Below, piece by piece: positions 1 to 64,000 of a stretch of 64,000 nucleotides of DNA. Where the stretch lies: positions 28,715,598 to 28,779,597 of the forward strand of contig OZ026605.1 of assembly GCA_964020085.1 (NCBI GenBank), written 5' to 3'. The notes under the pieces are model-generated. The model did no database searches. It was not told the DNA's origin and saw only the letters and a program-made list of their open reading frames with translations. A program made the translations under genes and the position numbers. Positions within the stretch are counted from its first letter, which is position 1, and every line of letters begins with the position of its first letter. The stretch comes from Micromussa lordhowensis (lineage: Eukaryota; Cnidaria; Anthozoa; Scleractinia; Lobophylliidae).

Positions 1-1357
1 GAATGTTGAACTCAATTGGTAGCTCGTCTTACTGCAGGGGTACTAAATTGCCTGATTTCGTGCTATAAAGCCATTAATTATACATTGTAGTCACCATTTG
101 TCTTCTCAGTCTAAAAGCCCACAGTTAATTCTGGGAAACAGCGCAACCTGCAGATTAATCTGCTAGCAGACTAGTGAATAATCTGTAGCCGACCGGCTAC
201 TGACTGGTTACCGACATGTGGCCAGTGCAAAAAATGGGACAGAACTGAACCTACATCTTTACAAATGAATGTTTCGTCTTTCTCGATAGTTCGTGCACAA
301 AATGTGACAATGATTACATCAACTTCACGTACCCATCCATAAGCGCAGTTTTACAGATAAACAAGGTAGTTCGTACGATACTTATTACCGAAAATGTGCC
401 GACATGTGACCGACAGCTGATCGCCGTTTGCTGGCTGTCGATTCTCGGTAAACTGCCCGTCGGCCATCGAGCAGTTTTTAATCAGGGAGCTGTTGGTTAC
501 TTTTACCCTAATTATCTAGAAGTCACTCGGAGAACTCGATATTTGAACTCAATATGTTTTCGTCCGTCTAGGACTTGGTGGTCTTGGGAGGTGCGGTAGT
601 CAGTTACCCAGGGCACTGTACTCCATGTTCGAGCCCTGATCTGTCCCCAGGGAGGTGCTCGTCGTACCTTTGAAGGGGTTCAAATACTGGTTTTGGAATC
701 TCTTAGAGTGTTCATTCTCAAAAGGTTCACAGCGGGAGCTTTCGCGGTACCTATAAGGTTATTGAGCCGAAAAATTATGACATGAGATAATGTGTTGTTT
801 TATAATTGTGACCTCTTAGGGCTGAAAGAAAAATTGAAATTAAAGGCACGTCCACAAAACAGGATTACAGTACTCACAGTACCTCTCTTCATCAAGGAGT
901 AAACCTGTGATGGACTAGCATTCTTTGCAGACGGGAGTTAAAATACTCAGCTACTCGCCAAAACCAGAGAAAACCACTGGGCTCCAATGTAGACTGTACT
1001 GTGCCAATAAAGACTTAACCCCTGTCTTGGAAGCTAATCCATCGAAAGTAAGCTTCCACAACCACCAGCATTCAGACAGACTTCTGAATTTGCCTGAGAA
1101 CTAGGCATTTAGCAAGGAAGAAATTTAAAACCTTAGCCACCATTGAACTCGGACTCCTCTAAACATTAGAACCAGGTGAACCACATGTAGTCAATGCTCA
1201 CCATCCGCTACTCCAGTCCTAAGTAATAAGCGTCTGATTTGCCTTTATATCAACGCAAAAATACAAAATATACAGTTTGGATGCAGTTTCTGACAAGACT
1301 CCGCTGATTGGTCAATTTGGTCATCTCATTAAAATTCAGCCTAACACAATAGACCTC
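1..1357. other. Intergenic, no gene recognised; tRNA-like repeat fragment
   Basis: No reading frame here looks like a gene. Around 575-720 there is a degenerate tRNA-promoter-like stretch (a box-B-like TTCGAGCCCTG near 633-645, followed by text resembling the body of coral SINEs), so a SINE remnant is plausible. A short ATC trinucleotide run at 1352-1372 belongs to the LINE tail that follows. Confidence 0.4.
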
Positions 1358-1845
1358 ATCATCATCATCATCATTTATTTGCCTTTATTTGTATAACAAA
1401 TTTTAAAAATGTACAGCAAAATGTACAGCAGGTTGTTAGGCGAGGAGACCTCAGGAAACCGCCAGGCTTATGGGAGAGGCCACCTCGACATTACAATATT
1501 AAACAAGATTAGGACTGCGAAGGAGTGCGGCAGAAACTAACTCAGAAACTATTTTAATAAAAACTTTTGCACTTTGTTCTTAAACGTAGGAAAGTTTGAC
1601 CAGTTGGTAATAGAGGAAGGAAGACAGTTCCAGACTCTAGGTCATTGGTAAAGAATTGTGAATTTCTTGATGTTCGTGCGACAGGAATGCACACGATAAT
1701 TACCGACTGTTCTTGTGTCATATTTATGGACTTGACTGTTTGTCATAAACAGACTGAGAAAAAGTGGAGGCAGCAGATTGTTGTGGTAGCGGAACATGAA
1801 TTTAGCAATATCGAGGGCATTGATTTGGAAGATGTCTAAAATTTT
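1358..1845 (-). mobile_element. 3' end of a CR1/L2-type LINE (ORF2 C-terminus and tail), degenerate
   Basis: Read on the minus strand, about 1845 to 1550 encodes a stretch with the pattern of a CR1/L2-type ORF2 C-terminus: an FMFRYHNNLLPPLF-like block, then HKYDTRT, then RVWNCLP near the end. An in-frame stop and frame changes show it is dead. It is followed by a 3' UTR and ends at 1352-1372 in a (TGA/ATG)n tail, which is how these LINEs commonly end. Clade assignment is inferred from the motif layout only. Confidence 0.6.
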
Positions 1846-1884
1846 CAGTTTGGAAAAAAGAGGAGCAGTGTGTGCTCAATGGCG

Positions 1885-2040
1885 GCGAACAGCCTACAAC
1901 CTGCCTCAGCACGAGGCTCTGGGGAATAAACTCCACAAACTCTGTAGTTATTACCCGGAGCCTCGTACTGAGGTCTTTTGTTCTAGGCTGAATTTTAATA
2001 TATCGAAATTGGTCTACTGGTTGAGATCATTTCACCTCCT
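1885..2040. repeat. Dispersed foldback repeat (CAGCACGAGGCTC...GGAGCCTCGTACTGAGG)
   Basis: Two inverted segments, near 1903-1930 and 1950-1975, share the core GAGGCTC/GGAGCCTCG and flank a short loop. The right half and the following text up to about 2010 recur at 8775-8840 and partly at 15745-15800, so this is a dispersed repeat rather than a gene. Confidence 0.5.
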
Positions 2041-2049
2041 AATGGTAGC

Positions 2050-2809
2050 CTGAAATAGTTTTACAAACTATATATTAATATATAATGGAAAAGTTAACGT
2101 TATGAAACCTTGAATTTCTCTATCTTGGTGATTCATTTTTAATTTCCTAAGGCAGCGGAAGCCCTTAAACGACAAAATGACCTAGTAATTGGGGATCAAA
2201 TACGCTCGTTGCAATCAGAAACTTCGCTTTTAGGCTTGGCTAAATCTTTATATTACAGTCACATTCTTCCAGCTTGTTTGAAGCACTCATTGTTAGAACT
2301 GGCCTGGCCAAACTGAGTTAGTTTGGTACAACTATACAACTGACTACTTAGTTACGTTAAACCAAACGCTTAATGGACATGGCCGTTAGATACTAAATGA
2401 GAAAGTAAAAACTCCTTGATCCCGAAACTTAAGATCTACTATTCACGTCCCATGGAATGTGCAAACTTATGTTAAGGCTCGAAGAGTCCTCATACCACTG
2501 GGTGAGTGTTTCCCAGGCGGAATCATCTAACATGTAAGCTCATGTTTCTTTATGTCCTCCCTCCCATCCCTTTCCTAGTCTCCGGCTTTAGTTTTGTTTT
2601 TCAGCAGCCCCTCCCCCCTAAATTGCTACACGGCCAAGATGGCCGCCAATTTTGGGCTCAACAGCCAACTTCGTACCGTTCGCGAAAAATAGTTGACAGC
2701 GTTTGTAAGTACGGTCCGATCTTAATTATTAAGCAAAATCTCAGAAACGAAAATACGTTTTAGTGGCACTTTAACAATTAGTTCATCATCTGGAGATTTC
2801 TATGAGGTG
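2050..2809. other. Intergenic, nothing recognised
   Basis: No coding, RNA or repeat signature that I can support. The open frame at 2506-2763 has no recognisable domain and sits in repeat-rich noncoding DNA. Confidence 0.3.
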
Positions 2810-2930
2810 TTATAAAATAACTGAGCCACTACGCGCATACTCATTTGTCGATAGGTGTGCTTCGATAAGAGTATGTAAACACGGTTGTGACGTTTTAGAT
2901 TCGCGCGTAGTTTGGAGAATTATTTTATAA
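2810..2930. mobile_element. Short foldback MITE with ACGCGC-containing inverted repeats
   Basis: TTATAAAATAACTGAGCCAC at 2810-2829, continuing TACGCGC, is matched in inverted orientation by GCGCGTAGTTTGGAGAATTA, continuing TTTTATAA and ending at 2930. The arms are about 28 bp with a few mismatches around a roughly 65 bp centre. Size and layout fit a non-autonomous DNA transposon. Confidence 0.55.
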
Positions 2931-4290
2931 AAGCGATGAAGCGCTTTTGCGTGTTTACATAGCCCCATCTAAACACTCGGAGGGTTGGGATTCGCATAAC
3001 TTTCCCAAGTGAGGCCGAAGGAGGACCGCCCTCCACTGCACTCTCTTTAATAGCTGATAGTGTTCGAGAAGCTCAGCCAATCTGACCTCAGCGGTTACTT
3101 GTATTAGTATACTAGTCTAGTTGCTAAATTACATTGATGATCACCATCTCTGTTGTTAGAGTTATATTCGTCTAACTTAGTTGTGGACATGGAGCTTAAA
3201 ATGAAATATTCCTCGCGGATTTCTGTGTTTGGGCCAGTGACTCTGCGGGTCTCCCATTTGAAAAGAAAAAAGATGCTTATCGGAAATTTTCCAAGAGGTA
3301 CCAAGATCCTGTTTTGTGCGCGCGGCTTGAACCTTTTTTTACCCCCAAGAGGAACCAAATGTGGGACAAAATTAAAAGTCAGTTTATATTTTCATAAATC
3401 TCCTGTCATATTTTTTGGGCTCAATCCCCTAAAAGGTACCGCAAAAGGGGTACGACGGGCACCTCCGTCCGTTTTATATGGGAGCCCCCCCCGGGTCAGT
3501 GACTCTGTTCCTAGAGCAATATTTTCTTGTTAACAGCGGAATGCTTTTGCAAGTTCAGAAGTAAAATCAATACAAGACTGACAGCGACTTTAACGCCGGA
3601 CTCGGGATTTTCCACGGAAGTCCGAGTAATAATCTCAAACTAAACAAAAGATAAGCAGTGAAAAATATTTTTATACAATAAAAATTAACTTTTAATCCTG
3701 GGTTAGTATTAACAAGCTTTCGAACAACCCAGCCATGGTTGTATTCAAACCCTTTTTTCAGGAGTGAATGATGAAAATGATGTTTGTCTCCGTAACATGA
3801 CTTCATGGCATTAGTTTAAAAAAACAAACAGGATTGGCTGACAAAATAGAGCCTGAAGTATTTGAGCAAATTACACTGGACTTGTATAAATGGGAAGAAC
3901 AGGAGACTGCGTTGCTTGAAATGTTCGTTTCTATAAATCTGATTGAACTTAAAAAAAATGAAACCAACAACAACAAAAATAAAAAGAAAAGAAAAACAAC
4001 AACAACGGGACAGGACTGGAGTCTTGGTCCACAAACATTTTACGTGTTTTTGAGCAAAAAATACTATAAAGAAGTTAAGCTAGCAGCTTGGTCACAATAT
4101 GATGCATCTCTGCCGCCTTCTACTAGTCTCCCTCGCAGAAGCTTGTGTGTCAAAGTAAGATACGCCGCGCGGATAATGAACCGGATGTGGTGTGTGGCTT
4201 GAATATTCAGAACAATAACGTGACATGTCGTCTTTCTTCATTTGACTATGGAGGAATTCGATGCTAATTCTCATTGAACAACAGTGACTT
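2931..4290. other. Intergenic, repeat-like, downstream of the Kelch gene
   Basis: No supported gene. Segments near 3290-3500 (CCAAGAGGTACC, CCAAGAGGAACC, and a GGTACGACGGGCACC stretch) look like dispersed repeat. Near 3680-3745 there is a fragment with CTGGGTTAGTATTAACAAGC and TTTCGAACAACCC, related to the ends of the element at 39012-39253. Open frames on both strands (3153-3533, 3834-4202) overlap each other and lack domains. Confidence 0.4.
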
Positions 4291-4292
4291 AC

Positions 4293-6100
4293 ATGATCCA
4301 GTGGTATTCCAATTTTCCGGTTCCACGTTCTGCTATCAGGGTCATAGCATTCAATCATAGCATTCTTTGATGTGGAACAAGTCTGTTAAACCAGGTAGTT
4401 GTACGCAGACCATACAGCTTGTCATCCACAGACAAGAGTTTTGGAGTCACACAAGGGTCTATTTCAAACCTTGAAATAAAATGCCATTCATTTGTTCTTT
4501 CATCGAAAGCTTCACATCGCCAGCCTTTAGGCCCTTTCCCCAGGTCATTAACTCCACCAGCAATGTAAATCTTTCCGTGTGCAGCAGATCCGGCAGCAGA
4601 ACTCCTTGCTTTCTGCAGGTCAGCTACTTTGTCCCACTGGTTTTTACTGAGATCGTACCTTTCCACTTCAGCCAGATACGTATACACTGCACCATGCCAT
4701 TCTGCTCCGCCAATAAAGTAAATGAAATTCCCTTTGGCTACAATGCAAAAATCGTGCCTTAAATTCAAATGATCAAATGAGGATACAACTTCCCACGAGT
4801 TTGACTCGGGTTTGTACTTCGTAATGAGGGAAAGATGTGTTTCTTTGCTGCAGTGGGCCCACTGTGGTCTCGATTCTTCGTTTGGCTGAGTCAGTTCGTG
4901 ACATTCCTCACACGGGTCAGACATCAAAGCGTACATTTCATCACCACTTCCAAGAAATATCTGCTTCAAGTCTCTGTTGTCTTGGTATGGTAATGATATC
5001 CAGTTGTGAGTGTTTGGATCATAGCTTTCAATGCCATACCTGAATGCTTCTTCACTCCCCGCATGCCATGCTTGTGGTTGCTTAGTTGTTGCAATGTGCA
5101 CAGCGTAGATTTTACCATGACAGGGCACAAGATGGCTGTCATCCAAACAAATTCTCATCTCGCCCCACCTGTACCAGCAATCTTCACGAATTGAGTAACA
5201 CTTAATATCTTGACCTGTAAATGAACTACAGGCTACAATAACCGGTTCCTGAAGCGACTTTCTAGGCGTGACCGCAAGATTATCGAAGCGTCTAGACTCA
5301 ATCAAATATATGGCATCCGCGACAAGGTTCACACAGCTTTCATTGTCTTTGACGAGATCATTTGACACAACGTCACTGAGTATAAAGTCAAGCGAAGTAT
5401 AAACCAGTCGAACTTGACGAAATAACTCGGCGAAATATTTCTTTCGCGTGCTTTTGTCATGATCAACCCATGCTAGAATGATGTAAAAAATGTCCTTTTC
5501 GGCGGTAACATTTATTTCATCACTTGAAATAAACATTAAGAGTTGGTCCTTCGACATACTCAAAACCTCTTTCTGGTTGGATGAATATAAAGTGTTGAAA
5601 TTTGCAAGAATAAAGTTTTTGGCCTTGAAAAGAAGATCTCCGCATTGGTATCTTTGCAAAAAATAGTAGGTTGAAAGACAATTTGAAATGTTTAACTTCT
5701 CTGCTAAAAATCCTCCAGCGAGAGTTTTTAACTTGGGTAGAAACAAATAATCGGCCACAACTAGCAGGTCTCGGGCACTGTCTTCATTCCATATCTGAAC
5801 ATGACCTGTGTACATAAACTGCATTGCGTCTCCCATAACAGACCCGGAGAACATCTCTAGGCGAACAATTCTCTCGCTAGATTCCTTCATGTTACTGTTC
5901 AGCAGCTTTTCGAAGAAAGGACTTGCCTTTGAAAGAACTTGACTGTGAGCTTCTAATTCTTTGCCATCTTCAACCACCAAAATAAGGTCGCATGGTCGGT
6001 AGAGTTGAGCTTTTGGAACAAAAACTCCACTGACAATTTCTTTACTGGAAGCAGCATATTGTGAATTTCCAACTGACTCAAGTAAGGCTGCCATCTTCAT
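4293..6100 (-). CDS. BTB-BACK-Kelch protein (KLHL-like), frameshifted near its visible 3' end
   Basis: A 581-codon frame (6100 to 4355) encodes a KLHL-type protein. These usually act as substrate adaptors for cullin-3 ubiquitin ligases. The BTB domain is at about residues 35-105 (CDLILVVEDGKELEAHSQVL, then SPFFEKLL), BACK at about 110-215 (NCLSTYYFLQRYQC), and Kelch blades from about 290 on (IESYDPNTHNWISLP, FIYFIGGAEW, VERYDLSKNQWDKV, KIYIAGGVND). The start MKMAALLE has a second ATG two codons on. After TTTWFNRL the frame hits a stop at 4355-4357. The next frame, from about 4382, reads TCSTSKNAMIECYDPDSRTW, the expected continuation of a Kelch blade, and runs to a GTAAGT splice donor at 4292-4287. 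This implies a one-base indel near 4382-4390: either a true pseudogene lesion or an assembly error. A further 3' exon was not identified. A truncated second copy of the first third lies at 12541-12843. Confidence 0.85.
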
Positions 6101-6387
6101 GCCAAGATGATCTTTGCTTAGTCACAAGGCTCAGAGCTTTGAGATGTTGGTGTTTGTGGTACATTTATAGCAAAGTTAGGCGAGAGCGGAAGTTTTCTGA
6201 ATAATTACTTGAATGATAAGAGCAACAAATTGAAACTACTGCGAAAATTATTTATGTTGTGTTCTGAAAATTTTACTGAGTCATTGCAGAGTCCTGGGCA
6301 TTACGTCAAAAATATAAAGACCTTTATGTTTTCGCTGTTTTATTTTATTGCTACAGCAATATATGATCACATGCATTAGGCAGCGGC

Positions 6388-6415
6388 TGACGTCAGGTGA
6401 CGTCAGTTTACGTCA
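6388..6415. promoter_or_regulatory. Triple CRE-like cluster upstream of the Kelch gene
   Basis: Two perfect palindromic CREB/ATF sites (TGACGTCA) lie at 6388-6395 and 6398-6405, and a near-match (TTACGTCA) at 6408-6415. The centres are 10 bp apart, about one helical turn. The cluster sits about 290 bp upstream of the Kelch start codon, so a cAMP- or stress-responsive promoter is plausible. The same cluster is kept in copy 2. Confidence 0.55.
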
Positions 6416-6608
6416 AATACCTTTTGTACGAGGGCGAGCAAGACCACTAGAATCTATATTATGACTTTTATGTTTTATTATGCTGTTTATGTCTATAAGG
6501 GTGCTATGGCTATAATTAGAAAACAGCATATGTAATAAATTGACGATTACCAGACTTGTCAAAAAACTTTACTTAACAGTTATCAGTTACAAGATAAATT
6601 ATTGCAAC

Positions 6609-7010
6609 CGAATATATGAAATATCATATATTTGAACTGCGGAGAAAGATATGAAGATATAGATTATCATCACAGTTATATACACAACTTAAGTAGCTGT
6701 GAAAAAAAATTCAGGCCTGAACGGGATTCGAACCCATGACCTCTGCGATACCGGTGCAGTGCTCTACCAACTGAGAGCCAACTGGGAGCTGGTCACATTG
6801 TTAGTTCGTGATATACTCCGCAGTTCAAATATATGACATTTCATATATTCATTTGCATTCTTCACCATCTGCGAGTATATCACGAACTAACAATGTGACC
6901 ACAACTCCAACACTAGAGCAGTGCACCGGTATCGCAGAATCCCGTTCAGGCCTGAATTTTTTCTCAGGCTTTAATTTCACAGCTGCTTAAGTTGTGCATA
7001 TAACTGTCAC
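6609..7010. mobile_element. tRNA-derived SINE pair, head-to-head foldback, copy 1
   Basis: A minus-strand SINE (about 6609-6810) and a partial plus-strand one (about 6811-7010) meet head to head. Both carry the tRNA-like head (box B GGATTCGAACCC on the minus strand at 6724-6735; GCACCGGTATCGCAG in both) and the tail with AACTTAAG and ATATGAAATATCATAT. The minus copy lacks about 7 nt between the D arm and acceptor stem. The plus copy has lost part of its T arm. Confidence 0.65.
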
Positions 7011-10000
7011 GAAATTTTCTTCTTTGTCATATAGTTGTTTGCGTTTAGTTTAGGTTTTTGTTTCAGCGTGTTTTGTCTGGTAGGAATTGGGCATTACGTA
7101 ACTTTTGAAGCATTAAAGTAATAATATTCAAATAATCTTTAAGTGTATTGTGTAGTTTAGGTGTACGTATTAGAAATGATGTAGCTTTGTACAATTTTAA
7201 GTGTGTATTAAGTGTTCTTTGCAGTAAATTTCTTTGCAGCGTTTGTTTAAAGTGTTAATTGTAGCATAAATGTATAAATGTAAGTCGTACAGACAGATGT
7301 ACTGGGTTGTTGGGTGTAGAGACGAATGGAAGGGCATGTGGCCAAAGAAAGAACGAGAAGAATTCACTGCTAAGAGCCATTGGTAGGCGCAAGCCAAGTA
7401 ACTTGACGAAACTCATTTGTCAATGGTGGCGATAGAGAGGAGAAGTGCTACGCGCTGTTTACATGCCGTGTGGCGATTGAGAGTATTGTTGAAAAACCTC
7501 GTGCTGAGGAGAAAACGTCGACTGAAAGATAAAGGAAAGCACGTGAAGACGCGGAGCTAGGTTTGAACTAAAGAGAAAGAGGTTTGTGGTATCAGTTCAG
7601 GTTTTGTGGTATCGGTTTAGGTTTTGTGCTGTTGGTAAAGAAGAGTCAAGGAATGAAACGGAACTGAACAGTACTGCACCAAATAATTTGTAAATAGTTA
7701 GTTAATTCGATTTCGTGTGTAATTACTGTCTGGCTTTAAAATTACTCAAGTTAAAGTTAAGAATCGTATTGGCTTAGCAATTAGTTGTAATAATTTTCAA
7801 GCAAGTAGTTCTTATAGAATATTTAGAATTAGTTTACTTAGTGTTAACATTGTTAATATCGAGAGTTTTTTTTATAGTTAATAAACATTAGCTGTTGTAA
7901 TTCACGGTGGTGTGTTGCGAGTTTGTGGGAAGGGGTACGTGTAGTCAGTCATTGTTAGTTTCGGCGTTTTCATCGCCAAGGGAATTTTCGGGGATCGCGC
8001 CACAATAACTGCGATGATCAAGTATGTCTTCAGATAAATCATTGTAAGGATTGGCGCTTATGATTAATTACTAGGTGGTATTCGCACTTCTTTCTGCGAG
8101 TAGCGCGCAGAATATCTTCGCTTACTTTTTACGAGTAGCACTTTTAAACAAAGAAAGTTACACTAGAGAAATGCTTTTATAATGCAATTTACCAGTGACG
8201 TTACGATAAGTGATCTATCGTTTCACACATACATGTACGGTTCGATTTCTTACGGATCAATACTGCAAAAAGTCTGCGGCAGGCCAAATGCTTCATACAG
8301 CCTCAGCTTATCTCGGGCACTTCAAGCATGAAGCGACTAGAAATATTTCTACTCCTCCCTGGATGGGATGCTAGTCCATAGTAAGGTCTCCGGATCAAGC
8401 GTACGATCGCACAATACGTTTTACACCCTCTCTTGAAATGAATGTACAAATAGAAGCACTCTATCAGTAGTACAGCACCATTCCAAGGGTCTGGACCGAC
8501 GGTCAATCTCTTTCCCAGAGACCGCATTTCTTTTGGTTAGCCCAAAGAAATAGAGATCTGGGAGAAATCGGAAAGTGAGCTAGCATTAGTTACAGTGCAT
8601 GCTCAGAAATCGCTATTAAAGGAACATGAACGCGTGACCACAATGATACCGAGGAACCAGGATTTTCTGGTACCGGTTTGAATTTATTCCAGAGTGTCTA
8701 GCGTTCGGTCATCCCTCACCGAAAACGTGCGAGACTCCGGGAAATAAATTCAGAGTTTGCGGGGTTTATTTTCCGGAGCCTCGTGCTGAGGTCTATTGTT
8801 TTGGGCTGGATTTTGATATATCGAAGCTGGGCTATTATCAAAGTAGGCTTAATAATGCGAGGAAAATCTTTTTTCATCGATCTTTTGCTAGTTAATAAAG
8901 TTGGCGTGGCGGTATTCAAGAGGTTTTTTTGTCATTTGGGGACGGTTTATAAATGATAAGTAAAATGATGACTTGCATAAAGTGAAGTAAATGAAATTAA
9001 TTACTCAGAAAACAAGACACCATTTCACTTATCATTTATTTACATTTATTATTTCGACATATTGAGCCTTGCAGAATGCAGGACATGTGTCAGGCATAAG
9101 AACCTAGTTTACGACCTTGCTCGCCTTAGTCCCTCCATAGCTCAGTGGTTACAGCGTCCAACCGGTATTCTGTAAGGTCATGGGTTCGACTCCCGTTTTC
9201 TGAGTAATTCGGCTTGAGAACGTTTTTTCATTTATATTTTGTGTTGTTTGACGATCTCAGAGAAATTTGATGTTCTCGAGGGCTCGGAAGATATAATAAG
9301 CGGCTTGTACCATACAACGGGTCAAAGACGGAACATCGAGGTTTATAAAAGACAAAAATTTATTATAAAGTAACCTGAGAAAATTGAAAATTACCCCTAG
9401 TGTCTCCTGGTACTGAGTAGTACGATAAAACCTTGTAGTAATAATTTAATTTTAATTATTTCGTTTAGCTCTGATTTTGTTTATTCATACCGACATTCAA
9501 TCTGGCTGCCTTTCAAGGACATGGTCGGGTTTATATTTTGAAATTCATGATGGTGAGGGCAGTGTTTATTCGAGTGAAGTAGTGGGAGCTATTAATTCGA
9601 GCGTGCGGGCGCCTTAATCAAGAACGTATGTTAAAGATGATTTCCAGTCCGTACTGCGCAGTCTCACACCCTAATGTCCAAAGACATCGTCTTGTAATTT
9701 TACAGACGATATATGGACAAAAAAAACAATTCTCTACATTTAGTTATAAACTAGTACAAATTTCTCCCATCATGATTTTGGTAAATTCTGGTGCATTTTT
9801 AAGCATTAGTAGCCGGTTTTGCGAGCTCACCGAACTAATTTTTGTCATGATACCATACATTTCTTCTACTGGTTACCCCCCAAAAACGCAAGGGATTATG
9901 GGTCATGTGCAAGTAGCGAATAAATATTATCTCTACTCTGCATATCTGAGTAAAACACTAACACTAACTTTGGCACAGCGGATGTTGCGCTGTATATGAT

Positions 10001-10086
10001 ATATTATTATCGCAATGAAGTTTGGAAGAGATAAAAGTTCTAACTTCATACAGACATGTAATATCGTTTTTAGTTTACTTACGTTT
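7011..10086. other. Duplicated intergenic spacer, copy 1; no gene recognised
   Basis: This spacer is duplicated at about 14145-17690. It contains a partial SINE body near 8320-8385 (TTTCTACTCC...GGATGGGATGCTAGTCC), the foldback repeat near 8770-8840, and a tRNA-like repeat at 9131-9204. None of the open frames here is preserved in both copies in a way that suggests coding. Confidence 0.45.
9131..9204 (+). repeat. tRNA-like repeat head (A and B boxes), copy 1
   Basis: TAGCTCAGTGGTTA (A box) is followed by GGGTTCGACTCCC (B box) about 45 nt on, the layout of an internal RNA polymerase III promoter. The anticodon arm does not fold cleanly, so I call it a tRNA-derived repeat rather than a gene. 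A GTTTTCTGAGTAAT motif on its 3' side is inverted at about 9000-9013, making a foldback. The second copy is at 16132-16204. Confidence 0.5.
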
Positions 10087-10563
10087 TTAAAATAGTAACT
10101 TGTTTACCATCTTTGACACCATTGCTGATGATAACTCTCGACAAAGATTAGGTCGTGACTGCTCAATCTTGTCCCTGATCACGGACTCCGCGGTTTCTTT
10201 ACAGAGTGAGTTTGTTCCGCTGGACTCATATTGTTTTTGTCTCACAAAATATATGCCTTGTTTCAACATTTTCAGTATTTTTAATCAGAGTAATTTTGAG
10301 GTTGTAAATACATCAGGAGTAGTGATTCCTAAAGTGTTTGTGTGATTCTTATGTTCAGCTGGCAGGTGCTCTGTGGAGCTGTGAACATTGCTTTTATACC
10401 GCGGTTCAGATCGGACGTGTAGTCCTTCTGCTGTTCGGAAACCTTGAATATTCCCTTTACAGCCATCGATCGGAACGTAAGTATTACTGAAAACGTTCAA
10501 TTCTTTCCCTTTTAACAAAATGATATTCTCGTATTGGACACGTCCATGAACCTTGGCGTTCAA
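10087..10563 (-). pseudogene. Unrecognised ORF with one in-frame TGA, copy 1
   Basis: On the minus strand, 92 codons (10563 to 10288) are followed by a TGA at 10287-10285. About 60 more codons then continue in the same frame to a TAA at 10087. The second half is polar and helical in look (CKETAESVIRDKIEQSRPNL, then SAMVSKMVNKLLF). I do not recognise the family. Copy 2 (17889-18167) keeps the first part with few amino-acid changes but loses the second part to small deletions. It may be an old coding exon or simply duplicated noncoding DNA. Confidence 0.25.
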
Positions 10564-10810
10564 ATTTTCTACCTTTTGTTAATAATATATAAATTTTCAA
10601 AAAAGTTGGTGTCGCTATGTTGTAGCCGAGCTGAAGTAAATTCTTCCACTTATTCATCACGATTAAACGGCTATGACAGCCAAAATGCTATAGAAGGGCT
10701 ACAGGAATGTTTTTAACAGGGATATACACTGGACTAGTGTAATTTTCTACCAAGTGCATCTGTATGGTTATTGTTCTGTATTTCGTCAACATTTTCTCAG
10801 CCTCTGCAAA

Positions 10811-11165
10811 TGAATATATGAAATATCATATATTTGAACTGCGGAGGAAGATATGAAGACACAGTTGATCATCGCAGTTATATACACAACTTACGCAGTT
10901 GTAAAATTAAAGCCTGAAAAAAATTCAGGCCTGAACGGGATTCGAACCCACGACCTCTGCGATACCGGTGCAGTGCTCTACCAACTGAGAGCCAGCTGGG
11001 AGCTGGTCACATTGTTAGTTCGTGATGTACCCCTAGATGGTGAAGAATGAAAATGGATATATGAAATATGATATATTTGAACTGCGGAGGAAGATATGAA
11101 GACACAGTTGATCATAACAGTTATATACATAACTTAAGCAGCTGTGAAATTAAAGCCTGAAAATT
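10811..11165 (-). mobile_element. tRNA-derived SINE, tandem and partial, upstream of GPCR 1
   Basis: The repeat begins with the ATATGAAATATCATATATTTG motif at 10814 and carries the tRNA-like head on the minus strand (box B GGATTCGAACCC at 10939-10950, D arm CTACCAACTGAG). A second tail-only segment follows at 11054-11165. This is the same family as 6609, 13353, 18413 and 62204. Confidence 0.65.
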
Positions 11166-11590
11166 CAGCATCACTTTTTGGAAGGTTTATGACGTAAGAA
11201 AAAAAGCGTGGCTCGCTTCGAGAATACTGGCATGTAATGTAATATAAACAAGTCACATTTTCAATTTTCGACTCTATAAGAGTATCAAAGGCATCTCATT
11301 GTATCTACGTTGCATTGTACCGTACTTAAAAACGTTTAATAACCTAACAAGAATGATAATATTAATAGTAACGTAATAATACACTTGCAAAAATCCGACT
11401 GAATAACTAAGATCGAGCGCTGCATTCATTGGACGCAAGAGGAAATTATAGCGAAGATCCGACTTTTGAACGAAGAAACACGAGGTACCCTATAATAACG
11501 ACATTTAACAGCCATTCGTATTCTAAAATATTCGAACTTATCCCGGAGCCTGATTAATTCACTTTATTTTTATTCCCAGGCGAAACAAAG

Positions 11591-12506
11591 ATGAGCGATA
11601 CACTGTACTTCGGCCTGATGCTGACTTACTCTTTGCTAATCGCAGTGAACCTTGTTGGTAACACTATGGTCATTCTTGTTGTTGTACTAAACAAATCCAT
11701 GCAAAGGCCAATCAACTATCTGCTCGTGAACCTAGCGGCTTCGGACATCACTGTCGCGGTTTTCGCCAGCATTGAATTTCTCGTCGAGCCAATCCTGTCT
11801 CGTGTTGAGCCTTTGACAGCATCTTTCCTCTGCAAGTTCGTAACTGGCGGCACTCTGGGCTGGGTAGGTGCAACATGTTCCATTTTCAATTTAGTTGGTA
11901 TTAGCATCGAGCGGTACTACGTCATAGTTGTTCCACTTCGACATCACGGCAAGCTTACTTATGAAAAGCTCAGGATCTTCATATTCGTCAGTTGGACGTT
12001 AGCTCTTGTTTGGGCCAGTCCTGGTTTCTTCATAAACACTTACATAACAGAATCCCAAATGTGTGGACATCAGTGGCCGAAGGCGATCTACGCAAAGATC
12101 TACACCGTCGGATGGTCGCTTGTGGCCGGCATAATACCCATAGGAATCATGGGATTATTTTACACCCGAATCATTTATCGTCTTTGGTTCACAAAAGACA
12201 ACACCACCGAGGTTACCCAGAAGGCACTGCTCCGCTACAGGCGGCGCTTAACGAAAATGATGATTGCTGTGACAATAATCTATGTCCTGTGTTGGGGTCC
12301 TGAACTCATGATCTACTTTCTGGGTTTTCTTGGCGTGTTCACGTTAAAGGCCATTCATCACGGAGTAGCCTTTGCTCTGGTTGTGTTTAATTCTTGTGTT
12401 AATCCTATCGTTTATAGCTTTCAAAGTGAACAGTTTAGGACCAATCTATGCGCCATAATTCGTCGCCGAAGGCGCGGTGGCCGAGCCATTTACCCAACGA
12501 GCGCGA

Positions 12507-12539
<33 letters not shown>

Positions 12540-12685
12540 AAACATGGCCGGTGTACATAAACTGCATTGCGTCTCCCATAACAGACTCGGAGAACATCTC
12601 TAGGCGAACAATTCTCTCGCTAGATTCCTTCATGTTACTGTTCAGCAGCTTTTCGAAGAAAGGACTTGCCTTTGAAAGAACTTGA
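11591..12685 (+). CDS. Class A GPCR, copy 1, with chimeric C-terminus
   Basis: A single-exon rhodopsin-family receptor of 364 codons. A splice acceptor (TTTTTATTCCCAG, ending 11579) lies 11 nt before the ATG, so a 5' UTR intron is likely. Features: GN in TM1 (23-24), LAASD in TM2 (D52), C81 before TM3, ERY at 107-109 in place of DRY, a second extracellular-loop Cys in QMCGHQW, CWGP in TM6, NPIVY in TM7, and a basic helix-8 region ending RRRRRGGRAIYPT. There is almost no N-terminal extension. The native tail is replaced after residue 303 by about 61 residues read first from foldback-element filler (12499-12542) and then from antisense Kelch BTB sequence. Ligand unknown; similar cnidarian receptors are often labelled neuropeptide-like. 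The core differs from copy 2 at very few residues (for example KMMIAV versus KMAIAV, RTNL versus RKNL). Confidence 0.88.
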
Positions 12686-12843
12686 CTGTGAGCTTCGAAT
12701 TCTTTGCCATCTTCAACCACCAAAATAAGGTCGCATGGTCGGTAGAGTTGAGCTTTTGGAACAAAAACTCCACTGACAATTTCTTTACTGGAAGCAGCAT
12801 GTTGTGAATTTCCAACTGACTCAAGTAAGGCTGCCATCTTCAT
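12490..12843 (-). pseudogene. Truncated Kelch gene copy (BTB N-terminus) fused to antisense GPCR sequence
   Basis: The first 100 or so codons match the Kelch protein at 6100-5798 almost residue for residue (HAASS for YAASS, KEFE for KELE, FSES for FSGS). They end after MQFMYTGH, before the end of BTB/BACK. The frame then runs through the filler and 9 bp of antisense GPCR sequence to a stop at 12490. It lacks BACK and Kelch blades and so cannot be a normal adaptor. A free BTB fragment could in principle dimerise with the parent. Its upstream region, including the CRE cluster, is intact, so it may still be transcribed toward GPCR copy 1. Confidence 0.8.
12499..12542 (+). other. Filler DNA at the duplication junction, matching the foldback element at 22.2 kb
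   Basis: AGCGCGAGTGGAATAATTGT and the following TTTATTAAAAACGCCCCCAAAAA match 22240-22283 exactly over about 43 bp. The left side shares CCAAC with the GPCR tail. The right side joins Kelch sequence at about 5798. The copied stretch includes bases outside the palindrome of the foldback element. Confidence 0.85.
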
Positions 12844-13130
12844 GCCAAGATGATCTTTGCTTAGTCACAAGGCTCAGAGCTTTGAGATGTTGGTGTTTGT
12901 GGTACATTTATAGCAAAGTTGGGCGAGAGCGGAAGTTTTCTGAATAATTACTTGAATGATAAGAGCAACAAATTGAAACTACTGCGAAAATTATTTATGT
13001 TGTGTTCTGAAAATTTTACTGAGTCATTGCAAAGTCCTGGGCATTACGTCAAAAATATAAAGACCTTTATGTTTTCGCTGTTTTATTTTATTGCTACAGC
13101 AATATATGATCACATGCATTAGGCAGCGGC

Positions 13131-13158
13131 TGACGTCAGGTGACGTCAGTTTACGTCA
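13131..13158. promoter_or_regulatory. Triple CRE-like cluster, copy 2
   Basis: TGACGTCA at 13131-13138 and 13141-13148, and TTACGTCA at 13151-13158, with unchanged 10 bp spacing. It lies upstream of the truncated Kelch copy. Confidence 0.5.
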
Positions 13159-13352
13159 AATACCTTTTGTACGAGGGCGAGCAATACCACTAGAATCTAT
13201 ATTATGACTTTTATGTTTTATTATGCTGTTTATGTCTATAAGGGTGCTATGGCTATAATTAGAAAACAGCATATGTAATAAATTGACTATTACCAGACTT
13301 GTCAAAAAACTTTACTTAACAGTTATTAATTACAAGATTAATTATTGCAAAC

Positions 13353-13727
13353 GAATATATGAAATATCATATATTTGAACTGCGAAGAAAGATATGAAGA
13401 CATAGTTAATCATCGCAGTTATATACTGTGAAAAAATTCAGGCCTGAACGGGATTCGAACCCATGACCTCTGCGATACCGGTGCAGTGCTCTACCAACTG
13501 AGCTATCAAGCCAACTGGGAGCTGGTCACATTGTTAGTTCGTGATATACTCCGCAGTTCAAATATATGATATTTCATATATTCATTTGCATTCTTCGCCA
13601 TCTGCGAGTATATCACGAACTAACAATGTGACCACAACTCCAACACTAGAGCAGTGCACCGGTATCGCAGAGGTCATGGGCTCGAATCCCGTTCAGACCT
13701 GAATTTTTTTCAGGCTTTTTAAAATTT
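13353..13727. mobile_element. tRNA-derived SINE pair, head-to-head foldback, copy 2, with intact tRNA-like head
   Basis: The minus-strand head at 13441-13512 folds as a full tRNA cloverleaf. It has a 7 bp acceptor stem (GGCTTGA with TCAGGCC, one G-T pair), D arm GCTC/GAGC, a 5 bp anticodon stem with one mismatch, and T arm ATGGG/CCCGT. The loop would present GGT (threonine), but position 33 is C rather than U, and the SINE tail follows. It is a tRNA-Thr-like SINE head, not a gene I would call functional. A plus-strand partner follows at about 13570-13727. Confidence 0.7.
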
Positions 13728-14144
13728 TTAAGGCGGGGGTAAACAGGAATAGGCGTGAAATTTGAAGTGACATAAAAAAGGAAATTGTTAGGATTAAGAT
13801 GGGTTGGAAACACTACCAGACAGTTGACCCCCGCAAAAGAGAGCCCCAGGTTGCTAGGGGACTGTTTGGAATCCGCCTACTAATTCTTCACTTCAAATTT
13901 CAATTTTCCAAATCCATCAAATCTTCAACATTTCATATTTTCCTCAATTTAACCTATCCTTTGAGAAAAAAAATCTCTTTCCCAAAATGCCCAAAAATTA
14001 CCCAAAAAGTTACACAAAACCGCCAAACAGTGGTTAATGAGATAAGCAGAGAGATTTAGTGTTGCTTGAAACGTGACCGAGATATTGGCAGAAAGGCCGT
14101 GTTAAGCGACCTCAAAACAGCCTTCACGTTTACCCCCTCCTTAA
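13728..14144. mobile_element. Foldback DNA element present only in copy 2
   Basis: The left end TTTTTAAGGCGGGGGTAAAC and right end GTTTACCCCCTCCTTAA are inverted relative to each other. A similar end, TTTAAGGAGGGGGTAAACC, occurs at 58670. The TTAA at the ends suggests a piggyBac-like target site. Copy 1 has no counterpart (compare about 6978). No transposase frame is seen inside. Confidence 0.5.
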
Positions 14145-15852
14145 GTTGTGCATATAACTGTCACGAAATTTTCTTTTTTGTCATATAGTTGTTTGCGTTT
14201 AGTTTAGGTTTTTGTTTCAGTGTGTTTCGTCTGGTAGGAATTGGGCATTACGTAACTTTTGTAGCATTAAAGTAATAATATTCAAATAAGTGTATTGTGT
14301 AGTTTAGGTGTACGTATTAGAAATAATGTAGCTTTGTACAATTAAGTGTGTATTAAGGTGTTCTTTGCAGTAAGTTTCTTTGCAGCGTTTGTAGCATAAA
14401 TGCATAAATGTAAGTCGTACAGATGTAGTGGGTTGTTGGGTGCAGCAGTTTTGTTGGAGAAGGGAAGTGAGCAAGAAAAAAGAGAGACGAATTTGAAGGG
14501 CCTGTGGCCTAAGAGAGAAAGAGAAGAATTCACTGCCAAGAGCCATTGGTAGGCGCCAGCCAAGTAACTTGACGAAACTCATTTGCCAGTGGTGGCTATA
14601 GAGCGGAGACGTGCTACGTGCTGTTTATGGTCGTTTATGTGCTGTGTGGCGATTGAGAGTAGTGTTGAAAAACCTCGTGCTGAGGAGAAAACGTCGACTG
14701 AAAGATAAAGGAAAGCACGTGAAGACGCGGAGCTAGGTTTGAACCAAAGAGAAAGAGGTTCAGGTTCAGTTTTATGGTATCGGTTTAGGTTTTGTGCTGT
14801 TGGTTAAGAACAGTCAAGGAATGAAAAGGAACTGAACAGTAGTGTTCCATATAATTTGTAAAAAGTTACGGTTAATTCGATTTCGTGTGTAATTACTGTC
14901 TAGCTTTAAAATTATTCAAATTAAAGTTAGGAATCGTTTTAGTTTAGCAATTAGTTGTAATAATTTTCAAGCAAATGGTTTTTATAGAATATTTAGAATT
15001 AGTTTACTTAGTGTTAACATTGTTAATATCGAGAGTCTTTTTCATACTTAATAAACATTAGCTGTTGTAATTCATAGTGGTGTGTAGCGAGATTGTGGCA
15101 AGGGGTACGTATATTCAGTCATTGTTAGTTTCGGCGTTATTGTTAGTTTTTATTTCTCCGTTTTCATCGCCAAGGGAATTTTCGGGGATCGCGCCACAAT
15201 AGCTGCGCTTATGATTTAACTGACTAGGTGGTATTCTCACTGTTTTCTGCGAGTAGCGCGCAGAATATCTTCGCTTACTTATTACGAGCAGCATATTTTG
15301 AACGAAGAAACTAGAGAAGTGCTCTTATAATGCAATTGACCAGTGACGTTACGATCAGTAATCTATCGTATCACACAAACTTGTACGGTTCGATTTCTTA
15401 CGGATCAATATTGCAAAAAGTCTGCGGCAGACCAAATGCTTCATACAGCCTCAGCTTATCTAGGGTACTGCCAGCATGAAGCGGCTAGAAATACTTCTAC
15501 TCCTCCGTGGATGGGATGCTAGTCCTTAACGATCGCACAATACGTTTTACACCCTCTCTTGAAATGAATGTACAAATAGAAACACCCTATCAGTAGTACA
15601 GCACAATTCCAAGGGTATGGACCGACGGTCAATCTCTTTCCCAGAGACCGCATTTCTTTTGGTTAGCCCAAAAAATAGAGATCTAGGAGAAATCGGAAAG
15701 TGAGCTAGCATTAGTTACAGTGCATGCTCAGAAATCGCTATTGTCAAGTTTTGGGCTGGATTTTGATATATCGAAGCTGGGCTATTATCAAAGTAGGCTT
15801 AATAATGCGAGGAAAATCTTTTTTTATCGATCTTTTGCTAGTTTATAAAGTT

Positions 15853-15890
15853 GGTCATAGTTAGTAGAGTAGAGTCTCCTCTACTAACTA
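15853..15890. repeat. Small perfect hairpin inserted in copy 2
   Basis: TCATAGTTAGTAGAG and CTCTACTAACTATGA are inverted repeats around a short loop. Copy 1 reads straight through this point (AATAAAGTTGGCG near 8895-8907), so it is an insertion in copy 2 or a clean loss from copy 1. Confidence 0.6.
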
Positions 15891-16131
15891 TGAGTTGGCG
15901 TAGCGGGGTATTCAAGAGGTTTTTTTGTCATTTGGGGAGGGTTTATAAATGATAAGTGAAATGATGACTTGCATAAAGTGAAGTAAATGAAATTAATTAC
16001 TCAGAAAACAAGACACCATTTCACTTATCATTTATTTACATTTATTATTTCGACATATTGAGCCTTGCAGAATGCAGGACATGTGTCAGGCATAAGAACC
16101 TAGTTTACGACCTTGCTCGCCATGAGTCCCT

Positions 16132-16204
16132 CCGTAGCTCAGTGGTTACAGCGTCCAACCGGTATTCTGTAAGGTCATGGGTTCGACTCCCGTTTTCTGA
16201 GTAA
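16132..16204 (+). repeat. tRNA-like repeat head (A and B boxes), copy 2
   Basis: Same A box (TAGCTCAGTGGTTA) and B box (GGGTTCGACTCCC) as at 9131-9204, with one visible change (CCGTAG for CCATAG). Confidence 0.5.
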
Positions 16205-16830
16205 TTCGGCTTGAGAACGCTTTTTCATTTATATTTAGTTGTGTTGTTTGACGATCTCAGAGAAATTTGATGTTTTCGAGGGCTCGGAAGATATAATAAG
16301 CGGCTTGTACCATACAATGGGTCAAAGACGGAACATCGAGGTTTATAAAAGACAAAAATTTATTATAAAGTAACGTGAGAAAATTGAAAATTACCACTAG
16401 TGTCTCCTGGTACTGAGTAGTACGATAAAACCTTGTAGTAATAATTGAATTTTAATTATTTCATTTGGCTCTGTTTTTGTTTATTCATACCGACATTCAA
16501 TCTGGCTGCCTTTCAAGGACATGGTCGGGTTTATATTTTGAAATTCATGATGGTGAGGGCAGTGTTTATTCGAGTGAAGTAGTGTGAGCTATTAATTCGA
16601 GCGCTTGGGCCCCTTAATCCAGTCCGTACTGCGCAGTCTCACATCCTAATGTTTATGAACATTATAAGTTCCCACTCGATGGAATGCGAATCGATGTTAT
16701 TCGTTTCGAATCACATACTTTATCTTTGAGGCCTTTCAAATTCCAACAGCTTCATTGATTTTTACAGCTGCGAAGTTGTTTCATCAAGTGGTATGAGAAA
16801 GAACGCAGCATAAAGCTTCGACCGCTTCCC

Positions 16831-17425
16831 ATCCATAATGGCGGTTGTTTTGAAACTTTGAATTTACTTCATGTAAGTAGTCGCGAAGTAGCGACATCAT
16901 GCATAAAACAAAAACATAAACAACTCTCGAGAGTGCGCAGTACGGAGTGGAAATCATCTTTACGTAGCAGAAACATAATTATGGTTCTGTATGTAAATCT
17001 GGACTTGGGAAGTGCGGGTATTAAAGGTTGGGATTTTACAGTAGCGACAGTTCCATTTACCAGGCACTTGACGGTGTGAGGCAGGCCTGAGCTGGAGGTA
17101 TTTGCCTTTGACTGAGAAGAGCCTGGGTCAAATCAGTTCAGATGCGGTTACTTTTTCTCTCCACTCTGTCATGACCTTTGCAATATTACGTCGAGTTTGA
17201 GTTTCTACCCCTGGTATGTTCTTATTACATACATTTGAATCAAGTGTTTTCTCTACTCTTAGGAAGTTGCTTCGCATCCATAATGGCGGTTGTTTTGAAA
17301 CTTTGAATTTACTTCATATAAGTAGTTGCGAAATGATTACATTTTTTTGATGTCTTACATGAAACAAAACAAAAAACGCAGACAAACTCACGAGAGTGCG
17401 CAGTACGAACTGGAAATCATCTTTA
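16831..17425. repeat. Dispersed repeat flanked by direct repeats
   Basis: A roughly 280 bp core (16985-17265: GTGCGGGTATTAAAGG, then ACTGAGAAGAGCCTGGGTCA, then TGACCTTTGCAATATTA) recurs at 32300-32570 in LCMT1 intron 1. It is flanked by direct repeats of about 130 bp (16831-16964 and 17275-17425) that begin ATCCATAATGGCGGTTG and end GGAAATCATCTTTA. No coding potential is recognised. Confidence 0.55.
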
Positions 17426-17888
17426 AATGTTTTACAAGCCGATCCAAACAAGCACACAAGTACACTCAGCAACAGAACTTAAGTCTTCTCACTGAAAGGG
17501 AAAAAAAGAAAGAAATTGAAGGATTGAAATTTGGCTGATATATATTATCTCTACTCTGCATATCTGAGTAAAACACTAACACGAACTTCTTTTTTTTTCT
17601 TTAATAATATTGGCACAGCGGATGTTTGGAAGAGATAAAAGTTCTAACTTCATACAGACATGTAATATCGTTTTTAGTTTACCTACGTTTTTAAAATAGT
17701 AACTTGTTTACCATCTTTGACACCCGTTGCTGATGATAACTCTCGACAAAGATTAGGTCGTGACTGCTCAATCTTGTCCCTGATCACGGACTCCGCGGTT
17801 TCTTTACAGAGTGAGTTTGTTCCGCTGGACTATATTGTTTTTGTCTCATAAAATATATGCCTTGTTTCAACATTTTCAGTGTTTTTAA

Positions 17889-18167
17889 TCAGAGTAATTT
17901 TGAGGTTGTAAATACATCAGGAGTAGTGATTCTTAAAGTGTTTGTGTGATTCTTATGTTCAGCTGGCAGGTGCTCTTTGGAGCTGTGAACATTGCTTTTA
18001 TACCGCGGTTCAGATCGGACGTGTAGTCCTTCTGCTGTTCGGAAACCTTGAATATTCCCTTTACAGCCATCGATCGGAACGTAAGTATTACTGAAAACGT
18101 TCAATTCTTTCCCTTTTAACAAAATGATATTCTCGTATTGGACACGTCCATGAACCTTGGCGTTCAA
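17889..18167 (-). pseudogene. Unrecognised ORF, copy 2 of 10285-10563
   Basis: A 92-codon minus-strand frame nearly identical to copy 1 (TEHL to KEHL, TLGI to TLRI). The downstream continuation seen in copy 1 is shifted here by small deletions near 17830. Family unknown. Confidence 0.25.
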
Positions 18168-18412
18168 ATTTTCTACCTTTTGTTAATAATATATAAATTT
18201 TCAAAAAAGTTGGTGTCGCTATGTTGTAGCCGAGCTGAAGTAAATTCTTCCACTTATTCATCACGATTAAACGGCTATGACAGACGAAATGCTATAGAAG
18301 GGCTACAGGAATGTTTTTAACAGGGATATACACTGGACTAGTGTAATTTTCTACCAAGTGCATTTGTATGGTTTTGTTCTGTATTTCGTCAACATTTTCT
18401 CAGCCTCTGCAA

Positions 18413-18775
18413 ATGAATATATGAAATATCATATATTTGAACTGCGGAGGAAGATATGAAGACACAGTTGGTCATCGCAGTTATATACACAACTTGCGCA
18501 GTTGTGAAATTAAAGCCTGAAAAAAATTCAGGCCTAAACGGGATTCGAACCCATGACCTCTGCGATTCCGGTGTAGTGCTCTACCAACTGAGAGCCAACT
18601 GGGAGCTGGTCACATTGTTAGTTCGTGATGTACCCCTAGATGGTGAAGAATGCAAATGAATATATAAAATATCATATATTTGAACTGCGGAGGAAGATAT
18701 GAAGGCACAGTTGATCATCACAGTTATATACACAACTTAAGCAGCTGTGAAATAAAAGCCTGAAAATTCAGCATC
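18413..18775 (-). mobile_element. tRNA-derived SINE, tandem and partial, upstream of GPCR 2
   Basis: Counterpart of 10811-11165: a full minus-strand SINE head with the same D-arm deletion, then a tail-only unit at about 18660-18775. Confidence 0.65.
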
Positions 18776-19193
18776 ACTTTTTGGAAGGTTTATGACGTAA
18801 GAAAAAAAGCGTGGCTCGCTCCGAGAATACTGGCATGTAATGTAATATAAACAAGTCACATTTTCAATTTTCGACTCTATAAGAGTATCAAAGGCATCTC
18901 ATTGTATCTACGTTGCATTGTACCGTACTTAAAAACGTTTAATAACCTAACAAGAATGATAATATTAATAGTAACGTAATAATACACTTGCAAAAATCCG
19001 ACTGAATAACTAAGATCGAGCGCTGCATTCATTGGACGCAAGAGGAAATTATAGCGAAGATCCGACTTTTGAACGAAGAAACACGAGGTACCCTATAATA
19101 ACGACATTTAACAGCCATTCGTATTCTAAAATATTCGAACTTATCCCGGAGCCTGATTAATTCACTTTATTTTTATTCCCAGGCGAAACAAAG

Positions 19194-20144
19194 ATGAGCG
19201 ATACACTGTACTTCGGCCTGATGCTGACTTACTCTTTGCTAATCGCAGTGAACCTTGTTGGTAACACTATGGTCATTCTTGTTGTTGTACTAAACAAATC
19301 CATGCAAAGGCCAATCAACTATCTGCTCGTGAACCTAGCGGCTTCGGACATCACTGTCGCGGTTTTCGCCAGCATTGAATTTCTCGTCGAGCCAATCCTG
19401 TCTCGTGTTGAGCCTTTGACAGCATCTTTCCTCTGCAAGTTCGTAACTGGCGGCACTCTGGGCTGGGTAGGTGCAACATGTTCCATTTTCAATTTAGTTG
19501 GTATTAGCATCGAGCGGTACTACGTCATAGTTGTTCCACTTCGACATCACGGCAAGCTTACTTATGAAAAGCTCAGGATCTTCATATTCGTCAGTTGGAC
19601 GTTAGCTCTTGTTTGGGCCAGTCCTGGTTTCTTCATAAACACTTACATAACAGAATCCCAAATGTGTGGACATCAGTGGCCGAAGGCGATCTACGCAAAG
19701 ATCTACACCGTCGGATGGTCGCTTGTGGCCGGCATAATACCCATAGGAATCATGGGATTATTTTACACCCGAATCATTTATCGTCTTTGGTTCACAAAAG
19801 ACAACACCACCGAGGTTACCCAGAAGGCACTGCTCCGCTACAGGCGGCGCTTAACGAAAATGGCGATTGCTGTGACAATAATCTATGTCCTGTGTTGGGG
19901 TCCTGAACTCATGATCTACTTTCTGGGTTTTCTTGGCGTGTTCACGTTAAAGGCCATTCATCACGGAGTGGCCTTTGCTCTGGTTGTGTTTAATTCTTGT
20001 GTTAATCCTATCGTTTACAGCTTTCAAAGTGAACAGTTTAGGAAGAATCTATGCGCCATAATTCGTCGCCGAAGGCGCGGTGGCCGAGCCATTTACCCAA
20101 CCAAGATTGTGAAAGTCAGGCAAAGAATTACCAGCGCAGTATAA
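19194..20144 (+). CDS. Class A GPCR, copy 2, with native C-terminus
   Basis: A complete single-exon receptor of 316 residues. It has seven hydrophobic segments, GN in TM1, LAASD in TM2, C81, ERY at 107-109 (instead of DRY), a Pro in TM5, CWGP in TM6, NPIVYSFQ in TM7 and a basic cytoplasmic tail ending QRITSAV. The N-terminus before TM1 is under ten residues with no glycosylation site. The residue seven after C81 (Ballesteros 3.32) is Thr, so it lacks the Asp of aminergic receptors. A splice acceptor ending at 19182 sits just before the ATG. It is the tail of the original locus and the best functional representative of the pair. Ligand unknown; a peptide-type cnidarian orphan is my inference. 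Confidence 0.92.
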   Translation: MSDTLYFGLMLTYSLLIAVNLVGNTMVILVVVLNKSMQRPINYLLVNLAASDITVAVFASIEFLVEPILSRVEPLTASFLCKFVTGGTLGWVGATCSIFNLVGISIERYYVIVVPLRHHGKLTYEKLRIFIFVSWTLALVWASPGFFINTYITESQMCGHQWPKAIYAKIYTVGWSLVAGIIPIGIMGLFYTRIIYRLWFTKDNTTEVTQKALLRYRRRLTKMAIAVTIIYVLCWGPELMIYFLGFLGVFTLKAIHHGVAFALVVFNSCVNPIVYSFQSEQFRKNLCAIIRRRRRGGRAIYPTKIVKVRQRITSAV

Positions 20145-22140
20145 TCAAGATATCATAGTAAATGGCTTGAACCCAGGAGTATCAGTAGTTCATATAGTGT
20201 GATCGTCCGGGTGAGGGTAGTTCTGAGAAGAACTGTTGTTGGTGACTGATGCCGTTTCGACAACCTGAGCGGAAGCCATCTTCAGAGTCAAGTGAATAGT
20301 GTTTGTCAGTCGATGATGTTATAAGTTTGGTCCGTTGAAAGTGATTGGTCACTTTAGCCATGATGGCATTGGCTGAAAGACTCATGTAAAGTTTGTCATC
20401 AGTCATTGGTCAGTTTCGATCCGTCTTTTATTAGTCAAATTGGTTGGTTTGAGGTCCGTGTACAGTCAGTCAAATTAAGTCGGTCTGTTAGAAGTCCGTT
20501 TGCCGGTTTCGTTTGCGTCGTGGATAAGTCGTTTGTAAATCGCCGGCAGTTGTTGACATCTGTTAAGAGGGGTTTGTTCTAAGTTAGTGTACCAGCTTTC
20601 AAGAGTCAGTCGTTGAAAATAGTTCGTTGTGTAGGTTAAGCATTGAGCAGTGTCCAAGTCAATGTTGTGGTTTGTCAGTTGATGATGTACAGCAATGTGA
20701 TTGTTGACATCACCATTTCTCGTGGCTCATTTATGTTCAGTCAGTCTCGGCGAACAATCATAATTAGAAACAGTTCTTTGAAGTCAGTTTCAGTTAGAAT
20801 TCTACCAAAAGAATTAGATTATTCGCTCTCGATTTCTATGAAGTGAAGTTGATTCCGCCTTGGGCCTCATATCAACTATAGCCACATCATCTAGTTGTTA
20901 AACAGCACTGTTTCAATCAACTGCTTAGCCTGCATTCCGCTTTGTTTTCCTGAAGTTTGCGCCGGACAATGTGAATCAGACGCCGAATGAACTGATGAAC
21001 TACTATGAATGACGTGTCTTAAGGCATGAACACGGGAAGAACTCTCCGCTAATAAGGACACTTAACTAAGATTAGTAGAACTCTACTAGTATACCGCTAA
21101 TGCAAACGCTAACACTGCAATCTGATTGCTGAGTAGTCATACACTATCGGCAGCCATTGGTGTGCAGTGGTTAGAGGTCGTCTACGAAACGCCGAGGTTT
21201 TTTTTAATTTTTCCAAAGTTTTGGAGGAACTCTTTGATGCAAATGGATAATTAAATTCCTGAGAAGACTAAAAGAAGGATATTTACGGTTTCTTTACATT
21301 GAAAAACCTTGAAATTATTGAAAAAATGATGCGCACGAGTGTTTAACTTTAATACACAACTTGTACCCACTGACCTCCAAAATTTCAATGTAATAAGACA
21401 AAATTAGACAGGGAAGGCGAGCTAGAAGCCGATCACATTGACAGCTAACGAGCACGGCTAAAAACATGCAGCCCAAGATTTCTTCCTTACGCTTTCAATT
21501 TCTACGGTTAATGACATTTACAGTGTCAGGCATTTTTTTAGTAAAATAAAACAAAAAAACTGAAAAAAGGAGAAGTTTTTACTAGTGGAGACTCCATAAG
21601 TGCTCAGAATGAGAGGGTAGAATTAGTGGGGGTTTGAGGTGACAGATAATATGGGTCCTTCCTTTGCCTGAAAAAGGGGGAAGGCGGAATGAAGGAGGGT
21701 CCTTTAATGCTCCAGTAAGAGGGAAAGGTGGGGCGACAGCACTTGCTTCGCAGATTTCAGAGTTGACGTATAAGCTATATTTAAAGCTACTTCAATTTCT
21801 GTTTACTAATAAATTTGGTGAGTCGGCCTAATGGTTAGCCCTTAGGACTCCGCAGTGTGTCAGCGGTCACTGTCAAGATTTTTAAATTTATCACTAAGCG
21901 TAGCACAAATGAGAGTTGCTTTCGACACTCAAGTGATAAGCGACTACTGACTTGTATTCAGTTTTCACGACAATGGGACAAAAAGAACAAATTCTGAGTC
22001 TCCGATATATATGGGAAACGATTTCAGACCTTCCGTATAACAGGACGATGCTTCTCTTTCCCAAATCTCTTGTGACCCACAAGACACCTGGGAACAAGAT
22101 TAGCCGATGCTCTAACCACTAAGCTAGCGGCGTTTCAAGC
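20145..22140. other. Intergenic; MITE-like and tRNA-like repeat fragments
   Basis: From 20170 to 20880 I see no gene. About 21075-21430 is a repeat with TAGTAGAACTCTACTAGTATA-type ends and TGTGCAGTGG, related to 49014-49320. About 21820-21870 and 22050-22130 carry tRNA-like A-box sequences facing each other (CCTAATGGTTAGC; on the minus strand CTTAGTGGTTAGAGC), probably SINE heads. Confidence 0.45.
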
Positions 22141-22146
22141 TATTTA

Positions 22147-22147
22147 A

Positions 22148-22221
<74 letters not shown>

Positions 22222-22222
22222 A

Positions 22223-22280
<58 letters not shown>

Positions 22281-22284
22281 AAAG
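22147..22284. mobile_element. Foldback MITE (ACAATTATTCCACTCGCGC ends), donor-like match to junction filler
   Basis: The palindrome at 22147-22260 has near-perfect arms. ACAATTATTCCACTCGCGCT on the left, followed by TGTTGGATATGAGATGAT, mirrors ATCATCTCATATCCAACAAG on the right, followed by CGCGAGTGGAATAATTGT. The centre is GCCAACGAGGCGC / GCGCCGAGTTGGC. Bases 22261-22284 (TTTATTAAAAACGCCCCC and following A's) continue the segment found at 12499-12542. Confidence 0.75.
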
Positions 22285-22289
22285 TAAGG

Positions 22290-25261
22290 AACTAGACTAC
22301 TATGAAAACAAAAAGGCCCAAAAAATCACGCATACGCTCGCCATTTTTGTAGATCATGGTATAATGGCTCATATACCATGATGGCTAAGCCAATGAAAAG
22401 TCTCGAATTGCATTATCCAATGACCCAGTTTTTAAAATGTAGGTTATTTACTAGATTCAGCCAACTAAGTAAGTTTGTTTTTAGAAACAATCACAGGCTT
22501 GCGGCGATTAGGTGCAGAAGGCCTGTTTCCAAGTATTTGCAGTGTTAAGGTCAAGCTTCTGAAGCTTTCTAAACAGTAACATCCTCAATATCTTCTTCAT
22601 ATATTCGAAGAACTCAGCGAGTCTGTTTGTTGTTTTGCAGGCACCAATCCAAATTCAAAGACAGGGTTGAGCAATCAAATCAAATGAAATTATTGACACA
22701 CCTGACACTATCACATTGGTACCCTCGGCCTATTCTGAATAAATTAACGCCTATTTGCATAAGGTATCTAAAAATGCTTGATTCCCGCATGCGATTGAGC
22801 TCCTTAGATCCGAATTACGTTGCACTAAGAATTTTCCCTTTGGCATAAACAACGACAGCTGAACAATTGCTCACATATTTTAACCACTGACGCAAGTTTC
22901 GGTTTACGTTCCTCGTGATCAGAAAAACTCTCATGCCTTTGCTGTTTTTCACTAGGGTGGGCAACAAATCTTACACAAGTGATTCTGTAAGTACATATGC
23001 TTTTTCTTCTTTTATTTCATCGCTATTTTAGTTTCTGCAATCTTAGATTTTTCGAGGAGTAGACAAAACGCGCTCTAAACTTCTCTCTCACTGGACTGTG
23101 TCATGCATCGAAGCTCGCAAGAAACGATTTAATTTAAGTTTACTTAAATGTGTTCAATTTTAAAAGGAATATGTACCAAAGAAAATGTTCAATTGTCTTT
23201 AAAAAAAAAAGACCAAAGCACTATTCGTGTTAAGGTTTGGCGTCAATACTAAGTACGCTGTTATTTACAGTTGAGCAAGACATTACTGAAAGCTGGAAAA
23301 AATATGGTTTGTTTCACTGCAACAAAGGAAACGTAATAATTGTTAAACAAATAATATAATTGCGCTTTATTTCTGCTGCAAATTTTAATTTATTTTACTA
23401 CGGCTTAGTTAATTTCATGGAACCATTAAAGCTTGCCGCAATTCGCATTTTGACGAAACAAAGGTTTCTATCAAAACTATACTTTAAATTCTGCCATCTC
23501 ACAAGTATAGATCTTGTTCTGACCGCCACTGAACATTGTCATATATTGTTTCAGCTTATTGCCTTGAATTTACCCTGTTTAGTAAGCAAACCCCCTTTAG
23601 TAAGTCAATAGAGAAACTAGATTTTAATTAATCCACAATACGAGGATGTTTCGAATACTCTTCTAGATTTTCACAACTTCACCAATTCAAAAACACGATT
23701 TCGATTAAAATTATCAAATTTCTCTAATAACCTAAAATCAACTTAAAATAAATAAAATAAATTGATCCGTATTGAAACAAAATAGTGAAAGATCGAACTG
23801 TCATTTCAATGCATGCTACCAGAAAAAAAAACATATCATTTAGTATAAGCCCATCTTTTTTACATGTAATTTAAAAATTATTTGCTGAACAATTGTGTCG
23901 GCTTAGGTGACACCTATCTGTGAAATGTATGCAGAAACCAAACTGCTTTTTCAACATTTTTGAAAATAAAATCTAGTTTTGTGTTGTGGTTTAGTGCCTT
24001 ACAGTTAGCTAAAAGCCGACCCAAACGTTTTGGTGTTATAGATTTTCAGGAAATTAGAAGAAAAACAATTGCGCCATCAAGTTGTTTTGGTTAATGTCGA
24101 ATTTCTACCGCCAACTTGGATCCGCGACGCAATTGCTTTGCCAAATAGAATATTCGACAATGCGTTCTTTGTTCTTTTCAGAATAATCTTCCGCATGTTT
24201 TCGTAATTAATTAAAATCAATCTTGACAAGGCGACTCTGAACAAGTTGAAACAAAATTATTCCACTCATTTATCGAAAGGAAAATCGCTAATTCTGTTCC
24301 AAAAGAAGACTTAGTATTTATTAGTGCAGAAATAATTTTTGACGCTTTAAAATAAATTGATCAAATCCTTTGTAAAATTGAAGTAAATTTCGGTATATTT
24401 CAACTTTCCTTTTCCTGTGTACCAATCATTAGCTGTCGTATGACTTCTGTCTTCCTTAAAACTTCGGAAAATCAGGTTTGCGTTCATTACATCACGGGCA
24501 TTTAAGGTGTCCCTTGATCTTATTCCTTGGCCATAACAGAGTTCCAGGTCAGTAGATTTTTCAATCCAAGCTACATGTTGAGAACGGCAATGTTTGTCTG
24601 CCTGTATTTTTAATCGATGTCCTGTTGATGTAAACGATGTTTATGGTATGATCGAAACAGCTTTGCGCTTTTAATGCAGTTTGTTGTTCTGCATCAGTAA
24701 CGTGGAATAATTCAGCTTTCTACAACTTCAAACTTCTTTTTAAGTATAGGAAGGTTTATATCTTGAAGACGACTATCGAAGTTTTAAAACACAGAAGACA
24801 TATTTACATCGATGGAGACCTGAAAATGATGATCTAGTTTTGTTTAAAGTTTCTTTATTAATAGTGAACTAAAGCTACAAAAGGAGGCAGCGTTGTCGTA
24901 AGTTCCGCATGAATAAAACAAGTTGGGATCGAAGACCAGTTTTTAGAATTAATTGCAGTTTACTCTTCTTTCAACAGCTTACTCGACATCTTAATGATGG
25001 TGCTTTAGGCTCATTTTTTGTATGAATGAAGGTACTTAATCATAATTTGGTTCTATGAGGACGTTTACTTGAGAACGGTTGCTTAAGTGAGTGCTTAAAA
25101 ATCTTAAAAATAAGGTAACTAAATAGTTTTCTTAGCTTTTGAGCAACTATACTTTATTATAATAGCCATGATAATATCGAAATCATTTTTCTCTTGCCAT
25201 TTCGGCACAAACTTATTAAAATAATTTTCGTAAATGCAATGCGGCAAAATGTAAATGCAAT
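22290..25261. other. Intergenic, AT-rich, no gene recognised
   Basis: No domain-bearing frame. Several small open frames (22627-22848, 23360-23611) have no recognisable product and no splice-site context. Confidence 0.4.
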
Positions 25262-25591
25262 AGACCTTTTTACCGATACGGCGGCCATCTTGAATTCCGA
25301 GGAAATTATGGGATGCCCAGGGGGCAGATGAGAAATCATTAAAAAGAATACTGTGGCATGATAACTTTTAACAATAATTTTTCGATAATCATAGGAACAA
25401 CTGCCAAATATCGTGACGGAAAGATGTAACGCTTGTAATATTTGTTATGGAATATGAGAGACAAGCAGTAAAAATTTATCCTGAAAGCTGTGTATACGAT
25501 AAATTTTCCAGCGATTGCCCCCTCGGCAGCCCATAATTTCTCAGTCAAAACAATAGAATTCAAGATGGCCGCCGTATCGGTAAAAAGGTCT
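25262..25591. mobile_element. MITE with about 36 bp perfect terminal inverted repeats
   Basis: AGACCTTTTTACCGATACGG at 25262, continuing CGGCCATCTTGAATTC, is repeated in exact inverted orientation at 25556-25591. The interior (about 258 bp) has no transposase. The motif AATTCAAGATGGCGG also occurs at 28871, possibly a truncated relative. Confidence 0.75.
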
Positions 25592-27050
25592 CAAAACTTT
25601 GCATTTCCAGAAACAGTTTTCGTCGAAGAAGAATAAAAGCAGACCATTTTACTTTAATCCTACAATTAGCCAGTTGTCTCGCCACAAATAGTAATTCGTG
25701 CGTAATGTGATTAACTCTTCTTCAAGTGAGTTCAATGGCATTATTATTGCTGGCTAATGAGTGCGTATTTAATGCTATGAGTTCGTTTTTGTGAAGGCCG
25801 CAAACGGTTGACATCCGCGTTGCAGTCAGACTCAGGTTGAGTCCCGTTGAAAGGAGCTGCTAACTAAATTCATTATCGAGAGGGCATTGTTCATTCAAAC
25901 AGAAATATTCAATTAATTATTTGAAATCACCCTGAACGAGTCCCTAAACGATTCATTAGCACTGGGTCAAGACTTAGATAATGAAATAATAGGGTCGAAT
26001 TGGATATTTTTTAATTTTTGTCAACTTAAATGAAACCACGGTAAATATGTTGATGCCTTAAACGCGCCGCAAACATTGGCGGTAATATCTCACATAAGCA
26101 AGTGTAAACTATACTTAATTTGGTGTAGAATATGAACAGGATATACTTGACACTTAATCCCTCTTAATCAACCTTGACTTTATCCAAACGATTCTCTTCT
26201 GAAATGACATAAATTGCCAACTTGTCATAAGTTTTTATTTTTTGTTTTGCCTTGTGGGCGCTGCGTATTCGGGTGAGATGATTATTTAAAAAAGCTTAGG
26301 AAACATTCTTGAAAAAACAGGAAAATCTTCGGTATTTTTGAAAAAAAAAAGTCCTGGAATTCATAGCCTGAAAACTCAAGTTCAAACGCCAATGCCAATG
26401 TCTCTTTTCCCACCTAGAACTCAGTTTTATGACCGAAGCTCCCAGTAGTTGACACTTGTTATATCTTTCTTTTTGTTGTCATGTATGACGTGGAGGGCGG
26501 CTTTCCTCTTTATAACACAACACGAAAAGTAGTGTCTTCTAATTCTAAAAACACATGTCAAGCAGAACACGTTGAAAATAGAAATAGGAAAATTAGATTT
26601 TGAACTCTATTCAACTCCTTTGCGAAAAGTACAGCGACTGATAGAAAGCTGGTGTAATAAATGGAGTTGTTTAGAACCGTGGTTAGTTAATCCTCGCTAG
26701 CAATACAGTTTTAAATGTCAGTTGAATAACTTAAGACTAACTTAAGGTGGTATTTTTTGATAAAGTACCACAGGTTTCTCACAGCGGCGAAAAAAACTTG
26801 TTGACATTTGATTTCTAGTGGCTTCATCCAAATGTAACTATCATTACGCTTACTGTTGCCGTTTTTTACTGTAGGACGTATGCTTCAAGCAATCTAAATC
26901 CTGTCTACAGGTTAAATTGATTCAAAATAACGCGAAACTACAAAAGGGGTTTCTGTTGAGCAGGCACACTTCTTTCATGTCCCATAGGAAACATCTGCCT
27001 GCAGGCTGGTGTAGAGCTATTGCTGAGACGGAGGCTCTGAATATTTCTCC
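25592..27050. other. Intergenic, upstream of GPCR 3; no gene recognised
   Basis: Nothing coding is supported. An ACAGTAAGT donor-like site at 27060 and a TTTTCACAAAG acceptor-like site ending at 27107 suggest that the GPCR 3 5' UTR may be spliced, but the implied intron of about 45 bp would be very short. Confidence 0.35.
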
Positions 27051-27132
27051 ATTATCTTGACAGTAAGTAGTATAGTAACAATATGTTTTTATTTTGTTTT
27101 CACAAAGGAGCTACTGAAACTTAGAAAGAACC

Positions 27133-28119
27133 ATGTTATCGTCGATGTACGTTGGCTTTTCAGTGCTGTTCTCTATAATGATGATAATGAACCTTGTTGG
27201 CAACACGTTAGTGATTCTAGTTGTCCTGAGGAACAGATCTATGAAGACACCCACCAACTACCTGCTGGTAAATCTGGCAAGTGCTGACATGGTGGTCGCC
27301 ATTTTTATTGGCATACAGTTCATAGCAACTCCAACTTTCACCCACCCCCAGGGGACCGTAGGATCTGCCTTGTGCAAGATAATAACAGGTGGCACACCAG
27401 GGTGGGTTGGTGCAGTCGCTTCTGTGTTTTCTCTGGTTGCTATAGCAATCGAGCGTTACTGGGCCGTTTTGCATCCCCATAGCCAGAAAATCAAACTCAC
27501 AAAGACAAATATAATCAAACTCGCCATGCTGTCTTGGACGGTGTCTATCATCTGGGCTATTCCGGGATTCTGGGCAACTACATACATCAAAGAAATTAAC
27601 GGATGCGCGCACAGCTTTTCAAAACCCATTTACGCCAAGCTGTACACCGTTGGGTGGTCTGTGGTAGCAGGAGTCATCCCCATCAGCATCATGGGAGCCC
27701 TGTATACCAGAGTGGTATATCGCCTGTGGTTTGTGAATAACGACGCTGCTGAAGCTACACAGAGATCGCTACTGCGCTACAGAAAACGCGTCACAAAGAT
27801 GGTTATATTTGTAACGTTTGTATATGTTCTGTGTTGGGTTCCTGAGTTGCTCATCTATTTTTTGGGTTTCACTGGTACCATTACTTTAGAGGCTGTTCAC
27901 CATGCTATTGCGTCTGCTTTGATCGTCTTCAACTCAAGCATTAACCCGATCGTCTACAGTCTTCAGAGCAGCAAGTTTCGGAAGCATTTGGGAGAGTTGA
28001 TTTGCTGCCGGAAGCGCAATGCGGTCGTCCCTTTCAACAACAGTGGGTTAAAGTTAGAAGGTAGAACAGATGACATGGGGCAGGAGATGCCGTCAGTAGC
28101 TCCCTCCGTTAAAGATTAA
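27133..28119 (+). CDS. Class A GPCR 3, divergent paralogue of the duplicated pair
   Basis: A complete single-exon receptor of 328 residues. It shares the family's layout and unusual features: a very short N-terminus, GN in TM1, NLASAD in TM2, the CKIITGGTPGWVGA block before TM3, ERYW instead of DRY, QxxLLRYRKRVTKM in loop 3, CWVPELLIYFLG in TM6, and NSSINPIVYS in TM7. The tail is longer and more polar than in GPCR 2, ending SVAPSVKD. The shared CxxxTGGTxGWVGA and RYR(K/R)R motifs indicate a common origin with the 11.6 and 19.2 kb genes, older than the tandem duplication. A plausible splice acceptor just upstream fits a 5' UTR intron. Ligand unknown. Confidence 0.93.
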   Translation: MLSSMYVGFSVLFSIMMIMNLVGNTLVILVVLRNRSMKTPTNYLLVNLASADMVVAIFIGIQFIATPTFTHPQGTVGSALCKIITGGTPGWVGAVASVFSLVAIAIERYWAVLHPHSQKIKLTKTNIIKLAMLSWTVSIIWAIPGFWATTYIKEINGCAHSFSKPIYAKLYTVGWSVVAGVIPISIMGALYTRVVYRLWFVNNDAAEATQRSLLRYRKRVTKMVIFVTFVYVLCWVPELLIYFLGFTGTITLEAVHHAIASALIVFNSSINPIVYSLQSSKFRKHLGELICCRKRNAVVPFNNSGLKLEGRTDDMGQEMPSVAPSVKD

Positions 28120-28149
28120 TAAAGTGAATGCACAGCCAATCACTCATGC

Positions 28150-28308
28150 ATGCGGTCAGTCAGTCACTCAGTTGTCATTTATTCAATGAGTCAGTCAGTG
28201 AGTCAGACAGTCAGTTGTTTCAGTCAGTCAGTCAGTCACTAAGTTGATTTTTTTTCGTCAGTCAGTCAGTCAGGCGGTCGGCCAGTCGGTCGGTCGGTCG
28301 GTAGGTCT
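28150..28308. repeat. Simple repeat, CAGT/GGTC tetranucleotides
   Basis: Interrupted (CAGT)n / (AGTC)n from about 28155 to 28275, then (GGTC)n at 28276-28304. It starts about 30 bp after the GPCR 3 stop codon. Confidence 0.85.
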
Positions 28309-28334
28309 TCATCATATATACGCGCAAGCTATTC

Positions 28335-28689
28335 GACATCATGGAGCGTCATCCGCCACAAGTTCATTGCTATGCTGATGATACGCAGCTGTACGTTTCC
28401 TTCAGCCCAAATCAATCTGCGGAAGCGGACGCTGCTCTAAAGTATATGACTGACTGCATCAGTGATGTCAGGAGCTGGATGATATCAGACGCGCAATCTA
28501 ATGTTAAATGATGACAAAACAGAGTTTCTGATATTAGGTACAAGGCAGCAGCTAGCCAAAGTTAATATTGATAATATTAAGGTGGGCTCTGCTAAAGTGA
28601 GTCCTGTTTCGGCAGTTAGAAACCTTGGATCATGGTTCGATTCACAGCGTTTTGACGTGTCAACCGTTTCTCCTTTGACAATGCAATAG
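28335..28689 (+). mobile_element. LINE reverse-transcriptase fragment, frameshifted
   Basis: Reads through the RT catalytic-motif region CYADDTQLYVSF (the YADD box, near 28369-28404), then a helical segment ISDVRSWM. After a one-base frameshift near 28495-28500 it continues LNDDKTEFLILGTRQQL and VRNLGSWFDS. This order is typical of the CR1/L2/Jockey-like RT palm-thumb region. It is a dead fragment without endonuclease or 3' end. Confidence 0.75.
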
Positions 28690-28974
28690 AACCCACATCT
28701 TGATATATATGTTGTAAGTCAAATTTCGTCTTTGCTGACAGTTAGTCATCATTATTAGTCATAATACTTGAACTTCATTGTAAAATTAGTTACTTTTTAT
28801 TTTCCTTTGTAATTTTGAATTAATCTCCCATCAACTAATGTTACTTTTTACTTTCCCGAGCAAGTGATGAAATTCAAGATGGCGGATCCAAAACGGTGAC
28901 ATGGAGTTATTCGCAGGATTGACTTCGGACACTTATTTATTTTTTCTCTAAACAAGGAAAAAAGAAAAAGACAT

Positions 28975-29060
28975 TTTAAAAGCCAGAATCGAACCCGGGG
29001 TCATTTGGGTCATTAGCGAGTCTCATGGCCACTACACCACCAGGGAGCTGGCTACTGAGA
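28975..29060 (-). repeat. tRNA-like SINE head, minus strand
   Basis: On the minus strand an A-box-like GTGGTGTAGTGGCC is followed by a B box GGGTTCGATTCTGG about 40 nt on. The acceptor region is degenerate, so this is a repeat head rather than a tRNA gene. Confidence 0.45.
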
Positions 29061-29097
29061 AGTGACTTTTTTTAAGAATATATCGTGTAACCATTAC

Positions 29098-29235
29098 AAA
29101 TGCTAAGAGCTAACCGAGTAGGCTAACCGGAGCACTCTATAAGCTAACCGGAACGCTAGCTAGGCTAACCAGAGTGAACAGTAGGCTAACCTGAGTTAAA
29201 AGTAGACTAACCGGGGTGCTATAAATAGCTAACCA
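29098..29235. repeat. Degenerate tandem repeat built on GCTAACCGGAG
   Basis: Seven or so units of about 20-26 bp, each with a core such as AGGCTAACCGGAG, TAAGCTAACCGGAA or TAGACTAACCGGGG, differing in the spacer. The array begins about 40 bp after the tRNA-like head. Confidence 0.6.
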
Positions 29236-29769
29236 TACTCGTTCACAGTGCATTCGGAGGTCGGAGCCATTCCTGTAATTAATCGCTATAAAACGATGGA
29301 CTTAAAGACGTCATAACTAACAAAAAACAAACATATCGTCATGTAAATCAAGCTGCTATCTATTAAACGCTAAACAGCTCAGATTTCATATGTCTCACTG
29401 AATTTAGAACCATGGTGGGCGTGGCAATTAGTTTTTTACCCCACCCGTCCAATATGCGGGTTCTAAAAGGTCTATAAAACAAAATTGTTAACCTCGCAAA
29501 TTGCAAGAAGGTAAAGCATGATGTTCAATCCACTTGACCGGAGAGCAAACCTTTCAGGGGCCTGCAAATGGAGAAACAATATGAAATATCGTAAATAGAA
29601 AATGGAAATTGTTATGAAGATTAATTTTTGCTGTGGGGTGGATGGCAAGCTGGCTGCGGATTTTTCCAGTGATTAGAGTAGAGAATTTGAATCGTTCATA
29701 TGATGACCAATGACATCTGTGATTGTTCATATATGAGATTCTTCATTTCTAGTGGCTCTTTCGTGGGGG

Positions 29770-30058
29770 CTTGTGATGGCCTCATGGTTAGCACCCTGGA
29801 CTCTGGATGGAGCGGTCCGTGTTCGAGTCCTGGCCAGGGTCATTGAGTTGTGCTCTTGGGTAATGCAATTTACTCTTACAGTGCCACCTCTTCACCCAAG
29901 CGTATAAATGGGTAGCGACGAATTCAATGCTGGGGATAGCCCTATGATCTAAGGAGGAGTAGAAATAATCCTAGTCACTTAATGCTACAGAAATCAGGGC
30001 AAGTTCCGGCTTTATGGAATGCAACTACTTGGCCCAAAACAGACTTTACCTTTACCAT
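29770..30058 (+). mobile_element. tRNA-derived SINE, about 290 bp
   Basis: The A box (CCTCATGGTTAGCACCC) and B box (TGTTCGAGTCCTGG) at about 29780-29840 are followed by a conserved body (CACTTAATGCTACAGAAATC). It ends in a short pyrimidine-rich AGACTTTACCTTTACC tail. Relatives of the body occur at 34925-35170 and 40125-41090. Confidence 0.65.
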
Positions 30059-30489
30059 ACACGCACGTTTTTATCATTGATCTTGGCGTGACTATCTGTT
30101 TAACTTTTCCCGTTATCGATGATCGTCATTCTTGAGCTAAACTGAAATTTTTAATATAACCCAACTAATATTCTGTATTTAATTTCTTTTCAATTTTTCG
30201 ATTCATTGATCACTGTTCAGCTATGACCCTGACATTTTGGCCAGCAGTTGCAGAATAAAAAAGTTTGCTATTTCAAACGAAACATCTACATTTTCCCGAA
30301 AGAAAAGTTAACGTCGCTCACATGACCATATTTGTCCATTCCCCATACGCTATATAGGTAGGGGTTGAATCCACAGGGGAGAAGAGAATCAGCCCAGCCT
30401 ACATGCGCACGCTCAGAATGAACCCCAATCAGAGTGTGGTGGTGACGTGCTTGCCAGGGTTAAAACTACTCACTAGAGATGGCGTAATT

Positions 30490-30810
30490 CGCGAGAGGTT
30501 TAAACTCTAGCGACTAGGAAAATACAAATATGAATGGAATGGTTTACCTAATCATATTAGAGAATCAAATAGTATTGCAATTTTTAAAAAGAATGTTTTA
30601 AGCTTTATTAAGGGTAACTAGAACATCTATTTTATACTTATATGTTTTTTTTCTTATACTTTAACAAGAGGGGGCATCCCTAGTATGATGCATCAATGCT
30701 ATTGGTTGTCTCCTCCACAACTTTTCTTTACAGTAGCGATTAATTTTAATTTTATTTATTATAGTTTGTAATTTAGTGGAGTGAATCTGTAATAAAAAAT
30801 AAAAAAAAGA
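30490..30810 (+). mobile_element. 3' end of a CR1/L2-type LINE
   Basis: Encodes the typical extreme C-terminus KYEWNGLPNHIRESNSIAIF, then KKNVLSFIKGN and a stop at about 30618-30620. A 3' UTR and an A-rich tail ending near 30810 follow. 5'-truncated, as most LINE copies are. Confidence 0.65.
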
Positions 30811-31026
30811 AACAAGTTTTTCATCGTGATCTATGCCCTCTACAGATGGCGGCTAACGATTACTATTTAGTTCGTTAGTTTTTCCCTGCTTGTTAATATG
30901 TTGTTTCTTGATGGCTACTAGGTTGTTTTTTTCCTTGGGGAAAAAGTTCCGCGAGCCTTAAGCTAATCCTCGCCCCATACCCCTGACGCGTCCCAACCCA
31001 TAGTGCTTTTGGAAACACAATCAAAC

Positions 31027-31065
31027 ATGGCGGCTTGTTTGAAATGTTTCTTTTCGTTCTGTTGA
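31027..31065 (+). promoter_or_regulatory. Upstream ORF in the LCMT1 leader
   Basis: A 12-codon frame starting in a good context (AAACATGGCGG) and ending with TGA at 31063-31065, in the same frame as and 24 nt before the LCMT1 start. If the leader is transcribed this far, it could damp translation of LCMT1. An ATGGCGGC motif is also common in coral repeat ends, so chance is possible. Confidence 0.3.
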
Positions 31066-31089
31066 TCAAGCTTTTACTTCAGAGAGAGA

Positions 31090-41799
<10,710 letters not shown>

Positions 41800-43900
41800 C
41801 AGGAATCTAACAGAACAACGTTGTGGCCACCGCAGACTGCCAGGCTTCTTAGGGACAATCAAACCCTTGGAAAAATCTCTGACAGATTCGGGAATTCTTT
41901 CTGTTTTTCTGCTGTTCTCTTCTCCCGTGTTTCTACTGATTTTGAAGGGAGCTTAAGCAAAGGCGTTTTTGAGCGACGTACTGCAACCGGAAATGAGTCG
42001 TTTTCTCTTTGTACTCGCCTTGGCGCTACCACATTTGTAATACTAAGTGTCGTTACTCGTATAGAGACGATTTACTTGAAAATTAGAGCTCATCCACTGC
42101 CCAAAAATGACCGTACGTCGCTAAAAACGTCTTTGCTTTAGCTCTCTATTTATAATTGTAAACGCGCCCATTGGCATATTTGTTGAACTATGTGTAAACG
42201 CGCGGGAATCTTGAGAACACGACTTAAAGAAGCGCAAATTTGCGGGACTACCGTGTACTTCTCGAGGGTTCTTTCAATTTCCTACTTCTTTTATATGTCA
42301 TGCACGGAAAGCGTACATTCTATTTTTGTTGTAAGATATTTAAGGGAGTACAAGAAGACAAGAGGTTTTGTTGTATAGCCCGTTAAGCGCGCGCGACATA
42401 GTCCAAATTCGTGCGATTGAAGTATATGTGTTTTGTAAAACCTTCTTGTGACCACGTTGCACTTGGTTTGGATTCATGGCGAATTTAATGTTTTACAGTT
42501 GATTGCCAAATTTTATCCAAAAAAAAAACCCCAAACGGTTGGATCTCGGTATTTCATCAGTGGGCTACTGTGAGCGGTACTGAGAAAGAAAGCGAGCGTA
42601 ATATTCCTTGAAGATTTCACACTGAGTGATAACGGTGTTATTACTCCTCCTATTCACAGCACTGCGCACCACATTTTGATCTGATGGTAAAGTTTCATTT
42701 AATATATTTAATATGACGTTCTGTTTGGTTAGTTTGGTTTGATGATAATTAAGTGTGGGAAATGAGCATAACTCGTTTTGATTTGTTATGTAGAGTCGTT
42801 AAATACGCAGTTTAGAGGAAACGAGGACGATTTATAGAGCCTTGTGTTTACAAGATGTCTTGATAAGGTGTCTAAAATCTTAGTGCAAGCTATAATTCAG
42901 CTATTCTGCTCCCAGAACATAGTCGAACCTTGAGATGCTGCGCAGATATTTATTTCAATCTCTCTACATGCATGTAGTTCATTTGTAGTGACACACAAGG
43001 GTGTTCCCCAAACCATAAGACTCTTTCAAACGTTACGTCATATTCTAGAAGTGAAAATATAATATATAGTTTCAACAGTGACTAACCCCGCCGACATCTC
43101 AAAATCCTTGTAATGATCGAAGTAAAATGCGCGGACTAGAACAACATTGAATTACATTAGATGTCTTAGGCGTTTGATAACGCAGCAGCAGTCTTGTGTG
43201 GAATCAAACAGTTATTCGCTCTTGATAATTTTATACGGATGCATTTGACAAAATAAATGTCCTGAAGAATACCGGTAGTGATGATGGCAAACCGTCGTAA
43301 TCAAAGGGCCTTTGGGTTCCCGCTATGCCATGAGCTCCTTAGTCTCCATGCACCTCTCTCACTGAACGCGGCTACGAATACTTTACACATCCCTTAGATC
43401 TATATGGGATGCTAATTAATTTCAGGTTAGCTCTTATGGCAAGTACTTTGCCAGGTTTCTCAACAGCTCAGAGATACCCATTGATACTGTTACGCAGTGT
43501 TAACGCTTTGGTCGATTGGTGCATGTGCAGTAGATTAAATCGACAGCCGTAGCGAGTTTGGAAAGCTGACGTCTCGAGATTTACCCCTTCATTGAGGCAA
43601 TCAAAGAGCTCTGACTCAAGGACCATAGGCACCCGTTCAGCCTTCCCTTCACTCAGCTTTTCACCTACGGCTCCCTATCACAACTTAGCCTACCGTCCGA
43701 CGTCTTTCTTTCTTTGGAAATACAGTACACCTTAATTTATTTGCCATGAGTATCTCTTTGTTATAATAAGCAGATGCTACTTTCGTGACAAGTCACTTAA
43801 AGTTCCAGAGTTCATATTCACTTACAGACTTCCAGAGTTCATATGTCCCGATTTTTACTCCTGCGGGATGGAGGGAGAGTAGCGTCTCTTAAAGACCTTA
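41800..43900. other. Downstream of LCMT1; no gene recognised
   Basis: Includes the LCMT1 3' UTR, whose end cannot be placed. The open frames at 41821-42141 and 42190-42378 have no domains. A short SINE-body-like fragment may lie near 43375-43450. Confidence 0.35.
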
Positions 43901-43911
43901 ACCGTGGGATG

Positions 43912-43990
43912 GTTTAACAGGGCGATACTGGTTAAACAGGGCGATACTGGTTTAACAGAGCGATACTGGTTTAACAGGGCGATACTGGTT
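43912..43990 (+). repeat. Tandem repeat, about 20 bp x 4
   Basis: Four consecutive units of the form GGTTTAACAGGGCGATACT, one with AAAC and one with AGAGCG changes. Confidence 0.85.
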
Positions 43991-44137
43991 GTGCCCCTGG
44001 ACGATGGCATTAACCCACAGCACTTCGGCAACGTTACAAATTATGCAAAGCCTAAGAGACGGACAAAACAAATTAAAACGCGTAATTTGTCACACATGCA
44101 GTAGATTTGGTAAAAAGGTAATCACTTGTAAGTTCGT

Positions 44138-44579
44138 TTAAGGTAGCTCAAAACAGTTTCCAGTACTTTCCAAGACCTAGAGTTTGATGGGTCATTATAA
44201 CCACTAACCACTTCAGAGCCACCTGAAATTTTCCAAAATTTATGGCGGCTCTGAACCCCCTTCGCAGAATTTTTTTAAACTCTGCAAAAAGTTCCATCTT
44301 ATCATGCTGATTACAATTCGATAATAAAAAATGGGGGTCACCGAGCTCGTTTTTTAGCTATAAGCGCTTAAAGCTAAAATTAAGGGTGTTTTTAGCTGGT
44401 CATATTGTTGCTATGGTAACCTATTGAGCCAAAAATGGACAGCGACTTGTTCACCAATGATTGGCATGGGCAACGTTTTTGATACATTGATTTTGGCATC
44501 AATTGATATAGACTGGGTATAATGAGCCAACAAAATGTAAGTCTTAGAAAGTACTGGAAACTGTTTCCAGCCACCTTAA
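44138..44579. mobile_element. MITE with TTAA target site and about 33 bp inverted repeats
   Basis: TTAAGGTAGCTCAAAACAGT, then TTCCAGTACTTTC, at the left is mirrored by GAAAGTACTGGAAACTGTTT, then CCAGCCACCTTAA, at the right. The TTAA boundaries point to a piggyBac-like mobiliser. No transposase. Confidence 0.75.
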
Positions 44580-44963
44580 AGGCCTACTCTATAGGGGAAT
44601 CCTTGTTTTCAATATTTGCCTCATTAGCATAAGCAATTCTGTTTTTGACGGAGTTCCAAATAAATCAGTTCTGAATATTGAATGGTCATAGTACGATTAA
44701 CTCTGCCAGTGAATATGAGCCTGATGTATTGAATATATTTTGTGCAACACGGGTTTAAAAACTCAAAATTTAACAAAAAATGTATGAGCTCATTAGCGCT
44801 TTTGCCACCCAGAAATTTTGCAGTTTTTGAAAGGCAATTTCTCCCTGAATATTACACCCAAAGAGCTAAAAATTTCACCATGTACTAAGTTTCACTAGCT
44901 CTTTAGATGCCTGAAGTCAATTCATATCTAACATGTTGCCTTCTGTACTCAAAGCCGTATGCA

Positions 44964-44995
<32 letters not shown>

Positions 44996-46440
44996 TGAAT
45001 CCGCCTATTTGGGTCAATAAGGTGAATTCAACACTAAACCCTATTTGAATATACAACCCATTGAAAAATATGCACTGGGACGGATGCATTGCTCTATTAC
45101 CTAAGTAAGTAAACACTTTTGTCCGTTCTCGCTCGATCGATCGATAGACATCGATCGATCGGTCGATTGGTCGGTTGGTTGATTGGTGGGTTAGTATAGT
45201 AGTTAGTAGCAGTCAATCAGAACTTCATCAGCTGAAGTGCAGCGAGATGACGGCAATGCAACTATTGACAGTGTGCGCCTGCGAAACAAAGGTTGCATCT
45301 CCCCCAATTATTAGTCAGGATTTGTTGTCCGGTGCTTGATTGACCAATTCCCCAAGGGGTGGCCTCCCGTATATAAAGAAACACGTGGGGATTTAAACTG
45401 CCCAGTTTAGCAGCAAGTCCAAAATAATTAGGAACTTATGGAGTCATTCTTTTCTCAGCAGGGGTTAGTGGGTGGGGGACTTCGTTTCTATAGCTTAGAG
45501 TTGTAGTTCTGCACGAACGTTAATTAGTTTACTGGCGGTTCTTTCTCCCCAGCCAACCTCATATATTATACACCGGTCGGACTAGTCCTTCGCTTCCTCT
45601 CCTGGGTCCTCAGGCTTTTGTGAAGCGGCGTCTACTGGGAATAGATTACTATCTTCCAGAAAAACCAGAGGATTCAACGGGAATCGATTTTAAGCCGCCT
45701 ATTTTTCTCTTTTCCAGTGCACTTGAGATATCACATATTTTTCTCTTTTCCAGTGCACTTGAGATATCGTTAGATGTCACTCATCTCTTTTTAATTGATA
45801 TTTAAAGTCTTCAAACCAGAATTTAGGGAGGTGAATAAATTTAAGAATTTTTTGTTGACACATTGACACAAAGGATTCCCCACTGCTTGACGTGAACCAA
45901 GCATCTGCTCGCAATAATAAAACTCAAAATGACAATTTACCGTTACTATGGTTACAGAGTGTCGTACGTTTCTTTCAGTATAGGTGGTATATGCATCAAC
46001 ATAGCATCTTTATATCATGTTTCTCTATTCTCTTCATGTCTTTTACAACACAATAATGAAGTTACAAAAAATGTCCTACCATTTTTTTTTCAGAAAAAGG
46101 GTCTTAAAAACATCGTTATAACCAGACCTTACTTCTGCTATACTGCGTGCTTGTTCTGTAAAACTTGAATTTCATTAATAATTTAGATGCAGAATATTTT
46201 TGTTACGAAAAGCTCTAAATAAAGGGCTGGGAAAAAGAAGTTAATTACAAGGCACTGTCAAATGTGTTGTCGATAATAGACTATATGTTTTTATTTGTTG
46301 TTCCTTTGTTTATATTCTGTTGCTATAAATAATGAGTTAACTTTACCCTGTAAAAAATAAATCCACTCTTTCTCAATATCATATCTAAATCAGACTAGAA
46401 ACGAGTTACTTTTTATTGCTAGAATTATTAGTAAGCAGCC
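44580..46440. other. Intergenic; simple repeat and short duplications
   Basis: A CGAT/GGTC-type simple repeat occupies about 45127-45195. A direct duplication of about 35 bp (TTTTTCTCTTTTCCAGTGCA, then CTTGAGATATC) is at 45700-45770. No gene recognised. Confidence 0.45.
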
Positions 46441-46459
46441 CACTGAAACATATCTCTCA

Positions 46460-47600
46460 ATGACTAGCCATAGTCTGAGGCTGATTCTCAGCTTTCTGTC
46501 AGTTTTATCTGCGATGGCAAAAAGAGAATCATGCGGAAGCGTTTTTGAAACGCAAGTTGGTGAGTACAAAGCAGATCTAACACTGCACGTTCTCTTTTCT
46601 AGCTCATTGTCAGCTGTTTGCACGAGAAAATACTGCACTAGAGAGATGAACATTTGGAATTTCTCCAGTGTTCTCAGTTCAGACCATACCTTACTTGGTT
46701 ACTTAATAGGCAAGGCTGTAGTTGATGACGAGTTTGAATGTCAGTTAAATGATGTATCGCGAATAACAGTTGCAAGTCCTTTAATGTTCATTCTGGTGGG
46801 CAATAATTCAATGCGCGTTTGCGAGTTAAACAGCAAAACCCGACAGATGAAATCAGACGACTTTAACACTAGGTTTACACCTAGATTCGTAAATGTTTCC
46901 GGATTCATCAATTTTAGAGTAGTGGGATACGTTGGCGTTTACACTGTAAGGGTAGGTAGGGGTAGGTTGAGACAGTCTGAAGTTTTCTTTCCACTCGCCG
47001 ACCACGTTGTTGCCAATCATGTTGTCCCACCAGGCATTTGGCAGGGTCTTATCCAGAATCGCCCAGGTTTTCGATCGTGCCATCGTCATCTACGATAAAG
47101 TGTCGCGTTCGTCAACATAAGTTGCGTCGATAATTTTGGTTTCAATTCTGAGGAATATGGCATTACCCAAAATAAAAGATTGAAAGGACTTGTAACAGAA
47201 TGAGGCAGCCAGCGACCGCCATCGATGGCCATCAATATGACTACGATTCCTGGACTACGACTAGATCTGCCATTTTGATTCTAGCGCTAACTCTAAAGTT
47301 CGCAGGCGAAAAAATATCCTGATTCGAGAGAAAATCGTTTACACGACAAAACTCTCCGGATTCAAACGTTTTCGGATTCAAAGTTCCCACTTTAAATTCC
47401 GGATTCAAAATCTCCGGAGACATGACCAAACCGGGAAGTTTTTATTTCGGATTAGTCCACTTGTGTGTAAACGGCAAAACCAATCCGGTACTAAAACATT
47501 TCGGATTCGTCACGAATCCGGAACAATTTGCTCTAGTGTAAACCTAGTCTAAATGACAGAAAGGTTCCACATACTACCATTCAGTTGAGGCAAGTGAAAT
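46460..47600 (+). pseudogene. PAN-domain secreted protein, copy A (disrupted)
   Basis: Exon 1 (46460-46559) encodes a signal-peptide-like start (MTSHSLRLILSFLSVLSAMA), then ESCGSVFETQV, and ends at a GTGAGT donor. A second exon from 46683 (after TTCTCAGTTCAG) encodes the start of a PAN/apple domain: HTLLGYLIGKAVVDDEFECQ. The next 15 or so codons are out of frame relative to copy B (whose CIANNSCKSF has its cognate in another frame here). The frame then recovers at NNSMRVCELNSKTRQMK, a characteristic PAN segment. At 46867 the exon is split by a transposon of about 680 bp and resumes at about 47550. The 123 bp intron has no stop and is a multiple of three, so one long frame reads through it. 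Probably a pseudogene. Confidence 0.65.
46867..47549. mobile_element. PIF/Harbinger-like element inside the PAN exon
   Basis: Ends CACTAGGTTTACAC and GTGTAAACCTAGTC are inverted repeats, flanked by TAA on both sides (46864-46866 and 47550-47552), the 3 bp target-site pattern typical of PIF/Harbinger. Inside are several copies of GGATTC/TCCGGATTC motifs (47330-47520) but no transposase frame. Confidence 0.6.
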
Positions 47601-49720
47601 AACTAATTCGTATTAATGTTATACGGAATGGTCAAACTCGCAGTTACAATTTTGCACATGGTGAAAAAGGGTTCCGAAACAAAGTAAAATTGCATTTCTC
47701 TCATAAGACAATCATGTCCACTGGAAATATATTATAATACATGTTTCACATTACATATCAAAACTTTGTTTTACAGGAATAAATTACAATTGACAAAGCG
47801 ATGAAAATCGCTTGACAAAGCTACTTATATAAATGATGGCTGAAAGTGCCTCTACGGTGTTTGACTTTTAGGAATTTTGGTTGACTTTTTTAGATTTTTC
47901 GCGATCCTCAGAACGGGTTTTATTTTAAACCATTATTTCTGGATTTAGAACGTTAATATTTGTTAATTTACTTTTTATACGAATAAAACTCTGCTGTCTT
48001 AGCGCAAACGCAGCATTTGTTCTTTTGCTTTTGGAAGTGGTGTTCAGTGTTATTTTATGACAATCTGTAACCATGGTAACAATGAATTGTCATTTCGAGG
48101 CTACTATTGCGAGCAGATAATTGTTTCGCGTTAAGTCAGTGGGAAATCTTTTACAAAAAATGTGTCGCAGCAGTTTGGCTCGAGGTCGTGGCAGAAAAAA
48201 CAAAAACGACAGAGGGCCAACATTCCCCAGGACGGCAAGAGCCAGCTAGGTGTTAGTAAGTAATTTATTGTATGGTGCTCGTGCCACGCTTTTCCTGAGA
48301 TTTGCCTTCTTTAGAAAACATGAAGTACAGCGCTTATGATCGTTTCCATGGAAACGGTCCGTATGGGCATGAACCAAGGACTTCATCGCCGAGTCAAAAA
48401 GATATACCTCTCGAGGGCCGTACTGTAAGTTACGGACCGAGCTTTTTCCCCATCGATTTATGGTCCAAACGCGAAGCGTGCGGGCCATAAATCGAAGGGG
48501 AAAAATGAGGATCCGTGAACGATTTCTATTCACGCGGAACTGACGGCTTCAAATTTATGACGCACCTCGAAAGCAAAACCAGTCAATTTAAAAAATCGAT
48601 AATTGACTCTTAAGTCGTTAGCAGGTTTTAATACACAATTTCAGAAGTAAAAGAAAGTTTTCAACTTTTACTTGCTAGAAAAGTCAAGAACGCTTGGCGA
48701 TAAAACAAGAATCATTTTGGCAACAAAAGCAGCTTCAAATTTTAGCGGGCCGTACAGTAGAATACGGCCCGCTTAAATTGACCAATCACAGCGCGCGTAC
48801 TAACTGAGAGATAAATATAATTATAATCCCCGCCGTGCAAACTTTTCTCTTTCCATTCTATTGCTGGGTATTATAAATTGTGGCATAAAACCACTGGCTT
48901 AAAAAATCAAACCCTGCTATAATTCATACTTACCGGTACCTCTTTTTCACCTTTCATTTCATTGAATTTAAATTTGAATTCTGAATAAACAGTTATGTTC
49001 TGTTATAATAACTTTTAGTAGAATTCTACTAGTATACTCATGCAAATGCTGTAATCTGATTGGCTGAGCCATTGCACACTATCAGCCATTAGTGTGCAGC
49101 GGCTTGATGTTGTCGACAAAAGTGTAACGTTTTCTCGTTTCGCTGAAGTTTTGAAAAAACATTTAGATACAAAATTTTCGAGAAGACTAAAAGGAGAGGA
49201 TTTACGGTTTCTTGAATTAAAAAAAAGCCCGAAAGTTTTGATAGAAACTGATAAGCGCGCGTACACAACTGCAAATGTCAAATTGACAATTAATTCAGTC
49301 CGTGCGAGTTAACTCTCTAAAGTGTGAAGTTTAATACTAAGACCAGATGTCAGATTAATAAAGGGGAAAATTTGAACATTCTGTATCTTCAAGCTTTTAA
49401 TTCAGTTTGGCGCCAAAAATGGGTCGCCAGCGTTCGGCAACTCGCTCTTCGATCGCTGTCGCCAGGTAGGAAAATAGTTGTGTCATTTATTACAACAAAA
49501 TATGCTGTTCCTCCTCAAGTCAAACCCAGAATTCTCGAGTTAAGCATTAGAAGAAGCCAAAGCAACTATAATATTGTCTTCATTTTTTGTTAGCTGCGAA
49601 GAAAAAGATTATTATCGTGTCGTTTAGGTAGGACAGCTCGGTTTGACTGTCGCTCGTACTGCGAGCACAGCCACTGTAGGCGTCAAGCAAATCATGTTTT
49701 CACAGTTTTTTAATATTTTT
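47600..49720. other. Intergenic; two foldback elements
   Basis: About 48410-48815 is a known-looking coral foldback: CCCCATCGATTTATGG against CCATAAATCGAAGGGG around 48450-48505, and GCGGGCCGTACAGTAGAATA, then CGGCCCGC, at 48747-48773. About 49014-49320 is a repeat with TAGTAGAATTCTACTAGTAT at its end and TGTGCAGCGG, related to 21075-21430. Its open frame (49094-49312) includes DLRFLELKKSPKVLI and may be a relic of a transposon protein. Confidence 0.45.
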
Positions 49721-49734
49721 GAGTCAGTTAGCCA

Positions 49735-49960
49735 TTCAGTGTGATAAATGGGGGAGTGACGACGGCTCATACATTGCTGGTAAGGGGGGACACGAAAGAC
49801 TCGAAGGATGGGACACGATGTATAACCACGCGGCATTCATTGCTTCGAAGAATCATTGGGTTATCAATATCGTTGATGGTTTTTGGCAGCTGTGTGATGA
49901 TACTGGACACAATCAGTGGAATTTCGTCAGCAGAGGTTTGGAAAATCTACGTGCGCTAAG
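49735..49960 (+). pseudogene. C-terminal fragment of the fibrinogen-like family (copy A remnant)
   Basis: Two overlapping frames together match the end of copies B and C: DKWGSDDGSYIAGKGGHERL, then a one-base frame change, then the NHWV block and the terminal EVWKIYVR and stop (family ending DFWKIYVR). No upstream GGWLLI exon was found nearby. Probably the 3' end of copy A. Confidence 0.6.
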
Positions 49961-49974
49961 ATGTAGGCCATAAT

Positions 49975-51034
49975 TGCAGAGCTTCTGGCTTTTGTGAAGT
50001 CACTAGAGCTTTACCGAGTTGAGGCTCCTGAATGAATTAATTTATTTAAAAAACACGGTAAAAATATCAGTATAACAATAATAGAATAAAGAAATACATC
50101 ATATGTAAGATTTTCTATTTATTGGTTCATTACATATTTGCCGTGTGGGAGTCCGATGCAGAGAGCCATTTATCAATGCTTCTCTTGATCGTTCCATAGA
50201 GAAGCTCCGCTATAACTGAAGCTACGCTTCAGGTAGTCAGTTCTTGGATTCGGTAACTATAATTTACTTAATTGCGTCACGAAGATCAAAGGACAAAGTG
50301 AGTGAACATATTGCAAAGATAATCTGGGGCGAGCTTATTAACGCATTTGTACATTAAAGATGTTTCCATTTTCGAAAATAACATGTTATTTTCACATGTG
50401 GAGATATCATGTTTTTGGGTGAAAGCTCACCTGGTATTTTCATTGGTGTTTATATTATAATGCGTTTTAGCCAATCCAACTGCACGAAGAATCTACTCCG
50501 CCGCCTGCATCATTAATTATTTTGAAAAAGAAGAAAGAAAGGAATGTTATGATAATATTCACCAAAGGAGTAATTCGTAGAAAGGGTTAAAAATGTTGAA
50601 TTTATGACTGCACCTGCCTGTAAGTTAAACTTAGTTGTGACTGCCATGCCACTGGCACAAAACACAGCTGAGTTTGTAATAGTCGTTTTTGACTTTTGGA
50701 CTAACGCCTAACGTAAAGTAAGATTATATTCATCCAAGGATCATATAAAACAACCAGTTTGTAATTGACATGGTGAATATAACAACTTGTACACTAGTGT
50801 TGAACGCTATCTCTAGAATTTAATAGTTCATCATTCCCCATATTTTGACAAACAAATTTTGCGTGTTTGTGTTTTGCTGAAAAAATTAGAAATTAAATGT
50901 TAAATAATTTAGAAGCTAAGGGGTTTTGCATGGGAAAAACTCAAAATAAAGAGCTGGTAAAAGAAAGCCGAGGTAATTGCACGGTATCACCACATGTGAT
51001 GTTGCTATGCATATGAATTATAAATAAACTTGTC
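49975..51034. other. Intergenic, AT-rich; nothing recognised
   Basis: No domain-bearing frame. It separates the copy A remnant from copy B. Confidence 0.35.
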
Positions 51035-51175
51035 TTGCAAAAAGAAATTAAACTCGCTATGTTGTATACAAAACTGAAACAGCTTCATGGCTGCTATGTT
51101 TCATCCTTAAGACTCAAAGATGCATGCTTCAATCTCCAAGTACATGTAGGGGTTAAGGAAAAGAACTTATTAGTG

Positions 51176-52804
51176 ATGGCTGGCTTTTGGCTGGTTCAGT
51201 TGATCCTTGTGACTCTTGATATTCTTCTGATCGTGTTTGTGATGGCAAATAGAGACTATTGTGGAAGCGTTTTTAAAACTCAAGTTGGTATGTATCATAA
51301 CTTCTGATTTTGTGACCTGTTTTCATTGAAAAAGCTACGGCATGCAAACTTGGAATTTCTCCTGTCTGGTTATTTTCTGTTTGTTTCCAATGAAAATAAC
51401 TTCATGTATTTTTCATTCAGATCATGCCTTACTTGGTCAAACCATGGGCAAGGCTGTAGTTGATGACGAGTTTGAATGTCAGCTAAAATGCATCGCAAAT
51501 AACAGTTGCAAGTCATTCAGGAATAAAAGAATAAGCCATATAGATAAATTTAAAAGAAGAAAGAATTGTTTCAATAACAATGGGTAGCTTCAGATTAACT
51601 ACTCCTGTGAAGAAGAACTGTACAGTCATTAAAGTGCAAATGACAACCGTGTGATGACTTTCATAACAACAGAAACGGTAAACGGCATTTTTAATTCCTC
51701 CTGGAATTCTATGTGATACTCCTAAAGATTCAAGGAGTAAACATTTGATCACTTTAGGGCACAGCGAACACCCCTGCAAATAAACACAATACAACAATCC
51801 AAAAAAATACAAATACAATACTTTATTTAACAACGTTACGTCTTGGAGCTTTCGAGCTCGTTTAGAATAAGTACGTGCACCTAACATTTAAAAAAAAACA
51901 CCTAATACCTAAAGCTGAAAAGTTAAGAGAAAAAATATATTTAAAAATAATGAATAATTAAACTAATGTAATATTTATGTCCAAGTGAAATTTAAAAACC
52001 CAACAAAATACGTATTGTTGGTCGACGTCTAATAAATTAAAAATAGCTGTCACTAAGAATCATCATTAAATGTCGATGGTATGAGTGGGGAAACAGCCAA
52101 CGCTTCAATGTTTTCTACCAAATAATTTACATGGACATGTCCCCACCGAGCCGTCCCTGTTGGTTGAAGAACAGAAAGTGTTCTCATTAATAAGTTTATA
52201 TTTCGTTTTAACCTCATAACAAAATTGAACGACGCCTAATACTGGTTATTTCAGGAGGCTGGCTTCTGATCTTCAACATTGTGATTGATGACAGCTCATC
52301 TCTTCCGATCTCCTTGGGTATCGAGCCATCATACCGCGGTATCAGCCGTTATAACAACAGTAACATGGTTCTAGAGACTAGCGCCCTAAATGAGCTAAGA
52401 TCTCATTTGTCTTTCGCACAACTGAGATTCCACTGCAGAAAACAACTGGGACGTACGTTCCACGTGACAACGGTCGCTAACAGCACTGGTGAAGCTGTAG
52501 TCCAGTACTTCAGCCGTCAGACGGATACCATGCCCTACGCCTGTGGGTCATTTGCAAGACTTACTGAGGACAATTCAATTACCGCAAGTAATTGTACGAT
52601 GTGGGGAAAAGGTGGCGGCGTCTATCACGTTGGTAAATTAAATGGGGACATGAAGGAATGCGTGAGTTGTACAAGTTCCCAGCGTTTGTTTTCATTTTCT
52701 ACAATTGGGCTACTAATCCGGAACCAGGTTGGAACAGATGGGAATGTGACGACTTTGGACGCTCAGTATCACCTGGAGACTTCTGGAATATTTATGTTCG
52801 TTAA
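51176..52804 (+). pseudogene. PAN / fibrinogen-like secreted protein, copy B (frameshifted)
   Basis: Exon 1 (51176-51287) encodes a hydrophobic leader (MAGFWLVQLILVTLDILLIV), then DYCGSVFKTQV, with a GTATGT donor. The PAN exon starts at 51421 with DHALLGQTMGKAVVDDEFEC and QLKCIANNSCKSF, then loses similarity and hits a stop near 51585. No exon for the CKEIRDSGD...CDMTTDGG block (seen in copy C) was found between. The last exon starts at 52255 with GGWLLIFNIVID and runs through RGISRYNNSNMVLETSALNE and YFSRQTDTMPYACGSFA. After HVGK a 5-nt duplication (TAAAT) near 52636-52645 shifts the frame. The correct frame resumes with WGHEGMRELYKFPAFVF and ends DFWNIYVR at 52804. Overall decayed. The family resembles secreted coral proteins (some annotated as skeletal organic matrix-like); that link is from memory and unverified. 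Confidence 0.65.
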
Positions 52805-52811
52805 GCACTAA

Positions 52812-53715
52812 ATAATCACTGGACACTTGAGTCTTGATGATTCTTGATCTCCATACGTACAAACTCGGGTTCAGATAATGAATTTGTTAAGTAGAATTTT
52901 AGTAAATACGTTTTCCGTTCAGGAACAAACCTTTCCAAGAGAGAATGAAGGGTATAAGAGGTTTTTAGCTCCCATATTTTGATAGGCCTTATTCTTAAGG
53001 TATTCGCACCCAATTTATTCGTAGACATGACACCCAGTTCATCCGTGGATAAATATTACAACGTACGTTGCCTGAATGTTTTAGTGGTGGACAAAAATGT
53101 GCGTAAAGTCGCTTGGTCTGTCCATATAAGGAAACTCCCTGCCACAGGAGTGGTTATTTCTAGATCCTCCTGAGATTTCCGAAAACGGGAGTGATCTAAA
53201 AATAGCTTTGGAGAGATTACTGTGGAAATAAAGTCTCTGTGGAGGGTATGGACTCCTTGAGGAACTCCCCTAATAATTATTCTCTCTTTTTCGATGAACT
53301 CTAAGTAAGTCCTGGTAATACTTCTGCTAATCTGTTCTCTTCCGAATGATATAACAGTAGCTGTACCTTTAATATTTTAAATTAGGTCAATGAAACGTTT
53401 TTTTTCCTTGTCATTATGTAATACTGTCTTTTTCCCTTCTATTTTATTAGTTAACTTCTGTTTTTGTATATTTTTGTAATTGGGCTAGTAAGCCAAGACG
53501 CGCCTAGATTAGCCGTTGCTAGTTGCGGCATGCCCTTTTTTTGTAAAATTTAATTTGAAAATATTGTGTGTAAAGTGTGTAGAGTGAAGTGTAGCTACAT
53601 TGTCTTTTTTATCAGTGTTTTGTGATTTCGAGTCTTATAAGAAATCCCAAATCTGGATTTCCCGATCGTAAGCTAACACCACAAAAAGTCTTTTGTTTGA
53701 ACATAATTAGCAGAT
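52812..53715. other. Intergenic, nothing recognised
   Basis: No supported feature. Small overlapping frames on both strands at 52816-53173 have no domain. Confidence 0.35.
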
Positions 53716-53724
53716 ATTCAAGAC

Positions 53725-53975
53725 AGAAATAATAATAACACTGCCTGGAGACAGCTCATTCCTCACAGAGGATTGATCTAATTGGGGAAAGGATGGTGGC
53801 TTTCACAGTTGGTAAATGGGGACATGAAGGAATGCGTGGATTGTATGAATATCCAGCATTTATCGTGTACGATTATCATTGGGCCCCTAATCCAGCCTTT
53901 TACGACGACAGCATAGAACGTGATGATCGTGGTACTACTGTATCTCCTGCAGACTCCTGAAAGATGCATGTGCGT
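53725..53975 (+). pseudogene. C-terminal fragment of the fibrinogen-like family
   Basis: Matches copies B and C from CCTGGAGACAGCTCATTCCT through GTAAATGGGGACATGAAGGA to CATTGGGCCCCTAATCCAGC. Several stops and frame changes make it clearly dead. It is 5'-truncated, with no upstream exon in the neighbourhood. Confidence 0.65.
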
Positions 53976-54095
53976 TAAACCACTTCATTCAATCCTAACA
54001 TAACATAATATCACTTTTATTTCACCTCGGATTTGCAAGAGTAGCTGTATAGCTAATTTTTCCGAGAAAGAAAATACAAAATAAATAAATAAATC

Positions 54096-54240
54096 CTGGC
54101 CCCGGATGGATAACGCTATCCACTGGATAAAACGCTATCCAGTGAATAGCCTGGTTTGTTTTGTTAACACTTATCCACTGGCTAGTGATTTATCTGGTGG
54201 ATAGCATTATCCAGCTTTCAAACAACCCTGGCCAGGGGAT
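54096..54240. mobile_element. MITE with TATCCACTGGATAA-type repeats
   Basis: GGATAACGCTATCCACTGGA, the following CGCTATCCAGTG and the later GGTGGATAGCATTATCC are arranged as nested inverted repeats, bounded by CTGGCCCC and CCTGGCCAGGG. Confidence 0.5.
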
Positions 54241-57020
54241 TTAGTATTCATCCATAGGAAATTGTATCAACTGCCTGAAGTGAAGTCTAATGCGAGGACT
54301 AATTTGCGGAAATTTAATTTGTTCGTTGAAATAGAGGCATTACGTGCTTAATTAAAAAACACCGTTGTAAGAACTAAAGCGTCGTCTACACGAGCAATTT
54401 TTATGTGTCAAATGCATTTGATCGTGTATATGGCACAGAAATTGTAAATATTTGTCAGCTGTTCAAAGTTTAGCGCGCCAATAAGGACTTTGGACAGTGG
54501 AGATAGGCAAAAACAAGACGTCGCTGCGTAGTCGCTCCCCAAAAATATGGCACATACGAACTTTTTTGCCACATTTCATGTGACGAGCCGTCTACAAGAG
54601 CAATGTTTCGTATATGACAACTTTTATTTGTCACATAAAAGCTAACACGCCATTTTTTCAGCAAATATATTTGTCACATAAAAATTGGCCAGTTTTCCTC
54701 ATCTACACATCACATAAAATTGATCGTGTTGAGACGGCTTAAAAGCCGTAATTCTATTTATAAATTAGACTAGGTATACCTATCGATAGAGTGCCAACAA
54801 GGAAATATAATTTGTGGTATCATAAGAGGTTTATTAATACAGCACGACGGATTTTTGGTTCCCTTCTGTTGCAAGCATTACCGAGAACAATTTATTTGCA
54901 GCTGTTTTAGAGTATGCTAAGTCATTTGCATATGTTAATAATATGCCCTGGGGACTTGTAGATTATGAATATAAAGGTCCGCGTTGGGCCCCACCCCTTG
55001 CACTCCACTCTTGGCCGCCGTTTAGTTCAGATCTAGCGACCCGCCCTCCCACCCCGCGAGGAATCCGAGTTTTTGGAGCGCATCCTCCAGACTCTTCGTG
55101 TCGTTTGGGCTCGTCCCAAGCCAGAGCGATTCCCCATACCTTATTTACATTTCATGAATAACAATACCCAGGGAAGAATATTATACTATGTGGCAGCAAA
55201 ATTAAATTAAGCATGACATGTTGACTCATTTGTACAAACCAAAGGTAATAAAGATAAAGGTTTTCTCAACCCTGAGTTTCTCCTTAAGCATTGACTTCTC
55301 CAAAATTATGTGGGAAACCAGAAGTGATGCCTAAAAATTGAATAACTATTGAAAATAAATCTTTTTTTGTCAGTCAATTGTCATGACATAGACAAAAAAG
55401 TTTCTCTACATGGGCATTCCTACATTTGTCGTCGGGTCATTTACTGCATTGACACATACAACACATCAACAAGAAAAATATTTTTAGGGCCACTGGCTTA
55501 CTGAACAGATCCAGACAATTGCATGTTTCGCTGCTGGTGAAGTGAAAATTCATTTTTGAATAGGCGTTGTCTTTAACTTCCCTAATGCATGGCTGATAGT
55601 GCAAGATAGTTGAGCAAATCAGATTGCAGCATTTGCATTAGTTTCATAGTCTCTTGCATTAGTATAATAGAAGAATTTTACTAATGGCAGGTGTTGTACG
55701 ATAGCTAGGCCAATCAGATTGGAGCATTTGCATTAATCTGATAATCTAGTATACTAGCAGAATTGTACTAATGTCTGCATTAGTATCTAGAAGTAGAATT
55801 GTACTAATAGCTGGGTGCTGTACGATAGCTTAACCAATCAGATTGGAGCCAATCAGAATAGGTGCACAAGTGTTAAATTTAGTGTATATTCTGGCTAGGT
55901 TCGACTTCTTATTTCATTTTTCCAGATTGTCAAAGTAAATTCATTGTTATGCTTATTTTACGTGATTTTTTAGGGTTATGAATGCGGATTTAAGGAGGAT
56001 TTTTTTTTTCAGCAATCTTTATGATTTTTTTCCGTTTCCTGTATGTTTTGATTTTACTCCGCTTTTTCGGACCGGGTCAGTCATTTAGTAAATGTAAACA
56101 CGCGGATTCCTTTCTGTTCTATCATGGAGGATTTATCATGTTCAATTCATACCGAAGATTTAGTTTTAATTGGAGGGCTAAGGAAAATAACATCGATTAT
56201 TGCAGTTTTATAACCAGCTAGAATCAAATGAACTTAACTGAATGGCGAGGTAAGGAACATTGACCCAAAAACAGAGAATGAATACTAATCGTATATAATG
56301 AATCCCTTAAAGATAATGATTATAGTCGGTTGGTAGACTATTTCGCTTCAGAACTTAGGTTAAACAACAGGTGATAAAAAGATGTGTTATTAGAGTAAAT
56401 ATGTAAATTATTTTTGTTTGAAGTTTCCCTTTCAATATAAACCCAATACCCGGAATAAATTTTAAAAAAACCTTCTTTAATTTACAACTGCCAAAAATTA
56501 ATTTTTTTGAAGTACAAACTCCTTTATTGTTTGGTTGGGAAAAAAAAACTAGAAATAGTTCTCACTAGAGCTGCTCCCGCACGTTAGTTATATTTTCCAG
56601 AGAAGCTGTGTGATATCAATAACAACCCTGAGGTTTTAAGCTGATATCTGTTGAGATTCTGATCTGTCTGCGTATTTTGTTTTTGGATTGAGTCTGTCAA
56701 CCCCGTGGCTGATTCATGTCTCTGATGCAAGGCAAAATTATTTCCAGTGCTGCTGAATAACTTCAAAGACATCCCTGTGAAGCAAGGCACTGGCACAGTT
56801 GAAGCAAGGCACTGGATTGACCGTTCTTGAAGTTACACAGAATACTCCCGAAGGACCTGCCGAAGCATCCCCTCGTGGGATAAATTACCCAAAGCACTTT
56901 ACCCGAAACGCTATAGTTTGGTCAAATCGAGATTCTTTAACTCCCCTACAATATCTATACCCATTTCTTCATACACGCGTGGACTAGGGTGTCTCCTCGA
57001 GTTTCCGGCTCTGGTCGGAA
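54241..57020. other. Intergenic; foldback and MITE fragments
   Basis: About 54390-54740 is a repeat with recurrent TTTATGTG/CACATAAAA segments in both orientations. About 55600-55860 holds three related segments with AGAATTTTACTAATGGCAGG or AGAATTGTACTAATAGCTGG, the CAATCAGATTGGAGC core and TAGTATACTAG, related to the 21 kb and 49 kb repeats. No gene recognised. Confidence 0.4.
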
Positions 57021-57032
57021 AGTCTGCAATAA

Positions 57033-57350
57033 TCATGCACTTTATAAACCTGACACAGGTATCTTGCATCGATGAGATCAACAGATCAGAATAAACAAAG
57101 TGCGGACCGCTATCACAAAACTCTTTTGTTTTTTGGCTTTGGAAAAAAAAAATAACTATGCACTTTATAAACTTGACACAGGTGTCTTGCATCGATGAGT
57201 CCAACAGATCAGAATAAAAAAAGTGCGTACCGCTATCACAAAACTCTTATGTTTTTTTGGTTTTGGGAAAAAAAAATAACTATGCACTTTATAAACTTGA
57301 CATAGGTGTCCTGCATCAGTGGTCTAACAGATCAGAATAAACAAAGTGCG
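57033..57350 (+). repeat. Tandem repeat, about 120 bp, two full units and a partial third
   Basis: Units begin ATGCACTTTATAAACYTGAC at about 57035, 57158 and 57281 and include TCTTGCATCGATGAG and AACAGATCAGAATAAA. The third unit stops after AAAGTGCGGAG and is followed directly by coding-like sequence (EGF end). Confidence 0.8.
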
Positions 57351-59915
57351 GAGTGCCATCCAGGGTACAAAGGATGCCAAACGGGTGAGTGTACTATATA
57401 TGTAACAAACGATCGTACAAATGTAATCTTTACTAGCAATGTTCAGGATTTCAAAGCCAGCCTTGAGAAAAAAAAAATGAAAAATTTAATAGCAGGAGAA
57501 TTACTAAGCGGTAAAGAGACAGCGTAAAGGCTAGTTTCCTTATGATTTCTACAATTTCTGTGATTGCTGCGATTGTAATAATCCCAAAGAAACCCGAACA
57601 GGAAATTTCCAGCAACAGCAACAACAACAGCTAAGCGTCACGGTACACCTGTCATGCATCTCGAAAGAAAGAAGCCTTCTTTGCCTTAATTAATCACGTC
57701 GATCAAAAAAGCTACAGTGTGCACAACTTGATTGCTAGAACGATACATAAGCTTTGAGACTGCTTCATTTGCTTTAAAATGTGCCATTTCATGGCAAGGG
57801 GAAAAATCTGAAGAATACCATGCGAGTCTACACTCTAGATCTTAATTTAGACAATACTCTAACTCAGTTTCTGCCTCAGCCTCGTTAGTATTTTCTCGTT
57901 CATGCATATACTGTTGTTAGTCTTATTTTGTAGACAGCACCAAACGTACTTTTCTTGTAGACAGGTAGAACCTAATTTAAGGAATGTAATGATCGCCGAA
58001 GATTTTCAATTTCAGTCAGACGAGGTTGGTTTTCCCATCAGCCAGGTCATTCATGCAAAGAAATCCGGGACTCTGGGGACTCCAAAGGAGACGGGGAGTA
58101 CTGGATCGACCCCGAGAACAATAAAAATCCTTTATTGGTGTACTGTGACATGACTACTGATGGTGGTGAGTTGAAGGAGTTTCTGTTTCAAGTAAGACTC
58201 GTATCTGAAGTTTTATTGCAACGCCTGTTGACGAGGGAACAACTACAATTACTACAGTTAGAGAGGTTTTCATTTGGGTGTCGAAAAGTTATTGGTTTTG
58301 TATTACTACGCTACACTATTGGCTGAAAAATCTCGCGCCACTTTTTCATCCAATCAGAAGTAAAATCCAAACTAATCGAGACTCACTCGCAAAAGTTTTC
58401 CCGCGTTTCAAGTCAGCTACATGTAATCACTTCCAGTTGTGATTGGTTCACTGGACTGTCTGTGTCCTTTGTGGAGAGTGATTACTTTGGTTTTGGCTTT
58501 ACGACACTTAATAGAAAACCGCTCTCGTCTTCTCTCTCATGATATCATGCTAAATGTTATGTTGTTGTCAGCGATGTTCTTCCTCAGACACCGACTTGAG
58601 ATCGACTCTTCAAATCCCCAGACACCGACTTGAGCGGTGTGACAAACTGCCCTATGATAACTTGTGGAATTTAAGGAGGGGGTAAACCACAAAAACTGGC
58701 CATTTTTTATCAATTTTTCACAGCTAGGATTTAATTGAAAAGTCGAGAAAACTATATATCTATAGAAAGTTTATGACTTGTAGATCATGAAAAAAATATT
58801 TCACACTCCACATGTCAATTGTAATATGATACCACTCATTTAATTCTGCCACCTGCTGGGTTCTACTAAGACTTACTTAAGAAAAGATAGCTCTGGAATT
58901 GATAAAAGTTAATGTTTTTTGTATCACTTTAAAGAATCCATGTTGCTTATTATAAGCAGAAGGATTTCTAATATGTTGAAAACATTTCAAATAATGATCG
59001 ATTGAACTTGACATGGGAAATTGAAGAGGTGTCTCACTTCATAACTTCAAGTACACACATCATATGGAAAATTGCTCTGCTCAGTATAACATAGAACTTA
59101 CTCAGAAAAACAGATCCTGAAAATTTCATCTCAATTGGACAAAATCCTTCTCGAAATATCTTTTCTCAAAGGCGACAATAACTCGTTAAATTTTGTGAAA
59201 ACGAGCTTTAAACTTACAGAATTGTCAAAATAAAACTTCATTGCATTAAGATTCGAGTTCCGTGAAAAACAAAACCTCGAACTGTTTTTCAGAATTTTAG
59301 GTTCCCCCCCCCCCCCCCCCCCCGCTTTAAAGACAACCATATAGTTAATCTTCTGATTTTGTTCATTTTTAGGAGGTTGGCTTCTGATTTACAGCATTGT
59401 GATTGACGGCTCATCTCTTCCCACTACCTTGAGTATTGAGACATCATACCGCGGCATCAACAGTTACAAAAAAAAACAACATGGTTCTAGCGACTAGCGC
59501 CTTGAAAGAGCTGAGAACACACTTGTCCTTCGCTCAGCTGAGATTCCATTGCAATAAACAGCTTGTACGTACGTTCCACCTTACAACGGCCAATAACATT
59601 GCGGGTGAAGCTGTAGTCCAGTTCTTCAGTCGTCAGACGGATTCCATGCCCTACGCCTGTGGATCATTTGCAACACTGCCTGGAGACAACTCATTCCTCG
59701 CAGGGGATTGTGCCAATTGGGGAAAAGATGGCGGCTATAACGTTGGCAAATGGGGACATGAAGGAGACCGAGAGTTGTATAAATTTCCAGCATTCGTTGC
59801 GTTCAAGTATCATTGGGCCACCAATCCTGCTTGGGACAGGTGGGACTGTGATGACACGGACCACCTTGGCCGTGATGTATCAACTGGAGACTTCTGGAAA
59901 ATTTATGTTCGTTAA
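57340..59915 (+). CDS. EGF / fibrinogen-like secreted protein, copy C (C-terminal half; one-base frame problem)
   Basis: Exon a (about 57350-57384) ends an EGF-like module, ECHPGYKGCQTG, with a GTGAGT donor. Exon b (58046-58165, phase 1 to 1) encodes HSCKEIRDSGDSKGDGEYW, then IDPENNKNPLLVYCDM and TTDG, the N-terminal block of fibrinogen-like domains. Exon c starts at 59373 with GGWLLIYSIVIDGSS and continues RGINSYK. There a run of nine A's (59467-59475) puts the frame one base out; with eight it would read on to NNMVLATSALKELRTHLSFA. The rest is open: YACGSFATLPGDNSFLAG, NWGKDGGYNVGKWGHEGDRE, DTDHLGRDVSTGDFWKIYVR and a stop at 59915. No signal peptide or PAN exon was found upstream, so the gene is 5'-truncated or those exons are distant. 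Best-preserved family member here. Confidence 0.6.
58670..59330. mobile_element. Probable foldback element in copy C intron, with C20 run
   Basis: The left end TTTAAGGAGGGGGTAAACCA resembles the element at 13728-14144. The right end is GGTTCCCC...GCTTTAAA, containing a run of 20 C's (59304-59323). Boundaries are approximate. No transposase. Confidence 0.45.
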
Positions 59916-60066
59916 TCAGTTAGGGAGAAAAAAGAAATGGGAACAATATTTTTTCAATACGGGCCCATCGCTCGATGTAGACTTTGTCAGGTGCTTGCAA
60001 GTACATGTTTTGTAGAATAGTAATGGGGTAAAACTAAGGCATTATTATTACTTTATTGTTACTTAC

Positions 60067-60300
60067 TTGATATTAAAGGCGCTTTTACCAGGCATGTTCT
60101 CAGTTCGAATTAATCAGGCAGTGTGCATGGCACTTGAGGAGAGGAATGAGATGCAAGTTAATTTAGTACATAATTTTTCATCTCTTAAAAGAGGAAAAAG
60201 TAAGCCTCTGATAAGACTCTTAGAGATAACACGAGTAGATGGTTTAGTAGGAGAAAGATTTGACAAAGTGACATGTCACATCGAAATTATTACCAACTAA
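60067..60300 (+). other. Unrecognised open frame
   Basis: A 77-codon frame of balanced composition (including SLKRGKSKPLIRLLEITRVD and ERFDKVTCHIEI) but no recognised domain, just downstream of copy C. It may be a fragment of a transposon protein or chance. Confidence 0.2.
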
Positions 60301-60914
60301 ACGTCAGATTCTGAGTTGCAAGGTTTGGAGCAGACTTTTACTGCTGAAAGATTCGATAAACAAACAAAAACCTTTATAAACAAGGTTTTGTGTTGGGTTA
60401 GCTAATGATCTATATCTACGTGCATCTATATATGTAACAAAATTACTATTAATCACTATAAATTATGATTTATGGTTCATCCAGGCACCACGTGCAGCTG
60501 TTAAGCTAATGTTCAGCCATACCCTGTTCAGGTATCAAATTAGTTTTGCCAAACTGTTTTCAAACATTATTAAAAGTGATGGTGTTTACGAAAAAATGTG
60601 ACTGATTATGAGTTAGCCAAGTTCTCTCCCTACGTATTTCGGGTTTTATGAAGAATACAAACATTGACTGGGGCAAGTGCCACGGTTCGCCTGTTACGGC
60701 CTTGCGAACAGCATTCATTCAGTGACGAGGTTCTAATTTGTCTCAAAAGGTCACCTTACTGCAACTTCGACAGTTTCTTTTCTGACGTTATTACTCATTT
60801 ACCGTCCCTTAAATTTTGTTAATTAAAGCATATCAGTCAGTCTTCCCACACCTTTATTACAACGCGTGTTGTCTTAACCGTGGGTCGCGTAGTTAAGGAG
60901 ACTATCCCAATAAA
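60301..60914. other. Intergenic, nothing recognised
   Basis: No supported feature. Confidence 0.3.
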
Positions 60915-61270
60915 ATGGCTCTCAGAATAAGCTTTGTCATTCTTTTAACCGCAACATCATACCTCAATTCTGTGTCCAGTCATTCCCGGAAGTAATCTGA
61001 CTGGAGCAACTCACGGAGAGATCTACCGAGCTAAAGGTGAGATCGACCCTCTGATCTACAAACTCTCGATTTAATCACTTTCAACGAAAGGAAAACTCTG
61101 GCTTCTATTATGCAAAAGGCGCTGAGACACAGACGAATTGCGGAAGAGGAAATCGCCTTATTGAAACCTATACAGCATCTGTTGAATGTGCTGGTTAACG
61201 GAAATGCTTCGAGTGGATATCACCACTGTGTAGCTAGATTAGGAGGTAAAATACCTCAGGTATAAATCAT
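60915..61270 (+). other. Candidate first exons of a secreted protein, unrecognised
   Basis: A 27-codon frame at 60915-60998 looks like a signal peptide (MALRISFVILLTATSYLNSV). In another frame it continues to a GTGAG donor near 61037. Near 61088-61210 a second open stretch has cysteines (TNCGRGN, SVECAG, then out of frame KCFEW). The spacing faintly recalls a degenerate PAN domain, but stops interrupt it. A decayed member of the neighbouring family is possible. Confidence 0.25.
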
Positions 61271-62160
61271 TGTACCAGGTGTTTATTTATCATGTTATGA
61301 ATACTGTACGTTGTTACTATTGCACGAGACTAACCTCAAATTTATGATCGTCATTTAAGAAAGCAAAGACCAAGCCAGACAATTAAAATATTAATACCTT
61401 CTTGTGCTCAATTTACAACGCTAGTGTGATGATTCTCTTACATTTTAAATTTGTCTTCATCCTCTTAAATAGTTGTGAGAGCTTTGCGTCAAGTTTGGTT
61501 TATAGTAACTAGCATATCATATCACTTTTTCATGTTCTGACTCCGAAAAACAACTTTCTCATTGGAAAAAATAAACACCTTGAAGTGATCATTCTTTGAA
61601 CCCATTGTTTTCCATGAAAAGTTAACCCGGTAGCATTACAAAAGGAATCAGTGACAGTTTAATATCTGGGTCTATATATACACGCAAACTTAATATTGGT
61701 TCATCTTGTAACATAAGATAATATAAATGTAATATAAAACTAATATATATACTTCCTGACTTTTTCCATCCACTGCGATGGGTGGCACCCAAGCATTGGC
61801 TTTCTCAAGTTTATTTTAGATGAACAAAGTTGACACTTTTTCCTCGAAAGAGTTGTCAATCGTTATTTTATTAATTTACTTCGAAAAAGTGCCTAATCAT
61901 TATTTTATTAATTTGAAAGCTGCCTGTGCGGCATATCAAAGGCCCTACAGTTTCTAAGTTCTGTTGCTAACTGCTGAAGAATTTGTGTACTGAATTGTGG
62001 ACGAATTGCCTGTGATTTGATTTAGTGATTTGCCTGGTTTTGTTTTGAAGACAAATTTATTTGGAGCAAATTGGAGTGTGTGTCCTCAGCCAAAAGTGAG
62101 GTAAATATTATCTGACGCACAACGCGCAACAAGTAACAACAGAATCTATTCTGGGTCATG
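61271..62160. other. Intergenic, AT-rich; nothing recognised
   Basis: A short direct repeat lies at 61860-61920 (TTATTTTATTAATTTACTTC / TTATTTTATTAATTTGAAAG). No gene. Confidence 0.35.
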
Positions 62161-62164
62161 AATA

Positions 62165-62350
62165 CGGCTCTATTGACAAACTCACAATGTGACCAGCTCC
62201 CAGTTGGCTTGATAGCTCAGTTGGTAGAGCACTGCACCGGTATAGCAGAGGTCATGGGTTTAAATCCATGGGTTTTTCAGGCTTTAATTTCACAACTGCT
62301 TAAGTTGTGTGTATAACTGCGATGATCAATCATGTCTTTATGATTAGTCG
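62165..62350 (+). mobile_element. tRNA-derived SINE, plus strand
   Basis: The head at 62208-62279 has GGCTTGATAGCTCAGTTGGT, then GCACCGGTATAGCAG, and a mutated B box (GGGTTTAAATCC). It is followed by the family tail (TTCAGGCTTTAATTTCACAA, TTAAGTTGTG, AACTGCGATGATCAA). It has the undeleted D arm seen in the 13441 copy. Confidence 0.7.
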
Positions 62351-62359
62351 GTTGAACCG

Positions 62360-63110
62360 TTACAGCATGAGTTATGATTTGATTTTCAATACAGCCGGCT
62401 TTCAGTTCTTTTCAGACTTTCTTTAGAAAATTTCTAAGACGAAGTCAATTTGTGGCAAGTTTAGGTGTTTCGACATTTGTAGTACTGTTCTTATTTCTTT
62501 AAGATTGTCTCAGGAAACAAACACGAAGTCACTTTCACTTTTCATTTCAATCAGGCCCACCGTCTATAGTTGGTTTTTTGGTCATTGTCTCTTTCAAATT
62601 CAACTTATATTGACGTGGAAATAAATAAATTATTCAAACAAAAGAAGAGACACTTCTCAGGCCGTGTTCACACCAAGCCGGAGAAATCTGACGCATCAAG
62701 TGTTTTCTGTCCACACTAAACCGGAGGAATCTTAAAACGCCGCAATCAACGGTAATTTTGGATTTGTGTTTGAGGAAAACTCGGGATTGGAATTCACAAG
62801 ATTATCTTGATGTCGACGTCTTCGAAACATCCACACTCATAAGCAAAGCCGGTGTTTTGAAATTTATTCGATCTGAAGAGCGTTTTCAAAATAAGCTCGT
62901 TATCGTGATGGATTAGTGTGGCGTAGAAATTAAGCTGTGTTTTCCAATTTCTCCGTCGTAGTGGCGCTGGACAGGGCCTCACATGTTGGAGTGTGATAAG
63001 TAATTTATTATTTGACAAACTATCAGAAAGGGAAGGAAGGTATTCTTGTCTGATATTATATTTGTACCTACCAGTCATACTCACCTTGGATTTATATATG
63101 ATCACCGTGA
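62360..63110. other. Intergenic, nothing recognised
   Basis: Contains short repeated motifs (ACACCAAGCCGGAG near 62670, ACACTAAACCGGAG near 62715) that suggest a degraded repeat. No gene. Confidence 0.3.
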
Positions 63111-63474
63111 GCTGACGCTGACAGCACGAAAAAAGATTTGCAAGTCTATTACCATGACAACGGACAGCATCCCATTCAAATCCACCGCGTCCTCAGTGGT
63201 CTGAAAACAACGTTCGCCACAGTCCAGTTTAGACTGCAGGCTCCTATGTTAGCCAACACTGTTGATGATTTCTCTTACTTCTTGGTACGTAGTGATGCGG
63301 TCAGCGGGAATGTTATGGATAATCCTGACAACGTGTACGCCTTCCATGGTGATTTTTCAAGCTCTATCCTCAAAGGAGAATGGACGATGAATAATTACGG
63401 TAAATGGAGTGTAGAAAAGGAACGACTACTTAGAAAGACAGTGCAGTCAGAAGCAAATGATGACGTCATGCGGT
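63111..63474 (+). CDS. Exon-like open frame, unrecognised
   Basis: An open frame of about 120 codons, from a stop at 63108-63110 to a good donor (ATGCGGTAAGA, GT at 63473), coding for a folded-looking sequence (KDLQVYYHDNGQHPIQIHRV, LANTVDDFSYFLVRSDAV, NPDNVYAFHGDFSS). There is no suitable ATG at the start, so it would be an internal exon. I do not recognise the family. The following sequence is LINE-like, so it could instead be part of a transposon. Confidence 0.3.
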
Positions 63475-63804
63475 AAGAACAAAAGAGTGGCACACCAGGC
63501 GATATCCGAGTGTGTCACTGATGTTCTTACCACAGTTTGAAAGCAGAGTCGCACCGCGAAATCTACAAATCTTACACAAACTGATGGAACAGTCAGGTCA
63601 GTTTTTGTCATCAGAGCAGCACTGTAAACTGAAAAAACCTGGACGTTGCCTTGAATATTGCAGAAGTGGGAAAGGCCGTTCCGAAAACTTGTGGTCAACA
63701 TTGGCAGGTTGGAGGTCATTCGATTAGAGCTTTGAATGAAAGGAGCCTTTAAAGCCGGTGGATAGCGAAATGGTAAAGGATAAAAAATAGAAGATAAAAT
63801 TTTA

Positions 63805-64000
63805 GAAACAATAGAGAATTTTACGAAGATCTGTACAGCTCGAAAACAATGGTGTGTCAAGTGGATAATTATGAATTCATTCCAAAGCTCGATAATGAAG
63901 AAAACAACAACCTGGAAGGGCTTTTCACCTTGGAAGAGTGCAAGAAGGTGTTAAAAACTCACCACTGAGTTCTATAAACGCATCTTCGATCTAGTAGAAA
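63805..64000 (+). mobile_element. LINE reverse-transcriptase fragment with internal deletion, at window edge
   Basis: Reads NREFYEDLYSSKTMVCQVDN, then PKLDNEENNNLEGLFTLEEC and KKVLKT, the region just before the RT domain in L1/Tx1-like LINEs. The expected lysine/serine/proline/glycine block (about 15 residues) is missing, and the frame after a shift resumes at TEFYKRIFDLVE. The rest lies outside the window. Confidence 0.65.

Follow-up and report, generated by a model that had tools for sequence, protein, structure and literature searches.

The term 'dual promoter' gene presumably denotes an arrangement in which two 5′ ends point toward one another. Where tandem duplications cut across gene boundaries in Drosophila, 'dual promoter' genes, chimeric genes and the recruitment of sequence have been described (PMC4503668, PMC5460883). 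New exons have been reported to arise where a rearrangement joins the 5′ end of a gene to untranscribed DNA (PMC6776367), and slightly under one third of the predicted genes in two coral genomes were counted as tandem duplicates in a study that reports such duplication as pervasive among corals (PMC10236652).

The locus described here lies in a window of 64,000 nt, by which we mean the whole stretch of DNA that was analyzed, from Micromussa lordhowensis (contig OZ026605.1 of assembly GCA_964020085.1, positions 28,715,598-28,779,597 of the forward strand). As far as the cited accounts describe them, the breakpoint chimeras of Drosophila yakuba and Drosophila simulans share with this locus duplication ends inside genes, inherited 5′ ends and intact parents (PMC4503668, PMC5460883); they differ from it in that here the 5′ ends face each other, each frame reads the antisense of the other and a repeat fragment is present at the seam. 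An inherited start codon and a novel C-terminal peptide gained in one step are also features of the new exons, in the part of the report that we draw on (PMC6776367), whereas here the exon is made of antisense coding DNA and filler, and the tail reaches its full length only with a base that is different in the intact BTB gene. The tandem duplication of adjacent genes recalls the coral gene clusters as outlined in PMC10236652, except that here the genes at the seam are only partial copies. Among the publications listed, judged by title and the opening of the abstract, none describes a comparable tail-to-tail antisense pair, which is not to claim that none is in print. We consider it highly probable that the locus marks where the two copies of a tandem duplication meet, with a filler derived from a repeat and, most likely, no selected function.

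Duplicated unit and parent genes

Self-BLAST and alignment uncovered one unit in two direct, adjacent and colinear copies, at 5798..12498 and 12541..20101, with a unit length of 6.7-7.6 kb. Copy 1 holds the N-terminal part of a BTB gene, an intergenic region and a G protein-coupled receptor (GPCR) gene up to codon 302. On its left, the unit breaks off within a minus-strand BTB-BACK-Kelch gene, and on its right within a plus-strand class A GPCR gene. These two parents are divergently transcribed, and their inner 5′ halves confront each other tail to tail at the seam. The intact BTB-BACK-Kelch parent is of the KLHL type and occupies 4355..6100 (-) as a single open frame (6121-4355, 588 aa from stop to stop), with Pfam matches to BTB (positions 10-109 of 110), BACK (1-99 of 103) and Kelch motifs. 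The intact GPCR parent, of 316 aa, occupies 19194..20144 (+), within an open frame at 19161-20144 that has its ATG at 19194; it matches the whole of Pfam 7tm_1 (1-260 of 260, 147.6 bits), and the solved structures nearest to it are neuropeptide FF, somatostatin and galanin receptors. Both breakpoints are intragenic with complete parents outside, the arrangement of a tandem-duplication chimera. Because the seam is the junction of a 6.7-7.6 kb duplication, its structure is not a product of chance, and both of the "reciprocal" chimeras are accounted for by a single tandem duplication, with or without a subsequent small deletion.

According to the initial annotation, both N-terminal portions keep their own upstream regions. 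This holds, as the 5′ parts and the shared intergenic region are present in both copies of the unit, with indels in the middle. Since this intergenic region was copied, the promoters of both truncated genes would have been retained. The same annotation spoke of a receptor isoform, but the native receptor survives intact, and the chimera exists in addition to it as a gene copy of its own.

The possibility of a larger original unit with homologous flanks was ruled out, as the sequences to the left of 5798 and to the right of 20101 share only two short opposite-strand matches, of 119 and 50 bp. What similarity the right flank has to the unit stems from dispersed repeats, from the filler repeat and from a third receptor, the last with 65.8% identity over 360 bp. 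The third receptor is a class A GPCR frame at 27121-28116 (+), with a complete 7tm_1 match (1-260 of 260, 153 bits) and ~66% DNA identity to the duplicated receptor over the 360 bp. Elsewhere in the window, two related open frames without a Pfam match were found at 52212-52811 and 59433-59915 (+), with 76.6% identity over 572 aligned bp, and a tandem repeat with a 123-bp unit (2.6 copies, 90% matches) lies at 57028-57352.

Filler and joints

The two copies are separated by a 42-bp filler at 12499..12540 (+), identified by repeat alignment and pattern search as an internal fragment of a dispersed repeat of ~300 bp. When the 43-base pattern 12499-12541 was searched with up to 3 mismatches, it was found at two places in the window, at itself and at 22240-22282 (1 mismatch, 42 of 43 bases identical), and never in 100 shuffles. 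The second place lies on the same strand, begins 2.1 kb past the native GPCR breakpoint and forms part of a full copy of the repeat at 22141..22435 (+), which is 96.3% identical to the family majority over 295 bp and is the likely donor. The repeat contains an imperfect hairpin, and in an alignment of 15 copies from 14 loci its conserved sequence continues beyond the filler piece on both sides. Both of these sides are absent at the seam, which argues against transposition, and a transposed intact element was rejected because the seam holds only an internal piece of the repeat. Outside the window, the filler has at least 30 matches of 38-55 bases at 90-98% identity, 27 of them of at least 50 bases at 95-98%; this count is a lower bound, the window's own second copy being missing from these matches. 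The local copy at 22240-22282 is no better a match to the filler than many copies elsewhere, and since the filler belongs to a repeat family, its donor cannot be proved.

A side-by-side reading of the joints uncovered microhomology at both of them, with CCAAC (5 bp, 12494..12498, +) shared by the GPCR and the repeat and AA (2 bp, 12541..12542, +) shared by the repeat and the BTB gene. The base at 12499 is G, unlike either parent (C in the GPCR, A in the donor). The seam thus combines microhomology, intact outer genes, direct copies and intragenic breakpoints. Breakpoint filler can arise by microhomology-mediated template switching or end joining. The seam resembles templated or captured filler in that both joints are microhomologous and the filler matches nearby DNA; it differs from clear cases of templated filler in that the donor is ambiguous, the filler coming from a repeat family.

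The ends of the tandem duplication fell inside the BTB-Kelch gene (-) and the GPCR gene (+). We infer that the filler stems from the repeat situated downstream of the native receptor, 2.1 kb away; it may have been copied by template switching during the duplication. Alternatively, the duplication may have run as far as the repeat, with a later 2.1-kb deletion in the first copy joining the GPCR to the repeat. In this two-step variant of the same explanation, which we give somewhat less than an even chance, 5798-22284 (16.5 kb) would have been duplicated and 2.14 kb of the first copy then deleted at CCAAC. The 5-bp microhomology fits such a deletion, as does the right flank, where the GPCR and the repeat follow each other in the same order and on the same strand as at the seam. 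It does, however, need two events instead of one, and no second copy of the stretch 20102-22231 was found inside the unit.

In the same window, tRNA-like matches (Rfam RF00005) occur at 13440-13512 (-) and 62213-62270 (+), with related copies at ~6.6, 10.8, 11.0, 18.4 and 18.7 kb. They are embedded in a dispersed repeat of which the window contains several copies, and which is possibly a tRNA-derived SINE, judging from these matches.

Frames across the seam

The frames of the receptor and the BTB gene overlap by 196 bp at the seam, around the foreign filler. The initial annotation had described a receptor frame that runs for 61 new residues through filler and antisense BTB sequence to 12685, an opposite BTB frame that crosses the filler into antisense GPCR sequence and stops at 12490, and stop codons taken by each gene from the gene on the other strand; the open frames bear out all of this. 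The chimeric receptor, of 364 aa, occupies 11591..12685 (+) in an open frame at 11558-12685, with its ATG at 11591 and its stop codon, TGA at 12683-12685, in BTB-derived DNA. The truncated BTB frame (12864-12490, -) has its first ATG at 12843, giving 117 aa at 12490..12843 (-), and its stop codon, TAA at 12492-12490, lies in GPCR-derived DNA.

The truncated BTB copy continues past ...MYTGHV for 16 new residues. Its match to the BTB profile covers positions 10-77 of 110, and Pfam gives no BACK or Kelch, so that it lacks the architecture of a BTB-BACK-Kelch protein. The "BTB-only transcript" of the initial annotation is at odds with this, as the BTB domain itself is cut. Because the cut falls in the middle of the domain, and solved BTB proteins match the truncated copy only to about residue 98-102 of 115, a folded product appears unlikely. 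As a complete BTB domain cannot be made, the copy is probably dead, a pseudogene.

The chimeric receptor has a complete 7TM domain (7tm_1 1-260 of 260, 148 bits) that retains all seven helices, and alignment with its relatives places ERY at residues 107-109 and NPIVY at 271-275, matching the class A motifs E/DRY and NPxxY. Past ...RAIYPT, 61 residues stand in place of the native 13 (KIVKVRQRITSAV). The native tail was thus lost, as had been claimed, but the loss amounts to just 13 residues. In a 21-sequence alignment, the break coincides with the end of conservation among relatives, after RAIYP. The 13 closest relatives aligned (P0002-P0014) end at most 10 residues past this point with variable endings, and some remoter relatives have longer tails that are unlike the new one. 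Given that the tails of relatives are short and variable, the loss of the native 13 residues was probably tolerated. The native end ...TSAV is presumably a PDZ-like motif; the loss of such an end was considered and dropped, as the ends of the relatives differ.

A structural model of the chimeric receptor, of modest quality (mean pLDDT 61.5, 21 sequences), has nine helices through residue 294. Its blocks have pLDDT values of 51-83, with one block at 44, and the new tail is at ~30; a helix modeled at 333-360 is likewise at pLDDT ~30 and is given no weight. In this model, the receptor would keep its 7TM domain and a helix at the position of helix 8, and the 61-residue tail is predicted to be disordered. 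If transcribed and polyadenylated, the chimeric receptor could, on this model, reach the membrane with a disordered tail.

The full length of the tail depends on a TGG codon at 12545..12547 (+), since sequence comparison finds TGA at the corresponding position of the intact BTB copy (5802-5804). With the base of the intact BTB gene, the new tail would end at 15 residues. The chimera differs at 12547 and 12550 from 5804 and 5807 of the intact gene. Neither change alters the encoded BTB residue, and both sit no more than 10 bases from the joint; they may be repair errors, later changes or old alleles. As an observation in its own right, these are two substitutions close to the BTB joint, compared with ~1% in the remainder of the first 750 bases. 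The matching Gly codon is legible in four of six BTB paralogues (GGT, GGT, GGA and GGC), which do not polarize the ancestral base, and a stop loss from TGA to TGG in the chimera is a possibility. The remainder of the tail frame is open in the intact BTB gene too, for 44 codons in the same phase. When the codons of the BTB N-terminus were shuffled 5,000 times, 20% of the shuffles had an antisense frame of at least 45 codons in the most open phase, and 2% and 1% had one in the other two phases. The openness of the new tail is unremarkable. From the sequence, it seems an incidental consequence of the antisense frame of the BTB gene combined with one base difference.

Poly(A)-signal-like hexamers, identified by pattern only, lie inside the filler at 12520..12528, with AATAAA on the minus strand (12525-12520) and ATTAAA on the plus strand (12523-12528). 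Both precede the two stop codons and, if used, might yield transcripts that lack a stop codon. Further along the receptor strand, AATAAA next occurs, again as a pattern match, at 13277. These hexamers bear on the idea that transcripts of the seam silence the other intact gene through duplexes or small RNAs. In its favor, 319 of 324 BTB bases and 902 of 908 GPCR bases are identical to those of the intact genes, including uninterrupted identity over 109 and 669 bases, and antisense transcripts of pseudogenes are a described class, as far as the source outlines it (PMC2984423). However, the hexamers on both strands could end transcripts before much antisense is made, and we regard such silencing as far-fetched.

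Divergence of the copies and status of the chimeric receptor

Divergence between the two copies of the unit is patchy, with 1-2% at the ends and 5-10% in parts of the middle, where large indels occur; in windows at ~6963 and 9687-9914, insertions make the alignment unreliable. The unit alignment contains a tract of 1041 bp at 11219..12259 that is identical to 18822-19862. It starts ~370 bp upstream of the receptor ATG, and adjoining windows are ~2-4% divergent. The chance of such an identical run at a given place is 3 in 100,000 at 1% divergence and 5 in 1,000 at 0.5%, and recent gene conversion over the tract is likely on this pattern. With patchy divergence and probable gene conversion, the divergence does not date the duplication, and the description of the chimera as "newborn" is not sustained.

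We also considered whether the two copies could be two haplotypes placed head to tail by the assembly. There are just two copies, they come from one assembly, and patchy divergence with indels, from 1-2% at the ends to 10% in the aligned middle, is within the range that alleles might show. However, no shared long repeat lies at the join; it contains instead 42 bp of a third sequence, with microhomology at either end, and an identical tract of 1041 bp amid windows of ~2-4% divergence also speaks against misassembly. A whole-genome DNA search, in which 40 of 882 first-look candidates were scored, returned three places at 99% identity or more, all of them in the window (the seam itself, the second GPCR and the intact BTB gene), and among the candidates scored no further copy of this kind was found on another contig. 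The other 42 of the 45 matches were 12 stretches of BTB or GPCR paralogues at 70-79% and 30 short matches to the filler repeat. An assembly artefact is quite improbable on this evidence.

Protein searches followed the chimeras as far as the junction. The chimeric GPCR matched 141 proteins at E ≤ 0.001; among the 120 listed, the top 15 reach no further than the junction, with a coverage of at most 84%, and the highest coverage is 93% (P0040, 49% identity), a protein whose end is unlike the new tail in the alignment. The closest of the matches listed have 74-90% identity, and the named relatives among them are from the stony corals Desmophyllum, Acropora, Oculina, Stylophora and Pocillopora, with one planthopper at 28%. 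For the BTB chimera, 19 of 20 protein matches cover at most 86%, to the junction, and P0137 (49% identity) covers 92%. These matches are cluster representatives, and a chimera inside the cluster of P0001 (2 members) would stay hidden among them. With the new tail as query (residues 300-364), 9 candidates were returned, none of them at E ≤ 0.001.

The chimera could still be a functional new receptor, transcribed from the duplicated promoter, with a 61-residue tail that alters trafficking or coupling. The complete 7TM domain and the modeled helix after TM7 are consistent with this, as is the identity to the intact copy over the 1041 bp around the ATG and core. The predicted disorder of the tail and the failure of the tail search argue against it, and the poly(A)-like hexamer that precedes the stop on the receptor strand could truncate the message. 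The two receptor copies differ in 4 of 302 codons, two of them silent and two replacements. Compared with relatives, the intact receptor has two derived residues (A224 and K284) and the chimera one (M224). We saw no sign of selection on the chimeric receptor, a comparison to which four differing codons lend little power.

The open frame itself was weighed by simulation. At low divergence no selection is needed, since an unselected frame stays open in 68-89% of cases at 0.25% substitutions per site per branch and in 45-82% at 0.5%, the lower figures being those with indels. At 2.5-5% per branch, the case in which the 5-10% divergence of the middle is the true age, it stays open in 12-36% without indels and in 0-2% with them, so that an open frame would hardly be expected unless constraint or conversion had acted. 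As conversion may have set the divergence clock back, this second simulation is hard to apply. An intact chimeric frame with one derived replacement against two would also fit constraint. Taken with the points on both sides given above, a functional new receptor is unlikely but deserves to be kept in mind, as the receptor half might work were it expressed, and the absence of a selected function for the seam products is most likely.

One further model combines conversion with the new tail. Conversion from the intact neighbor would hold the 7TM core of a self-refreshing chimeric receptor, while the tail, outside the homology, would evolve freely, its length having perhaps risen from 15 to 61 residues when TGA became TGG. 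We give this model only a slim chance.

The tandem-duplication seam remains our preferred reading, and breakpoints, filler, likely donor and the coding outcome of both strands can all be read from one assembly. The locus illustrates how, from one duplication, a receptor can acquire a new C-terminal tail and two genes can each acquire a reciprocal antisense partner. As it stands, it is an instructive instance of a known process; should the chimeric receptor prove to be expressed, it would offer, in a non-model animal, a tractable case in which antisense coding DNA has supplied a tail.
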